Below, piece by piece: positions 1 to 64,000 of a stretch of 64,000 nucleotides of DNA. The notes under the pieces were generated by a model, which was given only the letters and a program-made list of their open reading frames with translations, searched no databases and was not told the DNA's origin. The translations under genes were made by a program, and so were the position numbers. The stretch comes from Campylobacter magnus (GTDB taxonomy: Bacteria; Campylobacterota; Campylobacteria; Campylobacterales; Campylobacteraceae): the NCBI RefSeq assembly GCF_028649595.1, contig NZ_JAQSLK010000002.1:62001-126000 (forward strand), written 5' to 3'. Numbering within the stretch: the first letter of the stretch is position 1; each line of letters starts with the position of its first letter.

Positions 1-1
1 T

Positions 2-757
2 TTTGACCTTGGTGTTACAGCGATTGAAGAGCTTGAAAACGGCTTTATCGTGCGCTCAAATGATGATTTGGAGCTTGTAGAACTTGGCATAAAAAGTCTA
101 GCCAAGGCTCTAAATATCCCCATTTCTACACAAATACAAATCAAAAATAATAGCGACTGGATTTCAAACTATCAAAATAGCATAAAGCCTGTAAAATGTG
201 GTTCTTTTTACATCCGTCCAAGCTGGCATGAAGCTAGTAAAGATAGCATTGATATTATCATTGACCCAGCCCTTGCCTTTGGCTCAGGTCATCATGAGAG
301 CACTAGTTCGTGCTTGGAGCTAATCAGCGAGTTTTGCGCAGGTAAAAAAGAGCTAAAAACTGCTTTAGATGTGGGCTGTGGGAGTGGAATTCTTAGCATT
401 GCGCTAGCTAAACTTGCTTTTGAAGTAAGTAGCTGTGATACTGAGAGCCAAGCAGTAGAAAGCTGCCTTATAAATGCTAGCAAAAATAATGTAAAACTAA
501 AAGAAGTTTTGCTAGGTAGCATTGATAAGGCTAGTGGCAAATATGATGTAATTTGTGCTAATATTATCGCTGATGTGATTTTTCTTTTGGCAAATGAGCT
601 AAAAGCAAAGCTAAATGTAGGTGGCTACTTGGTGCTATCAGGAATTCTAGATCGCTATAAACAAAGAATTTTGGCTGAGTTTAGCGAATTAGAGCTGATT
701 AAAAGCATTAATAAAAATGAATGGGAAAGTTTTATTTACCAAAAAATAGCAAAATAA
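2..757 (+). CDS. prmA: Ribosomal protein L11 methyltransferase (5' end outside window)
   Basis: Methylates ribosomal protein L11 using S-adenosylmethionine in the cytoplasm. The reading frame is open from base 2, and residues before the first possible GTG (position 50) still fit the family, so the true start lies upstream of the window and about 30-50 residues are missing. Seen: the PrmA signature DPALAFGSGHHEST followed by the SAM-binding motif I LDVGCGSGILSIA and a later ANIIADV segment, the PrmA version of motif IV. It lies 21 bases before ftsH, the same order as in C. jejuni, and is probably cotranscribed with it. Function is secure; only the N-terminus is missing. Confidence 0.93.
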   Translation, partial: FDLGVTAIEELENGFIVRSNDDLELVELGIKSLAKALNIPISTQIQIKNNSDWISNYQNSIKPVKCGSFYIRPSWHEASKDSIDIIIDPALAFGSGHHESTSSCLELISEFCAGKKELKTALDVGCGSGILSIALAKLAFEVSSCDTESQAVESCLINASKNNVKLKEVLLGSIDKASGKYDVICANIIADVIFLLANELKAKLNVGGYLVLSGILDRYKQRILAEFSELELIKSINKNEWESFIYQKIAK

Positions 758-778
758 AAAAAAAATTTAGGACAAAAA

Positions 779-2746
779 ATGAATAATCCACAAATGAATA
801 ATCAAATGAACAACGGACAAAACAAAGGTGGTAACAATCCATTTAACCGCAATCCAATCTTTACTTTTGCGATTTTTGCGATAATTATCGTGCTGTTTTT
901 TCGCTCATTTAGCGATGGTGGTTTAGGGGGCTTTGGTGGCGAACAAGGCTCAGCAAATGTGAGCTACTCGCAGCTAAAACAAATGATAAAAAACAAAGAA
1001 ATCACAAATGTAGCAATCGCACAAACCACCATAAAAGCCACTAGCTCATCTGGCGTGGTATACAGCACTAGAAAAGTAGCTGGAGATAATACCCTCATCC
1101 CTACGCTTGAAGAGGCTGGAGTGCCGTATTCAGCGTATTCTGAGAGTAATTGGTTTAGCGATATACTATTTTCTTGGGTGATACCTGTATTTATTTTCTT
1201 TGCGATTTGGATGTTCTTAGCAGGTCGCATGCAAAAAAACCTTGGTTCTGGAATTCTTGGTATGGGAAGTACTAAAGGACTTATAAATTCAGAGCGTCCA
1301 AAGGTGAAGTTTGATGATGTAGCAGGCGTTGAAGAGAGCAAAGAAGAAGTAAAAGAAATCGTTGATTTTCTAAAAAATCCAGAGCGCTACATCACCCTTG
1401 GTGCTAAAATACCAAAAGGTGTGCTTTTAGTAGGACCTCCTGGCACTGGTAAGACGCTGCTAGCAAAGGCTGTGGCTGGAGAGGCTGATGTGCCGTTTTT
1501 CTCAGTTTCTGGCTCAAGCTTTATTGAGATGTTTGTGGGCGTGGGCGCAAGCCGTGTGCGTGATCTTTTTGAAAAAGCAAAAAAAGAAGCCCCTGCGATA
1601 GTGTTTATTGACGAAATTGACGCAATAGGAAAAAGTCGCGCGGCTGGTGCCATGATGGGTGGAAATGATGAAAGAGAGCAGACGCTAAATCAGCTTCTAG
1701 CCGAAATGGACGGCTTTGATAGTGATAAAAGTCCTGTTATCGTGCTAGCTGCTACAAACCGCCCTGAAGTGCTTGATGCTGCGCTTTTGCGTCCAGGACG
1801 CTTTGATAGGCAAGTGCTAGTTGATAAGCCTGATTTCAAAGGTCGTGTGGATATCCTAAAAGTTCATAGCAAAGAAGTTAAACTAAATAAAAGCGTGGAT
1901 ATGGATGAGATAGGCAGGCTTACAGCTGGGCTTGCTGGGGCTGACCTTGCAAATATCATAAACGAAGCTGCCTTGCTAGCTGGTAGGGCTGGTAAGGCTA
2001 GCATAGAACAGCAAGACTTGGTTGAAGCTGTGGAGCGCGCGATAGCTGGCTTAGAGAAAAAATCACGCCGCATAAATCCAAAAGAGAAAAAAATAGTTAC
2101 TTACCACGAGTGCGGGCATGCGCTAATTGCTGAGACTACAAAGGGCGCTGATAAGGTTACCAAAGTTTCAGTCATCCCAAGAGGACTTGCAGCACTTGGA
2201 TATACGCTAAATGCGCCTGAGGAAAATAAATTTTTGATGCAAAAGCATGAGCTTATCGCAAAAATCGATGTATTGCTTGGTGGGCGTGCGGCTGAACATG
2301 TGTTTATAGGCGAGATTAGCACGGGAGCTAGCAATGACTTAGAGCGTGCTACTGATATAATCAAAGCCATGGTTGGCATGTATGGAATGAGCGATGTAGC
2401 AGGGCTTATGGTGCTTGAAAAACAGCGCAATGTATTCTTAAACGGCGGACAAACTCTAAAAGACTATAGCGATGATATGGCTAAAAAGCTTGATGATTTT
2501 ACCAAAAGCTTTTTGGCAGAGCGTTTTGCGGCTGTGGTCTCTACGCTTGAGAGCTACAAAGGGGCTATTGAAAATATGGTAAAGGCTTTGTATGAGACTG
2601 AGACCATAGAGGGTGCTAAGGTTAGACAAATCATCAAAGACTATGAAATAGCAAATAATATGCCAACTCGCCTTTGCGAAGAAGAGAGCGAAAATAGCGA
2701 TATAGAACAAGCTAAAAAGGACGCAAAAGAAGATAGTGCGAAGTAG
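779..2746 (+). CDS. ftsH: ATP-dependent zinc metalloprotease FtsH
   Basis: Membrane-anchored AAA protease that degrades misfolded membrane proteins and short-lived regulators. Length 655 aa is normal. An Asn-rich N-terminus precedes a first membrane segment (about residues 26-42), a periplasmic domain and a second membrane segment (about 125-147). The AAA domain has Walker A GPPGTGKT at 219-226, Walker B IVFIDEID and the SRH region [20 protein letters not shown]. The zinc site HECGH is at 443-447. Start ATG follows an AGGACAAAAA ribosome site. The gene ends directly in a palindrome array. Highly confident. Confidence 0.97.
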
Positions 2747-2893
2747 AATTCTAGAATTCCGTGAATTTGGAATTCCTAGAATTTGGAATTCCGTGAATTT
2801 AGAATTCCTAGAATAAAATCTAGAATTCCGTGAATTTGGAATTCCTTGAATTTAGAATTCCCTAGAATGAATTTTAGAATTCCTAGGAATTCT
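2747..2893. repeat. Array of GAATTC/CTAG palindromes after ftsH
   Basis: About 150 bases made almost wholly of copies and variants of GAATTCTAGAATTCC separated by short GTGAATTTGGAATTCC-like units. No gene is visible. It separates ftsH from the next lipoprotein gene and could act as a bidirectional hairpin or terminator, but that is inference. Confidence 0.85.
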
Positions 2894-2909
2894 AGTTTAA
2901 AGGCAGTGT

Positions 2910-3290
2910 ATGAAAAATGTAGTTTTTTTGCTTTTTTTTGCTTTTTTATTTTGCGCTTGTGCTAGCAGAGGGCATTTTGTAAGAGCTGAGCATAATGGCA
3001 AGATTTACTGGCTGCCGCCGCAGTGTGAGTATTATACGCCAGCACAAAATGATGAGATAGTTTGTAGCAAAACAGGCGAGCTAATATCGCCGACTTCGCC
3101 AGCTGAGTATGAAGCCTATTTAAAAGAGCGTGAGATTAGAAGCATAGAAAATAACATGGCTTTTGGCGATCCGTGGTATTATGGCGGGTTTTATTCATCA
3201 CCTAGTATCGGCATTTTTATTGAGAGGCGTCCGTATTTTAGGCATCGCCACTACAGGCATTTTAGACCTCATTTTAAAGGCAGAAGGTAA
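2910..3290 (+). CDS. Small secreted or lipoprotein-like hypothetical protein
   Basis: Unrecognised 126-aa protein. Seen: a hydrophobic N-terminal signal (residues 1-16) ending in LFCAC, a loose lipobox that would put the lipidated Cys near residue 18; a central region with two further Cys; and an aromatic, Arg/His-rich C-terminus (about residues 95-126, ending HFKGRR). It sits between ftsH and pssA, where C. jejuni also has a gene of uncertain function, so position may be conserved. Start ATG is preceded by AAAGGCAG. A role in the cell envelope is plausible, but nothing more specific can be said. Confidence 0.72.
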   Translation: MKNVVFLLFFAFLFCACASRGHFVRAEHNGKIYWLPPQCEYYTPAQNDEIVCSKTGELISPTSPAEYEAYLKEREIRSIENNMAFGDPWYYGGFYSSPSIGIFIERRPYFRHRHYRHFRPHFKGRR

Positions 3291-3300
3291 GGGCTAGAAA

Positions 3301-4038
3301 ATGAACGAAAAATTAAAGCTAATTTATATTTTGCCAAATCTTTTTACCGCTGCTAGCATTTTTCTAGGTGTGCTTAGCATGCTCTCATCTATTAAGGGCG
3401 ATTTTAGTTTGGCTATCATTTATATCGTGCTTTCGCTTGTTTTTGATGGGCTTGATGGCAGGGTGGCTCGCCTTACAAATACTACTTCAAAGTTTGGCGT
3501 GGAGTTTGACAGCCTTGCTGATATAGTAGCTTTTGGCGTGGCACCTGCTATGTTGTTTTATTTTAGCGTGGGGCAGAATTTTGGACGCTTTGGCGTGCTG
3601 ATAACTGCGCTGTTTGTGATTTTTGGTGGCGTTCGCCTTGCTAGGTTTAATGTAATGAGCGGTGCTAGTGAGCCAAATGTGTTTATTGGCCTACCGATAC
3701 CTACTGCTGCTGTGCTTTTGGCACTTTGGATAGGACTTTGGGATAAATACGAGATTTTTAAAGGCTATGAGTATGTGCTTTTAGCAGCAGCAGCTGTTTT
3801 TAGCGTGCTAATGGTCTCAAATGTGAGATTTCCTAGTTTTAAAAAAATAAACTACGAAAGAGCAAATTTCATCCGCTTTTTAATCGCACTTTTGCTTATT
3901 TTGTCCTTAATCTACATTTATCCGCTTGAAGCAAGTGCGATCTGCCTTAGTCTTTATGTACTTTATGGCATAGTTCGTGGGGTGTGGGCTAGGTTTTTTG
4001 CTAAGCATATAAACCTAAAAGAAAGCAAAGCATGTTAA
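3301..4038 (+). CDS. pssA: CDP-diacylglycerol-serine O-phosphatidyltransferase
   Basis: Makes phosphatidylserine from CDP-diacylglycerol and serine, the first step to phosphatidylethanolamine, in the inner membrane. The CDP-alcohol phosphotransferase motif is intact at residues 49-74: D49-G50, D52-G53, A56-R57, G66, D70 and D74. Several hydrophobic segments follow, consistent with an integral membrane enzyme. Length 245 aa is typical of the epsilon-proteobacterial type. It starts 10 bases after the upstream hypothetical gene and ends 61 bases before leuA. High confidence. Confidence 0.94.
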   Translation: MNEKLKLIYILPNLFTAASIFLGVLSMLSSIKGDFSLAIIYIVLSLVFDGLDGRVARLTNTTSKFGVEFDSLADIVAFGVAPAMLFYFSVGQNFGRFGVLITALFVIFGGVRLARFNVMSGASEPNVFIGLPIPTAAVLLALWIGLWDKYEIFKGYEYVLLAAAAVFSVLMVSNVRFPSFKKINYERANFIRFLIALLLILSLIYIYPLEASAICLSLYVLYGIVRGVWARFFAKHINLKESKAC

Positions 4039-4099
4039 AATGATATTTAACTAAGTAAATTATACTAATCAATAAATTTTATTATTAAAGGAGAGGAAA

Positions 4100-5608
4100 A
4101 TGGATAAAAATAAAATCATTATTTTTGATACCACTTTGCGTGATGGCGAACAAAGCCCTGGCGCAAGCATGAATACAGAAGAGAAAATTCAAATCGCACT
4201 CCAACTAGAACGCCTTGGTGTTGATATCATAGAAAGTGGCTTTGCGGCTGCTAGTCCAGGGGATTTTGATGCGATTAAGCAGATTGCTAGCGAGGTTCAT
4301 ACCATAAAAGTAGCTAGCCTTGCAAGGGCGATAGAGCGTGATATAGAGGCTGCTGGCAAGGCAATAGCACCGGCAAAAAATAGGCGCATTCATACCTTTA
4401 TAGCTACAAGTCCTATTCACATGGAACATAAGCTAAAAATGAAAAGTGATGAAGTGCTTAAAAGAGCAGTCCAGGCTGTAAAATACGCTAGGACTTTTGT
4501 TGATGATGTGGAGTTTAGCTTTGAAGATGCTGGGCGTAGCGATATAGAGTTTTTAAAAGAAATGAGCGATGCTGTAATATCAGCAGGGGCAAGCACCATA
4601 AACTTGCCTGATACTGTGGGCTTTCGCTTGCCTGGCGAGCTTTATACTCGCACAAAGGCACTAGTGGATTTTGTAGGCGATAGGGCGATAATTTCAGCTC
4701 ACAATCACAACGACCTAGGTCTTGCGGTGGCAAATACCTTAGAGTGCGTAAGAGCTGGTGCTAGACAGGTGGAGTGTACCATAAACGGACTTGGAGAAAG
4801 AGCCGGAAATGCTGCGCTTGAAGAGATTGTAATGGTGATAAATACTAGAAAAGATATTTTTGGCGATTTATACACAGATATTGTTACAAAAGAGATTTAT
4901 CCTACAAGTAGGCTTGTTGCTAGCATAACAGGTATTGAGCCGCAACCAAATAAAGCAATAGTAGGCAAAAACGCCTTTGCGCATGAGAGCGGAATTCACC
5001 AAGATGGCATGCTAAAATGCGCTCAAACTTATGAAATAATAAGCGCTGAGAGCATAGGTGCTGCTAAGACAAATTTGGTGCTTGGCAAGCACAGCGGCAG
5101 ACATGCTTTTAAAGATAGATTAAAAGAGCTTGGCTTTGAGCTTGAAAATGATGAGCTAGATAAAGCTTTTGCTGATTTTAAAGCACTTTGCGATATGAAA
5201 AAAGAGATTTTTGATGAGGATTTAAGAGCTCTTGTAAATAGCGAGATTGCTAAGGTTGAGCAGATTTACAGCATTGAAAAATTAAGCGTCCAAGCTAGCA
5301 AAGATGGGCATACAAGCGCTGCTATTACTATACTTCACGAAAATGAGCTTAAAGAAGAAGCATCGCTTGGCAATGGCTCAGCGGACGCTATTTTTAAGGT
5401 AATTGATAGAATTAGCGGACATGAGGGCGAGCTAAAAGACTACAAAGTTCGCGCAGTATCTCAGGGCAAAGACGCACTTGCTAAGGTAGATGTAAAGGTA
5501 AAATTTGGCGAGCGCACGATGATAGGGCATGGACTTGATGTAGATACCATGCTGGCTACTGCAAAAGCGTATATTTCAGCACTAAATAGCTTTTTGTCTA
5601 TGAAATAA
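4100..5608 (+). CDS. leuA: 2-isopropylmalate synthase
   Basis: Condenses acetyl-CoA with 2-oxoisovalerate, the committed step of leucine synthesis. Seen: the N-terminal [12 protein letters not shown] signature at residues 10-21, the metal-binding HNH (H201, H203) in [11 protein letters not shown], the [10 protein letters not shown] motif, and a C-terminal LeuA regulatory domain (about 370-502) that in the family binds leucine for feedback inhibition. Length 502 aa is normal. A strong site AAAGGAGAGGAAA precedes ATG, and the 61-base gap upstream holds AT-rich promoter-like sequence (TATACT near 4063). No leuB/C/D follows, so the leu genes are split in this genome. Confidence 0.96.
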
Positions 5609-5611
5609 TTC

Positions 5612-5790
5612 TTTGGGAATTCTAGATTTTTTTGGGAATTCTAGATTTTTTTGGGAATTCTAGTTTTTTCAGAAAATCTAGAATTTTAGAAATTCTAGTT
5701 TTTTAGGAATTCTAGATTTTTTTGGGAATTCTAGAATTCCTTACTTACATTTTTTAATCTTTTAACTATTTTTAAATCTAGAATTCCCAA
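5612..5790. repeat. Tandem GGGAATTCTAGATTTTT palindrome array
   Basis: Between leuA and the ABC operon, a unit close to TTTGGGAATTCTAGATTTT recurs several times with a period near 20-22 bases, then degenerates into further GAATTC/CTAGA copies. The rest of the gap (5790-5937) is AT-rich promoter sequence. No gene is visible here. Confidence 0.85.
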
Positions 5791-5903
5791 TAAATTTTTT
5801 GCTAAAAAATAAAATATAGTAATTCTATAAATATTTTAAAAGCTTAAATAGTAATCTTTTAAAATAAATTATATATATTTACTAAATATTATGAAAAGAA
5901 TTT

Positions 5904-5909
5904 TATAAT
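5904..5909 (+). promoter_or_regulatory. -10 box upstream of ABC binding-protein gene
   Basis: TATAAT in a long AT-rich tract, 28 bases before the ATG at 5938, with T-rich sequence upstream as is usual for Campylobacter sigma-70 promoters, which often lack a clear -35. Assigned by eye only. Confidence 0.5.
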
Positions 5910-5937
5910 TTCATAAACAAATTTTAAAGGACGAAAA

Positions 5938-6687
5938 ATGAAAAAGTTTTTAGCACTTTCTTTTGCTGCCCTTACAGCACTTAGCGCAGCTAGCTTAGAT
6001 GAGATAAAAAAAGCTGGTGTAATAAAAATAGCCACTGAGGGCGTGTATAAGCCGTATTCTTACCACGATGAGAGTAATGCTTTGGTAGGATATGATGTAG
6101 AAATCGCAAGAGCTGTGGCAGAAAAAATCGGCGTAAAAGTTGAGTTTGTGGAGGCTCCGTGGGATGCTTTGCTAGCAAGCTTTGATGCTGGTAAAAGTGA
6201 TGCAATGTTTAATCAAGTAACAATAAAAGATGAGCGTAAGAAAAAATACGATTTTAGCACGCCTTATACAGCTGTTTATCCAGCCGTGGTGGTAAAAGAG
6301 GACAATAATAGCATCAAAAGCAAAGTCGATGTAAAAGGCAAAAAGGGCGCAAGCAGTGCAACTAGCGTATATGGTACTACTTTAAGCGAGTGGGGAGCTT
6401 TGGTGCAAACTGTTAGCGGCTTTAACCAAGCAGTTGAGCTAGTTCTTTCAGGCAGGGCTGAGCTACTTATGAACGATGATGTTACTTTTTATGACTTTAT
6501 AAAAAATAAAAAAGTGCCTTTGAAAATCGCTTTTAAAGGGCAGGAGCCAATGCTCTCAGCCGCAATCGTAGCAAAGGGAAATACTGAGCTACTATCTGCT
6601 ATAAATGTTGCGCTTGATGAGCTATTTAAAGACGGCACCATCGCAAAAATCAGCCAAAAATACTTTGGCAAAGATATTTCAAAATAA
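5938..6687 (+). CDS. Periplasmic amino-acid (cystine-like) ABC transporter binding protein
   Basis: Captures a polar amino acid in the periplasm for the permease and ATPase encoded next. A cleavable signal peptide is clear (MKKFLALSFAALTALSAAS). The mature part has the family-3 solute-binding fold: GVIKIATEGVYKPYSYHD near the start, a GYDVEIARAVAEKIGVKVEF stretch, and a C-terminal LSAAIVAKGNTELLSAIN region. Length 249 aa is typical. The neighbouring transsulfuration-family enzyme suggests cystine or a related sulfur amino acid as substrate, which is inference from context. A 180-base repeat array separates it from the permease gene. Confidence 0.88.
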   Translation: MKKFLALSFAALTALSAASLDEIKKAGVIKIATEGVYKPYSYHDESNALVGYDVEIARAVAEKIGVKVEFVEAPWDALLASFDAGKSDAMFNQVTIKDERKKKYDFSTPYTAVYPAVVVKEDNNSIKSKVDVKGKKGASSATSVYGTTLSEWGALVQTVSGFNQAVELVLSGRAELLMNDDVTFYDFIKNKKVPLKIAFKGQEPMLSAAIVAKGNTELLSAINVALDELFKDGTIAKISQKYFGKDISK

Positions 6688-6842
6688 GAATTTCTTAAGG
6701 AATTCTAGATTTTATTCTAGGAATTCCAGATTTTGCTAAAATTGCCCTAGAAATCCTATGGGAATTCTAAATTTTGCTAAAATTGCCCTAGCAACCCTAT
6801 TGGAATTCTAGATTTTAAGCTTAAAAATTCTAGAATTCCCTA
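6688..6842. repeat. Palindrome array with two 47-base tandem units
   Basis: Contains GGAATTCTAGATTTTA copies plus two tandem units that combine GGAATTCTAAATTTTGCT with an AAATTGCCCTAG segment. It splits the binding-protein gene from its permease inside what should be one operon, so transcription must pass through it or restart after it. Confidence 0.82.
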
Positions 6843-6867
6843 GGATTTTCACAAATAAAGGTCAAAA

Positions 6868-7527
6868 ATGGAATTATTTTTTAGCTCTTTGCCACCCTTG
6901 CTTTTAGCAGCGATTAAAGTAAGTATCCCCTTAGCTGTGATTTCTTTTATTTTTGGTGTTGGCATTGCGGTGATTACTGCGCTTGCTAGGCTTTCAAATA
7001 ACGCTATTTTAAGATTTATTTTTGGCTTTTATGTATGGATTTTTCGTGGCACGCCGCTTTTAGTTCAGCTTTTTATCGTATTTTATGGCTTGCCTAGCGT
7101 GGGCGTTACCCTTGATGTGTGGGCGTGTGCGACAATAGCTTTTAGCCTAAATGTAGGTGCGTATGCTAGCGAGAGCGTGAGAGCTGCGATTTTAGCCGTG
7201 CCAAAAGGACAGGTAGAAGCAGCCGCTAGCCTAAACATGAGTAGTGCGCAGATTTTCTTTCACATTGTTGCCCCTCAGGCTTTTCGCATAGCTATACCGC
7301 CACTTTCAAATAGCTTCATAGCACTTGTTAAAGACACCTCATTAGCAGCCTCAATTACTATGGTTGATATGTTTATGGTAGCCCAGCGCATAGCTGCTCG
7401 CACTTACGAGCCACTTTTGCTTTATGTAGAAGTTGCCCTTATTTACCTAGTAATCTGCACGGTTTTAAGCGGAATTCAAGTGATTTTAGAACGCAGAGCA
7501 AATGTGCATTTAAAGGTAGAATCATGA
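6868..7527 (+). CDS. Amino-acid ABC transporter permease (His/Glu/cystine family)
   Basis: Inner-membrane channel subunit of the importer. At 219 aa it has the usual five or so hydrophobic segments, the FRGTPLLVQLF signature of HEQRo-type permeases (near residue 60) and the EAA loop EAAASLNMSSAQIFFHIVAP that docks onto the ATPase. Start ATG follows AAAGGTCAAAA. It overlaps the ATPase gene by four bases (ATGA), which shows translational coupling. Confidence 0.92.
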   Translation: MELFFSSLPPLLLAAIKVSIPLAVISFIFGVGIAVITALARLSNNAILRFIFGFYVWIFRGTPLLVQLFIVFYGLPSVGVTLDVWACATIAFSLNVGAYASESVRAAILAVPKGQVEAAASLNMSSAQIFFHIVAPQAFRIAIPPLSNSFIALVKDTSLAASITMVDMFMVAQRIAARTYEPLLLYVEVALIYLVICTVLSGIQVILERRANVHLKVES

Positions 7528-8264
7528 GTATAAAAGTAGAGAATTTGCGCAAAAGTTTTGGCGATAAAGTTATTTTTGATAATCTTAATTTGGAGTTTGC
7601 GAGTGGAGAGACGACTGCGATTTTAGGTCATTCTGGCAGCGGCAAAAGCACCTTGCTTCGCTCGCTAAACTTGCTTGAGATCCCTCAAAGTGGCAAGCTT
7701 AGCATAAAAGAGCATAGCATTGATTTTAGCAAAAAAATTGATAGCACAAAGATTAGGGCTATTAGGGCGCATACGACTATGGTTTTTCAGCATTTTAATC
7801 TTTTTGCGCATTTAACAGCTAAAGAGAACATCACAAAGCCTTTGCGCCTAGTAAAAAAAATCCCTACTATCAAAGCAGATGAGCTTGCGCTTGCCTTGCT
7901 AGAAAAAGTAGGACTAAAAGAATACGCAAAGCACTATCCAGCAATGCTCTCAGGCGGTCAAGCCCAAAGAGTGGCAATAGCAAGGGCTTTGGCATTTGAG
8001 CCTGATTTTTTGCTGCTTGATGAGCCTACTACCGCACTTGATCCTAGCCTTACAAATGAGGTTTTAAAGGTGATTGAAGCACTCTCAAAAGAAAATAAAA
8101 GCATAATTTTAGTAACTCACAATCTAGAATTTGCTAAAAGCTGCGCTGATAAAATTGTGTTATTAGAACAAGGCAAGGTGCTTTTTGATGGTCCAAAGAC
8201 TAGCTTTTTTGCTTCAAATGATATGAAGATAATAAACTTCATAGCAGGCGAGAGCTTTATATAA
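7524..8264 (+). CDS. Amino-acid ABC transporter ATP-binding protein
   Basis: Energises the importer from the cytoplasm. All ABC motifs are intact: Walker A GHSGSGKST at 35-43, a Q-loop in MVFQHFNLF, signature LSGGQAQR near 141-148, Walker B FLLLDEPTTALD near 162-173 and the switch His in LVTHN. Length 246 aa is standard. Closest by eye to GlnQ/TcyN-type ATPases. The start overlaps the permease stop, and the next gene begins 10 bases after the stop, so all three are probably one transcript. Confidence 0.94.
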   Translation: MSIKVENLRKSFGDKVIFDNLNLEFASGETTAILGHSGSGKSTLLRSLNLLEIPQSGKLSIKEHSIDFSKKIDSTKIRAIRAHTTMVFQHFNLFAHLTAKENITKPLRLVKKIPTIKADELALALLEKVGLKEYAKHYPAMLSGGQAQRVAIARALAFEPDFLLLDEPTTALDPSLTNEVLKVIEALSKENKSIILVTHNLEFAKSCADKIVLLEQGKVLFDGPKTSFFASNDMKIINFIAGESFI

Positions 8265-8273
8265 AGGATAAAA

Positions 8274-9413
8274 ATGAAAATTCAAACCAAGCTGATAAAA
8301 GCAGTTCACACTAAGCAAAATCCATATTCTGCGATAACTACGCCGATTTTTCTAGCTAGCACTTACGCCCAGGATGAGATAAATAAGCCTGGCGAGTTTG
8401 AGTATCAGCGTGGCAAAAATCCTACTACAAAAGCCTTTGAAGACAGCATTTGCGCTGTCTTTGGCGCAAGCTACGCTCACGCAACAGCTAGTGGCATGGG
8501 AGCGATCACTTTGGCTTTAAGCCTTTTAAAAACAGGGCAAAAGGTGCTGTTTTGTGAAAATATCTATGGCGGGACTTTTCGCTACGCTAAGCAAATTATG
8601 GAAAATATAGGGATAAAATACGAACTAAGAAGCGATTTAGAAAGTCTTGAAAACCTTAGTGCTGATGTGGGTGCGATATACATTGAGACGCCCTCAAATC
8701 CACTTTTAAACATAACCGATATCAAAAAAATCGTAGCCCTAGCTCACGCAAATAACGCAATAGTCATAGCTGATAATACCTTTATGCCACTTTTTCAAAG
8801 TCCTTTGGCTCTTGGGGTGGATGTGGAGTTGCATAGTGCTACGAAGTTTATAGGTGGGCATGGCGACTCTCTTGGTGGCGTGGTGTGTACAAATGACAAA
8901 GCCCTTGGCGCAAAGATTGGCTCATTAAAAAACACGCTAGGAATTGCCCTTGCGCCTTTTGATAGCTATCTTATGCTGCGTGGCTTAAAGACCATGAAAC
9001 TGCGCTTTGATGCGCAAATTGCTAATACAAAGAAAATTCTAGAATTCCTTAAAAGCCATAAGGCAGTCCAAAAACTCTATTTTGCAGGAGGGGCTAGCGA
9101 GCACGAAAGGGCTGTGCACGAGGCGCAAGCTGGGGGCTGCTTGGGTGCGGTGCTTAGCTTTGAGATGAGTGAGAAATACTGCTATGAGCGTTTTGCTAGT
9201 TCGCTAGAGCTTTTTGATATAGCTTCATCTCTTGGTGGGGTTGAGAGCCTTATTTGTCATCCAGCTACGATGAGCCACGCAAGCTACGGCGAGCAGCTAA
9301 GGGCAAAAATCGGCATAAAGGATAATCTACTTCGCCTAGCTATTGGCTGTGAGGATGGGGAGGATCTAATAGCTGATTTAGCTAAGGCCTTTGCTAAGGC
9401 AAAAAAGAGCTAG
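8274..9413 (+). CDS. Cys/Met metabolism PLP-dependent enzyme (cystathionine synthase/lyase family)
   Basis: Belongs to the transsulfuration family: the PLP lysine is K191 in SATKFIGGHGD, preceded by the ADNTFMPLFQSPLALGVD cofactor region, with ETPSNPLL and a C-terminal GVESLICHPATMSH substrate segment. Members include cystathionine gamma-synthase, cystathionine beta- and gamma-lyases, methionine gamma-lyase and O-acetylhomoserine sulfhydrylase; sequence alone does not decide which. Cotranscription with a polar amino-acid importer points to use of imported cystine or another sulfur amino acid. A palindrome-derived ILEF is coded in frame near residue 256 (GAAAATTCTAGAATTCC at about 9033-9049). 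Confidence 0.85.
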   Translation: MKIQTKLIKAVHTKQNPYSAITTPIFLASTYAQDEINKPGEFEYQRGKNPTTKAFEDSICAVFGASYAHATASGMGAITLALSLLKTGQKVLFCENIYGGTFRYAKQIMENIGIKYELRSDLESLENLSADVGAIYIETPSNPLLNITDIKKIVALAHANNAIVIADNTFMPLFQSPLALGVDVELHSATKFIGGHGDSLGGVVCTNDKALGAKIGSLKNTLGIALAPFDSYLMLRGLKTMKLRFDAQIANTKKILEFLKSHKAVQKLYFAGGASEHERAVHEAQAGGCLGAVLSFEMSEKYCYERFASSLELFDIASSLGGVESLICHPATMSHASYGEQLRAKIGIKDNLLRLAIGCEDGEDLIADLAKAFAKAKKS

Positions 9414-9451
9414 GAATTCTAGATTTTTTAGCAAAGCATGAGATGTAGCTC

Positions 9452-9629
9452 AGGTTTGTTTTTGCGCTAGATATCGCAAAATCTTTGGATATAAAAACGA
9501 TAGTTTTGTTTTTAATAAAACAAGGCTAGCTGGCTTGCCCTGATTGATTTTAACTCAAAACTAGAAAACGAGCAGGGCTTTAAAGAAAGCAAAAAAATAA
9601 TAAAAGTTTTAGAGCAAATTTATAGCTAA
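9452..9629 (+). pseudogene. Degenerate gene remnant, unknown family
   Basis: No intact gene lies between 9414 and 9646, but two plausible coding pieces remain in different frames. From 9452 one frame reads RFVFALDIAKSLDIKT and on to a TAG just after LIKQG; another continues as WLALIDFNSKLENEQGFKE and ends VLEQIYS at a TAA (9627-9629). The pieces read like one protein interrupted by a frameshift. I do not recognise the family. A palindrome half-copy precedes it at 9413-9424. Confidence 0.45.
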
Positions 9630-9649
9630 AATTACAAAAAGGATAAAAG

Positions 9650-9754
9650 ATACAAGGTAAAATTCTAAGCCCCCAGCTTATAAGCGGAGATGATGGCAAA
9701 CGCTATGAATACGATAAAAACGATGTTATAAATTTAGATGGTAAAGACCTAGCT
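9650..9754 (+). other. Coding extension of the next gene whose start codon appears to be ATA
   Basis: The frame of the downstream membrane protein stays open back to 9647. The added residues form a sensible domain (QGKILSPQLISGDDGKRYEY, then VINLDGKDLAVLTGSQVEF), resembling the nucleic-acid-binding-like N-terminal domains seen in front of some small bacterial membrane proteins. No ATG, GTG or TTG occurs before the GTG at 9755, but ATA at 9650 lies just behind AAGGATAAAAG, which matches the usual site before ATG in this window. This suggests an ATG-to-ATA change. Confidence 0.5.
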
Positions 9755-10444
9755 GTGCTAACTGGTTCTCAGGTGGAGTTTTTAAGCTTTGATAAGAGAG
9801 TGGCAAAGTCTATTTATATAACCAATGAAAATCTAAATGTAAGTAGTATTTTATCAGCTGATAGCATTAGCTCTGCTAGAGCAAAGGCGCTTTGGGGGAT
9901 TGGGCTTCTAATTTTTAGTTTTATTCTATATATCGGGCAAAATTTTAACTTTATTCAAGATATCGGGCATATCGGGCAAATCATTGCTATTGTGGGACTT
10001 GTGCTATATTCAATGGCGATTTACTCAGTTAGAAAGGCAGCAGCGAGCAAAAGCTTATTTAAAAATTACATTATCGCTGTAATCATTAACTTTTTGGGTC
10101 TTTTTTTCGTTTATATGCTAGCACCCATTTTGGGTATTATTCTCCTTATGCCAGCGATCATGTCGGGCTTGGGCACTATGCTTTTGTTTGGTCCTATGAT
10201 CGCTCTAATCGTGGTGATTTGTGGCTATAGAATACACGTCGAGCTTGCTAGGCTAAGTGGGAGTTCGCTGTTTTTATGGGCGTTTTGGATATATACTGCA
10301 AGCGTGCTTTTGTGCTTTAGTGTATTTGGCATTTTTGTAGAATTTGCTGAGATTATCACTTCTTTAGCATCTGCTGTCTCTATCATCGCTTGGGTACTAC
10401 TTTTTATCGCATGGTGGCGCTTTAAAAAGTTAGAAAAAAGGTGA
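9755..10444 (+). CDS. Multi-spanning membrane protein with possibly damaged start
   Basis: From the first standard start (GTG 9755) the product is 229 aa, with about five to six hydrophobic segments (roughly residues 45-62, 68-85, 97-115, 118-150, 165-190 and 200-218) and a basic C-terminus (RFKKLEKR). No catalytic motif is visible. The open frame continues 35 codons upstream with coherent protein sequence, so this start probably trims a cytoplasmic N-terminal domain; translation may begin at ATA 9650 or the gene may be losing function. The GTG has no clear ribosome site. The family is not recognised with certainty. Confidence 0.6.
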   Translation: MLTGSQVEFLSFDKRVAKSIYITNENLNVSSILSADSISSARAKALWGIGLLIFSFILYIGQNFNFIQDIGHIGQIIAIVGLVLYSMAIYSVRKAAASKSLFKNYIIAVIINFLGLFFVYMLAPILGIILLMPAIMSGLGTMLLFGPMIALIVVICGYRIHVELARLSGSSLFLWAFWIYTASVLLCFSVFGIFVEFAEIITSLASAVSIIAWVLLFIAWWRFKKLEKR

Positions 10445-10451
10445 TAAATTT

Positions 10452-10745
10452 TGGAATTCCAAAAAATAATGAATTTAATGAAAAACATTGTTTAGTTTGC
10501 CAGCGATAAAGAGATTTTTTACATTTGCGTAGAACTTAGGGTTAATAAGGCTTTATCTTAGCGAGTCAGTGGCGAATTTTTTAGAGAATTCTAGAATTTC
10601 TGGGGCAAATCTAGAATTCCAGAAATTCTAGAATTCCTAGGGATAAATTTAAAATTCCTGAAAAAATCTAGAATTCCTATTTAGAATTCCTAGGGACAAA
10701 TCTAGAATTCCTAGTACTAAAATAAGGAATTCTAGAATAAATTTT
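10452..10745. repeat. Long palindrome array upstream of nadK
   Basis: The 333-base gap before nadK holds a short GGAATTCC copy at 10452, about 110 bases with nothing I recognise, and then from about 10585 to 10740 a dense run of CTAGAATTCC and GGAATTCTAGAAT variants with CCTAGGGA spacers. No gene is visible. Confidence 0.82.
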
Positions 10746-10765
10746 TATAATTTAATTATTTTTTG

Positions 10766-10771
10766 TATAAT
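10766..10771 (+). promoter_or_regulatory. -10 box placed for a leaderless nadK mRNA
   Basis: TATAAT ends only six bases before the nadK ATG at 10778. Transcription normally starts six to seven bases after the -10 box, so the mRNA would begin at or one base before the A of ATG and have no ribosome binding site. No AAGGA-like site precedes the ATG. Confidence 0.6.
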
Positions 10772-10777
10772 CTCAAA

Positions 10778-11647
10778 ATGAATGAAATAGATTTTAGTTC
10801 AATATCAGCTGTTTTTGTAACCACAAGAGACGCAAACGCCCAAAAAGACAATATCAAAAACTTACAAGCCGTGTTAAATAAACTTGGCTTAGAAATGCTG
10901 CTTCAAACGCATAGCGCAGGGATACTTGGGCGAAGCGATGGACTAAGCTTAGATGAGATTTTTTCTCGCACGAAATTTGTGCTAAGCCTTGGCGGAGATG
11001 GCAATTATATCGGTGCTTGCAGGCGTTTTGTGCGTTATGGAGCTTGTGTTTTTGGTGTGCACACAGGACATCTTGGTTTTTTGACTGATGCGCTGCTGTG
11101 CGAGTGCGAAACTGCGCTAAAAGAAATCATCTCAGGCGAGTTTGTAGCCCAGCGCATAAAGCTTTTAGAGGCTGATTTTTTGGACGAGAGTGGCAAAACT
11201 CAAAAACGCAAACTAGCCTTTAACGACATTGCAATCTTGCGCAAAAATCCTACTAGCACGGCGCATATTGATGCTTTTTTGGACGATTTTTGCTTTAATT
11301 CATACTATGGCGATGGTGTGATAGTAGCAAGTCCAATGGGCTCAACAGCCTATAATCTAAGCGCAGGCGGAGCGATACTTCATCCTAGCGTAAAAGCTTT
11401 TAGCCTAACGCCAATTTGTTCACATTCTTTTTCACAGCGACCGATGATTTTAGGCGACGAACACGAAATAGAGTTTCGCTCAAAAGACGATGTAATTGTA
11501 ATGATGGACGGGCAAGACCACTTAGATTTAAGTGGCTTTTGTGGCGTAAAAATAAGAGCTAGCAAAGAGCAAATCACGCTAATTCACCGCAAAAATAGAG
11601 ATTATTTTAAGATTTTAAAAGAAAAATTGCGTTGGGGGCATCAGTGA
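10778..11647 (+). CDS. nadK: NAD kinase
   Basis: Phosphorylates NAD to NADP, the only route to NADP. Seen: the GGDG motif in LSLGGDGNYIGACR, NDIAI, and the glycine-rich SPMGSTAYNLSAGGAI nucleotide-binding segment. ATG 10778 (MNEIDFSSIS) is chosen over the upstream TTG at 10763 because that TTG lies next to the promoter -10 box. Length is 289 aa. Followed by recN with a two- to four-base overlap, the C. jejuni order. Probably translated from a leaderless message. Confidence 0.94.
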   Translation: MNEIDFSSISAVFVTTRDANAQKDNIKNLQAVLNKLGLEMLLQTHSAGILGRSDGLSLDEIFSRTKFVLSLGGDGNYIGACRRFVRYGACVFGVHTGHLGFLTDALLCECETALKEIISGEFVAQRIKLLEADFLDESGKTQKRKLAFNDIAILRKNPTSTAHIDAFLDDFCFNSYYGDGVIVASPMGSTAYNLSAGGAILHPSVKAFSLTPICSHSFSQRPMILGDEHEIEFRSKDDVIVMMDGQDHLDLSGFCGVKIRASKEQITLIHRKNRDYFKILKEKLRWGHQ

Positions 11648-13185
11648 TAAGTAGGCTTTTTATAAAAAATCATCTTAGCTTTGAGTCTTGCGAGCTTAGT
11701 TTTGGCGAGGGGCTAAATGTCTTTACAGGCGTAAGCGGTGCTGGAAAAAGCGTGCTTATGAAGGCTTTGCTCTCAGCCTTTGGGCTTAGTGAGGCGACAG
11801 CTCAGGTTGTAGAAGTCGATGCTTTTTGCACGCTAGGGCTTGATGATATTAGCGATGAGAGTCCAAATGTTTTTAAAGTGCTAAAACAAAACTCAGCAAG
11901 ATACTTTCTAAACTCTCAGTCAATCTCAAAGAAAAATCTAAGCTCAGCTTGCGCTTCTTTTGTTCGTTTTTTGGGAGCAAAAGAGAGTGGCGAGTTTGAA
12001 AACAGCGCACTTTTAGGCTTAGTTGATGCTTTGGTGGATGAAAAAAACTTTGCTAAAAATAAGGCTGATTTTGCTAGTATTTTTAAAGAGCTAAATAGCG
12101 CAAAAGCTGAGTTAGAAAAGCTTAAAACTGATGAGAGCCATGTAGAAGAGCTAAAAGAGCTAGCTAGCTTTGAGATAAATAAAATCTCACAAATTAACCC
12201 AAAAATCGGCGAGCTTGAAGAGCTAAGTGAGCTTAAAAAACGCCTTAGCAAGCGTGATAAAATAGAGCAGGCTTGGGAGAGCGCAAGTGGAATTTTTGAG
12301 TTTGAGAGTGCTGTTATTCGTGCCTTGGAGCTGTGTGAGCGTGATAGTGCGTTTTTTAGCGATGCGATGAACGAGCTCCGCTCTGCAAAAGAGAGCTTAA
12401 GCTTTGAAGAGCTGAGCGATGATGAGATTGAGGGCGTGCTTGACCGCATTGAAGCTCTTAGTGGCTTAGAGCGTCGCTATGGCAGCATTGAGCGTGCTTT
12501 GGAGGTTTTAGCTAGCAAAAAAGCTGAGCTAGAAAAACTAGAAAAAATAGAGTTTGAAAAAACTCATTTACAAAATAAGGTAAATGAGCTGAGTACTAGC
12601 GCAAATGCCCTAGCAAGCGAGCTTAGCAAAGCACGCAAAAAAGCCTTGCCAAAACTAGAAGCAAAGCTAAATGAGTATTTAGAAAAAATGTATTTGCCAG
12701 CACTTTTTTTGGAGCTAAAAGAATCTACAATGAGTGAGCTAGGGCTTGATAAAGTAGAGGTAAACTTAGGTGCTGTAAATCTAAAAAACATTTCAAGCGG
12801 CGAGCTAAATCGCTTGCGCTTAGCCTTTATAGCAACTAGTGCTGAGCTAGGGGGTAGTAGGAATTCTAGAATTCCTACTACGGCAAAAAACCAAACAGGC
12901 GTGCTAATCCTAGATGAAATAGATGCAAATTTAAGTGGCAAAGAAGCTATGAGTATAGCATCTGTGCTTGAAATGCTAGGACGAAGCTATCAAATCTTTG
13001 CTATTTCACATCAGCCGCAGCTTTCTAGCAAGGCAGCTCATCACTTTTTGATAGAAAAAAAAGGCGAAATTTCAAGTGCAAGAGAGCTTAGTAAAGCTGA
13101 GAGAGAACATGAACTAGCTCGCATGATAAGTGGCGAGCATGTAAGCCAAGAAGCAAAAGACTTTGCTAAAAAGCTTTTGGACTAG
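11644..13185 (+). CDS. recN: DNA repair ATPase RecN
   Basis: SMC-like ATPase acting at double-strand breaks. Starting at GTG 11644 the N-terminus is MISRLFIKNHLSF, the normal RecN opening; this GTG overlaps the nadK stop and follows GGGGG. Walker A GVSGAGKS is at 29-36, a long Glu/Lys-rich coiled-coil middle follows (about 150-350), then the ABC signature NISSGELNR, Walker B VLILDEIDANLSG and ISHQPQ. At 12860-12875 a perfect GGAATTCTAGAATTCC lies inside the gene in frame and codes RNSRIP just before the Walker B region, in a loop where the family tolerates insertions. 513 aa. Confidence 0.93.
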   Translation: MISRLFIKNHLSFESCELSFGEGLNVFTGVSGAGKSVLMKALLSAFGLSEATAQVVEVDAFCTLGLDDISDESPNVFKVLKQNSARYFLNSQSISKKNLSSACASFVRFLGAKESGEFENSALLGLVDALVDEKNFAKNKADFASIFKELNSAKAELEKLKTDESHVEELKELASFEINKISQINPKIGELEELSELKKRLSKRDKIEQAWESASGIFEFESAVIRALELCERDSAFFSDAMNELRSAKESLSFEELSDDEIEGVLDRIEALSGLERRYGSIERALEVLASKKAELEKLEKIEFEKTHLQNKVNELSTSANALASELSKARKKALPKLEAKLNEYLEKMYLPALFLELKESTMSELGLDKVEVNLGAVNLKNISSGELNRLRLAFIATSAELGGSRNSRIPTTAKNQTGVLILDEIDANLSGKEAMSIASVLEMLGRSYQIFAISHQPQLSSKAAHHFLIEKKGEISSARELSKAEREHELARMISGEHVSQEAKDFAKKLLD

Positions 13186-13215
13186 AATTTGCTTAGAATA
13201 AAAAAAGGATAAAAA

Positions 13216-13980
13216 ATGATAATAGATACACATTGCCACCTTGATGATGAGAGTTTTGAGGCTGATTTGGCTGCTGTTTTAGAGCGGGCAAAGGATGCAA
13301 ATATTGAAAAAATCATTATCCCTGGTGCTAGTATTAAAGATTTACCAAAAGCTGTTAGAATAAGCGAGGAGCAAAAAAATATCTTTTTTGCTGTGGGAGT
13401 TCATCCATATCATGTTGATGAGATGGATGAGAGTGTTTTAAGAAAGTTTGCAAAGCATGAAAAATGCGTAGCTGTGGGCGAGTGTGGGCTAGACTACTAC
13501 CGCTTGCCAGAATCTGGCACTAACGAGTATAAAGCACGCCAAAAAGAGGTTTTCATAGCTCAAATCAAGCTAGCTTGTGAGCTAAAAAAGCCACTTATCG
13601 TTCATATAAGAGATGCAAACGAAGATAGCCTAAGTATCTTAAAAGAGTATGAAGACAAGCTAGTTGGCGGTGTGCTTCACTGCTATAATGCAAGCCCTAT
13701 TTTGCTTGAACTCAGCAAGACATTTTATTATGGTATAGGCGGCGTGCTTACTTTTAAAAACGAAAAAAAACTAGGCGCGATTTTGCCTCAAATCCCAAAA
13801 GAGCGTTTGCTAATAGAAACTGACGCTCCATATCTAACGCCAACGCCTCACCGTGGAGAGCGAAACGAACCAGCTCGCACGATTTTTGTGCGGGATAAAA
13901 TGAGCGAAATTTTAAATCTCTCAGGCGATGAGATTGAAAGAATCACCACACAAAACGCTCTAAAACTATTTGCAATTTAA
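13216..13980 (+). CDS. tatD: TatD-family metal-dependent DNase
   Basis: Hydrolase of the amidohydrolase fold with reported 3'-5' DNase activity. Metal ligands are in place: H6 and H8 in DTHCHLDD, the Glu of VGECGLDYYR, the HIRDA His, the HCY His and the ETDAPYLTP Asp. Length 254 aa is normal. Good AAAAAAGGATAAAAA site before ATG. Follows recN by 30 bases and precedes the transglycosylase by 22, as in C. jejuni. Confidence 0.94.
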   Translation: MIIDTHCHLDDESFEADLAAVLERAKDANIEKIIIPGASIKDLPKAVRISEEQKNIFFAVGVHPYHVDEMDESVLRKFAKHEKCVAVGECGLDYYRLPESGTNEYKARQKEVFIAQIKLACELKKPLIVHIRDANEDSLSILKEYEDKLVGGVLHCYNASPILLELSKTFYYGIGGVLTFKNEKKLGAILPQIPKERLLIETDAPYLTPTPHRGERNEPARTIFVRDKMSEILNLSGDEIERITTQNALKLFAI

Positions 13981-14002
13981 ATTTGCAATTTAAGGAGAAA
14001 AA

Positions 14003-14785
14003 ATGAAGTTTTTATCATCATTTTTACTAGTTTGTGTGCTTTGTGGCACTGCATCTGCGTATTTTGTAGAGCACCACATAGACTATCAAAAAGATATAAA
14101 CATTTTAAGAAATCTAGATATTAGCTCAAACTACATAAAAGATCTAAACTTTGTAAAAACAAAAATCAGCGAAAGCAAAACCTATAAAAAACATCTTTTA
14201 AAAGCAATAAACGAGCAATACGATAATATAGTAATCTTGCAAAATATATTAAAAGAACAAAATGTTCCAACTGAGATTTTATACCTAGCTGTAATCGAAA
14301 GTGGACTAAAAAATAACTCAAAATCACGCATGGGCGCAGTTGGTATCTGGCAGCTCATGCCTCGCACTGCAAAGGCTATGGGACTAAGGGTAGATAGTAA
14401 AGTGGATGAAAGACTAGATCCACTAAAGAGTACAAAAGCAGCTGCAAAATACCTAAGTGAGCTAAAAGAGCAGTTTGGCAAATGGTATCTAGCACTAATT
14501 GCCTATAACTGCGGTGATGGCGCACTTCGCAAGGCCATAGCAAGAGCTGGTAGCGATGATATAAAAGACCTACTAGACCCAAATAAAAAATTTGTAGGCT
14601 TAGAGACTAGAAATTTCTTGCGAAAAATCATCATCACAGCACAAATTGCTAATGATCTAAATCAAATCATGGGCTCAGATCCAAGGCTATTTAACAATCC
14701 AAATGATATAAATATCGCAAAAATCAATGTCAAAGACGCCTTTAAAAACTCAGCTATCCAAAAAATTAAAAGTGCCAAAAAGTAA
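14003..14785 (+). CDS. Lytic transglycosylase (SLT domain, MltD-like)
   Basis: Cleaves peptidoglycan between MurNAc and GlcNAc in the periplasm. Signal peptide at residues 1-19 (MKFLSSFLLVCVLCGTASA), a helical region, then an SLT domain: catalytic E99 in VIESGLKNNSKS, MGAVGIWQLMPRTAKAMGL, DERLDPLKSTKAAAKYL and ALIAYNCGDGAL. No LysM repeats follow, unlike long MltD forms. It precedes rlpA, another septal or peptidoglycan protein, by 10 bases, and both probably act in wall turnover at division. Confidence 0.9.
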   Translation: MKFLSSFLLVCVLCGTASAYFVEHHIDYQKDINILRNLDISSNYIKDLNFVKTKISESKTYKKHLLKAINEQYDNIVILQNILKEQNVPTEILYLAVIESGLKNNSKSRMGAVGIWQLMPRTAKAMGLRVDSKVDERLDPLKSTKAAAKYLSELKEQFGKWYLALIAYNCGDGALRKAIARAGSDDIKDLLDPNKKFVGLETRNFLRKIIITAQIANDLNQIMGSDPRLFNNPNDINIAKINVKDAFKNSAIQKIKSAKK

Positions 14786-14795
14786 AGGATAAAAA

Positions 14796-15896
14796 ATGAA
14801 AAGCCTGCTAAAATACGCTATAACCATATTTGCTGGTATTTGGTTAGTCTCTTGTAGCTCGCCAATTAGACTATCAAACTATCCAGATAGCTCGCAGGAT
14901 TTCAAAAGCTCGCCAAATACCAGCGCAGCAAGCCAAAGGGCTACAATGCGTCCTTATACCATAAACGGCAAAACCTACTATCCAACCACCGTAAGCGTTG
15001 GAGATACTGCCTCTGGTATTGCTAGCTGGTATGGGCCTGATTTTCATGGTAAAAAAACGAGCAATGGCGAGACTTATAATATGAATGCTATGACAGCAGC
15101 ACATAAAACCTTGCCTATGAATACCATGGTGCGTGTAACAAACCTAGGCAATGGCGCACAAACCACCGTGCGTATAAATGACCGAGGTCCATTTGTGGCT
15201 GGGCGCATCATAGACCTTAGCAAAGCGGCAGCTACTAGTATCGGTATGATTGGGACTGGTACCGCAAGAGTAAAGCTTGAAGTAGTGGGCTTTTATGGTG
15301 ATGGCAAAAACTACCAAAATACAGGTTCTCTAAGTAGCCCGCCTAGTGTGTATAACTCTAAAAACTGGGGCTCAGGCGTAAGTGGTACTATAATTACTGC
15401 TGGCATTAGTGGGGCAATGAGCGGTGGCATAAGTGGCGCAGTCTCATCGGCTAGCTCTGCTGCCAAAAGTGCAGCCAAATCAGCCGCAAACTCAGCTATA
15501 AGACAAGCTGTGGATAAAGGCGTACAAAAAGCATCACAAAAAATCTCAGAAACTTTTGAGAAAAACTCAAACTTAGTAAGTCCTAATAATGAATTTACTA
15601 GCTTAAATGAAGCTAGCGAAAATAGCGCAAACTTTGGAAAAATAAGCCAAGGTCAGCAAAGCTTTGAGGGTGGTTCATTTATGGTTCAAATCGGAGCCTT
15701 TAAAAGGCTAGAAGGAGCTGAGAGTTTTAAAAACTCAAATGCAAATAAATACGGCTATAAAACGCTAATTCGCACCTTTGATATAGATGGAGAAAAGATT
15801 TATAGAGTATTTTTAAGCGGATTTAGAAGTGAGGCTGAGGCAAGAGATTTTGTAGAGGCAAAACACTTTGGTGGTGCGTACATCGTGCGTGAGTAA
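14796..15896 (+). CDS. rlpA: RlpA-type lipoprotein with SPOR domain
   Basis: Outer-membrane lipoprotein family that binds denuded septal glycan and in some bacteria cuts it. Lipobox LVSC near residue 21; double-psi beta-barrel RlpA domain from GIASWYGPDFHGKKTSNGE through TVRINDRGPFVAGRIIDLS (about 72-165); a low-complexity Ser/Ala/Gly linker (about 190-250); C-terminal SPOR domain beginning GSFMVQIGAFKRLEGAESF (about 295-366). Length 366 aa is in range. Probably one operon with the transglycosylase. Confidence 0.92.
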   Translation: MKSLLKYAITIFAGIWLVSCSSPIRLSNYPDSSQDFKSSPNTSAASQRATMRPYTINGKTYYPTTVSVGDTASGIASWYGPDFHGKKTSNGETYNMNAMTAAHKTLPMNTMVRVTNLGNGAQTTVRINDRGPFVAGRIIDLSKAAATSIGMIGTGTARVKLEVVGFYGDGKNYQNTGSLSSPPSVYNSKNWGSGVSGTIITAGISGAMSGGISGAVSSASSAAKSAAKSAANSAIRQAVDKGVQKASQKISETFEKNSNLVSPNNEFTSLNEASENSANFGKISQGQQSFEGGSFMVQIGAFKRLEGAESFKNSNANKYGYKTLIRTFDIDGEKIYRVFLSGFRSEAEARDFVEAKHFGGAYIVRE

Positions 15897-15925
15897 AATC
15901 TAGAATTCCTAAAAAAGAGCAAAAA

Positions 15926-16498
15926 ATGGTAGAAATAAAAAGACAAACAAAAGAGACAAATATCAGCGTAAAACTTGAAGTTTATGGCAAAGGCGAGGCA
16001 AAGATAAATACTGGCATAGGCTTTTTTGACCATATGCTAAATGCGCTTGCAAAGCACTCGCTAATGGATATAGAACTAAGCTGCGAGGGTGATAGAGAGA
16101 TTGATGACCACCACAGCGTAGAGGATTGTGGCATTGCTTTAGGTCAGGCTTTTGCTAAGGCTGTTTATCCAGTCTCAGGTATAGAAAGATACGGCGATAG
16201 CGTGCTTGTGATGGATGAAGCAGCAGTATCGGCTGCGCTTGATATTAGCGGGCGAGCGTTTTTAGTTTTTAAAGCCAAGATGAAAGATAAAATCGGTGCT
16301 TTTGATAGTGAGCTTATCCCTGAGTTTTTCACAGCTTTTGCGCATAATGCCAAAATCACCCTACACATAAAAAAACAGCGTGGCAAAAACGCTCATCACA
16401 TAGCAGAGGCGTGTTTTAAGGCTGTGGCTGTAGCACTGCGCAAAGCCCTAGCAAAAAACGAACGCATCGGTATGCCTAGCACAAAGGGCTGTTTGTGA
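15926..16498 (+). CDS. hisB: Imidazoleglycerol-phosphate dehydratase
   Basis: Sixth step of histidine synthesis. The manganese ligands are in the paired motifs DDHHSVEDCGIALGQ and HHIAEACFKAVA, with FFDHMLNALAKHS near the start. At 190 aa it is the single-function dehydratase and lacks the histidinol-phosphatase half carried by the fused HisB of some proteobacteria. It is embedded in a cell-envelope gene run and overlaps kdsC by four bases. A palindrome half (TCTAGAATTCC) lies just before its ribosome site. Confidence 0.94.
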   Translation: MVEIKRQTKETNISVKLEVYGKGEAKINTGIGFFDHMLNALAKHSLMDIELSCEGDREIDDHHSVEDCGIALGQAFAKAVYPVSGIERYGDSVLVMDEAAVSAALDISGRAFLVFKAKMKDKIGAFDSELIPEFFTAFAHNAKITLHIKKQRGKNAHHIAEACFKAVAVALRKALAKNERIGMPSTKGCL

Positions 16499-16995
16499 TA
16501 AAAATACTTTTTTTGGATGTGGATGGCTGCCTTAGCGATGGTGGGATTTATACAGGCACAAATGGCGAGCTTTTTAAACGCTTTGATGTAAAAGACGGCT
16601 TTGCCTTGCAGCAGTGGAATACCGCACTTGGCGGCATCTCAGCGATAATCACTGGCAAAAGTAGCGATATAGTAGCATTTCGTGCTAAAGAACTAGGGGT
16701 TAAATACTGCTTTCAGGGTGTGAAAAACAAGCTTGAAAAAGCAAAAGAAATCTTAGCTTTTGAAGCACTAAGCTTTGATGAGGCTGCTGTCATCGGCGAT
16801 GATTTAAACGATATTTGCCTTCTAAAAGCTATAAAAAATAGCTACGCACCAAATGACGCTACAAAAGAGGCAAAAAGTGCTGTAAAAACAGTGCTACAAG
16901 CAAAGGGCGGATATGGGGCTGTGCGTGAGATGATAGAAGATGTTTTGGAGCTAAACGGACAAAAGCAGGCGTGGATAAAGGGCTTTGTGGGTTAG
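16495..16995 (+). CDS. kdsC: 3-deoxy-D-manno-octulosonate 8-phosphate phosphatase (KdsC-like HAD)
   Basis: Removes phosphate from Kdo-8-P for lipid A-core synthesis. C0-type HAD: catalytic D8 and D10 in FLDVDGCLSDGGIY, then FDVKDGFALQQW, ITGKSS and the GDDLNDICLL motif IV. Length 166 aa is typical. Starts inside the hisB stop (translational coupling); lptC and lptA follow in the same direction, so it belongs to the LPS group. Confidence 0.9.
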   Translation: MIKILFLDVDGCLSDGGIYTGTNGELFKRFDVKDGFALQQWNTALGGISAIITGKSSDIVAFRAKELGVKYCFQGVKNKLEKAKEILAFEALSFDEAAVIGDDLNDICLLKAIKNSYAPNDATKEAKSAVKTVLQAKGGYGAVREMIEDVLELNGQKQAWIKGFVG

Positions 16996-16997
16996 TG

Positions 16998-17100
16998 GGA
17001 ATTCTAGATTTTTAGGAATTCTAGAATTCCTAAGGTTTTTTTAAATCTAGAATTCCTAAGGTTTTTTTCAATCTAGAATTCCTAGGAATTCTAGAATTTT
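16998..17100. repeat. Palindrome array before lptC
   Basis: Contains a perfect GGAATTCTAGAATTCC at 17015-17030, further copies near 17047 and 17080, and AAGGTTTTTTTAAATCTAG spacers repeated twice. Confidence 0.85.
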
Positions 17101-17129
17101 AGCTTAAGCATTAGAACAAAAGGTATAAA

Positions 17130-17639
17130 ATGACACTAAAAATATTTTATTTTCTCATTGCGCTTTTTAGCGTGAGTGTTGTTTTTGGACTTTTTGATAA
17201 CTCTTATAATTTTGGCTTTAACAAAGATGATGTGAAATTAGCCAATATGAAAGCCCTAAATGTTAAAGCTTACGAGCTAAATGCTACAAATATAGATGCG
17301 GTTTATGAAGCAGATGAGGTGGTGCGCTATGATGAGCATGATGAGATTTTTGGCTTTGATGGCTTTTTTCAAAATGATAATCTACACCGCCTAAGCTCGG
17401 ATTTTGCTATAATCAAAGACAAAAATGTAACTATGAAGCAAAATGCTATGTATCAAAATAGCGATGAAAACCTTACTTACTCATCAAATGAGCTCATTTG
17501 GGGCGAGGGTTTTTTGCGCTCAAATGTGCCCTTTACCATCACGCAAAATGGCGATAGAGTAAGTGGGACAAGCGGTAGCTATGATATAAATAACAAAAAA
17601 TTAAAAGCAAAAAATGTAAAAGGTGAGTTTAATAGATGA
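17130..17639 (+). CDS. lptC: LPS export protein LptC-like
   Basis: Bitopic inner-membrane protein that passes LPS from the LptBFG extractor to LptA. A single N-terminal hydrophobic segment (residues 5-21) leads into a beta-rich periplasmic part. Assignment rests mainly on position: directly before lptA with a four-base overlap and after kdsC, the same as in C. jejuni. 169 aa. Confidence 0.8.
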   Translation: MTLKIFYFLIALFSVSVVFGLFDNSYNFGFNKDDVKLANMKALNVKAYELNATNIDAVYEADEVVRYDEHDEIFGFDGFFQNDNLHRLSSDFAIIKDKNVTMKQNAMYQNSDENLTYSSNELIWGEGFLRSNVPFTITQNGDRVSGTSGSYDINNKKLKAKNVKGEFNR

Positions 17640-18109
17640 AAAAGTTTTTTCTTTCTTTGGCTGTTTTGGCTGGGCTTATGGGCGCTCTTGGTGCTGAGCA
17701 GATTGAGATTACAGCTGATAGCTTTGAGGCTGATGAGAACAAGCTTATAGGCAAGCTTGATGGCAATGTTGTAATCAAAAATGGCAGCTTTGATAAGCTA
17801 ACTTCAAATCACGCAAGAGTGCTTTTTGATGAGAAAAAACAAGCCAAAAAGTATATCGCTAGCGGCAATGCGAAGTTTTGGGTCAAGCTAAAGGGTAAGG
17901 ACTACGATGGCAGTGGCGCAGAGCTTACTTACGAACCAGCTGAGCAGATTTATACCTTAAGCGGAAATGCTTATTTACACGAGGTAGAAACTGATAAAAA
18001 GCTCTATGGCGCAAAAATCGTTGTAAATAAAGCAAAGGGTGTTTATAGCGTTTATGGGCAGGGCAAAGAGCCTGTGAAGTTTATCTTTGAAACTGAAGTG
18101 AAAAAATGA
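17636..18109 (+). CDS. lptA: LPS transport periplasmic protein LptA
   Basis: Forms the periplasmic bridge for LPS. Signal peptide at residues 1-20 (ending GALGA), then OstA-like repeats beginning QIEITADSFEADENK and GKLDGNVVIKNGSFD, and later YIASGNAKFWVKLKG and LSGNAYLHE. 157 aa. Overlaps lptC upstream and engB downstream by four bases each, so all three are translationally coupled. Confidence 0.9.
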   Translation: MKKFFLSLAVLAGLMGALGAEQIEITADSFEADENKLIGKLDGNVVIKNGSFDKLTSNHARVLFDEKKQAKKYIASGNAKFWVKLKGKDYDGSGAELTYEPAEQIYTLSGNAYLHEVETDKKLYGAKIVVNKAKGVYSVYGQGKEPVKFIFETEVKK

Positions 18110-18705
18110 TAAATATTATAAACGCAAAGTTTATAACCTCAAGCCAAAATTTAAGTCAGTGCCCTGATTTTGGACTTAGTGAGGTGGCTTTTTTGGGCCG
18201 CTCAAATGTAGGCAAAAGCTCTTTAATAAACGCACTTTGCAATCAGTACGGCCTAGCAAAATCAAGCTCCACGCCTGGCAAAACGCAACTTATTAACTTT
18301 TTTAGCGCAGAGTTTATAGATGATGAGAAAAAAGAGCGCTCGCAGGCTGTTTTTGTGGATTTGCCAGGCTTTGGCTATGCTAAGGTTAGCAAAAGCGTGC
18401 AACAGCAGTGGCGCAAAAATCTAAGTGAGTTTTTGCGTGGTCGCATACATATAAGGGCTTTTTTGCACCTCATTGACTCTCGTCACGACAGCCTAGAAAA
18501 TGATGAAAATCTAAGTGAGTTTATGGCTGAGTTTATCCGCCCTGATCAAAAAATCTTGCGTATTTATACCAAGGCTGATAAACTAAATCAAAGCGGTAAA
18601 GCAAAAATAAAAGCAAAAGATAAAAACGCAATCTTAGTAAGTGCGGCTAAAAAAACCGGCATAAACGAGCTAAAAGAGCAGATTTTTAACGCACTTTATT
18701 CTTAG
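18106..18705 (+). CDS. engB: Ribosome biogenesis GTPase EngB/YsxC
   Basis: GTPase for late large-subunit assembly. G1 GRSNVGKSS at 31-39, G2 region STPGKTQLINFF, G3 VDLPGFGYAKVS, G4 YTKADKL and G5-like VSAAKK. Length 199 aa is normal. Starts inside the lptA stop. Ends in a palindrome array facing the convergent proA. Confidence 0.95.
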   Translation: MINIINAKFITSSQNLSQCPDFGLSEVAFLGRSNVGKSSLINALCNQYGLAKSSSTPGKTQLINFFSAEFIDDEKKERSQAVFVDLPGFGYAKVSKSVQQQWRKNLSEFLRGRIHIRAFLHLIDSRHDSLENDENLSEFMAEFIRPDQKILRIYTKADKLNQSGKAKIKAKDKNAILVSAAKKTGINELKEQIFNALYS

Positions 18706-18830
18706 GGAATTCTAGAATTTCTAGGGAATTTTAGATTAAATTTTTAGGGAATTTTAGAATTCCTAAGACAAAATTTAAAATTCTTAAGAATTCAAGTTTA
18801 GAAAATTTAGAATTCCCTAGAAAATATCTC
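18706..18830. repeat. Palindrome array between convergent engB and proA
   Basis: Copies of GGGAATTCTAGAATTT, GGGAATTTTAGAATTCC and related forms between two convergent genes, where a bidirectional terminator would be expected. Terminator function is inferred from position only. Confidence 0.8.
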
Positions 18831-18867
18831 TACCTAAAAGCTACGAAGTAAAAGACAATTCAAGCAC

Positions 18868-20085
18868 TTAACGCACTTCGCCGTTGCCGTAGATGATGTA
18901 TTTGTAGCTTGTAAGTCCCTCTACGCCTACTGGGCCTCTTGCGTGAAGGCGGTTTGTGCTAATTCCCACCTCTGCGCCAAAGCCAAACTCGCCGCCGTCA
19001 TTAAATCTCGTGCTAGCATTGGCAAACACGCAGCTTGCATCAACTTCGCTTAAAAACCTTTGGCAAGCTGAGTAATCCTCGCTGATTATCGCCTCTGAGT
19101 GCCCTGAGCCGTATCTTGCGATATGCGCAAGGGCTTCGTCTATACTAGCTACTACTTTTATATTTAGCTTAAAATCATCGTATTCAGTGTCGTAATTTTG
19201 CTCGCTAGCACTTTTACACTCTATGATTTTAGCAGTTTTTGGGCAGCCAAAAATCTCTACATTATATTCTTTTAGTAGCGGATAAACAGCGCTTAGAAAC
19301 TTGCTTGCTACGCTTTCGTGAACCAAAAATGTCTCAGCTGCATTACACACTGCTGGGCGAGAGCATTTGGCGTTTATTGCGATATTTAGGGCTTTTTGAA
19401 GCTCCATTGCTTTATCTATGTAAATGTGGCAAAGTCCTTTGTCGTGCTTTAGCACAGGAATTCTAGAATTCTCGCTTACAAAGCGAACGAGATTTTCGCC
19501 ACCTCTAGGCACTATCATGTCTATAAACTCACTCATGCCCAAAAGCTCTAAAACTTCATCACGGCTTATGTCCAAAAAAGCCACAGAGCAAAAGCCAAGA
19601 GGCAAAAATGCGCTATTTAGTGCCTCCATAAACGCTAAGTTTGTAAGGCGTGCTTCTTTGCCGCCTTTTAGCACGCAGCCATTTGCGCTTTTAATTGCTA
19701 AGGCTGCGATTTCTAGCGTTACATTAGGTCTAGCTTCGTAGATTGCGGCAATTACGCCTATTGGCACGGCGATTTGGTTTATTTTTATACCTGATTTTGC
19801 CACCCAGCCTTTTTTGATCTCGCCTATTACTTCTTTTTGGCCGGCAATGCTTTCTAAACCTGCGCAAATCGCATTTAGGCGGGCTTCATCAAGCTTTAAG
19901 CGGTCCTTCATCGCTGAGTTAAGCCCCTTTGCGTTTGCTAGGTCAGCGGCGTTTGCGGCTAGTATTTTTGCGCAATTTTCTCTTACCTTGCTAGCTATGC
20001 GAAATATTAACTCGTTTCGTTCGTTTGCGCTAAGTTTTGCTAATTCTTTTTGCGCAATTTTTACGGAATTTAAAATTTTTTTCAT
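18868..20085 (-). CDS. proA: Gamma-glutamyl phosphate reductase
   Basis: Second step of proline synthesis: NADPH reduction of gamma-glutamyl phosphate. Aldehyde-dehydrogenase fold with IPIGVIAAIYEARPNVT, LKGGKEA, the MIVPRGGENLV region and the catalytic Cys in KHDKGLCHIYID, ending near RGPVGVEGLTSYK. 405 aa. At about 19456-19470 a 15-of-16 match to the iterated palindrome lies in frame and codes ENSRIP in a surface region. Start ATG at 20085. Confidence 0.94.
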   Translation of the reverse strand: MKKILNSVKIAQKELAKLSANERNELIFRIASKVRENCAKILAANAADLANAKGLNSAMKDRLKLDEARLNAICAGLESIAGQKEVIGEIKKGWVAKSGIKINQIAVPIGVIAAIYEARPNVTLEIAALAIKSANGCVLKGGKEARLTNLAFMEALNSAFLPLGFCSVAFLDISRDEVLELLGMSEFIDMIVPRGGENLVRFVSENSRIPVLKHDKGLCHIYIDKAMELQKALNIAINAKCSRPAVCNAAETFLVHESVASKFLSAVYPLLKEYNVEIFGCPKTAKIIECKSASEQNYDTEYDDFKLNIKVVASIDEALAHIARYGSGHSEAIISEDYSACQRFLSEVDASCVFANASTRFNDGGEFGFGAEVGISTNRLHARGPVGVEGLTSYKYIIYGNGEVR

Positions 20086-20155
20086 TGTTTTACCTAAATA
20101 TTAAAAAAATTGTGCTTTAATTCTACTATTAAATTGCTTAAACAAAGGATTAAAC

Positions 20156-21097
20156 ATGTATGACATCGTAATAATCGGTGGCGGACCTTGTGGTATCGCT
20201 TCAGTAATCGAAGCAAAACACGCTGGATTAGCAAAAATCTTATTGCTAGAAAAAGGAGAAAATCACAGTCAAACTATCCGCAAGTTCTACAAAGACGGCA
20301 AACGCGTAGATAAAGAGTATAAAGGGCTTGATAGCACTACAAAAGGCTCAATTGAGTTTTTTGATGGCACAAAAGAAAGCACACTAAATTACTTTGATAA
20401 ATTGCTTGATGAGGGCGAGTTTGAGGCGATTTTCAATGTTGAGGTTGAAAGCGTGAAAAAAAATGGCGATTATTTTGAGATAACTACTTCAAAATCTGGC
20501 TTTAAAGCTAAAAATGTGGTGGTGGCAATCGGTCGCATGGGTAAGCCAAATAAGCCTGATTATAAAATCCCGCCTAGTATAATGAATCTTGTGAATTTTA
20601 ATCTAAATAACTGTGGAAATGGCGAGAAAATCATCGTTGTAGGTGGTGGAAACTCAGCTGCTGAATACGCCTGCGAGCTTGGCAAATGTAATGATGTAAC
20701 GCTATGCTACCGCAAAGAAAAGTTTACAAGACTAAATGATATAAATGAGGCTGCTGTTTATGAAAGCGAGAAAAATGGCACCTTAAAGCTACTTCTTGGC
20801 ACTGATATAAGCGAGCTTAGCAATGCCGATGGCAAGGTTTGTGTAAACTTCACTGATGGCAAAAGCGAGGTTTATGATAGAGCAATTTATGCAATCGGCG
20901 GCTCAACTCCTGTGGATTTTCTAGCAAAATGCGGAATTGAGATGAATGGCGAAGACCCTATCATTGATGAGCATTTCCAAACCACGACAAAAGGGCTATT
21001 TGTAGGCGGTGATATCGCTAGCAAAAAAGGTGGCTCAATCGTAGTTGCGCTAAATAACGCTCACACAATCATAGATTACATAGTAAAAAATAAATAA
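20156..21097 (+). CDS. FAD/NAD(P)-dependent pyridine nucleotide oxidoreductase (YpdA-like)
   Basis: Two-dinucleotide-fold flavoprotein: FAD site IIGGGPCGIASVIEA (residues 6-20), NAD(P) site IVVGGGNSAAEYACELG near 160-176, and a C-terminal GLFVGGDIASKKGGS FAD segment. The redox CxxC of thioredoxin reductase is absent, so it resembles YpdA-like or ferredoxin/flavodoxin-NADP reductases of epsilon-proteobacteria. 313 aa, monocistronic, divergent from proA across a 70-base gap. The physiological electron acceptor cannot be read from the sequence. Confidence 0.82.
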   Translation: MYDIVIIGGGPCGIASVIEAKHAGLAKILLLEKGENHSQTIRKFYKDGKRVDKEYKGLDSTTKGSIEFFDGTKESTLNYFDKLLDEGEFEAIFNVEVESVKKNGDYFEITTSKSGFKAKNVVVAIGRMGKPNKPDYKIPPSIMNLVNFNLNNCGNGEKIIVVGGGNSAAEYACELGKCNDVTLCYRKEKFTRLNDINEAAVYESEKNGTLKLLLGTDISELSNADGKVCVNFTDGKSEVYDRAIYAIGGSTPVDFLAKCGIEMNGEDPIIDEHFQTTTKGLFVGGDIASKKGGSIVVALNNAHTIIDYIVKNK

Positions 21098-21107
21098 TGC
21101 TTTTAAA

Positions 21108-21175
21108 ATCTAGAATTCCTAGCTAGGAATTCTAGATTTGGCAGATTTTTTACTAGGAATTCTAGAATTCCTACT
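21108..21175. repeat. Two palindromes after the flavoprotein gene
   Basis: An inverted CTAGAATTCCTAG / CTAGGAATTCTAG pair at 21109-21136 and a perfect GGAATTCTAGAATTCC at 21156-21171. Confidence 0.85.
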
Positions 21176-21238
21176 ACTTTTATTTCTTGTTTTTTAAGCA
21201 AAATCTTCATAAAATCGCAGTTTTTTTAAGGTAAAAAA

Positions 21239-22069
21239 ATGGAATATATTTTAAAAGTTAGTTGTGATGATGAAAAGGGGCTAATACTTCGCATTAGCGA
21301 AATAGTCGTAAAAAATGGGCTAAATTACCTTAGCACAAATGAGTTTGTTGACCACGAAAATCATAGATTTTATATGCGAGCGGTTTTAGATGGAGAACTT
21401 GAGGTAAAGGGTTTTGTAAACACTCTGCTAGCCTTTTTGCCACGCTCGGCGCAGGTATTTTGCGAGGAGATAAGGCGCAAAAATATAGTTGTCATGGCGA
21501 CAAAAGAAAATCACTGCCTAGGTGATATTTTGATTAGAGAAAATAGCGGTGATTTAAACGCAAATGTGCTAGCTGTGGTGGCAAATCACGAAGACTTGCG
21601 CGAGTTTGCTAGTAAGTTTGATGTGCCATTTATCTGCGTGCCAAGCGATGGAGTGGGGCGAGAAGAGCATGAAAAAATGGTGCTTAATGAGCTTAAAAAG
21701 TTTAATTTTGATTATCTTATCTTGGCAAAATATATGAGAATTTTAAGTAGTGATTTTGTCTTAAACTACGAAGAAAAAATTATAAATATCCATCACTCGT
21801 TTTTGCCAGCCTTTATCGGTGCAAATCCGTATAAACAAGCCTACGAGCGAGGTGTGAAAATCATAGGTGCTACGGCGCATTTTGTAACTGAGTGCCTTGA
21901 TGAGGGGCCAATTATCACCCAAGATGTGGTCTTAGTAAATCACGAAATGGACTGGCAAGATATGAGAAGAGCAGGGCGAAATATAGAAAAAGTCGTGCTT
22001 ACAAGGGCGCTTGATTTGGTTTTTGATGAGAGAGTTTTTGTGTATAAAAACAAAACCGTGATATTCTAG
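21239..22069 (+). CDS. purU: Formyltetrahydrofolate deformylase
   Basis: Releases formate from 10-formyl-THF, balancing one-carbon pools. N-terminal ACT domain (about 1-75; LKVSCDDEKGLILRISE), then a formyltransferase domain with IINIHHSFLPAFIGANPYKQ, GVKIIGATAHFVT and the DEGPIITQDV catalytic region. 276 aa is normal. In an organism that respires formate through the FdhABC encoded in this window, this reaction also yields fuel, though that link is inference. Confidence 0.93.
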   Translation: MEYILKVSCDDEKGLILRISEIVVKNGLNYLSTNEFVDHENHRFYMRAVLDGELEVKGFVNTLLAFLPRSAQVFCEEIRRKNIVVMATKENHCLGDILIRENSGDLNANVLAVVANHEDLREFASKFDVPFICVPSDGVGREEHEKMVLNELKKFNFDYLILAKYMRILSSDFVLNYEEKIINIHHSFLPAFIGANPYKQAYERGVKIIGATAHFVTECLDEGPIITQDVVLVNHEMDWQDMRRAGRNIEKVVLTRALDLVFDERVFVYKNKTVIF

Positions 22070-22070
22070 G

Positions 22071-22178
22071 CTAGTTGGCAATTCGCCTTGCAGCACTATT
22101 ATAAAAAAAGCCAGCTGCGTGCGCCCCCAGATGAACTATATGTTCTATCCCTGCGGCGCACTCGCTGCCTTTTGTCAT
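22071..22178 (-). other. GC-rich block with a 35-codon reading frame
   Basis: This stretch after purU is clearly richer in G+C than its surroundings. On the minus strand ATG 22178 opens a 35-codon frame (starting MTKGSECAAGIEHIVHLGA) that ends two bases from the purU stop. No ribosome site is evident. A part of it resembles a segment near 45,265-45,330, where the plus strand can be read as KIEYIIHQALPHSG, so it may be a dispersed repeat or a relic rather than a gene. Confidence 0.3.
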
Positions 22179-22212
22179 ACTAGCACCACAATGCTAGAAT
22201 TGCCGTTTTCTG

Positions 22213-22368
22213 GGGAATTCTAGAATTCCTTGGGGAATTTTTTAGGGAATTCTAGATTTTTTAGGGAATTTTGGAATTTATTCTAGGGAATTTTAGAATT
22301 CCTTAGGGAATTCTGGAAAATTTTGCAGGGAATTTTGGAATTTATTCTAGGGAATTCTAGAATTCCAT
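22213..22368. repeat. Palindrome array before trmL
   Basis: Perfect GGAATTCTAGAATTCC copies at 22214-22229 and 22351-22366 with GGGAATTTTGGAATTTATT-type variants between, including a unit of about 55 bases that appears twice. The whole 313-base gap 22070-22382 is this array plus the GC-rich block. Confidence 0.85.
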
Positions 22369-22382
22369 AAAGAAAGCGAAAG

Positions 22383-22865
22383 ATGTTTAATATAGTTTTA
22401 CTTGAACCACAGATTCACACAAACACAGGCTCAATAGGCAGAATGTGCGTAAATGCTAATTGTGTTTTGCATCTTATTAAGCCCTTTGGTTTTATTATTG
22501 ATGATAAGCATTTGCGCAGAGCTGGACTTGATTACTGGGCGAGGCTAGATGTGCGAATTTATGAGAATTTAAGCGAGTTTTATGCTAAAAATGCAGCTGC
22601 AGGGAAGCGCAGTTTTTTTGCTACGACAAAGACAGATACTCTATATTTTGAGGCTAGTTTTGAGCCTGGGGATTATTTGTTTTTTGGCAGGGAGGATGCG
22701 GGGCTGCCCCAAGCCTTGCTAAAAGAAAATGAAAACCGCTGTATAACAATACCTATGAGCCCCGAGGGTCGCTCGCTAAATCTGGCTACAAGCGTGGGAA
22801 TTATTACTTATGAGGCAATTAGACAAAACTTTAAGCACTTTAATTTAAGAAAGAGTATAAAATGA
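22383..22865 (+). CDS. trmL: tRNA (cytidine(34)-2'-O)-methyltransferase
   Basis: SPOUT-class methyltransferase for the wobble base of tRNA-Leu. Seen: VLLEPQIHTNTGSIGR at the N-terminus, FGREDAGLPQALL, and the knot motif IPMSPEGRSLNLATSVGI at the C-terminus. 160 aa is typical. Overlaps the next gene by four bases. Confidence 0.92.
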   Translation: MFNIVLLEPQIHTNTGSIGRMCVNANCVLHLIKPFGFIIDDKHLRRAGLDYWARLDVRIYENLSEFYAKNAAAGKRSFFATTKTDTLYFEASFEPGDYLFFGREDAGLPQALLKENENRCITIPMSPEGRSLNLATSVGIITYEAIRQNFKHFNLRKSIK

Positions 22866-23629
22866 GAATTTTAGTTTTAGCGTTATTTTTTGTAAGCTTG
22901 CTTAGCGCAAAGATACTAATAGCAAGCTTTAATGTCCAAAATCTCTTTGATGATAAAACAGATGGGACTGAGTATGCTGATTTTAAAAAAGGTGGCAAAA
23001 AAAACTGGAATAAAGAAAAATATGAGAAAAAAATCGCTGCTGTTAGCAAGGATATAAAAGAAATTAACGCTGATGTGATTTTGCTACTAGAGATCGAAAA
23101 TGAGCGTGTGCTAAAAGAACTAGCTAGCCGCACAGGATATGAATATAGCGTATTTAGCAGAGGCAACGATAAAGCCCCAGTTGGCCTTGGCTATCTCTCA
23201 AAAAAACAAATTCTAAGCGTAAAAGAATACGCTGTGCCAAGGGTGAAAACTAGGCCGATTTTGCAAATTAAAGTGCGTGAGGCTGGACGCGAGCTAAATA
23301 TTTTTGGCGCGCATTTTCCAGCTATGAAAAACTCGCTAGAAAAAAGGCTAAATGCCGCAAAAACAATGCTAAGAGCAGTACACGGAGTAAAAAATGCTAT
23401 AATCTTGGGTGATCTTAATAGTAACTGGGATGATAAGTTTTTACTAAAAGAGCTAAAAAATGACTATACAAGCATTTGGCAGTATAAAAAGGGCTGGAAT
23501 TCATACAAAAGTGGCGGCACAATAGATCATATAATGATAAAAAATGACCTAGCGCGTGCTGTGAGTGCTGATTTTTGGGTTTATAAAACTAAAAGCTCAG
23601 ATCATAATGCTTTAATCGTGCAATTTTAA
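22862..23629 (+). CDS. Secreted endonuclease/exonuclease/phosphatase-family protein
   Basis: DNase I-like fold: IASFNVQNLFDD near the N-terminus, the metal Glu in VILLLEIENERV, FGAHFPAMK, ILGDLNSNWDD and the terminal SSDHNALI. A short signal peptide (residues 1-17, ending LLSA) suggests export. 255 aa. Whether the target is nucleic acid or a phospholipid or phosphoester cannot be settled from sequence. Translationally coupled to trmL. Confidence 0.82.
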   Translation: MRILVLALFFVSLLSAKILIASFNVQNLFDDKTDGTEYADFKKGGKKNWNKEKYEKKIAAVSKDIKEINADVILLLEIENERVLKELASRTGYEYSVFSRGNDKAPVGLGYLSKKQILSVKEYAVPRVKTRPILQIKVREAGRELNIFGAHFPAMKNSLEKRLNAAKTMLRAVHGVKNAIILGDLNSNWDDKFLLKELKNDYTSIWQYKKGWNSYKSGGTIDHIMIKNDLARAVSADFWVYKTKSSDHNALIVQF

Positions 23630-23686
23630 AAATTGCGAAATTTTAAAAAAATTTGCTACAATTTGCGATTTAAAAAAGGATTTGAT

Positions 23687-25705
23687 ATGAAAGTTTTGAT
23701 TGAATTAGGTGTTGAAGAACTGCCTGCGTGGCCGTTTTTACGGGAGTTTGATAATATTTTACCAAAGTGGGACGCAGCACTAGCTAAGCATAATTTCAAA
23801 GCTGATTTTAAGCTTGATTACACCCCAAGACGCATCGTGCTAAGTGGAGAACTAGCAGAGTTTGCCCCTGATAAAGAAGTAGAAAACATAGGCGCTCCAA
23901 AAAATGTAGCCCTTGATAGTGATGGCAAATGGAGCAAGGCAGCCCTTGCCTTTGCTAGTAAATGTGGCATTAGCGAGAGCGAACTAGCTTTTAAAGAAAT
24001 AAAAGGCAAAGAAGTACTATATCACAAAAGCATAGCAAAGGGTGTTAGCCTAAAAAGCGTGCTTGCTAGCATTATAGAGGATTTTGCGCTTTCACTTAGC
24101 TTTGGTAAGACTATGCGCTGGGGTGATAAGGACTGCGCTTTTATCCGTCCACTGCGAAATTTAGTAGTGCTGCTTGATGATGAGCTACTAGAGTGCGAGC
24201 TTTTTGGGGTTCGCTCAAATAAAGCTACTTTTGTTCATAGGGATTTTGGCTATGATAAAGTGGGCTTTGATACAGCAGCGCAGTATTTTGAAGTGCTAGA
24301 AAAAAATGCTGTGATTTTAAGCAGTGAAGAGAGAAAATCTAGAATTCTAGCGCAATTTGACGAGCTAGAAAAACAAAGTGGGCTAAAAATAGAGCGTGAT
24401 GCTGAGCTGCTAGCTGAGGTCGTAGCGATCACTGAGTATCCAAACGCTCATTTAGGAAGCTTTGATAAAGAGTTTTTAGAAGTGCCAAAAGAAGTAATTA
24501 TTACTTCAATGAAAGAAAATCAAAGGTATTTTGCCCTATTAAATAATGATGGTAGCCTAGCAAACCGCTTTGTAGTAGTGGCAAACTCTACTGCAAAAGA
24601 TAGCGCGCTAATTGTAGCTGGTAATGAAAAAGTATTGCGTGCAAGACTTAGCGATGCGCAGTTTTTTTGGCATAGCGATCTAAAAAATCCATTTAACGCC
24701 GAGAAGCTAAAAAATATAACCTACTTAGCAGGTTTAGGCTCAGTGTATGATAAAGAGCTTAGAGAGTGCGAAATAAGCGCAGTTCTAGCTGATATTTACA
24801 GCAGTGAGCTAAAGGCTCTTGGTGCTAGCAAGGAGCTTTTAAAAGAAGCTATTATGCTCTCAAAAGCTGATCTTGCTACAGCTATGGTATATGAGTTTAC
24901 CGACCTTCAAGGCATCATGGGTGGATACTACGCAAAGCACGCTGGCAAAAATGAGCTAATTTGTAAAGCAATCAGGGAGCAATACCTGCCAAATAGCGAT
25001 GAGAGCGAGCTTCCTAGCAATGCTTTTAGCTCTGTTGTGGCAATGAGTGCCAAGTTTGATGCACTTTTAGCTCTATTTAGTATAAATAAAATCCCAAGTG
25101 GCACAAAAGATCCGTATGCACTGCGCCGTGCGGCTTTGGGCGTTATTAAGATTGCTTTAAAACTTGGTGTGAACTTTGATATAAAAGAGCTTTTGGCAAC
25201 TTTAAGCAAAAATTATAAAAGCTTTGAGCTAGAGACGCTTTATGATTTCATCCTTGATAGACTTTACGCGCTTTATGAAATAAATCCATCTATCATAAAA
25301 GCTTGCATAAACGCTGGTGTAAGCGACCTAGTCCAGCTTGATGCAAATATCCGTGCGCTTGATATAATCGTGCGTGCTGATGGTTTTGAGGTCTGGTTTG
25401 ATACCTTTAAGCGACTTGCAAATATCCTAAAAGAGGCTAAAATCGGCTCAGTGGATGAGAGCTTGCTAGAAAATGAGAGCGAAAAAGCACTTTACTCTGC
25501 GTTTAGAGCTTGTAAGCTAGATTTTTCAAAGCCTAGCGAGTATTTGGGCGAGCTTTTTGGCTTAAAAGGCGATATTGATAGCTTCTTTGATAGCGTAATG
25601 ATAAATGACCCTGATGAGCGCAAAAAAGCAAACCGCATTGCGCTAATTGGCGGTATTTATGAGGCTTTTATCAAAATCGCTGATATAAAAGAAATCTCTG
25701 CGTAA
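23687..25705 (+). CDS. glyS: Glycyl-tRNA synthetase beta subunit
   Basis: Beta chain of the tetrameric bacterial GlyRS. ATG 23687 (MKVLIELGVEELPAW, the family opening) is preferred over an upstream in-frame ATG at 23633 because it follows AAAAAAGGATTTGAT. Seen: YTPRRIVLSGELAEF, FGKTMRWGD, SMKENQRYFALLN, RLSDAQFFW and DPYALRRAALG. 672 aa. A palindrome-derived TCTAGAATTCTAG lies in frame near 24339 (codes SRILA). The alpha-subunit gene glyQ is not adjacent. Confidence 0.95.
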   Translation: MKVLIELGVEELPAWPFLREFDNILPKWDAALAKHNFKADFKLDYTPRRIVLSGELAEFAPDKEVENIGAPKNVALDSDGKWSKAALAFASKCGISESELAFKEIKGKEVLYHKSIAKGVSLKSVLASIIEDFALSLSFGKTMRWGDKDCAFIRPLRNLVVLLDDELLECELFGVRSNKATFVHRDFGYDKVGFDTAAQYFEVLEKNAVILSSEERKSRILAQFDELEKQSGLKIERDAELLAEVVAITEYPNAHLGSFDKEFLEVPKEVIITSMKENQRYFALLNNDGSLANRFVVVANSTAKDSALIVAGNEKVLRARLSDAQFFWHSDLKNPFNAEKLKNITYLAGLGSVYDKELRECEISAVLADIYSSELKALGASKELLKEAIMLSKADLATAMVYEFTDLQGIMGGYYAKHAGKNELICKAIREQYLPNSDESELPSNAFSSVVAMSAKFDALLALFSINKIPSGTKDPYALRRAALGVIKIALKLGVNFDIKELLATLSKNYKSFELETLYDFILDRLYALYEINPSIIKACINAGVSDLVQLDANIRALDIIVRADGFEVWFDTFKRLANILKEAKIGSVDESLLENESEKALYSAFRACKLDFSKPSEYLGELFGLKGDIDSFFDSVMINDPDERKKANRIALIGGIYEAFIKIADIKEISA

Positions 25706-25712
25706 ATTTCAT

Positions 25713-25776
25713 CTAGGAATTCTAGAATTCCTAAGAATTGTTATGAAATTTTATCTAGGAATTCTAGAATTCCTAG
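25713..25776. repeat. Two perfect palindromes in a 42-base tandem
   Basis: GGAATTCTAGAATTCC at 25716-25731 and 25758-25773, each preceded by an ATTTCATCTA/ATTTTATCTA segment, giving a 42-base tandem repeat. From 25776 to 25928 the sequence is AT-rich promoter-like DNA. Confidence 0.88.
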
Positions 25777-25928
25777 GTCAAATTTTATTGAAATTACCAA
25801 ATCCTGTGAAAATATGTGAAAAAATCATTAATTTTTCATAAATTCCGTTAATAAATCCGTGAAATTTTATAGAAATTTAAACATAAATAAGCTAAAATCT
25901 CCGCTCTAAATTAAAAGGATTGCTTATT

Positions 25929-27383
25929 ATGATAACTTGGATGCAAAAGCACAAGAAGTATCTTGTCGTTACTATTTGGATAAGCACGATAGCTTTTGTG
26001 GGTGCTGGTTTTGTGGGCTGGGGAGCGTATGATTTTAACAAATCTCGTGCCACATCAGTAGCAAAAGTAGGAGATATAGATATCACCATGCAAAAGTTTC
26101 AAAGCGGATATTCTAGGCTTTATAGCTTTTATGCAAATAATCTTGGTAGAGATATAAGCGATGAAGAAGCCCAGCAAATGGGGCTAAAAGAAGCTACTTT
26201 AAATAGCCTTATTCAAGAAAGTCTTTTGCTAAATTATGCTAGCGAGCTTGGACTTAGCGCAAATGATGATGAAATCATAGCTGAGCTAGTAGCTACACCT
26301 AGCTTTCAAACAAATGGTGCTTTTGATGTAAAACAATATGAAAGTGTGCTAAAATCACTTCGCACAACACCTAGCGCATATGAAGCCGAGCTAAAAGACA
26401 AGCTTATTTTATCTAAGCTTTTTAGAGCATTTAACCTTAGCGCAAATGAGATTGATACCGAGCTAATAGCCGCTAATGCTTTATTAAACGATGAAATATC
26501 AGCAAAAATCATCACAGCATCTGTGATAGAAGTAAGCGAAGATGAGCTAAAAGCAAGCTGGGAGAAAAGCAAGGATTTATATCTTACTAGCCAAAAATAC
26601 GAGCTTTTAAGCTACTTTATCCCAGCTAGCAAAGAAAATGCTAGCGATGAAAAACTAAAAGCCTTTTATGAAGAAAATCGTGGCGATTACAGAGATGGCG
26701 AAGATAAAATAATGAGCTTTGAGGATGCAAAACCTGCTCTTATAGCTGACTTTGCCCTAAAAAATGCTAAACGAGCTGCCCTTGAAGAATATGTAAAAAT
26801 CAAAAAAGGCGAGAGTAACGCAACTGCAAGCACTCTACTAATTTCAAATGAAGATAGCAAAAATCTAAATATAGATGAGATAAAAAAAGCTAAAAAGGAC
26901 GAGGTGCTAAAACCTATGGAGAGTGATGGCGGCTTTATGGTAGTAAAAGTTCAAAATATCATAAAACCACAGCCAAAAAGCTATGAAGAAGCAAAAGAGC
27001 AAGTAAAAGCCTCGGTCATGGCAAGCAAAAACAAAAAAGCCCTAGAAGAAAGCGCAAAAATAGCTCTAAATAACAAAGCTGACTTTAATCTAAGCGCAAA
27101 AGTATCAAAAAACGATACTGAGATTTTAGGACTTAGTGCAGAAAATAGCGTAGCTCTCATAAATAAAATTTTCTCAAATAACGCAAAAGATGGCTATATC
27201 GTCTTTAATGATATGGCGGTAGCTTATGAAATAAAAAAGCAAAATTTGCTTGATGTTGAGAAATTTAACACCTTTAAAATCGCTTTTAGCTCAAATGCTG
27301 CGGCTTTAAAAAACTCTCAGCTAGAAAATGGCTTATTAAGCTCTCTTGCTAAGAGATATAAAATTGAAAAGTATTATAAATAG
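25929..27383 (+). CDS. PpiD/SurA-like membrane-anchored periplasmic chaperone
   Basis: Homologous in opening and position to the C. jejuni gene just before ftsA. ATG 25929 (MITWMQKHKKY) follows AAAGGATTGCTT; the TTG at 25920 is not needed. One N-terminal membrane segment (about residues 14-34), then a SurA-N-like domain (about 45-200: VAKVGDIDITMQKF, NSLIQESLLLNYASE). A conserved parvulin catalytic core is not obvious, so it may be a chaperone without isomerase activity. Probably helps outer-membrane or secreted proteins fold. 484 aa. Confidence 0.85.
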   Translation: MITWMQKHKKYLVVTIWISTIAFVGAGFVGWGAYDFNKSRATSVAKVGDIDITMQKFQSGYSRLYSFYANNLGRDISDEEAQQMGLKEATLNSLIQESLLLNYASELGLSANDDEIIAELVATPSFQTNGAFDVKQYESVLKSLRTTPSAYEAELKDKLILSKLFRAFNLSANEIDTELIAANALLNDEISAKIITASVIEVSEDELKASWEKSKDLYLTSQKYELLSYFIPASKENASDEKLKAFYEENRGDYRDGEDKIMSFEDAKPALIADFALKNAKRAALEEYVKIKKGESNATASTLLISNEDSKNLNIDEIKKAKKDEVLKPMESDGGFMVVKVQNIIKPQPKSYEEAKEQVKASVMASKNKKALEESAKIALNNKADFNLSAKVSKNDTEILGLSAENSVALINKIFSNNAKDGYIVFNDMAVAYEIKKQNLLDVEKFNTFKIAFSSNAAALKNSQLENGLLSSLAKRYKIEKYYK

Positions 27384-27394
27384 AAAGGCAAATA

Positions 27395-28771
27395 GTGTCA
27401 GCTAAAATCTTAGGTATAGATATCGGCTCTACAAAGATATGCGCAGCAATGGCAGAGCTAAATGCCAGCAACGAAGTATCTATTATAGCAGTAAGTTGTG
27501 CTGAGTCAAAAGGTATCAAAAAAGGCGAAATCAAAAATATAGAGCTAGCTGCAAGCTCTATCCAAACAGCGGTAAATGATGTACTTCGCATCGCTGGGAC
27601 AAACTATAATAAAGTAATAGTATCTATTAACGGCAAATCAAAAAACCTTGATAGCAAGGGCATGGTAAATATACCAAACAAAGATGTAACCATAAGTCAG
27701 ATTGAAAGGCTAATGCAAGATTTGTGCTATAGAGCAAAGATAGAATATGAGTATGAAGCGATTCATGTGCTGCCTTATAACTTTAAGCTTGATGACCAAG
27801 ATAATATCGAAGACCCGCTTGGTATGAGTGGTTCTCGTCTTGAAGTAGAAGCGCAGATAATCACAGTTCAAAGAGCAGCTGTAGTAAATCTGCGCAAAGC
27901 CATAGAAAAAGCAGGGCTAAGGGCTGATAATATCGTGCTTTGTGGCTATGCTAGCTCCATTGCTACTTTAAATGAGGATGAAAAACAACTTGGAGCTGCA
28001 CTTATTGATATAGGTGGTGCTACTTGTAATATGGTAATCCACGCAGGAAACTCTATCCGCTATAGTGATTTTTTGGGAGTGGGGTCTACGCTTATTACCA
28101 CTGATCTCTCAGCTGCGCTTCACACGCCAATTGCTAAGGCTGAGGAAGTAAAGATAAAATACGGCTCACTTCGCTCTAGGGTAGAGGGGCAAATAGACCT
28201 GCCTGATATCGGTGATGAGAATGCTAGTAGATCTGTATCTGTATCTATAGTTCAAGATGTCATCATGGCAAGAGTAGATGAGACTATGAGAATACTAGCT
28301 GAGATGCTTGGTAGCTCAAACTACAGACATCTTATCAGCGCAGGTGTGGTGCTAACTGGCGGTATGACAAAGATCGAGGGGCTTAGAGAAATCGCAACTC
28401 TTATCTTTGACCGCTTACCAGTTCGCATAGCTCGCCCTAGTGATATAGAAGGACTTGATGATAGATTTAAAGAGCCTATGTATTCTTGTGCTATTGGTCT
28501 TTGCTTGTATGGAGCAGGGCATTTTACGCCTTATGAGATAGATAGTGAGCGCAAGATGCGCTACCATGGCGAGAGCGATGGTTTTGATGAAAATGGGCTT
28601 AGCCAGGGTGCTGAGTTTGCGGAGTTTGGTGATAATGAGCCGATGTTTGAAGAAACTGAGGTAAATGAGAGTTTAAACCTAAGAATAGAAAGCGAAGTGC
28701 CACAAAAAGCACAAAAAGCTAAAAATTATTGGACTGATAAAGTCATAAACAAAATCAAAAATTTATTTTAA
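27395..28771 (+). CDS. ftsA: Cell division protein FtsA
   Basis: Actin-like ATPase that tethers FtsZ to the membrane. Phosphate-1 motif ILGIDIGSTKICAA, SHS2/1C domain with VIVSINGKS, phosphate-2 ALIDIGGATCNMV, VLTGGMTKIEGL adenosine motif, and a C-terminal amphipathic tail (NYWTDKVINKIKNLF) for membrane binding. Starts at GTG after GAAAGG. 458 aa; ftsZ follows by 10 bases. Confidence 0.95.
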   Translation: MSAKILGIDIGSTKICAAMAELNASNEVSIIAVSCAESKGIKKGEIKNIELAASSIQTAVNDVLRIAGTNYNKVIVSINGKSKNLDSKGMVNIPNKDVTISQIERLMQDLCYRAKIEYEYEAIHVLPYNFKLDDQDNIEDPLGMSGSRLEVEAQIITVQRAAVVNLRKAIEKAGLRADNIVLCGYASSIATLNEDEKQLGAALIDIGGATCNMVIHAGNSIRYSDFLGVGSTLITTDLSAALHTPIAKAEEVKIKYGSLRSRVEGQIDLPDIGDENASRSVSVSIVQDVIMARVDETMRILAEMLGSSNYRHLISAGVVLTGGMTKIEGLREIATLIFDRLPVRIARPSDIEGLDDRFKEPMYSCAIGLCLYGAGHFTPYEIDSERKMRYHGESDGFDENGLSQGAEFAEFGDNEPMFEETEVNESLNLRIESEVPQKAQKAKNYWTDKVINKIKNLF

Positions 28772-28781
28772 GGGGTGAAAA

Positions 28782-29933
28782 ATGGGTTTTACAATAGAAG
28801 AAGCAAAAAAATCTGCTTTTGAGGCAAAAATCAAGGTTATTGGCGTAGGCGGTGGCGGTGGAAATATGATAGACCACATTGTCCGTGAAGGTGCTATAGA
28901 AGAGCTAGAAAACTTAGAGCTAATCTCAGCAAATACTGATGCTCAAGCCTTGATAAACTCAAAAGCACACACTACAATACAACTAGGCGAGCGCACATCA
29001 GGCGGTCTTGGTGCTGGAGCACGCCCCGAAATGGGTAAAAAATCAGCCGAAGAAAGCTATGAAGAAATCACAAAGGTTTTAGATGGAGCAAATCTAGTAT
29101 TTATCTCAGCTGGCTTTGGTGGAGGCACTGGCACAGGTGCAGCACCAGTTATCGCAAAAGCCGCAAAAGAAGTAGGTGCTTTTACAATAGCTATAGTTAC
29201 TACCCCTTTTAAAATAGAAATGAAAAAGCGCATGAACACAGCCTTAGAAGGACTAAAAGAACTTCGCAAAGAATGTGATAGCATCATCGTAATCCCAAAT
29301 GAAAAGCTACGCAGTGTGGCTATGAAGGGTGCTGGCATAAAAGATGCCTTTAAAATCGTAGATGAAGTGCTCAGCGATGCAGTTAGCGGAATGTGTGCTG
29401 TAATCCTAAAATCAGGCGAGAGCGATATAAACATAGACTTTAACGATGTTAAAACTGCTATGAGCCACCGTGGCAGTTCTTTGCTTTGTATGGGCAAGGC
29501 TAGTGGAGAGGGCTCAGCGCAAGAAGCTGTTAAAAACGCTACCCAGTCGCCTTTACTAGATGATATAGAACTAAAAGGCGCAAGAGGTCTTATAGCAAAC
29601 TTCAAAATGCACCCAAGCCATCCATTTGATGATGTTTATGAGGCAATGGAATTCTTAAATGGTCTAATCGGTGATGATGGAGAAGATCCGGATGTATTCT
29701 TTGGTACTTGGACTGACTCAAAAATGCCAGAAGATGCTGTAGAGGTAACTATAATCGCAACTGGACTTGATGGAAAAGAAGAAAAACTTGACAAACCAGA
29801 ACCACAAAAATTACAAAAAACAGGTACTGATGATTTGTTTTCAAGTTTTTATAGTACCTCACCATCTCGCAAGGTAGATTTGGACAAAGTAGACCTTGAC
29901 CAGCCAGCTTATATAAGACGCCAGCAAGACTAA
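28782..29933 (+). CDS. ftsZ: Cell division GTPase FtsZ
   Basis: Tubulin-like ring protein. GTP-binding GGGTGTG at 113-119, N-terminal VIGVGGGGGNMIDHI, the NTDAQAL loop and the T7-loop region NIDFNDVKTAMSHRG. The C-terminus carries a short linker and a conserved-tail candidate (VDLDQPAYIRR) for FtsA binding. 383 aa. Ends in a palindrome. Confidence 0.97.
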   Translation: MGFTIEEAKKSAFEAKIKVIGVGGGGGNMIDHIVREGAIEELENLELISANTDAQALINSKAHTTIQLGERTSGGLGAGARPEMGKKSAEESYEEITKVLDGANLVFISAGFGGGTGTGAAPVIAKAAKEVGAFTIAIVTTPFKIEMKKRMNTALEGLKELRKECDSIIVIPNEKLRSVAMKGAGIKDAFKIVDEVLSDAVSGMCAVILKSGESDINIDFNDVKTAMSHRGSSLLCMGKASGEGSAQEAVKNATQSPLLDDIELKGARGLIANFKMHPSHPFDDVYEAMEFLNGLIGDDGEDPDVFFGTWTDSKMPEDAVEVTIIATGLDGKEEKLDKPEPQKLQKTGTDDLFSSFYSTSPSRKVDLDKVDLDQPAYIRRQQD

Positions 29934-29940
29934 GGCTTTT

Positions 29941-29983
29941 TAGGGAATTCTAGAATTCCCTAGATCTAGAATTCCCTAAAAAA
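29941..29983. repeat. Palindrome pair after ftsZ
   Basis: Perfect GGAATTCTAGAATTCC at 29944-29959 (extended by flanking CTAGG/CCTAG-like bases) followed by a TAGATCTAGAATTCCCTA copy. Suitable as a hairpin terminator by position. Confidence 0.85.
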
Positions 29984-30027
29984 GTTTTAGCAATTCTAGA
30001 GTTATTTTAAGATATTTTGGGGATTTT

Positions 30028-30423
30028 ATGCGTGCTTTTATCTTTGCTTTGCCACTTGTGTTTAGTGCTTGTTATCTAAATGAGCGTGGAATTTCGAGCA
30101 CTTATTATAATGATTGCAAAGCTTATTATGACGCAGCTGGAGTTTATCATGAGGGCTGCGAGCCAAATATCATTGAGTTTAGCGATGCTAAAAAGCTAGT
30201 AAATGCCAAAAAAACAGCAGCCCAGCAAGAACTAGAAAAGGCAAATCAAGAGCGCGCAAGAGACGAGGCTGCAATAGACAAGCTTGAAGAAGACTTTGAA
30301 AAAGAAGAAGAGCAAGCAAGAAAACGAGCCACAAAAGCTGCTAAAGAAGCCACTAGAGCTGGGGAGCTAGCAAATAAAAAAGAAGAGCAAGACAACCAAG
30401 AAACAAAGGATTTTGGCGAGTAA
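30028..30423 (+). CDS. Small lipoprotein with Glu/Lys-rich coiled coil
   Basis: Unrecognised 131-aa protein. Signal with lipobox FSAC (Cys near residue 15), a Cys/Tyr-rich segment (YYNDCKAYYDAAGVYHEGC), then about 75 residues of highly charged Ala/Lys/Glu sequence predicted to form a coiled coil. It starts 94 bases after ftsZ and ends 24 bases before cmoB. Probably an envelope protein. Confidence 0.75.
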   Translation: MRAFIFALPLVFSACYLNERGISSTYYNDCKAYYDAAGVYHEGCEPNIIEFSDAKKLVNAKKTAAQQELEKANQERARDEAAIDKLEEDFEKEEEQARKRATKAAKEATRAGELANKKEEQDNQETKDFGE

Positions 30424-30447
30424 AAATCTGCCAAAAAAAGCAAAAAT

Positions 30448-31290
30448 ATGAACTACGACGAGCTAAAACTTCGCTTAGATGCTTTGGACTTTGAGCTAAA
30501 AAGTGCTAGTTTTGGTGATTGCGTGGAGCTAGATTTTGCTAGACTTAGCGATGAGAGCGAGATTAAGAGCATTGCTAAGGCTCTTATGCCGTGGCGAAAG
30601 GGTCCTTTTAGGCTAGCAGAGCTTTTTATCGATAGCGAGTGGCGAAGTTTTGTGAAGTTTAATGCTCTTTTACCGCATTTTGAGGCAAACGGCAAGCGTA
30701 TAGCTGATGTGGGCTGTAATAACGGCTATTATATGTTTCGCCTAAATGCTCTTGGCGCAAGGCAAATTGTGGGCTTTGATCCATCAGAGCTTTTTAGTTC
30801 GCAGTTTGCTTTTATAAATCATTTTTTAAAAACTAGCATTATCTTTGAGCGTTTGGGGGTGGAGGATTTGCCTGCTTATGCGGCGAAAAATGGAGCATTT
30901 GAGCTGATTTTTTGCCTGGGTGTGCTTTATCACAGAAGCGATCCGATTTCTGCCTTAAAACAGCTAAAATCAGCCCTAGCCAAAAATGGAGAGCTTATAC
31001 TTGATACGCTTATTATAGACAGAGACGATGAGCTAGTGCTAAGCCCCGCTAAAAGCTATGCTAAAATGAGCAATGCGTATTTTATCCCTAGCCTAAGGGC
31101 GCTTGAGGGCTGGGCGGCTAGGGCTAGATTTAGTAGCTTTGAGCTGCTTTTTACTAGCGATACAGACTTAAACGAACAGCGCAAAACACAGTGGATAGGC
31201 GGACAGAGCTTAAATGATTTTATGGGTAGCGATGGGCTTACCATAGAGGGCTATCCTGCGCCAAAAAGAGCATATATCAAACTAAAATAG
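30448..31290 (+). CDS. cmoB: tRNA U34 carboxymethyltransferase
   Basis: Converts 5-hydroxyuridine at the tRNA wobble position to 5-carboxymethoxyuridine using carboxy-SAM. Family motifs: WRKGPFRLAELFIDSEWRS, the SAM site IADVGCNNGYYMFRL, GFDPSELFSSQF and FCLGVLYHRSDP. 280 aa; slightly shorter than E. coli CmoB. Followed by a Cj0977-like gene as in C. jejuni. Confidence 0.92.
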   Translation: MNYDELKLRLDALDFELKSASFGDCVELDFARLSDESEIKSIAKALMPWRKGPFRLAELFIDSEWRSFVKFNALLPHFEANGKRIADVGCNNGYYMFRLNALGARQIVGFDPSELFSSQFAFINHFLKTSIIFERLGVEDLPAYAAKNGAFELIFCLGVLYHRSDPISALKQLKSALAKNGELILDTLIIDRDDELVLSPAKSYAKMSNAYFIPSLRALEGWAARARFSSFELLFTSDTDLNEQRKTQWIGGQSLNDFMGSDGLTIEGYPAPKRAYIKLK

Positions 31291-31298
31291 GTAAGAAA

Positions 31299-31826
31299 AT
31301 GGCAGAGCAAATCCAAGAAGAACAAGAACCGCAAAATGTGATGGCTGACGAAGCCAAGGAGGAACAAGAAGCCTATGAAGGCGATATGGGGATAAACTCC
31401 ATCCTGGATGAGACTTTTGCTGGTATGGTAGTAGCTGCAAGAGAAGACTATGCTAAAACTCGTTTTAGAGTTACAAAAGATATGACTTATGACTCAGAGG
31501 GCTTGGCGTTTAATGGCTTTGTCTACACAGCAGCTAGCTGGGCGGCGCAAGTGGCTATAAACAAAGAATATCAAATCTCAGTAGCCTCAAAAGTAAATTT
31601 TTTAAGCCCTGTTAGAATCGGCGATTTTATAGATTTTGAGGCAAATGCATTTTTTAGCGAGAGCAAAAAGCAAGATGTGCGAGTGGTGGGCTCTGTAAAT
31701 GAAGTGCGTGTGTTTGAGGGGACATTTTCAATAATCTTGCTTGAAGATCACATCCTTCGCATACAAAAACGCCAGCTTGATAAACAAGCCAGAGAAAGCC
31801 GCGAACTAAGAGCAAAACAAAAATAA
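31299..31826 (+). CDS. Hotdog-fold protein, Cj0977-like
   Basis: Same position (after cmoB) and likely fold as C. jejuni Cj0977, a sigma-28-dependent non-flagellar virulence protein. N-terminal 25 residues are Glu/Gln-rich and probably disordered; the hotdog core runs from about residue 30 (INSILDETFAGMVVAA) through SWAAQVAINKE, SVASKVNFLSPVRIGDF and a C-terminal basic helix. No thioesterase catalytic residue is obvious. I could not see a convincing sigma-28 site upstream, where the DNA is cmoB coding sequence. 175 aa. Confidence 0.8.
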   Translation: MAEQIQEEQEPQNVMADEAKEEQEAYEGDMGINSILDETFAGMVVAAREDYAKTRFRVTKDMTYDSEGLAFNGFVYTAASWAAQVAINKEYQISVASKVNFLSPVRIGDFIDFEANAFFSESKKQDVRVVGSVNEVRVFEGTFSIILLEDHILRIQKRQLDKQARESRELRAKQK

Positions 31827-31835
31827 TAGCTTTTA

Positions 31836-32316
31836 GGGAATTCTAGAATTTGCTAGGGAATTCTAGAATTTTTTTAGGGAATTTTAGTTTAAGGAATTCT
31901 AGTTTTGGGGTTAGGGGGTATTTTACCTAGGAATTCTAGAATTCCTAAGACTAAAATTTCCACAAAAACGCAGATAAAGAGTGGGGGTTTAGGGCGTAGC
32001 TCTTATAAAAAGCAGCGGGGTTTGCCCCACTAAAGCGAGCAAACATCTAAAATTCCTAGCAATAAAATCTAGAATTCCTAAGGATAAATTTAGAATTCCT
32101 AGGCAAAAATCACTAGGAATTCTAGAATTCCTAAGCCTTGTGTCATCCCCCGACTTGACCCTAGGATCTCATCACAAATAATCTAGAATTCCATATAGAG
32201 ATCCTCGGGTCAAGCCCGAGGATGACACAAAACAGCTGGGGGATGACATAGTAGGGAATTCTAGAATTCCCTAGCAAAAACTAGAATTCCCAAGCTAAAA
32301 TCTAGAATTCCCTATA
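31836..32316. repeat. 500-base intergenic block of palindromes and REP-like hairpins
   Basis: Between the hotdog gene and the convergent Sel1-like gene. Perfect GGAATTCTAGAATTCC at 31930-31945, 32116-32131 and 32255-32270, many partial copies, and one large REP-like hairpin. A GC-rich piece near 31980-32045 (with CGGGGTTTGCCCC) looks like another small hairpin. No gene is visible. Confidence 0.85.
32142..32248. repeat. REP-like inverted repeat (GTCATCCTCGGGCTTGACC family)
   Basis: GTCATCCCCCGACTTGACCC, a GGATCTC segment and its near-complement GATCCTCGGGTCAAGCCCGA around a central AATTCCATATAGA give a large imperfect hairpin. Related single arms occur at 49877-49913 and 50048-50080, so it is a dispersed family distinct from the GAATTC palindrome. 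Confidence 0.75.
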
Positions 32317-32320
32317 GCCT

Positions 32321-32887
32321 TTACTCGCTCACTTTTTCGCAAGCTAGCATTAAGCCTAGCTCACAGGCTTTTTGATAGTATTTTTGTGACAAAGTAGTGT
32401 TTGACTTTTTATATATTTCGCCAGCGAAAGCGCAAGAATTTGCCTCGCCACTTTGGCATATTTTCTCATAGAGCCTTAGGGCTTTTTGGCTCTCGCCGTG
32501 GCTTCTTAGCAAAGTAGCTAGTTTGTAGCAAGCACCGATATGCTCGCCATCGCAGGCTTTTTGATATAGCAGGCTTGCCTTTCGATAGTCTTGCTCAAAA
32601 AAATCCCCAAGGCTAAAGCACGCACCAAAGACGCTTTTGGCACAAAGGCTATCAAGCATTTCATAAGCCTTTTTGCTATCTTTTGCCACGCCGTCTCCGT
32701 CCCTGTAAGCAAGAGCTAGAGCGTAGCAAGCGTATAAATCGCCCTTATCACAGCCCTTTTGGTAGAGCAAAAAAGCTTTTTTAAAATCTCTTTGTGCGTA
32801 GGCATTTTTTGCTAGTTCTAGCTCGTTTTGCCCAGCGCATAGGCTAAAAAACACAAGCAAAAGAGCAAAAATTTTATTTATTTTCAT
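32321..32887 (-). CDS. Secreted Sel1-like repeat, Cys-rich protein (Hcp-like)
   Basis: Signal peptide (about residues 1-18) followed by four to five Sel1/TPR-like repeats of about 36 residues with paired Cys (for example GCDKGDLYACYALALAYRDG, then ACDGEHIGACYKLATLL). In Helicobacter and Campylobacter such Hcp proteins are periplasmic or secreted, with each Cys pair bridging one repeat. 188 aa, one of many paralogues expected in the genome. Partners are unknown. Confidence 0.85.
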   Translation of the reverse strand: MKINKIFALLLVFFSLCAGQNELELAKNAYAQRDFKKAFLLYQKGCDKGDLYACYALALAYRDGDGVAKDSKKAYEMLDSLCAKSVFGACFSLGDFFEQDYRKASLLYQKACDGEHIGACYKLATLLRSHGESQKALRLYEKICQSGEANSCAFAGEIYKKSNTTLSQKYYQKACELGLMLACEKVSE

Positions 32888-32922
32888 ATCTTTTAAAGCC
32901 CAAAAAATCCAGAATTCCCATG

Positions 32923-33831
32923 CTATTTAAGCTTATAAAACTCCACGCCGGCGCAGGTGTGTATGGCGACTTGCCCAGAGTTTAGCAGATTTTTTAAAAT
33001 CTCTTTTGAACTCTCACAAAAGCCGCTCTCTATATCAGCTACGCTTTGTGGGCGAAGTGCTAAAAGCTTTAAAATTTCACTCTTGCTAAGCTCTTTCATG
33101 CTAGCAGGTGCCTTTCTAGTAGCGACAAATACAGGCGCAGCTGTTATGAGCGAGGCTAACTCTCTTAGCCTTTCTTCGCTTATAGCCTTGGCATTTGCGT
33201 AGGCTGGTGGGCGATCAAGCGTTGAGATATCCACCCTTGCTGGCTTTATTTTGCTAAAGGCAGTATTAAGAAGCTCAAACTCACGCTCGCTGTCATTTAG
33301 ACCCTCTAAAACCAAAACCTCCATCACAAGCTCGCCTTTAAACTCACGGGCAAACTGGCTCATATTTGCTATAAGCGTGCTTAAATCAGGCTTAGCAAGT
33401 GTGCGGTCGATCTTTCTGTAAGTAAGCGGATCTGCGCTATCAAGGCTAAATTTCACAATATCAAGCTCTTTAAGGCTTTCTAGAATTCCTTTATCCATCG
33501 CCCCAGAGCCATTGCTTAAAATTAACACTTTTTGCGTGCTTTTTATAGCATTTATTTGTGTGATTAGCTCTTTTAGATATGGATATAAGGTCGGCTCGCC
33601 ATTTGCTGTAAGCGTAATAACATCAGTTGCGCCGTGCGTAGATATAGCCTTTTTTAGCTCACTTATTACAAGCTCTACACTTGGCGGATTTGCTATATTG
33701 CCCCTCACTTTTGCAGGGGCTAGCTCGCAGTAAAGGCAGTCAAAGTTACAGCATTTTTGCTCTGGGCTTAGATCAATGCCAAGCGAGCTACCAAAACGTC
33801 TAGATGCCACAGGACCAAAGATAATAGCCAC
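32923..33831 (-). CDS. Radical SAM protein with winged-helix-like C-terminus
   Basis: [4Fe-4S]-SAM enzyme: the cluster motif CxxxCxxC is in KCCNFDCLYCELAP (about residues 27-35), with GVSLGID-like opening GPVASRRFGSSLGIDL, TLTANGEPTLYP and LEGLNDSERE. The last 70 residues look like a small winged helix. 302 aa. Similar proteins are often annotated as wybutosine-synthesis-like or MoaA-like, but the substrate is unknown. Stop and start overlap with hemE upstream (one base at 33831) suggests cotranscription. An in-frame palindrome half near 33479 codes GILE. Confidence 0.82.
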   Translation of the reverse strand: MAIIFGPVASRRFGSSLGIDLSPEQKCCNFDCLYCELAPAKVRGNIANPPSVELVISELKKAISTHGATDVITLTANGEPTLYPYLKELITQINAIKSTQKVLILSNGSGAMDKGILESLKELDIVKFSLDSADPLTYRKIDRTLAKPDLSTLIANMSQFAREFKGELVMEVLVLEGLNDSEREFELLNTAFSKIKPARVDISTLDRPPAYANAKAISEERLRELASLITAAPVFVATRKAPASMKELSKSEILKLLALRPQSVADIESGFCESSKEILKNLLNSGQVAIHTCAGVEFYKLK

Positions 33832-34871
33832 TATTTTTTACCTTTTATCAGCTCTTTTGAGCGTGAGCGAGTGTAGTTGATAAAATGCCTTGCGTGCTCT
33901 ACGCTCACATCTGGAGTGATACCATGACCTAGATTCATAATGTGTCTTTTGCCACCCATAACGCCCAAAATCTCATCAACGCCGTCTTCGATAGCCATTT
34001 TATCAAATAGCCTTGCTGGTTCTAGATTGCCTTGAAGCACATATTTAGCTCCAAGAGAGTTTTTCACGCTTGCTATATCGCACTCCCAGCCAACTCCAAG
34101 CACATCAAAATCGCCATCAAGCTTTGTGATAAATCCACCTATGCCTTTTGGAAAGACGATCACAGGCACATTTGGATGCTCTTTTTTGATATGAGCGCAG
34201 ATTTCTTTGATATAGCTCCACGCAAACTCATAATAAGCCGAAAACTCCAAAGCCCCAGCCCAGCTATCAAAGATTTGAATAGCATTTGCACCAGCCTTTA
34301 TCTGCTCGCAAACATAGTCTTTTAGGGCGTTTGTAAGCTTTCGCAAAATAGAGTGAAGCAGCTGCGGATTGCTATAAAGCATTTTTTTGCTTTTCTCATA
34401 AGTTTTTGAGCCACGGCCTTCTATCATGTAAGTTGCTAAAGTCCAAGGCGCACCGCAAAAGCCGATTAGAGCTTTGTTTGGCGCAAGGCTAGCACGAGCG
34501 ATTTTTAGAGCTTCATAGACATAGCTTAGTTTTTCTACTGCTCTATCGCCACTTAGTTTATCAAGGGCTTTTAGCTCGCTTAGCGGCTTGGCAAAAACAG
34601 GGCCTTCTCCAGCTTTAAAGCTTAAATCCATGCCCATTTCAAGCGGCAGCACCAAAATATCGCTAAAAATAATAGCCGCATCTACATCAAGCTCATCAAT
34701 AGGCTGTAAAGTGGCCTGGGCTGCCTTTGCGCTATCTCTACAAAAGCTGATAAAATCGCTTGTAGTAGCTCGCAAAGCACGGTATTGTGGTAAATACCTA
34801 CCAGCTTGGCGCATCATCCAAACAGGCGTATACTCAGTCTCTTTACCCAAACATGCATCAATAAAAATCAT
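33831..34871 (-). CDS. hemE: Uroporphyrinogen decarboxylase
   Basis: Decarboxylates uroporphyrinogen III to coproporphyrinogen III in heme synthesis. N-terminal [19 protein letters not shown] motif, [33 protein letters not shown] and the C-terminal [10 protein letters not shown]. 346 aa. Good AAAGGTAAAAA site before ATG. Confidence 0.96.
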
Positions 34872-34926
34872 TTTTTACCTTTTAAATTAGATTTTAATAA
34901 TTTTAAAAATTTTATCTTAAAAATAT

Positions 34927-35142
34927 TTATATTTTTTCTAAAAAATGTAGATATTCTACTACACTATCTGCTTTATGTTCTCTTTTACTATCTGCTTTAA
35001 ATCTGCGGTATTCTTTGGTAAAACACTCATATTTACCGTATTTTGACATAGTTTTTTTTATTTCATCTGGACTTATAATTCCTTCGTTGTTGTAACTAAG
35101 AAAAATTTGCGAAAATTTAGCAGATTTTAGTAAATCATCAAG
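34927..35142 (-). pseudogene. C-terminal remnant of a D12-class N6-adenine DNA methyltransferase
   Basis: An open frame ending at TAA 34927-34929 codes about 71 residues that match the end of Dam-like D12 adenine methylases: FLSYNNEGIISPDEIKK, MSKYGKYECFTKEYRRFKA and KADSVVEYLHFLEKI. An in-frame stop precedes it directly and no N-terminal SAM or DPPY motifs are present. It abuts the next remnant, so the rest of the methylase was deleted. Confidence 0.72.
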
Positions 35143-35303
35143 TTAGATCTTTGAACTCGCTCTTGAATTGTGTTATTTGGTGTTTTTCTGCTATTCTTAT
35201 CTTTAAAAAGCCAAATGTCGTTATAAAGTTGTTTGAAACTAGCAAAAACACCGTTTTTTAGCATTATTTGTTCTATGGCTTCATCATAAGTTAGATTTAG
35301 CAT
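35127..35303 (-). pseudogene. N-terminal fragment of a HARE-like winged-helix (restriction enzyme-type) protein
   Basis: ATG 35303 opens a 58-codon frame (MLNLTYDEAIEQIMLKNGVF, then KQLYNDIWLFKD and TPNNTIQERVQRS) that resembles the winged-helix start of some type II restriction endonucleases. It breaks off after VQRSN, where the fold should continue, and runs into the methylase remnant. Non-functional in all likelihood. Confidence 0.6.
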
Positions 35304-35317
35304 AAATTGCCTTTAAT

Positions 35318-35686
35318 CTAGAATTCTAGAATTCTAGAATTTTCATCGGTATTATCGCGTAATTTTAATCTATAAAAATCACTTTTACTTTCTTTCATTT
35401 GAGAGCTTACAAAATCTAAAATCTGCGGATTTAAATCAAGTCCTATGAATTTGCGACCTAGTTTTTCACACTCATAAAGCGTAGTACCAGAGCCACAAAA
35501 GGTATCTAGCACTACCTCACCTGCTTTTGTAAAGCGAGAGATTAGTTGATATGGAATTTGTGGGATAAAATTTCCGTGATAAATATTTTTATGCTTACCA
35601 GTTTTATCCCTACTAGCAAAGAGCCACAAATCATCGGTTAAAATATCAAGTTCTCGCCAGTGAGACAAATCCAAATCATTTATCAT
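35318..35686 (-). pseudogene. Truncated N4/N6 DNA methyltransferase
   Basis: 122 residues with the target-recognition-side segment HKNIYHGNFIPQIPYQLISR and SAM motif I VVLDTFCGSGTTLYECEKLG. Full proteins of this circularly ordered type continue with an HPPY/DPPY catalytic motif after residue 150, which is absent. The last codons (SRILEF) are supplied by the iterated palindrome at 35318-35340, so a palindrome sits exactly at the break. Reading as a decayed methylase is safer than as a short functional one. Confidence 0.75.
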
Positions 35687-35696
35687 TTTTAGTATT

Positions 35697-36719
35697 TTAG
35701 TTCTCCCCAGCCCAGATTTGCGCTATTCTTACAGCATTTGTCGCAGCTCCCACGCGGATTTGATCAGCGCAGCACCAAAGGTGTAAAATCTTTTTATCAA
35801 AATTATCAGAGCGAATTCTACCTACATAAGTTTCATTTGTATCGCTTGAAATGCTTGGCATTGGATATAGCTTCTTGCTTGGCTCATCGATTACTACCAC
35901 GCTTGGAGCTTTGCTTAGCACCTCTCTTGCAGCTGCTGCATCCACCTCACGCTCAAAGTGAATTGTAATAGCCTCGCTGTGGCTACGCAGCACTGGTACA
36001 CGCACGCAAGTGGCTGAAACCTCGATTTTTTTGTGAAGGATTTTTTGGGTTTCATTTACCATTTTCATCTCTTCTTTTGTGTAGTCATTATCCAAAAACA
36101 CATCAATATGCGGAATTACATTAAGCGCAAGGCGGTGGGCAAAAACCTTTGGCTCACACTCATCAAGCTTAAACTCAAAGAACTTTTGCATTTGATAAAC
36201 AAGCTCTTCCATGCCCTCTTTGCCAGCACCACTTGCTGCTTGGTAGGTAGATACATCCACACGGCGAATGCCAAAAGCATCATTTAGCGGTTTTAAAAGC
36301 TGAACCATTTGGATTGTTGAGCAGTTTGGATTTGCGATTATTCCGGTATTTTTCCACTCTTTTACATCGTCTGGGTTACACTCAGGCACTACTAGTGGCA
36401 CATCTGGCTGCATTCTAAAATGACTAGTATTGTCGATGACGACTGCGCCGCTTTCTGCTGCGAATTTTGCGTATTTTTCGCTCACCGAACCACCTGCGCT
36501 AAAAAACGCAATATCCACCTCATGCTCGCTAAATGTGCTCTCGCTTAGCTCTTTTACCTTATATTTTTTGCCCTTAAACTCGATTTCTGAGCCAGCTGAG
36601 CGAGCTGAGCCAAGTGGCAAAACATCGCCTACTGGAAAATCAAGCTCTTCAAGCACTCTAAAAATCTCTTCACCCACAGCGCCAGTTGCGCCTACTACTG
36701 CTACAGAATATTTTTTCAT
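35697..36719 (-). CDS. asd: Aspartate-semialdehyde dehydrogenase
   Basis: Supplies aspartate semialdehyde for lysine/diaminopimelate, methionine and threonine. Rossmann motif VVGATGAVGEEI at residues 6-17, catalytic Cys in NPNCSTIQM (near 130), QAASGAGKEGMEEL and the HSEAI segment. 340 aa. In C. jejuni asd is also next to flgR. A perfect palindrome (36735-36750) lies upstream of its start. Confidence 0.95.
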   Translation of the reverse strand: MKKYSVAVVGATGAVGEEIFRVLEELDFPVGDVLPLGSARSAGSEIEFKGKKYKVKELSESTFSEHEVDIAFFSAGGSVSEKYAKFAAESGAVVIDNTSHFRMQPDVPLVVPECNPDDVKEWKNTGIIANPNCSTIQMVQLLKPLNDAFGIRRVDVSTYQAASGAGKEGMEELVYQMQKFFEFKLDECEPKVFAHRLALNVIPHIDVFLDNDYTKEEMKMVNETQKILHKKIEVSATCVRVPVLRSHSEAITIHFEREVDAAAAREVLSKAPSVVVIDEPSKKLYPMPSISSDTNETYVGRIRSDNFDKKILHLWCCADQIRVGAATNAVRIAQIWAGEN

Positions 36720-36730
36720 TTTTTATCCTT

Positions 36731-36755
36731 TTTAGGAATTCTAGAATTCCCTAGT
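36731..36755. repeat. Single palindrome between flgR and asd
   Basis: Perfect GGAATTCTAGAATTCC at 36735-36750, flanked by TTTTTA and CTAG. Confidence 0.85.
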
Positions 36756-36783
36756 TATTTTTTGTGATTTTATCAAATTTTTT

Positions 36784-37941
36784 TTAAATTCCAAGGTCGC
36801 TTTTAGAAATTTCTTCGCTCTCACTTAAAATCGCAGCTCTTTCAATTATGCTAACAAGCTCTCTTATATTTCCTGGATAATCATAAGCTAAAAGTGCTTT
36901 TAGAGCGTCTTTTCCAAGCTTTTTTGTCCCTAGATTATAGCTGCTGCTAACTCGCTTTAAAACTGAGCTTGCAATACCTTCAATCTCATCTTTTCGCTCT
37001 TTTAGTGGCGGGACATTTAAAGGTATGGTATTTAAGCGATAAAAAAGATCCTCTCTAAACTCGCCGTTTTTTATCTTTTCGCTAAGGTCAGCATTTGTGG
37101 CTGATACGATGCGAACATTGATTTTAAAGGTTTTTGAGCCACCAACTCGCATTAGTTCTCGCTCTTGGATTACACGCAGTAGTTTGGCTTGCAAGTTTGC
37201 TGGCATTTCGCCTATTTCATCTAAAAACAGCGTCCCACCATCAGCTAGCTCAAAAAGCCCTTTTTTCGTGGCTGTAGCGTCTGTAAAAGCACCTTTTTCG
37301 TAGCCATAAAGCTCACTTTCAAGCAAATTTTCTGGGATTGCAGCCATATTTATTGCTACAAAAGGCGCAGAGCTTCTTGGTGAGTTTTCGTGTATAAAGC
37401 GAGCAAAAAGCTCTTTTCCCACGCCACTTTGTCCATTTATCATTACACTTGCGTCCGTTACAGCTGCCTTTTTGGCTGTTTTTAAAAGAGCCTCAAGCAC
37501 AGGCGAACTGCCAAAAAATGCGCTTTTATTTGGCTCATCATCGCTAGAATTTTCTATGATTTTTACAGCCTTACTGGCTGGTTTTTCATCTCGCACCTTT
37601 CTTAGCACAGCTACAAGGGCATCAGCATCAAAAGGCTTAGTTAGAAAATCCCTAACTCCAAGGCGTAAACTCTCAATCGCACCGCTTAGAGTGGCATTGC
37701 CTGTCATGATTACTATATCATATTTTCCGGCTAGTTCTTTGGCAAAAGCAAGTCCGTCCATGCCTGGCATATTTATATCAGTTACTACTATATCAGTATC
37801 TTCTGGCATTTTTTTTAGCGCATCAAGGGCTGATTTAAAGCACTTTATCTCAAATTCCTCATACTCGCTAAGTGCGAATTCCAAGGACTTGCGCATATTT
37901 ATATCATCTTCTACTATGCTAACTTTGGTTTTAGCACTCAC
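36784..37941 (-). CDS. flgR: Sigma-54-dependent flagellar response regulator FlgR
   Basis: NtrC-family activator of RpoN-dependent flagellar hook and rod genes, phosphorylated by FlgS. Receiver domain 1-120 with acidic VEDD, phospho-Asp in VVTDINMPGMDGL and Lys in FLTKPFD; AAA domain with Walker A GQSGVGKE, the sigma-54 contact GAFTDA, Walker B GGTLFLDEIGEM and R-finger region FREDLFYRLN. At 385 aa it stops after the AAA domain and carries no Fis-type DNA-binding domain; C. jejuni FlgR is longer (433 aa). The missing helix-turn-helix agrees with activation from solution. Confidence 0.92.
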   Translation of the reverse strand: MSAKTKVSIVEDDINMRKSLEFALSEYEEFEIKCFKSALDALKKMPEDTDIVVTDINMPGMDGLAFAKELAGKYDIVIMTGNATLSGAIESLRLGVRDFLTKPFDADALVAVLRKVRDEKPASKAVKIIENSSDDEPNKSAFFGSSPVLEALLKTAKKAAVTDASVMINGQSGVGKELFARFIHENSPRSSAPFVAINMAAIPENLLESELYGYEKGAFTDATATKKGLFELADGGTLFLDEIGEMPANLQAKLLRVIQERELMRVGGSKTFKINVRIVSATNADLSEKIKNGEFREDLFYRLNTIPLNVPPLKERKDEIEGIASSVLKRVSSSYNLGTKKLGKDALKALLAYDYPGNIRELVSIIERAAILSESEEISKSDLGI

Positions 37942-37950
37942 TTTTTATCC

Positions 37951-38601
37951 TTACTGGCTGATTTTAGCTAGGATTGTAGCACCTTGCGCCTTAAAAATCG
38001 CTATGAAATGAATAGGAATTTGCGTGATATTTGTGTGAAGCTTTGCTTTTTGCTTGGCTGCTTTTAGCTCATAGCCTGAGTATTCTAGCACTTTAAAAGG
38101 GCTTTTTGTAAAGCAATCGGCTAACTCTTCTTCGTGCGAGCGAAAAAACTCTATCTCACTTTGCCCAGCCACTTTTGTAGCCCTTAGTTCGCAAAAAGGC
38201 AAAAACTCGCTCTCATCGCTTTTTTTCATCGCTTTTGAGATTGCTATCACTCTAGTGCTTAGCATTTGATTTGTAGTAAAAAAATGCGCCCAAAATATAT
38301 ACTCATCGCTTTTTGCTGGATTTAGGCTTTTTGTGGGGCTATTTTTAGAAAATCCGCTAGTGTTTTTAGTGTTTAAAGGAATTCTGCTATTTTGTGAATT
38401 TTGCTGTTTTGATGGTGTTAAGAGAATTTTAGAATTCTCTGCTTTGCTGAGATTTTTATCGCTAGGAATTCTAGAATTCCTAGTAGTTTTTGGTGTTTTT
38501 TGTGGTTTTTCTTGGCTTTGTAAGGCAGGCTGGAGTGATTTTACATACTCAGCCTGCGCTAAAAAAACTAATGCTATTAGTAGGCAAATAGTCTTTCCCA
38601 T
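37951..38601 (-). CDS. flgQ: Flagellar motility protein FlgQ
   Basis: Assigned by position between flgR and flgP, as in C. jejuni, where FlgQ is needed for FlgP stability and motility. Signal peptide (about 1-18). Residues about 20-95 are a low-complexity Ser/Asn/Lys-rich insert that contains repeated palindrome-derived peptides (RNSRIPSDK, NSKILLTP, NSRIPLNTKN); a perfect GGAATTCTAGAATTCC is at 38465-38480. The C-terminal 120 residues look like the conserved domain. 216 aa. The start overlaps flgP by 25 bases. Confidence 0.8.
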   Translation of the reverse strand: MGKTICLLIALVFLAQAEYVKSLQPALQSQEKPQKTPKTTRNSRIPSDKNLSKAENSKILLTPSKQQNSQNSRIPLNTKNTSGFSKNSPTKSLNPAKSDEYIFWAHFFTTNQMLSTRVIAISKAMKKSDESEFLPFCELRATKVAGQSEIEFFRSHEEELADCFTKSPFKVLEYSGYELKAAKQKAKLHTNITQIPIHFIAIFKAQGATILAKISQ

Positions 38602-39017
38602 GTAGCCTTATCCATTTGAACTTCCATCTCAACTCTGTAAAGTCCGTCTTTGTATTGCTCATCAACGATAGCTGCGTTTTTTACTAGACCATGAACGCGT
38701 GCTTCGATGATAGAGCTTTTTAGCATTGCGTCTTTTACAGTATCTTTAGCGTTGATTTTTACTCCAAATAATTTGGTTGCGATTTGGCGTTGCGCATCAG
38801 CGATAGCTGCTCTTTTTGCAAGTGCTCTAGCTTGTGCTGGGCTGTAAGTATCTAGTGGTGGCACACCATCACCAAATGCTGTAAATGTAGCTGTTGGCAC
38901 AGTCTCAAAGCCATAAACTTCAGCCTTTGGCTGAGCTGGTGCAAGAGAGATATCGCCTCTTTGCGAACAAGCTGTAAACGCAAGTGCTACAGCAACAAAA
39001 AGTAAAGTTTTTTTCAT
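38577..39017 (-). CDS. flgP: Flagellar outer-membrane lipoprotein FlgP
   Basis: In C. jejuni FlgP builds the large basal disk of the flagellar motor. Signal with lipobox FTAC (Cys17). The body contains a LPP20-like domain: ARALAKRAAIADAQRQIATKL, a VKDAMLKSSIIEARVHGLV helix and YRVEMEVQMDKATWERL. 146 aa. Followed by flgQ and flgR on the same strand. Confidence 0.9.
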   Translation of the reverse strand: MKKTLLFVAVALAFTACSQRGDISLAPAQPKAEVYGFETVPTATFTAFGDGVPPLDTYSPAQARALAKRAAIADAQRQIATKLFGVKINAKDTVKDAMLKSSIIEARVHGLVKNAAIVDEQYKDGLYRVEMEVQMDKATWERLFAY

Positions 39018-39153
39018 TGTAAACCTTTCAAAATGAATTTTACTGCTTAATAAGCAAAAGGTGTTCCAAAAATTTAGAATTCCTTGTGAAAATGCTAATA
39101 TTTTAGCATTTTTAGCTGTTTTTGATAGCCAGGAATTCTAGAATTCTAGAATT

Positions 39154-39585
39154 TTAGAATTTCTGCCACTCTATAAAAGTGCGAGCTTTTTTAATATCAT
39201 TAAAAGAGATTTTTTGCTCGCCCTCATCAGCTAAAATAGTGATTATTTCATTATCCACAGCTTTTATATCACCTGTGATTACGCTTTTATCATTTAGCGT
39301 TATTTTTGCTTTTTCGCCAAGAGAGAGTTTAAAATGCTCTATTTTAGTAAGCTTGCGCTCTAGCCCTGGGCTTGAGACTTCCAAAAACCATTTATCACCT
39401 GAAATAGGCGGCATTACATCATAAATAGGGCTTAGCATTTGGCTTACTTTTTGGCACTCATCTAGGCTAACACCACCGCTTTTTGTGATATAAACTCTAT
39501 AAATCGCGTGCCCATTTTCACTCACGCTCTCAGTATCATATAGCTCGCAGCCAAGTTCTTTTATGATTTTTTCAATTTCACTCAT
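39154..39585 (-). CDS. rimP: Ribosome maturation factor RimP
   Basis: Needed for 30S subunit assembly. Seen: GCELYDTESVSENGHAIYRV at the start, SLDECQKVSQMLSPIYDV, YFLEVSSPGLERKL-like WFLEVSSPGLERKL and a C-terminal Sm-like part. 143 aa is normal. Palindrome copies (GGAATTCTAGAATTCTAG) begin at 39132 right at its 3' end and replace any other terminator. Confidence 0.93.
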   Translation of the reverse strand: MSEIEKIIKELGCELYDTESVSENGHAIYRVYITKSGGVSLDECQKVSQMLSPIYDVMPPISGDKWFLEVSSPGLERKLTKIEHFKLSLGEKAKITLNDKSVITGDIKAVDNEIITILADEGEQKISFNDIKKARTFIEWQKF

Positions 39586-39594
39586 TTTTGTCCC

Positions 39595-39972
39595 TTATTC
39601 TTTTGCTTTTTTGCCAGTTTTTAGCTCCATTTCAACCTTGGCAAAGAGCGCATCCATCGCATTTTGACGCTCTAAAATATCATCAAATTTAAAATGAAGC
39701 TTAGGTGCTCTAAACCACCCCTCAGTTTCTAAAATAAAGTTTTGTATCACAGGGCTAACACGCTTTAAATGACTTAAAATATACGCCTGCTCACGCTCAT
39801 CAAGCATCATTTTATCTAAATACACAAAAGCATCATAGCGACCCCTTTTACACTCCACATCAGTTACACAAAGCCCATGCAAGAGCTCATCATCAAGCGT
39901 GCTTAAAGCCTGTGGTATCAGCTCTTTTAGCACACTTTGCGTTCTTAGTAATTTTATTTGTGCTGGTGTCAT
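39595..39972 (-). CDS. rbfA: 30S ribosome-binding factor RbfA
   Basis: Assists 16S 5'-end maturation in the cold. Start set at ATG 39972 (MTPAQIKLLRTQSVLKEL), which follows AAGGCTTTAAAA; the upstream TTG at 39990 is not needed. KH-like core with LCVTDVECKRGRYDAFVYL and the ending FDDILERQNAMDALF. 125 aa plus stop. Next to rimP as in C. jejuni, but infB, which precedes rbfA there, is not here. Confidence 0.9.
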   Translation of the reverse strand: MTPAQIKLLRTQSVLKELIPQALSTLDDELLHGLCVTDVECKRGRYDAFVYLDKMMLDEREQAYILSHLKRVSPVIQNFILETEGWFRAPKLHFKFDDILERQNAMDALFAKVEMELKTGKKAKE

Positions 39973-40081
39973 TTTTAAAGCCTTTAACAATTTTTAAAAG
40001 CTGATTATAGCAAAAATTTTTTGAAGTTTTAAAAATAAGGGTAGGGAATTCTAGATTGAATTCCCTAAAAAAAGGCAGAAA

Positions 40082-41002
40082 TCACTGAGCTTTATACTGC
40101 TCTTCGTATTTTGAGCGTTCTATTTTGCCTTTTTTGCGAAGTTCTTTATACCACTCGTGGTGCAATATAAAAACCTCTTCTTCTTCTTTATAGCCGTGAA
40201 TCATAGAGTGTATCGCTCCAGCAATGGCAAAGCAAGCCATGTAGATATGAACTAGCAAAAACACAGCGCAAACTATGCCAAGTGCGTTGTGAATTATCGC
40301 TGAGATGCGAAGCAACTCGATTTGGCTAATGCCAAAAATATCTCCGCCATTAAAGTCCAGAAAATACATCGCTGCACCTGTGATTATCATCACAAGTCCA
40401 CCCGGAAATGCTATCCAAAACCAGCTTTTTTGCCCAGCGTTAAACTTACCAGCAGGCACTGGACGCTTTTTCTTGCTTAGATAGCCACCCACGATTAGCA
40501 TCCATTTTATATCATAGATTGCTGGTAGCATGCGTTTTAGCCAGCTAAAAAGCAGCGGCAGCACAGCTATACAAAAGATAATTGTAGCTATGCCATGAGC
40601 GTTTTTAGCAAATCTCACAAACGCACCACCACCAAAGCTCTCGCCCCACATCATAATAGCACCAGTTGGCACTAAAATTATCCAGCTAATAGCTGCTAGT
40701 GCGTGCATAGCGCGAATAAAGGCGTTAAAGGCATAAATTTTTTTGCCGTGATGATCAAAGTGCTTTGGCCCAATAACTAAGTAATGTAAAGCAAACGCGA
40801 CCACCACTGCAAGCACCAAAATCACAAGCGCATAGGCAAAATAATGCCCACCTTGTAAATTCACCCAAAGTGGCGCAAAGCCATCAGTGTAAGTATCTAT
40901 GTTTAAAAGGCGAGCCTGCCCCCAAAGGGGGCTATCTTGCTGGTTTGACCCATCAGCAAAAAGTGGCGCTAAGCCAAGCAGTAGCCAAGATAAAAGTTTC
41001 AT
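40082..41002 (-). CDS. fdhC: Formate dehydrogenase cytochrome b subunit
   Basis: Membrane anchor that passes formate electrons to menaquinone. N-terminal signal (MKLLSWLLLGLAPLFADG), then four to five membrane helices with heme-ligand His in RAMHALAAISW and VHIYMACFAIAGAIHSM, and the FNAGQKSWFWIAFPGG motif of the FdnI family. 306 aa. Overlaps fdhB by four bases. Confidence 0.93.
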   Translation of the reverse strand: MKLLSWLLLGLAPLFADGSNQQDSPLWGQARLLNIDTYTDGFAPLWVNLQGGHYFAYALVILVLAVVVAFALHYLVIGPKHFDHHGKKIYAFNAFIRAMHALAAISWIILVPTGAIMMWGESFGGGAFVRFAKNAHGIATIIFCIAVLPLLFSWLKRMLPAIYDIKWMLIVGGYLSKKKRPVPAGKFNAGQKSWFWIAFPGGLVMIITGAAMYFLDFNGGDIFGISQIELLRISAIIHNALGIVCAVFLLVHIYMACFAIAGAIHSMIHGYKEEEEVFILHHEWYKELRKKGKIERSKYEEQYKAQ

Positions 41003-41619
41003 ACCCTAGCTCCAGCTAGCTGCGCTAGATTTGCGTATTCGCCATTTAGGCTTAGATCATCGTTTTTGCGGTTTGCGTTTCTGCCTAGCACGCGTTTTCT
41101 ATACATATTAGACACTTCTACAGCATCACCTACCAAAAGAGCATTTGTCGAACAAACAGCAGCACACATAGGAACCTTGCCCTCTGCTATGCGGTTTTGT
41201 CCGTATAGCTCACGCTCCTCATGGCTATTTGTAGGCTCTGGGCCACCTGCGCACATGGTGCATTTATCCATAGCACCTTTTATGCCAAAGGCGCCGTCTC
41301 TTGGAAACTGTGGCGCACCAAAAGGACAAGCATATAGGCAATATCCGCATCCTATACACTCTTTTTTATCGTGAAGCACTATGCCATCTTCACGGATATA
41401 AAAGCATTTTACAGGACAAACCTGCGAACAAGGCGCATCTGTGCAGTGCTGACAAGCAATAGTGCTAGAAATCTCTCGCCCCTCTATACCTTCATTTAGT
41501 GTGATAACCTTGCGGCGATTTATACCCACAGGCACTTCGTGTGCTGAGCTGCAAGCCACTTGGCAAGCAAAACAGCTAGTACAGCGGTTAGTATCCACAT
41601 AAAACTTCATTCTTGCCAT
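40999..41619 (-). CDS. fdhB: Formate dehydrogenase iron-sulfur subunit
   Basis: Electron-transfer subunit. Four Cys-cluster blocks: CTSCFACQVACSSAHEV, CQHCTDAPCSQVCPVKC, CIGCGYCLYACPFGAPQF and a distal CTMC ... CAAVC pair, for four [4Fe-4S] centres. 206 aa. It lacks its own signal peptide, so it should be exported with the Tat-dependent large subunit. Confidence 0.95.
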   Translation of the reverse strand: MARMKFYVDTNRCTSCFACQVACSSAHEVPVGINRRKVITLNEGIEGREISSTIACQHCTDAPCSQVCPVKCFYIREDGIVLHDKKECIGCGYCLYACPFGAPQFPRDGAFGIKGAMDKCTMCAGGPEPTNSHEERELYGQNRIAEGKVPMCAAVCSTNALLVGDAVEVSNMYRKRVLGRNANRKNDDLSLNGEYANLAQLAGARV

Positions 41620-41621
41620 GG

Positions 41622-44585
41622 CTATTTCCTCTCTTCATCAAAAAACTGCGTTTTAAACATACTTTGATCCTCGCAGCGCTCTAGCTGACAAAGACCAGCG
41701 TTAAACTCTGAAATCTGCGTAACAACATCAAAGCCGTAGTTTGTAACGATATTTGAGCTCTCGCCTATGGTATAAGGCTTAGTGCCCTCTGGATAGCGAG
41801 CTGAGAGATCCACTCCTTGCATCACGCCAGCGAAGTTATACGGCAAGCAAATACGATCAGGCGTAACAGAATGAGAGTAAATACATTTTACCTTTATCTT
41901 TGTGCCTTGTGGACTTTTTATCCACATGTATTCGCCATCAAGAATTCCATATTTTCCAGCCAAATCAGGATTTACATGCGCAAACATTTCAGGTGTGATA
42001 TTTGCTAGGTATTTGCTTGTGCGCTCTAGCATACCAGCACCGCTTAGATTTACAAGGCGCATAGAGCTGATTATTACAGGGAAATCCTTGCTCCAATCCT
42101 GTGCTGTTTGCTCACTAATAAACTTAGTAGAAACACGGAAATTTCGCTCTTGATCGCCAAAAGTAGGGTATTTTTCTACCAAATCTTTGCGTGGACTGTG
42201 AATTGGCTCACGGTGTTTTGGAATAGGATCAACAAACTCCCAAACCATAGCCCTAGCCCTAGCATTTCCACACGGACTTACGCCTGCTTCTTCGCATTTT
42301 TTTAGGATTATGCCTGAGTAGTCCATACTCCAGCTTGGTCCCATTTGCGCTTTTTCTTCCTCAGTTAGTGTGATACCTAATACGCTTTCTATGTTTTCTT
42401 TAGTAATTTGCGGATAGCCACCTTTTACTTTTGAGCCAGCGATTGTTACACTCTCATCAGCTAGCTGGCTTACGCCATTATGCTCTAGGCCAAAGCGGTT
42501 TCTAAAGCCCATACCACCTTTCCAAACAGGAGTAGTTATATCATACATCACAGGTGTGCCAGGGTGGTTTTCATTCCAGCACGGCCATGGAAGTCCATAG
42601 TACTCGCCTGCTACTTCTGTGCCTTCTCTACCTTTTAGAGTATTTGGATCAAAATTTTGCCAGTTTGCTTGGTGGCGTTTTAGACGCTCGGCGGTTCTGC
42701 CCACATTTCCTATGGTTTGAGTACATCTTGCGATTTCATTTGTAGCATCATCAGGCCAAACCCAGCTGTCTTTTACCTGCTCAATCTTGCCGTTTCTAAA
42801 GCCTAGCATCATGCCTTTTACATACTCATCATAAAAGCCAAATTTCTTAGCAAAAAGCATCATAATCTCTTGATCTTGTTTTGCTTCAAATATAGGTTTT
42901 ACGACCTGAGTACGCCACTGCGCTGAGCGGTTTGTAGCACTTACATAGCCGCTACTTTCAAACTGTGTGCTAGCTGGCAGGATATAAATGCCATCTTTTC
43001 TATCACTAAGAATTGCCACTTCATTTACAAAAGGCTCAACTACAACAAGCATATCAAGTTTATTTATAGCTTCTTGGATTTTTGTAAGGTGAGCCATAGA
43101 AGTAATTCCTGTGCCTTGAACCCAAAGCACACGCAGATTTCCGCTTGAGAAGGTGTTTTCTTCTTTTAGCACACCTTGCCACCATTTTGAAAGAGAATAT
43201 CCTTTTTCATTGCGCCAGTTTCTATCCTCTGGGTGCTTTTCATCGTAGTAGAAATACTCTTTAAAGTTTGTATTTTCTACCGGTTCGCCTAGTTTAGCTC
43301 GTGGCTCTTTTACGCTTACAGCAAAGCGTTTTACAAACTTCTCATAGTCTTGTCCCCAGCCCTGACAATAATGCTTCCACGCCGCATCACCTAGACCATA
43401 ATAGCCTGGCAAGCTATCAGCCAAGTTATTCATATCAGTTGCGCCTTGGACATTGTCGTGACCACGGATAATATTACAGCCGCCGCCTTTTTTACCCATA
43501 TTGCCAAGTACAAGCTGGATGATAGAGTAGATTCTAGTGTTTGAGCTACCAACTGAGTGTTGCGTAACGCCTAGTGCCCAAGCTAGAGTTGAAGGTTTAG
43601 AAGTAGCAAAGATTCTAGTGATTTCTTCAAGTTGCTTAGCTGGAATTCCAGTTACATTTTCAGTTTCCTCTGGTGTCCATTTCTCGGCTTCTTTGCGAAT
43701 TTCATCTATTGCGTAGGCCTGAGTGCGGATTACTTCTTTATCCTCCCAGCCGTTTTTAAAGATAAGATGAAGCATTCCATAACCAAATGCTATATCAGTT
43801 CCTGGGCGGATTCGCACATAATAATCAGCTTTTGCTGCTGATTTTGTATATACAGGATCAACTACTATTAGCTTAGCACCAGTTCTATCTTTTGCTTGTA
43901 AGATATGCTTCATAGCACCCACTGGGTTTGCTACAGCTGAGTTTGCACCTATTAGTAGTATTACTTTTGAGTGTTCGGTTAGATCACCAAAGTGATTTGT
44001 CATAGCGCCATAACCCCATGTATTGGCCACACCGGCCACTGTTGCGCTGTGTCAAATGCGTGCTACGTGATCTATATTATTTGTTCCCCAAAATGCCGCA
44101 AATTTGCGGAAATAAAAGGCTTGTTCGTTGCTAAACTTCGCTGAACCCAAAAACTCCACGCTATCAGGGCCATCTTGTTCTCTAATCTCAAGCATTTTTG
44201 CGCTGATTTCATCTACTGCTTGCTCCCAGCTTATGCGCTCCCATTTTCCATTTACTTTTTTCATTGGGAATTTTATGCGTTGTTTGCTTTTTGTAAGATC
44301 AATTTGATCTATACCTTTACAGCAGTGAGAGCCTTGTGAAATTGGGTGATTTATAGCCATTTCTTGGCGAACCCAAACGCCGTCTTGAACCTCTGCTTCT
44401 ATGCCGCAACCTGCTGAGCAGATTGAGCAGATTGTGCGTACTGTTTTTGAGCCTGGATATGGATCAGGCACTTTTTGCTCGCTAGCTTGTGCGATTTTGT
44501 CGCTACTAGCACCAAAGGCTGTGCTAGCAGTAGCTCCAAGTGCTGCAAGCTTTAAAAACGAGCGTCTTGATGCATTTGCCATCAT
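41622..44585 (-). CDS. fdhA: Formate dehydrogenase large subunit, selenocysteine-containing
   Basis: Oxidises formate at a Mo/W-bis-MGD centre in the periplasm. Twin-arginine signal RRSFLKLAA at residues 7-15; [4Fe-4S] ligands C53, C56, C60 and C88/C89; in-frame TGA at 44054-44052 is codon 178, inside the invariant HVARI-U-HSATVAGVANTWG, so it reads as selenocysteine. With read-through the product is 987 aa, typical of FdnG-type subunits. The frame is open on both sides and every flanking motif is intact, so it is not a nonsense mutation. First gene after the Tat-signal small protein; fdhB and fdhC follow. Confidence 0.95.
44024..44054 (-). promoter_or_regulatory. fdhA UGA codon and SECIS hairpin
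   Basis: On the minus strand UGA (44054-44052) is followed 13 bases later by TGGCC-GGTGT-GGCCA (44038-44024), a five-pair stem with a GG-starting loop. Bacterial SECIS hairpins carry a GGU-type apical loop bound by SelB. Pairing seen directly; function from known SECIS rules. Confidence 0.65.
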
Positions 44586-44591
44586 TTACTC

Positions 44592-44783
44592 CTAATAAGC
44601 GATTTTATAATATTGTTCCCACAAAGGCGTTTTGTAATAAAGCACTTCTTGCTTTTTGCTTTTGCCTTGTGGCACTGGGTTTTCATTTACATTTAGCTTG
44701 GCTGCTGTAGCTGCCGAAGCTACTGCTATAGCACCTACGCCAAGTGCCTTTTGTAAAAACTTTCTGCGGTTTTGTAGCACCAT
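44592..44783 (-). CDS. Formate dehydrogenase-associated Tat-signal small protein
   Basis: 63-aa protein with a twin-arginine signal (QNRRKFLQKALGVGAIAVASA) and a short Lys/Tyr-rich remainder (YYKTPLWEQYYKIAY). Matches the small Tat-target protein family found just before formate dehydrogenase large subunits in epsilon-proteobacteria. Ribosome site GGAGGTAA; six bases before fdhA. Probably a partner or maturation factor; role not established. Confidence 0.85.
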   Translation of the reverse strand: MVLQNRRKFLQKALGVGAIAVASAATAAKLNVNENPVPQGKSKKQEVLYYKTPLWEQYYKIAY

Positions 44784-44889
44784 TTACCTCCTAATAAAAT
44801 TTGGATTCGTAGGAATTTTAGTATAAATTGTATTTATTAAATATTAAAAAATAAATTAGTTTTTTTTCTTAAGAAAAGTTTTATTTTTT

Positions 44890-45200
44890 AGGGAATTCTA
44901 GAATTCTTAAGAGAGACTTAGGAATTCTAGAATTCCTTGTGAATTTTTCTAGGGAATTCTAGATTTTGCTTAGAAATTCTAGAATTCCTTGTGAATTTAT
45001 CTTGGGAATTCCAAATTTTGCTTAGGGAATTTTAGAATTCCTTGTGAATTTTTCTAGGGAATTCTAGATTTTTGCTCGCTTTGGGTGCCCGCTTAAAAGC
45101 GGGCACACGCTCGCTTGTTTTTTAGGGGATAGCGCCCCTTGAGCCCTTGGGGCTACGCCCCAAACCCCACATAAAAACCAATTCTAGAGGGAATTCTAGA
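44890..45200. repeat. Palindrome array with about 60-base tandem units upstream of the fdh operon
   Basis: Perfect GGAATTCTAGAATTCC at 44921-44936, then units containing AGAATTCCTTGTGAATTT and a GGGAATTCTAGATTTTGCT recur about three times to 45,070; a last copy is near 45,186. The divergent gap 44784-45370 also holds GC-rich hairpins and one decayed-looking block (45,200-45,350). No protein gene is visible. Confidence 0.82.
45085..45106. terminator. Perfect GC-rich hairpin
   Basis: GTGCCCGCTT and AAGCGGGCAC form a ten-pair perfect stem around AA. It is followed by ACGCTCGCTTGTTTTTTAGG, so a T-run 13 bases after the stem would fit a plus-strand terminator, although no plus-strand gene ends here. 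More GC-rich pairing (GGGGCTACGCCCC) follows at 45,152-45,164. Confidence 0.4.
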
Positions 45201-45370
45201 ATTTGCGCAGTGTTTTGGGCTTCGCAGCAGCGACAATAAAAATAAAAGGTGCGGCACTTGCGTTTAGCGTGCCTGCAGCAGTGCGAAGATAGAATACATA
45301 ATTCATCAAGCGCTGCCGCATAGCGGGTAAGCGTAAGAGCCCCACCAGCAAATTTTACAATCTGGCCGAA

Positions 45371-46156
45371 TTAAAAAGATATAAATTCTCTACTGCGCTT
45401 TTTAAACACACAAGCCTTGCTGTACCCAAACTCACGAGCTTTTTCTATGGTTTTATCCATATTTGCGCCAACTTGTTCTACGCTGTGAGCGTCGCTTGAA
45501 AAGGTAATAGGCGCATCAAAATCAGCCAAAAGCTCCAAAATCTCATCGCTTGGATAGAGCTCGCTGCAAGGTTTGCGCCAGCCAGCCGAGTTTAGCTCCA
45601 CGCAAACTCCGGCTTCTTTTATAGCTTTTATAGCTGGCTGGGCTAGGATTTTTATCTCTTTTTTGGGGCGGTAATTAAATACCTTTATAAGATCAATATG
45701 ACCTAAAATATCAAAGCGTCCACACCTTGCTGATCTTGCAATGGCTTCAAAATACTGCCCGTAGAGCTCATCAATATCCTTGCCCTCGTAGCTTCCTATA
45801 AAAGCAGGATTATCAAAGCCCCAAAAGTCTAGAAAATGAACTGAGCCGATAAGAAAATCGCATTTGCTATTCATCACCCTTGGGCTAAAATACTTCTCAT
45901 CACCCATAAAATCAACCTCGTAACCTAGCAAAATCTCCATTTTGCCCCTAAAATGCTCTGCTGTCTCTTTCACCAAATCCTCGTAAAATTCAATCTGCGC
46001 CTCGCTCATGCGGTACTCTGGCTCAAAGGGCATAAAAGCGTGATCTGCAAAGCCGTAGTATTTACATCCTAGCTCATAAGCACGGCTTGCAAGGGCTAGT
46101 GGAGTGCCTGTGGCGTGATTACAAAGCGGGGTATGATTGTGAAGGTCAATTAACAT
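45371..46156 (-). CDS. PHP-domain histidinol-phosphatase-like protein
   Basis: PHP phosphoesterase: metal-site motifs DLHNHTPLCNHA at residue 3 on, GFADHAFMPF, VDFMGDE, IGSVHFLDFW, ILGHIDLIK and SSDAHSVEQVG. This set matches HisJ/HisK-type histidinol phosphatases and supplies the step missing from the single-domain HisB encoded at 15.9 kb. 261 aa. Exact substrate is inferred. Confidence 0.8.
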   Translation of the reverse strand: MLIDLHNHTPLCNHATGTPLALASRAYELGCKYYGFADHAFMPFEPEYRMSEAQIEFYEDLVKETAEHFRGKMEILLGYEVDFMGDEKYFSPRVMNSKCDFLIGSVHFLDFWGFDNPAFIGSYEGKDIDELYGQYFEAIARSARCGRFDILGHIDLIKVFNYRPKKEIKILAQPAIKAIKEAGVCVELNSAGWRKPCSELYPSDEILELLADFDAPITFSSDAHSVEQVGANMDKTIEKAREFGYSKACVFKKRSREFISF

Positions 46157-46165
46157 TTTTTGCCT

Positions 46166-46393
46166 TTATTCATCTAAAATTTGAGCATTGTATTTGTTAA
46201 AAAACGCAAAAACAAGTGTCCAAACTAAAATTAGTCCAAATGCTACTAAAATACAAATCGCAAATTTGATTGTACTTAGCGTATCAAGTTGTATAAAAAT
46301 AAAGCCACAAACTCCCAAAAACGATATTAAAATAGTGTTTAAAGCACTTTTACAAACATCTATTTTGTTTTGAGTATTATCTTTTTTGCTCAT
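46166..46393 (-). CDS. Small two-segment membrane protein
   Basis: 75-aa protein with two hydrophobic segments (about residues 19-37 and 43-66) and a short polar end. Function unknown. Its ATG overlaps the stop of a 27-codon upstream gene (ATGA), and the histidinol-phosphatase gene follows nine bases later, so the three look like one transcript. Confidence 0.7.
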   Translation of the reverse strand: MSKKDNTQNKIDVCKSALNTILISFLGVCGFIFIQLDTLSTIKFAICILVAFGLILVWTLVFAFFNKYNAQILDE

Positions 46394-46473
46394 TTTTCTG
46401 CCATTTTTTGAAAGTTTTTGTAAAAAACAAAGGCAAAAGTTAGCACCAAAGCTAAGAAAATAAGCTCTCTCAT
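46390..46473 (-). CDS. 27-aa single-segment membrane peptide
   Basis: Starts at ATG 46473 behind AAAGGAAAACA and reads MRELIFLALVLTFAFVFYKN then a short basic tail, ending TGA that overlaps the next ATG. One membrane helix. Coupled stop/start and a good ribosome site support a real microprotein, perhaps a partner of the 75-aa membrane protein. Confidence 0.6.
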   Translation of the reverse strand: MRELIFLALVLTFAFVFYKNFQKMAEK

Positions 46474-46649
46474 TGTTTTCCTTTATTTGAAAATTTAAGC
46501 GATTGTAGCATAATTTTACTTTGATTATTTTATTTGGCGGCTAGAAAATTCTAGAATTCCCTAGGAATTCCCTAGGAATTCATAGGAATTCATAAAAATT
46601 TTAGGGCAATTTTGCTACTCTTTGTGCCTAAAAAACTAAAAGTTAAAAA

Positions 46650-47450
46650 ATGAAAGAAAAAATAAAAAAATACGCAGCGCAAGTCATCTCCACGATAAAT
46701 GATAAAAGCCTTTATCACTACGCAGCTAGTCTTAGTTTTCATAGTGTGCTTGCACTTATTCCTTTTTTGTTTATTTCGCTCTCGCTGTTTTTCCAGCTAC
46801 CAAGCTTTAAAGAACACTCGCTAGCTATCCAAAACTTCATTGCTAGCTCGCTTTTGCCAACAAATGCAGAGCAATTTAGCAACTATTTAGAGAGCTTTTT
46901 GAGCAATAGCTCTCATCTAGGGCTTATGGGTGTGATTGCGATGATTTTTACTACTGTGATGTTTTTTACTGATTTTGAGTATGTTATTACAAGGCTTTCA
47001 GCAACGAAGCCTAGAAGCTTTTTTATGCGACTTAGTATTTTTTGGACTTTGCTTACGCTGATGCCCTTAGGGCTTGCTTTTAGCTTGTGGCTTTCAACCT
47101 TTTTAAATGATTTTATAAAACAGCTTGATATGGGGATAAACTTCTTTGAGATTTTGCCTTATATTATTATTTGGGCGATATTTGGCATCACTTATGGAGT
47201 GTGTATAAACCGCAAATTGCTAATAAAAGATATTTTTTTAAGCTCGTTTTTAGCATCAATTGTCTGGAATATCTCAAAACTGCTGTTTGTAAGCTATGCA
47301 TTTTACAACAAAAACTACACTAGCATTTATGGTTCTATGTCTATTTTGCTATTTTTCTTTTTGTGGCTGTATGTCTCGTGGATAGTGTTTTTGTTTGGGT
47401 TAAAATTTTTGATTAAATTAAGTGAGGTACATGATGAGCAAGGGGTTTAA
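46650..47450 (+). CDS. YihY/BrkB-family inner-membrane protein
   Basis: 266 aa with six hydrophobic segments and the family opening YHYAASLSFHSVLALIPFLF and later SIYGSMSILLFFFLWLYVSW. Once misnamed RNase BN; its true role is unknown. Overlaps murI by about 20 bases. Confidence 0.88.
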   Translation: MKEKIKKYAAQVISTINDKSLYHYAASLSFHSVLALIPFLFISLSLFFQLPSFKEHSLAIQNFIASSLLPTNAEQFSNYLESFLSNSSHLGLMGVIAMIFTTVMFFTDFEYVITRLSATKPRSFFMRLSIFWTLLTLMPLGLAFSLWLSTFLNDFIKQLDMGINFFEILPYIIIWAIFGITYGVCINRKLLIKDIFLSSFLASIVWNISKLLFVSYAFYNKNYTSIYGSMSILLFFFLWLYVSWIVFLFGLKFLIKLSEVHDEQGV

Positions 47451-48219
47451 AATCGGCTTTTTTGATAGTGGTGTAGGCGGGCTAAATGTGCTTTATGAAG
47501 CCTTTTTGTGCCTGCCAAAAAACACTAGCTTTGTTTATTATGCCGACCATGACAATGTCCCTTATGGAAATAAAAGCAGTGGAGAGATAAAAAACTTATT
47601 ATTTCATGCTTTGCGCTTTTTAAAGCTAGAAGGCTGTGATGCTATAGTAATAGCTTGTAACACCGCTAGTAGCGTGGCTAATAAAGAGTTTCGTGCTAGT
47701 TTTGGCGTGCCGATAATAGCGATGGAACCAGCCATAAAACCAGCCATCGTAAACTACCCTGAATCTAGAATTCTCATTACCGCCACGCAAGCAACGATAA
47801 TAGGTGAAAAGCTAAAAAATCTGCTTGATAGCCTAAATGCTAAAAACTGCGATTTGATGGCTTTGCCAAGACTTGTTTCTTATGCTCAAGCAGGAGATTT
47901 TCGCTCGGCTGGAGGATATCTTTCTACCATAGGGCTATATAAATATGATGTCGTGGTGCTAGGGTGTACGCATTTTAACTACTTTAAAAAAGAGATGAAA
48001 TTAGCAAATCTAGGGCTTGATTTTGTTGATGGCAACTTTGGCACTATCCGCCACCTAGCGCACACTATTGGTGTAGATCTAGGCAAAAACAAAGCAGATA
48101 TAGCAGAGCTTATGAAAAAAACTAAGTTTTTCATCTCAAATCTAGAAATCACGCCTAGCGAAATTCCGCTATTTGAAAAGTGCCTAGCTCGCGCTAAAAT
48201 GAGCAGGTCAATTAAATAA
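47431..48219 (+). CDS. murI: Glutamate racemase
   Basis: Makes D-glutamate for peptidoglycan. Motifs GFFDSGVGGLNVLYE, the catalytic Cys in IACNTASSVAN and second Cys in VLGCTHFNYF. Start chosen at ATG 47431 (or 47434) after AAGTGAGGT; the GTG at 47422 would be the site itself. A palindrome half (TCTAGAATTCTC, near 47763) codes SRILI in frame. About 263 aa. Confidence 0.92.
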   Translation: MMSKGFKIGFFDSGVGGLNVLYEAFLCLPKNTSFVYYADHDNVPYGNKSSGEIKNLLFHALRFLKLEGCDAIVIACNTASSVANKEFRASFGVPIIAMEPAIKPAIVNYPESRILITATQATIIGEKLKNLLDSLNAKNCDLMALPRLVSYAQAGDFRSAGGYLSTIGLYKYDVVVLGCTHFNYFKKEMKLANLGLDFVDGNFGTIRHLAHTIGVDLGKNKADIAELMKKTKFFISNLEITPSEIPLFEKCLARAKMSRSIK

Positions 48220-48301
48220 GAATTCTAGAATTTCTAGAAATTTTGCTATAATTTTGGCAATTTAGGCTTGGGTCCAAGCATTTTTAAAAATGGATAAAAA
48301 T

Positions 48302-48631
48302 ATGAAATCACTAATTTATTTAAACGAGCTAAGGGCTGGTTCTGGCGAGGTTGGAGAGGCACTGCTAGCAAAGTTTTTGCTAGCTTTTTTGCAAGCTGAA
48401 AATAAGCCTGAGTATATAATCTGCGTAAATGAAGCCGTGCGACTAAGCACTGAGCGAGGCAGAGTGGGATATGCTGCGCTAAAAGAGCTAGAACATGCAG
48501 GGCTAAAGGTGCTAAGCTGTGGAACTTGCTTAGAGGCTTACAAACTAACTGATAAACTAAGCATAGGTGTTATCTCAAACGCTGTAGAAATCGCAAATTT
48601 GCTAAGCTCGCATAAGCAAATAACGCTATGA
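48302..48631 (+). CDS. yedF: YedF-like sulfurtransferase-like selenium metabolism protein
   Basis: 109-aa protein of the selenium-associated YedF type: LAKFLLAFL, PEYIICVNEAVRLSTE, LKVLSCGTCLEAYKL with paired Cys. ATG 48302 is chosen since GGATAAAAAT stands before it; an earlier ATG (48290) overlaps that site. It overlaps selD by ATGA. A perfect GCTTGG-GT-CCAAGC hairpin lies at 48267-48280 in its leader. Role in selenium trafficking is inferred from coupling to selD. Confidence 0.82.
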   Translation: MKSLIYLNELRAGSGEVGEALLAKFLLAFLQAENKPEYIICVNEAVRLSTERGRVGYAALKELEHAGLKVLSCGTCLEAYKLTDKLSIGVISNAVEIANLLSSHKQITL

Positions 48632-49662
48632 AATACCAAAATAAAGAGCTGATGAAATACGCGCGCTGCGCTGGCTGAGCTGCTAAGATAGGTCCGGGGG
48701 ATCTAAACAATATGTTAGCAGAGCTCAGCTTGACTGATGAGCGTGTGATTAGCGGCGCGAATACTAGCGAGGATGCTGGAGTTTTCGTGCTTGATGAGAG
48801 TAGGGCACTAGTGCAGACCTTAGATTTTATCACGCCTATTGTAGATGATCCATTTATCTTTGGGGCTATTGCGGCCGCAAATTCTCTAAGCGATGTTTTT
48901 GCTATGGGCGGCGAGGCGCTTAGTGCTATGAATATCATTAGCTTTGATGAGGGGCATTTTGGAGCTGAGGTTTTTAGTGAGATTTTAGCTGGTGGGGCTA
49001 GCAAGGTGCGTGAGTGCGGAGCTGCACTAGTTGGTGGACATAGCGTGAGGGGTGCGGAGCTTTTTTATGGGCTTAGTGTGACTGGCGTGGTTCATCCAAA
49101 GAGCTTTTGGGCAAATAACACAGCAAGAGTTGGCGACGTGCTAATCCTTACAAAGCCGCTTGGTTCTGGTGTGCTTAGCACTGCGCTAAAAAACGGCGCT
49201 TTAAGTGATGAGCTGCGTGATGAGATGATAGAGCAAATGTGCACTTTAAATCTATACGCTATGCGTGCTATGCGTGATTTTAGCGTGGGGGCGTGCACGG
49301 ATGTTACTGGATTTGGCTTACTTGGGCATATGAGTGAGATGTTAAATCCTAGCATTAGTTTTGAGCTTAGCTTGGATGCTGTGCCTTTGATGCGTGGTCT
49401 AAAAGAGATGATAGCGCAGGGCTTCGTGCCTGGTGGAACTAGCGCAAATGAGAGTTTTGCTAGCGCTTTTGTAGAAAATGCTAGCAAGGGTGACATAACA
49501 GCATTTTATGATGCGCAGACCTCTGGTGGATTGCTCTTGGCTTTGCCTAATAAAGAGGCAAATGCGGCGCTAAGGGCTTTAAAAGACGCTGGCTGTGAGT
49601 ATGCTAGTATTATAGCGCAGGTTCTACCAAGGGCTAAATCAGCGCCTATAAAAATCATATAA
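48628..49662 (+). CDS. selD: Selenide, water dikinase, itself a selenoprotein
   Basis: Makes selenophosphate for selenocysteine synthesis. Starting at ATG 48628 (overlapping the yedF stop), codon 17 is TGA (48676-48678) in CAG-U-AAKIGPGDL, the exact site of the catalytic Cys/Sec, with K20 three residues on. The remaining frame is full length: VQTLDFITPIVDDP, FAMGGEALSAMN, GGHSVRG, TDVTGFGLLGH and TSGGLLLALP. 344 aa. A conventional caller would start at 48712 and lose the active site. Confidence 0.94.
48676..48704 (+). promoter_or_regulatory. selD UGA codon and candidate SECIS hairpin
   Basis: UGA at 48676-48678; AGAT (48686-48689) and ATCT (48701-48704) enclose AGGTCCGGGGG, giving a short stem with a GGUCC in the loop, similar to the GGUCU loop of known bacterial SECIS elements. 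Short stem, so moderate confidence. Confidence 0.5.
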
Positions 49663-49756
49663 GCGAATTTTAGAGAATTTTTAGTAAGTTTTAAGTTTTG
49701 AAATCTTGTTTTTAGGGTGAATTTTAAAAAATTTTGCTAGAATTGCGGTTTTAGTT

Positions 49757-50105
49757 TCTAGGAATTCTAGAATTTAGCTTAGGAATTCTAGAATTCCTAG
49801 AATTTGTTTTAGGAATTTTAGATTTTGTTCTGGGAATTCCTAGAATTTCTCTTAGGAATTTTAGAATTCCCTACTATGTCATCCTCGGGCTTGACCAGAG
49901 GATCTCTATATGGAATTCTAAAATTCCTTTGTTTTTCTAGGGGTTAGGGGGTTTCTTTTTAGGAATTTTAGATTAGGAATTTTAGAATTCCCTCTCATCC
50001 CCTATCCCCTTTAGGGGATCTCTATATGGAATTCTAAATTTATTTGTGATGTCATCCCCCGGTCAAGCCGGGGGATGACATAAAACTTAGGAATTCTAGA
50101 ATTCC
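49757..50105. repeat. Palindrome and REP-like block ahead of the selenocysteine tRNA
   Basis: The 454-base gap 49663-50116 holds perfect GGAATTCTAGAATTCC at 49782-49797 and 50090-50105, about ten variants, and REP-like arms (ATCCTCGGGCTTGACC near 49879; CATCCCCCGGTCAAGCCGG near 50053, a perfect hairpin with its partner) ending in GATCTCTATATGGAATTCTA. No protein gene is visible. Confidence 0.85.
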
Positions 50106-50116
50106 TAGCTATTTTT

Positions 50117-50214
50117 GGAGGGTAAAGCTATCTGGTGATACTCACGGACTTCAAATCCGCTGGCGGGGTGGTTGACCATCTCGCGGGGAGTTCGATTCTC
50201 TCACTCTCTCGCCA
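50117..50214 (+). tRNA. selC: tRNA-Sec (anticodon TCA)
   Basis: Long-variable-arm tRNA with GGACTTCAAATCC anticodon arm (TCA reads UGA), a nine-pair variable stem (GCGGGGTGG/CCATCTCGC), T arm GGGAGTTCGATTCTCTC and encoded CCA (50212-50214). It is what FdhA and SelD need. The acceptor pairing is imperfect: only about five pairs are clear (GAGGG with CTCTC), so the exact 5' end is uncertain by a base or two. The integrase gene of the mobile element begins 195 bases downstream. Confidence 0.88.
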
Positions 50215-50409
50215 AAGTAACTTTTTTAATTATTTTTTAATTAGCTTTCAATTTGTAAAAATTGTTTTTAATTATGAAAATATCGCTATTTCAGTTGTTT
50301 TTAATTATCCATTTTTTATACTTTGATATGAAATTGATTTGTTTGCATTGGGTATTTTATTAGGTATCTTTTGGGAACATTAGGTATTTTTTCAAAAAAA
50401 AGGATAAAT

Positions 50410-51678
50410 ATGGGTAAAGTAGCAAAAGTTTTCTTGCAGGATAAAGATCTAAGAAATTTAACACCAAAAGAAAAAATGTATCTTAGAGCTGTGGGCAGTC
50501 CAAAAGAGCTCTATGTAAAAGTCTATCCTAGTGGAATTAAAACTTTCGTTTTAAAAGTAAATGCTAAGTATTTGAAAATCAAAGAATTTAGAGCTGGATT
50601 GTATAGTGTAGCTGAAGCAAGAAAAGAAGCTTTAGAGCTTTTAAAAAAGATCGAAACTGGAGTTAGTGTTGGAAATCTCTTTGGAAAATCTAAAAAATAT
50701 CAATATGGCAATTTATTCAAGCTATATTTGGAACAAAAGAAAAGACAAGTTACAAGCTCAGAATATTTAAGAAGCATAGAAAATACACATAAAAAATATA
50801 TTTTGCCAAGCTTTGAAAACCGAGATATCAAGACGATAAAATATAGCGAAATTTTAGAAATTTTAAATGCTATATTCATCCCAAAAAATCATAATATGCC
50901 AAGAATAGAGACTATCCATAAGCTGATTGACAATATAAATGGAGTTTTTAAGCTGGCACAAAAAGATAGATATATTTCTTTTAACGATATAGCTTTTTTA
51001 CACCAAGAATTCCCTACAAGAGAAAAATTTAATAAGTTTAATGGTCTAGATGGCAGATATAAAGCTATCACTAATATAGATCTACTAAAAGATTTCCTGC
51101 TAGACTTAAAGCTTTGTGGTAATATTGATTTACAAACCAAAAGAGCTATTTATTTACAGATACTCACAGCAAACCGCCCTTTTAATACAGTTAGTGCAAA
51201 GTGGAGTTATATTGATTTTGATGAAGGAGTTTGGAATATTCCATTTTATGAAATGAAAACAAGAGTAGCACATAAGGTAGCTCTTAGCTCTTATGCTATT
51301 AAAATACTAAAAGAACAATATCTTTTTAGCAAAAACTCTACTTTTGTGTTTCCATCTTTTAGGGAAACAAAAAGTGGACATTTAAATAGAGATAGCATAG
51401 GTAAAGCTATTAGAACCAGCTTGTCTAAGGGGAAATATGTTGGATTGGCTACCAGCCACGGATTTCGTGCTACTTTTAAGACGATTTGTTCTACACACGA
51501 AGCCGAGCTTTTAAAAATAGGTATAGGCGAAAAAGTAATTGAAGAGTGCTTGGCGCATAAAGAAAGCAATGAAATAATCTATTCGTATGAAAGAGCAAAA
51601 GCAACGCTGGAACAAAAAATAAAACTTATGCAGTGGTATGGAGATTTTTTGAATAAAATTTGTGCTTTTTTTGAGTAA
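50410..51678 (+). CDS. int: Tyrosine recombinase (P4-type integrase)
   Basis: Integrates and excises the element at the adjacent tRNA-Sec gene. N-terminal arm-binding domain (LYVKVYPSGIKTFVLKV), core-binding region, and catalytic residues R256 (TANRPFN), H350 and R353 (SHGFR), H383 (LAHKES) and Y393 (YSYERAKA), followed by LMQWYGDFL as in P4-type enzymes. ATG 50410 follows AAAAAGGATAAAT; an upstream TTG is not needed. 422 aa. Confidence 0.94.
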   Translation: MGKVAKVFLQDKDLRNLTPKEKMYLRAVGSPKELYVKVYPSGIKTFVLKVNAKYLKIKEFRAGLYSVAEARKEALELLKKIETGVSVGNLFGKSKKYQYGNLFKLYLEQKKRQVTSSEYLRSIENTHKKYILPSFENRDIKTIKYSEILEILNAIFIPKNHNMPRIETIHKLIDNINGVFKLAQKDRYISFNDIAFLHQEFPTREKFNKFNGLDGRYKAITNIDLLKDFLLDLKLCGNIDLQTKRAIYLQILTANRPFNTVSAKWSYIDFDEGVWNIPFYEMKTRVAHKVALSSYAIKILKEQYLFSKNSTFVFPSFRETKSGHLNRDSIGKAIRTSLSKGKYVGLATSHGFRATFKTICSTHEAELLKIGIGEKVIEECLAHKESNEIIYSYERAKATLEQKIKLMQWYGDFLNKICAFFE

Positions 51679-51880
51679 AATTTAACTTTTTAATTTTGTA
51701 AAGCCAAAAAGTCCAAAATCCATTTTCATAGGACAAGCTAAAACATTGATTTTATAATGATTTAAATATATAGTATTTTTAATTTTTTAGCTATATGTGG
51801 GTGTAGTAAATTTTTCAAGCCTTTAAACAATGAAATAGTAAAGTCGTTTTAAAAAAAATTAACAAAAATAAGCAAATTTT

Positions 51881-51896
51881 TTGTCCGCTAGGACAA
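51881..51896. promoter_or_regulatory. TTGTCC-N4-GGACAA inverted repeat
   Basis: Perfect six-base arms around GCTA, with related TTGTCC in both downstream 72-base repeats and AGGACAA at 51,729. Candidate operator or integrase/excisionase arm site in the 650-base gap after int. Confidence 0.5.
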
Positions 51897-51994
51897 ATCA
51901 TATAATTTTTTATAGGTATTAAATGATGATATAATAATCATTTGAAGGTATTTCATAATTTTTATAACTCAAAATCATAGAAAAAAGTAGGAGT

Positions 51995-52163
51995 AAATGC
52001 TTATATATTCATTATTTGAAGTCATTTTGCTAGTTGTCCCACTTGGATTTTTTTAAAAATACTATGAAATGCTTATATATTCATTATTTGAAGTCATTTT
52101 GCTAGTTGTCCCACTTGGATTTTTTTAAAAAATACTTTGTAATGTTCTTATATTCATTATTTG
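51995..52163. repeat. Two 72-base direct repeats plus a partial third
   Basis: The unit starts AAATGCTTATATATTCATTA and contains GCTAGTTGTCCCACTTGGA; copies begin at 51995 and 52067 and are nearly identical; a shorter copy (TTATATTCATTATTTG) begins near 52146. The rest of the gap 51679-52330 is AT-rich with ATCATTTGAAGG-like fragments and no gene. Iterons of a replication origin, integrase arm sites or operators are all possible. Confidence 0.8.
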
Positions 52164-52330
52164 TGGGTCTAGTCACTCTTTTAGCTTGGACAAAATTTTT
52201 CAAATAAAATTAGCATTTTTAAACTTCTCTTTTTGGTGTAAAAAAAAGAAAATAAAAAGGGAGTTTTTAGTATAATCTTCTACATAAATGTAGTTTTTCG
52301 ATAACAGAATAATATAAAAAAGGGTAACTG

Positions 52331-52747
52331 ATGATGACAGATCAGCAAAAAATCATCATTGATGAAGAGCTAAAAAAAATAGGGGCAAAGCTGGATAACT
52401 ATGATGATTTTATAGAATATTGTAAAAATCGTGGTATGTTTGGTGATGATGTGCCTTTTTATAATAGGGTGGTTTTTACACGCCCAAATATAAGGAAACT
52501 TTATAAAGAGTTTAGAAGTCCTATAAAACAAGCCTCTAAGCTTTTAGGGTTAACTTATAAAGAGTTGGGAGAACAAATAGGTTACACTGAGGCTGCCTTG
52601 ATAACTGCTGTTATGAAAGGCAAGATAAGTAATCCTATGCTTAAATCTATAGAACTTTTATTGGAAAATCACAATTTGAGGGAAGAAAGAAAAAGAGATA
52701 ATACACTTTTTAATGATACAATAAAAAAGATTTTACAGGATAACTAA
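52331..52747 (+). CDS. Helix-turn-helix protein, element family member 1
   Basis: 138 aa. N-terminal conserved segment (IIDEELKKIGAKLDNYDDFI, EYCKNRGMFGDD) then a probable HTH (LLGLTYKELGEQIGYTEAAL, TAVMKGKISNPM) and a basic tail. Closely similar to the next gene and, over the HTH, to the protein at 54,963. Likely a DNA-binding regulator of the element; family otherwise unrecognised. Confidence 0.7.
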   Translation: MMTDQQKIIIDEELKKIGAKLDNYDDFIEYCKNRGMFGDDVPFYNRVVFTRPNIRKLYKEFRSPIKQASKLLGLTYKELGEQIGYTEAALITAVMKGKISNPMLKSIELLLENHNLREERKRDNTLFNDTIKKILQDN

Positions 52748-52835
52748 ATAACAAAAACATTTATTTTCTATCTTTCAGTTAAAATTAAGAAATATTCTTT
52801 TATAATTCGCCTGAGCTTAAAAACAGGAGGCGAAT

Positions 52836-53276
52836 ATGCGAAGAAAAATATCTACAATTCAAATTCAGTGCGAAAATCCAAAAACTATAATTGATGAAGA
52901 ACTAAAAAAACTTGATGCTAATCTTGGAGATAACTACGATCATTTTATAGAATATTGTAAAAATCGTGGACTATTTGGCAATGATACACCTTACAGATCA
53001 ATAGGATTTTTTTCTAGAGAAAACATAAGAAAGTTATACAAAGAGTTTAGAAACCCTGTTAAACAAGTCTCAGCACTTTTAGGTCTTACTTACAAAGAAC
53101 TTGGAAAACAAATAGGCTATACTGGTATGGCATTAACTAATGCTGTTGTGCGTGGTGAATTAAGTGTTCCTATGCAAAAAGCTCTAGAGCTTTTTTTAAA
53201 AAATTATGATTTAAAAAAAGAGATTGAAAAACAAAAAATTGTTTTTAATTTAGCTATTAAAGCTATGAGTAGCTAA
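52836..53276 (+). CDS. Helix-turn-helix protein, element family member 2
   Basis: 146-aa paralogue of the preceding gene: IIDEELKKLDANLGDNYDHF, EYCKNRGLFGND and the HTH LLGLTYKELGKQIGYTGMAL. Preceded by an AACAGGAGGCGAAT site. Tandem duplication followed by divergence is the simplest reading. Confidence 0.7.
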   Translation: MRRKISTIQIQCENPKTIIDEELKKLDANLGDNYDHFIEYCKNRGLFGNDTPYRSIGFFSRENIRKLYKEFRNPVKQVSALLGLTYKELGKQIGYTGMALTNAVVRGELSVPMQKALELFLKNYDLKKEIEKQKIVFNLAIKAMSS

Positions 53277-53289
53277 AAAAGGAAAAAAG

Positions 53290-53484
53290 ATGGAACAAAT
53301 ATTTAAAGTCAAAAGAAGTAGCGCAAATGCTAGGTGTAAGTGAGATATATTTAGCAAAAATGAGAAATTCTAAATATAACACTGAAAAAGATGGCACTCT
53401 AAAGAAATCATTTTTTATGAGCAAGAAGCAATAGAAAAATGGCTTGAAGCAAAGCAAGTAGAAAGTTTAAAGAAAATAAGTTAG
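53290..53484 (+). pseudogene. Frameshifted small HTH/excisionase-like gene
   Basis: Three frames together give a coherent protein: ATG 53290 (MEQI), then WNKYLKSKEVAQMLGVSEIY and LAKMRNSKYNTEKDGTL in the next frame, then FFYEQEAIEKWLEAKQVESL in the third up to TAG 53482-53484. SKEVAQMLGVS plus a C-terminal WLE is the MerR/AlpA-excisionase pattern. At least two indels disrupt it, unless programmed frameshifting occurs. Confidence 0.65.
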
Positions 53485-53495
53485 TGGAGTTAACT

Positions 53496-53720
53496 ATGGC
53501 TTGGGAATATCCAGCAATCGTAATTGATGGCGAGACAACTATGACAAAAGAGCAAGTTAAAGCTGAATTTGGTTTTTCTTTACAAGCGCAAGCAGAAATG
53601 CGTATGGAGAAAAATAGATTAAATCCTCACAAAAGAATTCCATTTATCAAACAGGGCAAAAGAATTTATTATTTGCGAAGTGAAATCATTAGGTGGCTAA
53701 AAAGTCTAGAAAATAAATAG
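53496..53720 (+). CDS. AlpA/excisionase-like DNA-binding protein
   Basis: 74 aa. MTKEQVKAEFGFSLQAQAEM forms a helix-turn-helix, and RIPFIKQGKRIYYLRSEIIR plus WLKSLENK is the wing and end typical of AlpA-type regulators. ATG 53496 follows GTGGAGTTAACT. Probably replaces or complements the broken gene just upstream in controlling excision. Confidence 0.7.
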   Translation: MAWEYPAIVIDGETTMTKEQVKAEFGFSLQAQAEMRMEKNRLNPHKRIPFIKQGKRIYYLRSEIIRWLKSLENK

Positions 53721-53784
53721 GTGATTTACATTGCTGGCACAATGTAAATCTAGAGCTCCATTATAGAAAGGAGATTTCTTTCAT

Positions 53785-54960
53785 ATGAATATGGGCATTA
53801 TAACAAAAAATATTAAAAAAATCAAGGATAACGAAGCCAAAAGTAGCTTTTTGGATAATTTTGGCTGCCTGCCTCGTGGCTCTCTTACTATGATTTATGC
53901 TGGTGCTTATACTGGCAAAAGCTCGTTTATGACAGCACTAGCTAGGGATATAGTAAAAAATAAAAAAGAAATCTCTTATTATCACATAGATGGCGATAAC
54001 ACACTAGATATAGCGCAAGATCGTGGCATAGATATAATAGAGGATGAGTTTTCTAATTTTCATTATGAAATTGTTACTGACAAACCTAAAAAAGATAGAT
54101 TTGAATTTTTAAAACAAATTACCCAGTGCGATGCTAGCGAGCTTAAAAATTCTCTGATTGTGATTGATAGTGTAAAAGATTTTTTCATTGGCGATATGAC
54201 AAAAGACAAAGATGTAAATCATTTTATGGAGATTTTAAAAGTCATCACAGCCAAAGGTGGCACAGTCGTTATCTTACATCACCAAACAAAGCAAATTGGC
54301 GAAGAAAACAACAAAGCTTGGAAAGGTTCTACAACATTTAACGATAGTGCTGATAATACTTATTATGTCTCATCAATAAAAAAAGAAAGACAAATGATTA
54401 TTAGCTTGGAAGTGATAAAAAAGAGAGCAAATATAGCAAATCAATCATTTGTAATCTACAAAGAAACGCATAAGATTAAAAAACTTGATAAAGATGAGTT
54501 TGCTATTGAATTCCTGAATGATAAAGAACGATACACTATTGAAATAGCAAAAGAAATCATAGATGAACGCTTAAAAATTACTCAAAGTGAATTATCTAGC
54601 GCAGTAAAACAAAGAGCAGATATTGCTGGTGTGTTAATCGTGGGCGATAACAAAAAGTGGAAACTGTTTGATAAATTTAATGGAAAGTTTTGGCGCATAG
54701 ATAATTCAAAAACCGCTACAAAAAAAGTATTTTATCCTATTCTAAGTGAGAATTTCAAAATAGCACAAGAAAAGAAAGAGCAATATCTGCAAAAGCTTAT
54801 AGAGATCAAAAAAAGTGGCAAGTTGCCTATATCTCTTAGCAAACTTGGAAAATCTATACGACCACACCTAAACGCTAAAGAGGTAGAAAAGCTTTTAATA
54901 AACGATATTATGCTTGATGACAAGGGGCAAAATATCGTGGACATCATCACTAAGGATTAA
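53785..54960 (+). CDS. RepA-type/RecA-like AAA ATPase
   Basis: 391 aa. N-terminal RecA-like domain with Walker A AGAYTGKSS at 39-47, Walker B SLIVIDSV (Asp128), and an HHQTKQIG segment, similar to plasmid RepA hexameric helicases and RadA-like ATPases. The C-terminal part from about residue 245 (KERYTIEIAKEIIDERLKIT) is a separate domain that is duplicated in the next gene. Ribosome site AAAGGAG. Probably drives replication or maintenance of the element. Confidence 0.75.
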   Translation: MNMGIITKNIKKIKDNEAKSSFLDNFGCLPRGSLTMIYAGAYTGKSSFMTALARDIVKNKKEISYYHIDGDNTLDIAQDRGIDIIEDEFSNFHYEIVTDKPKKDRFEFLKQITQCDASELKNSLIVIDSVKDFFIGDMTKDKDVNHFMEILKVITAKGGTVVILHHQTKQIGEENNKAWKGSTTFNDSADNTYYVSSIKKERQMIISLEVIKKRANIANQSFVIYKETHKIKKLDKDEFAIEFLNDKERYTIEIAKEIIDERLKITQSELSSAVKQRADIAGVLIVGDNKKWKLFDKFNGKFWRIDNSKTATKKVFYPILSENFKIAQEKKEQYLQKLIEIKKSGKLPISLSKLGKSIRPHLNAKEVEKLLINDIMLDDKGQNIVDIITKD

Positions 54961-54962
54961 AA

Positions 54963-55748
54963 ATGAAAAGAAGTAAAAATTTTGAGCATCCAGTGGTTAA
55001 AACCTCTAAGTTTTTAAGACTTACTTATAAAGAGCTTGGAGAGCAAATAGGATATACTGAATATGCGCTAAAAACATCTGTGAGTGAAAATAAAATTAGC
55101 GATCCTATGAAAAAAGCTTTAGAACTTCTTATGCGAGCTATCGCAGCAGAGAGCTTAGCAAATAATAAACAGCTGGAACAACTTAAGAATAATTTAGGAA
55201 AGGCTATTAAGACATTAAAAGCTTTACAAGAAGAAGTTGACATACTAAGGGCTACAAGAATAGATTTTAAAGCTAATAAAGATGAGCTTGCTCTAGAACT
55301 TTTAAATGATAAAGAACGATACACAATTCAAATAGCCAAAGAAATTATAGATGAACAACCAAAGATCACTCAAACTGAATTAACGATTGCTATAAAACTT
55401 AGAGCTAAAAGTGCTGGTATTGATATAGTGGGCGATAACAAAAAGTGGAAACTGTTTGATAAATTTAATGGAAAGTTTTGGCGCATAGATAATTCAAAAA
55501 CCGCTACAAAAAAAGTATTTTATCCTATTCTAAGTGAGAATTTCAAAATAGCACAAGAAAAGAAAGAGCAATATCTGCAAAAACTTGCAGATCTTAAAGC
55601 AGGTGGTAGGTTGCCTATATCTCTTAGTAAATTCGGTAATTATATATGGCCACACCTAAACGCCAAAGAGGTAGAAAAGCTTTTAATAAACGATATTATG
55701 CTTGATGACAAGGGGCAAAATATCGTGGACATCATCACTAAGGATTGA
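54963..55748 (+). CDS. Chimera: HTH domain joined to the ATPase C-terminal domain
   Basis: 261 aa. Residues 1-60 match the HTH of the two small regulators (FLRLTYKELGEQIGYTEYAL), residues 60-100 form a coiled coil, and residues 110-261 repeat the C-terminal domain of the upstream ATPase. Across about 54,640-54,795 and 55,427-55,582 the two genes are identical at DNA level as far as I can see. No ATPase motifs. Starts two bases after the ATPase stop. Could load the shared C-terminal domain onto operator DNA or act as a regulator of replication; this is inference. Confidence 0.65.
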   Translation: MKRSKNFEHPVVKTSKFLRLTYKELGEQIGYTEYALKTSVSENKISDPMKKALELLMRAIAAESLANNKQLEQLKNNLGKAIKTLKALQEEVDILRATRIDFKANKDELALELLNDKERYTIQIAKEIIDEQPKITQTELTIAIKLRAKSAGIDIVGDNKKWKLFDKFNGKFWRIDNSKTATKKVFYPILSENFKIAQEKKEQYLQKLADLKAGGRLPISLSKFGNYIWPHLNAKEVEKLLINDIMLDDKGQNIVDIITKD

Positions 55749-55749
55749 A

Positions 55750-56214
55750 ATGTATAGCAATAAGCAAGTGCTAGATGTTTGCTGCGGTGGCCGTATGTTT
55801 TACAATAATAAACAAGATGAGCGAGTGCTGTTTTGCGATAAAAGAGAGCTAGACACTACGCTTTGTGACGGCCGTAAGTTTGTAGTAAAGCCTGATATGC
55901 TAGCAGATTTCAAAAACCTGCCTTTTGATGATGAGAGCTTTGCGCTAGTGGTTTTTGACCCACCGCATTTGCTAAAAGTAGGCGATAGTGCTTATATGGC
56001 TCTCAAATATGGAAAATTAACGCCAGAGTGGAAAGCAGAGCTTGGCCGTGGCTTTGATGAGTGCTGGCGAGTGCTAAAAAGTGGTGGCACGCTTATATTT
56101 AAGTGGGCTGAGATTGACATAAAGCTTAGCGAGATATTAAAGTGCTTTTCGCAAAAGCCACTAATCACGCAAAATACAGCTAATAAGTCGCATTGGTGCG
56201 TGTTTTTTAAATAA
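55750..56214 (+). CDS. SAM-dependent methyltransferase, phage/element type
   Basis: 154 aa from ATG 55750, which overlaps the previous stop. Motif I-like VLDVCCGGRMFYNNK and catalytic-type VVFDPPHLLKVGD, ending ANKSHWCVFFK. The DPPH instead of DPPY/NPPY suggests an adenine-type DNA methyltransferase or a related RNA/protein enzyme. No restriction enzyme is adjacent. Seen also in phage and plasmid genomes of related bacteria, from family knowledge. Confidence 0.75.
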   Translation: MYSNKQVLDVCCGGRMFYNNKQDERVLFCDKRELDTTLCDGRKFVVKPDMLADFKNLPFDDESFALVVFDPPHLLKVGDSAYMALKYGKLTPEWKAELGRGFDECWRVLKSGGTLIFKWAEIDIKLSEILKCFSQKPLITQNTANKSHWCVFFK

Positions 56215-56225
56215 GGAGACTAAAA

Positions 56226-56555
56226 ATGTATGTAGGCAAGAGAGAAAAATTCTATCAAATTACAAAGCGGTCTAGTAATCTTGGTGAAAGCGAGTGTAAA
56301 AGTATTTTTATATATGCAGAAAAAGATAAGATGTCAGCTTTTAACGATGCTTTAGTTATGCTCAAAGATCACTTAATGGAACATAAGTATATTTATGAAT
56401 ATGACGGTAAAACAATAGATGAGTTGATTGAAAGCAACATCTCAAGCAATGAAGATGTCTTAGCGCATACTTATTATTATAGAGATATTTATGGTCGCAG
56501 ACAAGAAGTCAAATTTTATTTGATGGAGCTTTACTTGATAGAAAATAGATTTTGA
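56226..56555 (+). CDS. Hypothetical protein
   Basis: Unrecognised 109-aa protein with mixed charge, Tyr-rich C-terminal half (TYYYRDIYGRRQEVKFYLME) and no signal or membrane segment. Good AAGGAGACTAAAA site, 11 bases after the methyltransferase, so probably last in that operon. Confidence 0.6.
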   Translation: MYVGKREKFYQITKRSSNLGESECKSIFIYAEKDKMSAFNDALVMLKDHLMEHKYIYEYDGKTIDELIESNISSNEDVLAHTYYYRDIYGRRQEVKFYLMELYLIENRF

Positions 56556-56662
56556 AAGCTCTCTTTGGTGTAATTTTTACAATACAAAATAAGATTTTTA
56601 AAAATATATAAAACTTTTTTTAATGTATTTAATTATAAAAAATGTTTTATAAATTAAATAAT

Positions 56663-56698
56663 GTTTTAAACATTATTTAAGGTTTTTTATGTTATAAT
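56663..56698 (+). promoter_or_regulatory. Shared element promoter box A
   Basis: TTTTAAACATTATTTAAGG directly before TATAAT at 56693-56698. The same box occurs at three other promoters of the element (see entries near 57.6, 60.4 and 61.2 kb). Confidence 0.6.
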
Positions 56699-56728
56699 TT
56701 TTAATATTAAAAGAGATAGCTAGGAGTA

Positions 56729-56850
56729 AAACAGCAGTTGAAATGAGAATTTGATTAAGGAGGTGTAAAACAAAAATAAAAGGAAGTGTGAAAAGCTGGA
56801 GACTTTTCACACAGGAGGTGTTGTTTTCAATTGAGAAAGTAAAACAACTT
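56729..56850 (+). ncRNA. Candidate structured RNA or leader with two strong hairpins
   Basis: Downstream of promoter box A, no long protein is coded but two hairpins stand out: GTGTGAAAAG/CTTTTCACAC (56786-56812, ten perfect pairs) and GTTGTTTT/AAAACAAC (56820-56848). Two AGGAGGTGT sequences flank the first, so one could be ribosome sites hidden or exposed by the fold. A small membrane peptide gene follows at 56,879. Could be a regulatory RNA or an attenuator-like leader. Confidence 0.45.
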
Positions 56851-56878
56851 TTGCATTATACTATAAAAAGGCTTTAAA

Positions 56879-57004
56879 ATGCAAAAAATACAAAAAAAAT
56901 TAGAAAATCTTACTGGAGAGCATTTAGTTATATTCTTTGCTCCAATTAGTTTTATTTTTAGCTTGTGGGCTTTCATAAATACTTTTGTGCTTGGAAATAT
57001 GTAA
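56879..57004 (+). CDS. 41-aa membrane peptide
   Basis: ATG 56879 to TAA 57004: basic start (MQKIQKKLENLTGEH) then one hydrophobic helix (LVIFFAPISFIFSLWAFI). Lies after the hairpin leader and before the ParA gene. Weak ribosome site (AAAAAGGCTTTAAA). Could be a holin-like or type I toxin-like peptide; undecided. Confidence 0.5.
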   Translation: MQKIQKKLENLTGEHLVIFFAPISFIFSLWAFINTFVLGNM

Positions 57005-57042
57005 GGCTAAAAGAAAAGACTTTTTCTTTTTTTGGTGTAAAA

Positions 57043-57060
57043 GAGCTGGCTTGCCAGCTC
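57043..57060. terminator. Perfect GAGCTGGC/GCCAGCTC hairpin
   Basis: Eight-pair stem around TT between the membrane peptide and ParA genes. Plus-strand T-run is lacking after it, so a classical terminator is uncertain; on the minus strand the stem is followed by TTTT. Confidence 0.4.
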
Positions 57061-57084
57061 CAAAAAACAAGAAAGGCAATTAAA

Positions 57085-57645
57085 ATGATAATATCAGTAA
57101 TAAATAAAAAAGGTGGCGTAGGTAAGACATCATTTGCTTTTTCAATAGCGAAGGATCTAGGACTTTATCTACAAAGCAATGACGCAAGCGTGATTGAGAG
57201 TATTTATCCAAATAAAGCTAAAATACTAGAAGAGCCAAAGCTCTGTGATAATTGTGTTTTTGATTTTGGCGGTTTTGTGAGTAAAGGCGTGCTAGAAATC
57301 GCCAAAGAAAGTGATTGCGTGCTTGTGCCTTGCGTGGCGCATTATAATTCTATTTTGCGAACGATTGAAACTATAAATGAAATAAGAGCTGTGAATTCTA
57401 AAATTCTAGTATTAAACACAAACTTCACACTAGAAAGCCAAAGAGAGCAAGTAGAAAACCTGTTGAGTGAGAAGTTTGATAATCTAGAATTCTTTAGATT
57501 TAGACAAAGCCGCATCATAGAGAATTCAGTTGCTAGTGCTTCTAGCTTTTTAGAGCTGGCAAATGAAAATCCACTAGCAAAGGTGTCTTATAAGAATTTT
57601 ATGAGTGAGTATGAGCGTTTGCTAAAAACTTTAAAAAATATTTAA
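57085..57645 (+). CDS. ParA-type ATPase
   Basis: 186 aa from ATG 57085 behind GAAAGG. Deviant Walker A KKGGVGKTS at 8-16, switch region CVFDFGGFVS and later LVLNTNF. It moves or positions element DNA in the family's usual role. No ParB gene is adjacent, so it is an orphan or works with one of the small DNA-binding proteins. A palindrome half-like CTAGAATTC is coded near 57,483. Confidence 0.88.
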   Translation: MIISVINKKGGVGKTSFAFSIAKDLGLYLQSNDASVIESIYPNKAKILEEPKLCDNCVFDFGGFVSKGVLEIAKESDCVLVPCVAHYNSILRTIETINEIRAVNSKILVLNTNFTLESQREQVENLLSEKFDNLEFFRFRQSRIIENSVASASSFLELANENPLAKVSYKNFMSEYERLLKTLKNI

Positions 57646-57690
57646 AACATTTTTTAAAGTTTTTAATATTTAAAGAGGCTTAATTATAAT
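57641..57690 (+). promoter_or_regulatory. Shared element promoter box B
   Basis: TTTAAAACATTTTTTAAAGT then TTTTAATATTTAAA and TATAAT at 57685-57690, 18 bases before the ATG at 57708. Overlaps the last codons of the ParA gene. Confidence 0.6.
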
Positions 57691-57707
57691 CTAAAAAAAG
57701 GAAAAAA

Positions 57708-57971
57708 ATGAGTTACAAAATAAAAGAAAAAGAACTAAAAATCTTAGAGATGGCGGCAGAAGATTGCGATTTAAAAATTGATTATGAATATAGCGGTAGA
57801 GCAATGTTTGGAGAATATTGTATAGGTATTAAATACCAAGATGACTATGACTTAGGAAGTTTATGCGAGTTTATAAATGAAAATGGCGCACCAAAACTAG
57901 CATTATCAATAGCTACAAGATGGCGGACTGATACTCTAGGAAAAGGTTATATAAAATACAACCATTTTTAA
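57708..57971 (+). CDS. Hypothetical protein
   Basis: Unrecognised soluble 87-aa protein (opening MSYKIKEKELKILEMAAEDC, with LKIDYEYSGRAMFGEYCIGI). First gene of the operon driven by box B. No motif recognised. Confidence 0.6.
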   Translation: MSYKIKEKELKILEMAAEDCDLKIDYEYSGRAMFGEYCIGIKYQDDYDLGSLCEFINENGAPKLALSIATRWRTDTLGKGYIKYNHF

Positions 57972-57985
57972 AAAAGGAATAAAAA

Positions 57986-58591
57986 ATGAAAATAAATCTA
58001 AATGAAATCTACGCTAAATTAAAAGCGTGGCGAGCTGAGCGTAAAATCACAGCTAAAAGCCAAAAAGAGGGCTATTTAGTTAATGCGATGGAAGAGTTTG
58101 GCGAATTAGCAGCAGCCCTTAGAGATTACGAGAAATTCTCGGTAACTGGACAAGATGCCGCCAAAAAGCAAAAAGCAGAACACGAGATAATTGACGCTTT
58201 GTGCGATATTAGCGTTTTTACAATAAACGCTGGGGCGGATATACCTTGCCGACTTAAACCTTTAATCATAGAGACTAAAAGGGAATTTAGTGTTGCTAGT
58301 ATTTTTGTGGCAATTGCTGATTTTATTAGAACTGATGTGAATAACTCCCCTTTTGTAAATGGCTCCCCTTTTAATTATTATGATTTTGCCCGTATTTTAA
58401 GATGTTGTGCTAGTGTTTGCGAACAATACGGCTTTGATTTTCAAATAGCTATGGATGAAACTATTAAAGAAATTAGCTCACGCACTGGTGCTTATGATGA
58501 GGCTAGCAAAAAGTGGGTTAAAGATGAGAGCGATGAGGCTCGTGCGAAGTGGTATCAAGCCGACTATGAGTTGGCAAGGATAAAAAAATGA
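57986..58591 (+). CDS. MazG-like nucleotide pyrophosphohydrolase
   Basis: 201 aa all-alpha NTP pyrophosphatase: E37 and E40 in AMEEFGELAAAL, E67 and D70 in EHEIIDALCDI (the ExxE...ExxD metal site). In phages and mobile elements such enzymes clean or lower nucleotide alarm pools; here the exact substrate is unknown. The C-terminal part (about 110-201) carries a Cys-containing region that looks family-specific. Overlaps the next small gene by ATGA. Confidence 0.82.
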   Translation: MKINLNEIYAKLKAWRAERKITAKSQKEGYLVNAMEEFGELAAALRDYEKFSVTGQDAAKKQKAEHEIIDALCDISVFTINAGADIPCRLKPLIIETKREFSVASIFVAIADFIRTDVNNSPFVNGSPFNYYDFARILRCCASVCEQYGFDFQIAMDETIKEISSRTGAYDEASKKWVKDESDEARAKWYQADYELARIKK

Positions 58592-58755
58592 ACCCTACAC
58601 AAAATATGGCATTTAATGAAATCAGTCAGTGGATAAAATACAAAGGTTTTAAACAAGAAGATTTAGCACAAATATTGTGTGCTGTGGATAAAGAGTGCTT
58701 AAAAGCACGAGGCATAACAATAAGCGAACTTATAAGCAAATGTGCTAACTTTTAA
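58588..58755 (+). CDS. 55-aa hypothetical protein
   Basis: ATG 58588 overlaps the MazG stop; ends TAA 58755. Reads MNPTQNMAFNEISQWIKYKG and later KECLKARGITISELI. Mostly helical, no signal. Coupling supports expression. Confidence 0.55.
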   Translation: MNPTQNMAFNEISQWIKYKGFKQEDLAQILCAVDKECLKARGITISELISKCANF

Positions 58756-58764
58756 AGGAAAAAA

Positions 58765-59460
58765 ATGAATTTAAAACTCATCCAAGAAGACAATCTTACT
58801 GGCGAAATTATAGCAATGAACCCAAAAATAAAAAAGGTAACGCTAGAATATGAAATTATACAAGGGGATATCGGCAACTATGGCTTAGAAAAGGCAAAAT
58901 GGAGACTAGGGATAGAGCCTTATAACAAACTTCTAAAAGATTTATATAATATTGATTATATAACGGAAGAAGAAGCCGAAGCATTAATGGAAGATAGAGA
59001 AAGAACCGAAGAAGAAAAAGAAGAAGTAAAAAAGTATTTTTCGTCAATCATAGGCAAGGAGAATTTAAACCATTTATTAAACGCAATCAAAGAAAATAGA
59101 CAATATCCACAAATTGATTATGAAATCAAAACTGAAATAATCAATATTCTAGGTGCAAAAGAAATAGAAAGAGCTTTTAGGTGGAAACATATAACCGAAG
59201 AGACTGCCCATATTGAAAGAATAGATTTTTTACTAAAAAATGATGATATTATAATAAAATATAGCATTAAGCCGTGCTGCAACTTGCTAGAAAATGGCGA
59301 GTTGATAGAAAACTTAGAAAAAGAATTCAAAATAGCACAGCCGATTTTTTTAAAAGATTATGCGGAAAAATTATGCTCACCTGTAATGGTGGAAATGATA
59401 ACACCAGCATGGAGCATTTTAGAAAAAGCAGTGATGAAAGCTAAAGGGGAAATGGACTAA
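58765..59460 (+). CDS. Hypothetical protein
   Basis: 231 aa, acidic, no recognised domain. A Glu-rich charged segment (EEEAEALMEDRERTEEEKEE-like) occurs near residues 72-90. AAAGGAAAAAA ribosome site, 9 bases after the 55-aa gene. Part of the same operon. Confidence 0.6.
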   Translation: MNLKLIQEDNLTGEIIAMNPKIKKVTLEYEIIQGDIGNYGLEKAKWRLGIEPYNKLLKDLYNIDYITEEEAEALMEDRERTEEEKEEVKKYFSSIIGKENLNHLLNAIKENRQYPQIDYEIKTEIINILGAKEIERAFRWKHITEETAHIERIDFLLKNDDIIIKYSIKPCCNLLENGELIENLEKEFKIAQPIFLKDYAEKLCSPVMVEMITPAWSILEKAVMKAKGEMD

Positions 59461-59464
59461 AAAC

Positions 59465-59587
59465 ATGGCAAATTTTACTAAAACAAAACAAACTTTTAGA
59501 AGAAGAAAAGTAAGACCAAATCTATGGAGTAAGCTTAAGTTTATATTACGACTTCTAAAAAAAATAAAAAAGCAGCAAAAATTTTAA
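59465..59587 (+). CDS. 40-aa very basic peptide
   Basis: ATG 59465 to TAA 59587, reading MANFTKTKQTFRRRKVRPNL then a Lys-rich end. Five bases after the previous stop. Could bind nucleic acid. No clear ribosome site other than GGACTAAAA, so coding is only probable. Confidence 0.45.
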   Translation: MANFTKTKQTFRRRKVRPNLWSKLKFILRLLKKIKKQQKF

Positions 59588-59599
59588 AAAGGAGTAAAA

Positions 59600-59872
59600 A
59601 TGAAAACTTTTATGGTAAAAGTTGGCTCAAAGTTAATTAAAAGACAAGAAATATGGCTGGAAGAATATCAAGGCTATGACTATGACGCAGTTAAAAAATA
59701 TGTTGAGAACCTAGCAGAAAAAGAAATTGAGTTTATGTGTCAAAAATATAAAGCGAAAAAGGAAGACTTTAAAATTGATTTTGAGCCAACTTATGATAAA
59801 TTAAAAATCTCTTATAGCAATGAAGAATATGGTGTGATAGAAGAAAAAATAATTACAATAGAAGAATGCTAA
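59600..59872 (+). CDS. Hypothetical protein
   Basis: 90-aa protein of charged residues (MKTFMVKVGSKLIKRQEIWL at the start). AAAAAGGAGTAAAA site. No family recognised. Confidence 0.6.
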   Translation: MKTFMVKVGSKLIKRQEIWLEEYQGYDYDAVKKYVENLAEKEIEFMCQKYKAKKEDFKIDFEPTYDKLKISYSNEEYGVIEEKIITIEEC

Positions 59873-59884
59873 AAGGAATAAAAA

Positions 59885-60193
59885 ATGCGTGGCACAAAAT
59901 TTGAATTAGATGAGCAAAAAGCAAGCAAATTAAGTGGTATGAGCGTGGATGAAGTGTGGAATTTCATAAATCAAAAAGCCAAAGAAGCAGATTTAATCGT
60001 GGTAAAAAATGGCGAATATCACGCCAAAGGCACAGAACACGATTTGGGCGATATTGGCGTGTTTGTGGTTTTAGAAATGGTTGAAATTCCGTGGTTTACA
60101 AAAAGCGTAAAATCGTGGGTTCAGTTTAAAGATGATAGGGAAGATGATATTATAGAAGTAGCAAAAGAAATGAATGAAGGCGTGTGGATATGA
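59885..60193 (+). CDS. 102-aa protein, VapD-module partner, copy 1
   Basis: Unrecognised acidic protein (MRGTKFELDEQKASKLSGMS then DEVWNFINQKAKEADLIVV and AKGTEHDLGDIGVF). Differs from copy 2 in only about a dozen residues, mainly after SVKSW. Its stop overlaps a remnant of the VapD-like gene. Position before the VapD-like gene suggests an antitoxin or partner. Confidence 0.7.
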   Translation: MRGTKFELDEQKASKLSGMSVDEVWNFINQKAKEADLIVVKNGEYHAKGTEHDLGDIGVFVVLEMVEIPWFTKSVKSWVQFKDDREDDIIEVAKEMNEGVWI

Positions 60194-60317
60194 AAAAGAA
60201 TACGATGAATTAGTAAGAAAAACGCAAGAAGCTCGCAGGCAAAAGCAATTAGAAGCATTAAAAAATTTTAAAATAGACAATAAGCAAATAATTCAAAGCA
60301 AAGACAAAGAACGCTAA
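60192..60317 (+). pseudogene. C-terminal remnant of a VapD-like gene
   Basis: From 60192 the frame reads EKEYDELVRKTQEARRQKQL and continues to KDKER before TAA 60315-60317. This equals the C-terminal tail of the VapD-like protein in copy 2, directly fused after the 102-aa gene, so the front about 105 codons are deleted. No start codon fits. Confidence 0.8.
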
Positions 60318-60353
60318 TTTAGCATAAATAAATATTTTATATTTTATAAAATA

Positions 60354-60399
60354 TTTAAAACATTTTTGAAAGTTTTTAATATTAAATAAAAACTAAAAT
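60354..60399 (+). promoter_or_regulatory. Shared element promoter box C
   Basis: TTTAAAACATTTTTGAAAGT then TTTTAATATTAAA and TAAAAT at 60394-60399, before the 102-aa gene copy 2 (ATG 60418). Confidence 0.55.
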
Positions 60400-60417
60400 T
60401 AATGAAAGGAATAAAAA

Positions 60418-60726
60418 ATGCGTGGCACAAAATTTGAATTAGATGAGCAAAAAGCAAGCAAATTAAGCGGTATGAGCGTAGATGAAGTGTGGAATTTCAT
60501 AAATCAAAAAGCCAAAGAAGCAGATTTAATCGTGGTAAAAAATGGCGAATACCACGCCAAAGGCACAGAACACGATTTGGGCGATATTGGCGTGTTTATG
60601 GTTTTAGAAATGGTTGAAATTCCGTGGTTTACAAAAAGCGTAAAGTCTTGGATTGAATTTGGCGATGATATGGAAGAGGACTTTATAGAAATTTCAAAAG
60701 AAATGAATGAGGGCGTATGGGAATGA
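60418..60726 (+). CDS. 102-aa protein, VapD-module partner, copy 2
   Basis: Same as copy 1 for the first 78 residues except one, then ends SWIEFGDDMEEDFIEISKEM and NEGVWE. Overlaps the VapD-like gene by ATGA, so translation is coupled as in toxin-antitoxin pairs. Family not recognised. Confidence 0.75.
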   Translation: MRGTKFELDEQKASKLSGMSVDEVWNFINQKAKEADLIVVKNGEYHAKGTEHDLGDIGVFMVLEMVEIPWFTKSVKSWIEFGDDMEEDFIEISKEMNEGVWE

Positions 60727-61166
60727 GCGATAAATCTTATAAAATTTTAGCCTTTGATTTTGATACTAAGGTATTAGATGAAATTTACTATAAGGGAAAT
60801 TACAGAAATTCATACAATGAGTTTAGGCAATTTTTAAAAGAGAATAAATTTGACAAACATCCTGAGGGTTCATTTTATATATCATCCACAAAAATAAGTG
60901 CTAATACAGTAAAGTATATTATTAAAAAAGCACGAAACACTTTTGACTGGTTTAAATACGGCGTAAAGGATATGCGCATTGCTAATTTAGAATCACCTGA
61001 ATTTAGCAATCTAACACATATCGCACAAAACGGCAAAAATGAAAAAGAATATAATGAGTTAATAGAAAAAACAAAAGAAGCACGCAGACAAAAGCAATTA
61101 GAAACATTAAAAAATTTTAAGATAAACAATAAGCAAATAATTCAAAGCAAAGACAAAGAACGCTAA
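60723..61166 (+). CDS. VapD-like endoribonuclease-fold protein with basic C-terminal tail
   Basis: 147 aa. Residues 1-90 follow the VapD/Cas2 pattern: KILAFDFDTKVLDEIYY, NSYNEFRQFLKENKF, PEGSFYISS and TFDWFKYGVKDMRIANLE. A 55-residue tail beyond normal VapD length carries EARRQKQLETLKNF and ends KDKER. Start ATG 60723 overlaps the partner stop; the ATG at 60717 is also in frame. VapD proteins in Haemophilus and Helicobacter are RNases paired with an antitoxin. Activity here is inferred. Confidence 0.75.
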   Translation: MSDKSYKILAFDFDTKVLDEIYYKGNYRNSYNEFRQFLKENKFDKHPEGSFYISSTKISANTVKYIIKKARNTFDWFKYGVKDMRIANLESPEFSNLTHIAQNGKNEKEYNELIEKTKEARRQKQLETLKNFKINNKQIIQSKDKER

Positions 61167-61202
61167 TTTAGCATAAATAAATATTTTATACTTTAAAAAA
61201 TA

Positions 61203-61256
61203 TTTAAAACATTTTTTAAAGTATTAAACATTATTTAAGATAATTCTTGCTAAAAT
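61203..61256 (+). promoter_or_regulatory. Shared element promoter box D
   Basis: TTTAAAACATTTTTTAAAGT followed by TTAAACATTATTTAAG and TAAAAT at 61251-61256; the second half matches box A. Likely drives the 36-aa peptide and the toxin-antitoxin genes. Confidence 0.6.
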
Positions 61257-61279
61257 TAAGAGAAATAAAGGAGTTGAAA

Positions 61280-61390
61280 ATGATTAAATTGATTTCTATA
61301 TGTGCTTGTATAGGTGGCTTAATTTTAGCTACACATCTTTTATTCCAAGCGAGCTTAATCGCTTTTAAGTCTATATTAAAGAAAGCATAA
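61280..61390 (+). CDS. 36-aa membrane peptide
   Basis: ATG 61280 after AAAGGAGTTGAAA, one hydrophobic helix (LISICACIGGLILATHLLF) and a basic end (KSILKKA). Strong ribosome site argues for translation. Function unknown; similar in design to the 41-aa peptide. Confidence 0.55.
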   Translation: MIKLISICACIGGLILATHLLFQASLIAFKSILKKA

Positions 61391-61423
61391 GATAGCACAA
61401 TTATATTACACAAAGGAGCTAAA

Positions 61424-61648
61424 ATGAGCGGAATTTTGATTAGACAAATAGATGATACTCAAAGCATAAATTTTGATGAAATAGTGGCATTTGCTAAAAG
61501 ACTTTTTGAGAATAGAATATCTATTGAAAAAATAGATGATTATTCGCCAAACGATGAAACAATACAGGCTATCAAAGAATGTGACACTGGTAAAGGCTCT
61601 ACTCGCTATGATAGCTATGATGATTTTTTAAAAGAGCTAAATACCTAG
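61424..61648 (+). CDS. Antitoxin of YafQ-type pair
   Basis: 74-aa acidic protein (MSGILIRQIDDTQSINFDEI; end YDSYDDFLKELNT) 12 bases before the toxin gene. The C-terminal FLKEL pattern is typical of RelB/DinJ antitoxins. Binds and blocks the toxin and probably represses the operon. AAAGGAGCTAAA site. Confidence 0.75.
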   Translation: MSGILIRQIDDTQSINFDEIVAFAKRLFENRISIEKIDDYSPNDETIQAIKECDTGKGSTRYDSYDDFLKELNT

Positions 61649-61660
61649 AGGAGACCTTAA

Positions 61661-61936
61661 GTGCTAGAATTGTATATTGAAAATTCTTACAAGAAAGACC
61701 TTAAGAGAGTTGTCAAACAAGGTATAAAAGCTAATATTGGAGCAGATATTATTTATAGACTTCAGTGTCAATTACCATTGGATGAAAGACAACGGAATCA
61801 CGCATTATCTGGTGACTACTCTGGATATTATGAATGCAAAATTATGCCCGACTTGCTTTTGGTATACAAAATAGTGGGTAATGAATTGCATTTAGTAAGA
61901 ATTGGTTCACATACTGAATTATTTAAAAAATACTAG
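61661..61936 (+). CDS. YafQ/RelE-family mRNA interferase toxin
   Basis: 91 aa. Family pattern YKKDLKRVVKQG, HALSGDYSGYYECKIMPDLL and VRIGSHTELF with the catalytic His/Asp residues kept. Starts at GTG 61661 after GGAGACCTTAA. Cleaves mRNA in the ribosome in this family. Keeps the element in the population. Confidence 0.87.
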   Translation: MLELYIENSYKKDLKRVVKQGIKANIGADIIYRLQCQLPLDERQRNHALSGDYSGYYECKIMPDLLLVYKIVGNELHLVRIGSHTELFKKY

Positions 61937-61944
61937 GAGAAATA

Positions 61945-62223
61945 ATGAAAAAGCAAGATTTTAATGCTATTTTTAGTCAAGCAAGTAAAAGCGGTGTAAC
62001 ATCTCAAAAAACATTTGAAAAAGCAAGCAATGCCAAAAAAGTAGGCAGAAAAGCAAAAAATGAGAGCGAGAAGTCATCAGCAAGAGTGCTTTTGTATTTT
62101 ACGCCTGCTGAGTTTGGAATTTTAGAGCAAATCGGTGCTGAAAAATTTATGGGAATGTCAGCGCAAGCGGTAGCTAAACAGCTAGTTTTAAGCTATATAA
62201 AAAGTTACAATAAAGCAGATTAA
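61945..62223 (+). CDS. Small basic plasmid-type protein
   Basis: 92 aa with a basic Lys/Ser-rich front (ASNAKKVGRKAKNESEKSS) and an amphipathic back half (EQIGAEKFMGMSAQAVAKQL). Resembles small mobilisation/replication-linked proteins of Campylobacter plasmids, by eye only. Nine bases after the toxin gene. Confidence 0.55.
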   Translation: MKKQDFNAIFSQASKSGVTSQKTFEKASNAKKVGRKAKNESEKSSARVLLYFTPAEFGILEQIGAEKFMGMSAQAVAKQLVLSYIKSYNKAD

Positions 62224-62305
62224 AATTTGTAATTTTTGGCTAAATTGTAGTTAAAATAAACGAGCGTTAATTTTATCAAATTAAAACAAAAAGTTAGCTT
62301 AATTT

Positions 62306-62923
62306 TTATTTTTTTGTCAATTTTCTATCTCTACAAAACCAAGCTAAGCTGGCATAAGTTTTTTTGGACTTTTTGTAGAGTTTTTCATAAATCGCTCTTA
62401 TTGTTAAGCCCTGAGATAAAAGCTCCTTGATTTTCTGCTTATCTTTATCAAAGCTAGATAATCGAAGCCCTTTTGGGCGACCTAGAATTTTACCAGCAGC
62501 ACGAGCTTTTTCTAGCCCTGATTTTGTTCGCAGGCTAATAAACTCACGCTCACTCTCGGCAAAATACGAATATATTGCCACTAAAAGTTTTGATATAGCA
62601 CCTCCTTCATTGAAATTTGAAAGCTCTCTTTGGCGTAAAAAAAGCAGCTTTACACCTTTTTTGTTTAGCTCATTTATAAGCTCGATCACTTCAAACATAC
62701 TACGGCCAAGCCTAGATAACTCGCAAGTAATTAGCAAATCATCTTTTTTTAGTTTTCTAAGCTCTGGAATTTTTCTCTTTTTTTCAGTCTTTCTAGTGGA
62801 AATTTCAACTTCTAGTATTTTGTCAAGTTTAATATTTTTTTCTGCGCAATATTGCTCTATTTCTAGTCTTTGAGAAGCTTTGTCTTGTTTGTCAGTAGAA
62901 ACACGGATATAGGCTATATTCAT
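62306..62923 (-). CDS. Serine recombinase (resolvase/invertase)
   Basis: 205 aa. Catalytic S9 in IAYIRVSTDKQDKASQR, SRLGRSMFEVIELINEL, ESEREFISLRTKSGLEKARA and a C-terminal HTH after GRPKGLRLS. Resolves multimers or inverts DNA. Its ATG overlaps the stop of the next upstream gene by one base (TAATG). Confidence 0.93.
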   Translation of the reverse strand: MNIAYIRVSTDKQDKASQRLEIEQYCAEKNIKLDKILEVEISTRKTEKKRKIPELRKLKKDDLLITCELSRLGRSMFEVIELINELNKKGVKLLFLRQRELSNFNEGGAISKLLVAIYSYFAESEREFISLRTKSGLEKARAAGKILGRPKGLRLSSFDKDKQKIKELLSQGLTIRAIYEKLYKKSKKTYASLAWFCRDRKLTKK

Positions 62924-63381
62924 TAACGCTCTTTACCTGTCTTTCTAGCCGAATTTTCTGGTGTTCTATTTGTTTTAAATTGTTCTATTGCTTTTAGTTG
63001 CAATTCTCTACGCTGAGCTTCAATAATTTTATTAGCGTCAACTTTTTCAACAGTATTAACCAAAAATGCTTTTTCCTTTTTAGTCAATCTATCTAAATCC
63101 CCATCTTCAAAATATGTCAAATTTTTAAGTAGATTAATGCTAGGAAAATCTCTGCCAAAAAAGTTAGGAAATTTTATTATAGCTTCGCTTAAGCGTTCAA
63201 CTTCATTTCCTTGCTTTAAAATTGTATAAATATCAATATAGTCTTTATATTCGCTTCTATCGCAAGTTGCTTTTAGTTTTGTGATTAATAAAGAATTTAA
63301 ATCAGCAAGTTTTAATATTCCGTCATCCGTATCTATTATTTCTTGTTGTCCTTTTGGTAATATTTCTTTAAATAGCTTCAT
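62923..63381 (-). CDS. AbiEii-like protein lacking the nucleotidyltransferase core
   Basis: 152 aa. Front matches the middle of AbiEii-type nucleotidyltransferases (LADLNSLLITKLKATCDRSE, YKDYIDIYTILKQ), but the upstream GSxxD catalytic part of about 80 residues is absent. The tail AQRRELQLKAIEQFKTNRTP and final GKER resembles the VapD-like tails. Overlaps its upstream gene by 14 bases. Either a truncated toxin or a shortened regulator. Confidence 0.6.
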   Translation of the reverse strand: MKLFKEILPKGQQEIIDTDDGILKLADLNSLLITKLKATCDRSEYKDYIDIYTILKQGNEVERLSEAIIKFPNFFGRDFPSINLLKNLTYFEDGDLDRLTKKEKAFLVNTVEKVDANKIIEAQRRELQLKAIEQFKTNRTPENSARKTGKER

Positions 63382-63688
63382 TGTCTATACATTTCCTCTT
63401 TTTTAATTTTGGTATTATTGTATCTGAGCCATAAAGCCTATAATGCCAAAAATGCCAATTTCTAGCATCAAACCAGCCAGGCTGTGCTTGTTTTAGAGCC
63501 TCTTTTAAAAGCTCTTTATCAAGGCTTATTACCTTAATAAAATCTTCTACACTATTTGCTAAACACATAGCAGAAGCAATAAGGCGCAAGGTGTTGTGAT
63601 TGATAGCATACTCGCTATCTTGCCACCAAATATATTTAGATAAGTCTTTTAGTGTTTCTCTATCCTTATTGCTAACACTAATAATCAT
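63368..63688 (-). CDS. Small protein commonly found before AbiEii-like genes
   Basis: 106 aa, with AQPGWFDARNWHFWHYRLYG near the end, a segment I associate with partners of AbiEii-like toxins. AAAAAAGGACTTAA site before ATG. Probable antitoxin or immunity role, from neighbour context. Confidence 0.55.
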   Translation of the reverse strand: MIISVSNKDRETLKDLSKYIWWQDSEYAINHNTLRLIASAMCLANSVEDFIKVISLDKELLKEALKQAQPGWFDARNWHFWHYRLYGSDTIIPKLKKRKCIDNEAI

Positions 63689-63742
63689 TTAAGTCCTTTT
63701 TTTAAAATTTCATACAAAGTTGGTATGATGCAAGCAAATTCA

Positions 63743-64000
63743 TTAACGCTCTCTATCTGTGCTTTTATCTTGGGTTTTTGATTTTTTTGGGTTGTGTCTT
63801 TGCAATGCTTCTAATTGCTTTTGTCTGCGAGATTCTTGCGTTTTTCTTACTAATTCATCGTATTTTTCTTTGTTTTGATCTCTTTGCGCAAATTTTGATA
63901 AATCATCTACTTTTGGATTTAGCGAGTTACTTTTTCTTATTCTTTTAACTGCAAATGTAAACCAATCTATTTCCTCTCTTGCTAATTTTACAACTTGTCT
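63743..64000 (-). CDS. Second VapD-like protein with tail (5' part outside window)
   Basis: Reading in from the window end, REEIDWFTFAVKRIRKSNSL parallels the VapD-like FDWFKYGVKDMRI segment, and the tail KYDELVRKTQESRRQKQLEA then ends TDRER before TAA 63743. The stop sits in TAATGAAT just as at the AbiEii/resolvase junction. Partner gene would lie outside the window. Confidence 0.7.
   Translation of the reverse strand, partial: RQVVKLAREEIDWFTFAVKRIRKSNSLNPKVDDLSKFAQRDQNKEKYDELVRKTQESRRQKQLEALQRHNPKKSKTQDKSTDRER

Follow-up and report, generated by a model that had tools for sequence, protein, structure and literature searches.

The 16-base palindrome seen inside recN belongs to a repeat that runs through this Campylobacter genome (G000), and the real repeated unit is not the palindrome but an asymmetric 11-mer, GGAATTCTAGA. 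By analogy with known uptake sequences, we consider it fairly probable (roughly 0.6) that this word is a self-recognition word of this Campylobacter species, resembling the DUS and USS words and kept by biased uptake. The window, by which we mean the whole stretch of 64,000 nucleotides that was analysed, contains 17 exact copies of the palindrome GGAATTCTAGAATTCC and the whole genome 452, compared with 0 to 2 in each of 14 congeners; this frequency is far beyond chance. Each such palindrome consists of two overlapping head-on copies of GGAATTCTAGA, and 208 head-on overlapping pairs sharing a 9-base core were counted.

The word statistics were based on 464 kb of G000, on 400 kb of G060, another genome of this species (a MAG, CAMCEN010000003.1), and on 1.6 Mb of the congener G004, with genes called by a simple longest-ORF method. 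The word, usually followed by (A/T)TT, occurred 701 times in the sample of G000 and 615 times in that of G060, about 1.5 per kb in both, versus 3 times in G004. Its copy number genome-wide is in the thousands. The equal density in a separate genome ruled out an assembly artefact. The 10-mer of the word was seen 783 times in the 464 kb, where 0.7 occurrences were expected, and the most over-represented words of G000 all overlapped GGAATTCTAGA; the HIP1 octamer GCGATCGC was not among these iterated words. The commonest single-base variants of GGAATTCTAGA were the transitions G to A and C to T, with A to T at the last position also frequent. In a viral collection, the palindrome was present in five contigs only, with one site in each. 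Our literature searches returned no description of GGAATTCTAGA or of any Campylobacter uptake sequence.

The preliminary description had placed the palindrome in frame within recN, where it was said to add six residues (RNSRIP) before Walker B. The palindrome is indeed present in the open frame of recN (Table 1). An alignment of 16 RecN proteins also confirmed that this RecN carries additional residues between the signature motif and Walker B; the added segment, however, comprises 11 residues (about 33 bp) rather than six. The 11 extra columns were shared by G000 and its conspecific G060 and present in 0 of the 14 congeners, and RecN is a clean case of a word copy with an insertion. Because the added piece is about 33 bp long, retention of the frame needs no special explanation, and a 16-bp in-frame insertion is not required. 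Together with its arms, the recN palindrome of G000 is perfect over 28 bp (GTAGTAGGAATTCTAGAATTCCTACTAC, window 12854-12881), whereas in G060 the right arm deviates (CCTAGCAC). Judging from this difference, one arm would have been either perfected or decayed between the two strains.

Table 1. Coordinates of the recN features, of other coding copies, and of word arrays and the contrast region in the window.
Feature	Position	Strand	Remarks
recN, host gene of the palindrome	11632..13185	+	Open reading frame; NCBIfam TIGR00634 recN, E 4.7e-52, under the curated cut-off of TIGR00634
Palindrome GGAATTCTAGAATTCC in recN	12860..12875		Two copies of GGAATTCTAGA, head-on and overlapping
About 11 added codons (SRIPTTAKNQT) in RecN	12865..12897	+	From the 16-protein RecN alignment; limits accurate to within a few residues
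Word in proA (18868-20085, -)	19457..19472		NSRIP for NATIP, in register
Word in the Cys/Met-metabolism PLP (transsulfuration-family) gene (8274-9413)	9033..9048		KKILEFL in register with LKVAKFL
Half palindrome (one word) in the radical SAM gene (32923-33831, -)	33474..33489		In-register substitution
Exact palindrome in the gene named flgQ in the preliminary description (37951-38601, -)	38465..38480		N-terminal segment, unaligned
Intergenic word array	5616..5787		Spacings about 19 bp
Intergenic word array	10585..10741		Upstream of the gene preceding recN
Intergenic word array	16998..17100		One exact palindrome (17015)
Intergenic word array	22214..22366		Two exact palindromes (22214, 22351) and a terminator-like hairpin (22219-22256)
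Intergenic word array	31837..32311		Three exact palindromes (31930, 32116, 32255); interspersed with a different hairpin repeat
Intergenic word array	44892..45205		One exact palindrome (44921)
Intergenic word array	49761..50105		End adjoins tRNA-SeC
Integrated element	50211..64000		From 50117 by another delimitation; about 31% GC, almost word-free (contrast region)

In the 464 kb, the word was counted at 116 places within genes, on either strand, and the claim that the element enters coding DNA holds; insertion as its general mode of entry, however, is not supported. We evaluated the 39 coding words in the 464 kb that had an aligned orthologue in G004, counting gaps of three or more residues: 28 sites showed no gap, 10 an insertion and 1 a deletion. 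These 28 are in-register replacements. At the word codons of the ungapped sites, the identity was 41% versus 57% at random positions. This below-average identity points to point mutation as the likely origin of the in-register copies, by which existing residues would have been rewritten. Insertions, on the other hand, were over-represented at coding words, with 10 of the 39 sites and 7 of the 32 genes affected, where 1.3 sites and 0.9 genes were expected for codon positions drawn at random (a value reached in 0 of 500 simulations). Several of them fall in linker-like stretches, and some are small arrays such as NSRIPSDNLLNSRIPSENSRIPK.

The copies that had been listed alongside recN fared differently when compared with orthologues. 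Those in proA, glyS, murI, the transsulfuration-family gene and the radical SAM gene proved to be in-register substitutions, the gaps across the word in alignments with the G004 orthologues being absent or tiny. The copy in the gene named flgQ falls within an unaligned stretch, and no insertion is confirmed there either; a Pfam search of that gene's product gave no match supporting the name. Several of the listed copies are half words with at least two mismatches to the palindrome.

The insertions at words in RecN and in six others of the 32 genes, being above chance, lend something to the suggestion made earlier of an element that enters genes and is kept if it lands in frame; such a mobile palindromic element could be of the kind of MITEs, REPs or Rickettsia palindromic elements. 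For such an element, we would expect a constant unit, and no conserved unit was found past about 16 bp around the word. Most words lie outside palindromes (701 words versus 128 palindromes), and no match to a Y1/REP-type transposase (PF01797) was found in the G000 genome. On the predominance of substitutions, the absence of a constant unit and the absence of a Y1 transposase, we rejected this explanation, which we regard as very improbable.

The use of reading frames separates the DNA word from the peptides that it encodes. The four stop-free frames of the 11-mer were used 29, 29, 34 and 24 times, and the remaining frame, one per strand, contains TAG and is avoided, as the frame tally proposed in the preliminary description had anticipated. 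The selection for frames coding ILEF or NSRIP that was proposed with it reduces to this avoidance of the TAG frame, and peptide selection is ruled out by the even use of the open frames. Rather, the conserved thing is the DNA word and not the peptide, because 34 of 35 coding words were identical between G000 and G060 where 27 were expected, a value reached in 3 of 2,000 simulations. As a separate observation, an open reading frame of 273 codons elsewhere in the genome (G000:C1:311332-312151) carries four words at an exact spacing of 45 bp (311861-311996), with repeated SRIPK peptides.

Overall, 80% of the words in the 464 kb were intergenic. Their density was 11.6 per kb in convergent spacers, 8.6 per kb in tandem spacers and 1.9 per kb in divergent spacers, that is, words concentrate at gene ends and are rare in promoter regions. 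The two orientations were balanced (367 versus 334). A Chi- or KOPS-like site was rejected on the balance of orientation in every sampled stretch. Words were also rare in low-GC bins, with 0.24 per kb versus 1.69 per kb elsewhere. The low-GC integrated element of the window starts after tRNA-SeC and carries a tyrosine (phage) integrase (50371-51678) and a resolvase (62306-62923); an Rfam search of the window returned tRNA-Sec only. The intergenic arrays are dense, with a spacing of about 21 bp, and same-strand words were phased at about 10.5 bp when tandem duplicates were removed (power 0.328 versus 0.172 at the 99.9% level). Two more families of intergenic hairpin repeats, TGTCATCC...GAGGATCTC and CGTCATTGCGAG...AAGCAATCTC, are often flanked by words; they were seen in the window at about 32140-32250 and 49880-50090, and at G000:C1:200156-201261.

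Comparison of the two strains, which aligned at about 97% identity, revealed how words and arrays change within the species. In intergenic DNA the mismatch was 2.4% in words versus 5.9% in flanks, and in coding DNA it was 0.2% versus 3.3%. Spacer length had changed in 33 of 48 spacers with at least two words versus 5 of 25 without words. This variation of array length between strains, together with T runs after some inverted pairs, would also be explained by an intergenic repeat of minisatellite or terminator type, produced by duplication and slippage in spacers and kept as terminators, with the coding copies as spill-over. We consider such a repeat quite unlikely. Words are scattered over hundreds of separate spacers as well as the 116 coding places, on both strands; the coding copies are mostly substitutions and are conserved above their flanks; and only 8 perfect bidirectional terminator-like pairs (in the strict form) were present in the 464 kb.

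The GAATTC core of GGAATTCTAGA is a RAATTY site, the methylation motif of CtsM in Campylobacter jejuni. We take CtsM to be Cj0208. M.CjeNI (Cj0208), first reported as specific for GAATTC, methylates RAATTY (PMC3526280), and DNA uptake by C. jejuni requires the methylation of RAATTY by CtsM (PMC8468864). In G000, GAATTC was 20-fold above expectation and AAATTT at 0.67 of expectation, and the whole genome contained 4,455 GAATTC sites versus 103 for the reversed control. Among palindromic hexamers, AAATTT, likewise a RAATTY site, was the most over-represented in the five congeners sampled, and among 8-mers TAAATTTA ranked first. The enrichment of TAAATTTA in these relatives may be a trace of a bare methylated RAATTY signal.

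A single orthologue of a D12 methyltransferase, with 49-66% identity, was present in every sampled genome of the genera g1-g5 and g7, all sampled congeners included, whereas outside these genera the best D12 matches were relatives with at most about 35% identity. The ratio of TAAATTTA to ATTTAAAT had a median of 2.9 in genomes with the methyltransferase versus 1.2 in genomes without it, counting related genomes that are not independent of each other; genus g7 and the genome G010 are exceptions to the association. In G000, the D12 gene itself carries the word and lies between secA and a gene for a LolC-like permease (both neighbours named from their sequence), and no restriction gene was found beside it at this locus. 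NCBIfam and PDB searches with the methyltransferase gave no match. This orphan D12 methyltransferase is probably CtsM. A ComEC family protein, the only competence component tested, is present in G000. Elsewhere in the sampled genomes, two members of genus g5 (G018 and G029) have CTTAAG once per whole genome versus 431 and 604 GAATTC sites, a strong site avoidance. Repeats that look CRISPR-like were also seen, of GTTTCAAATCCTAAAAGGATA type in G004 (about 92 copies) and of CCTTGTAGGATT type in G002.

An orphan methyltransferase linked to a highly iterated word is also known for HIP1 (PMC4390886), and helical phasing at about 10.5 bp is expected if a protein binds one face of the helix. Hence the word could be a HIP1-like methylation site that, methylated or bound by a protein, has a role other than uptake, in chromosome organisation, repair, recombination or methylation-biased mismatch repair. 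We judge this unlikely, since the strong depletion that words show in acquired DNA and in promoter regions fits uptake words, as does their pairing at gene ends, and a role of RAATTY in uptake has been demonstrated in the same family (PMC8468864).

Published uptake sequences have a high copy number and AT-rich flanks, are under-represented in coding and newly acquired DNA, and form overlapping inverted pairs at gene ends (PMC7811141); they occur in lineage dialects, some of them in dyad form (PMC3630211). We favour uptake for GGAATTCTAGA because those published features of USS and DUS that could be tested were found: a word within the range of 9-12 bp, present in roughly a thousand copies or more in a genome, unbiased between the two orientations, scarce in newly acquired and in coding DNA, and paired in inverted form at gene ends. 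The methylation motif in the core of the word would also supply a plausible receptor-side logic. According to this model, the orphan D12 adenine methyltransferase, probably CtsM, would methylate GAATTC within the word, and the transformation machinery would prefer DNA with the methylated word. Fragments gaining the word by mutation would have a higher rate of uptake and recombination, with words then accumulating by molecular drive where proteins and promoters tolerate them. Most words would arise by point mutation, multiply by local duplication in intergenic DNA and flexible linkers, and often pair head-on into the 16-bp palindrome. Local duplication of this kind may account for both the long phased arrays and the surplus of insertions in coding DNA, which the simplest drive model leaves unexplained. 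Some observations run against the uptake model. The dense arrays with a spacing of about 21 bp, changing in length between strains, are atypical of known uptake sequences; coding insertions above chance are not predicted by a simple drive through point mutation; TAAATTTA in G004 showed no depletion in low-GC bins, being denser there; and the association between methyltransferase and word has the exceptions g7 and G010.

Further, it is possible, at somewhat worse than even odds, that this is the first DUS system of Campylobacterota, in which specificity would have shifted from the bare methylated RAATTY to an 11-bp word, combining methylation-based with sequence-based self-recognition, and the genome would have been rewritten to match. 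The word, which has expanded to an extreme degree in this one species, is built around a motif that already serves the family as a methylation-dependent uptake signal, and the congeners seem to have a weaker signal. The familiar cases of uptake sequences are those of Pasteurellaceae and Neisseriaceae, and how these arose is debated. If the uptake model is true, these genomes would form a natural series in which to follow the change from an uptake bias to a genome-wide word, and to ask whether methylation came first. They would likewise provide an example of a drive at the DNA level rewriting protein sequences, with the extra segment of RecN as a possible case.

Among known systems, Rickettsia palindromic elements also place palindromic DNA in frame within protein genes. 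Those elements are much longer mobile units; here there is no unit longer than 11-16 bp, and substitutions make up most of the coding copies. The CtsM/RAATTY system of C. jejuni shares the RAATTY core GAATTC and has a D12 orphan methyltransferase that is probably orthologous. There, however, the 6-bp motif is simply frequent, whereas here a specific 11-bp extension is over-represented. HIP1 of cyanobacteria is likewise a word iterated genome-wide with a link to an orphan methyltransferase (PMC4390886), but its sequence is different, and the word described here is an asymmetric 11-mer that clusters at the ends of genes and is scarce in acquired DNA. The word also resembles the USS of Haemophilus influenzae and the DUS of Neisseria, each a short asymmetric word with AT-rich flanks and thousands of copies on both strands, scarce in coding and acquired DNA and with inverted pairs that overlap at gene ends (PMC7811141, PMC3630211). 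Compared with these, GGAATTCTAGA, a candidate uptake word, is unrelated in sequence and belongs to a lineage that differs at the phylum level; it has a RAATTY methylation core, is more strongly intergenic and forms long helically phased arrays.
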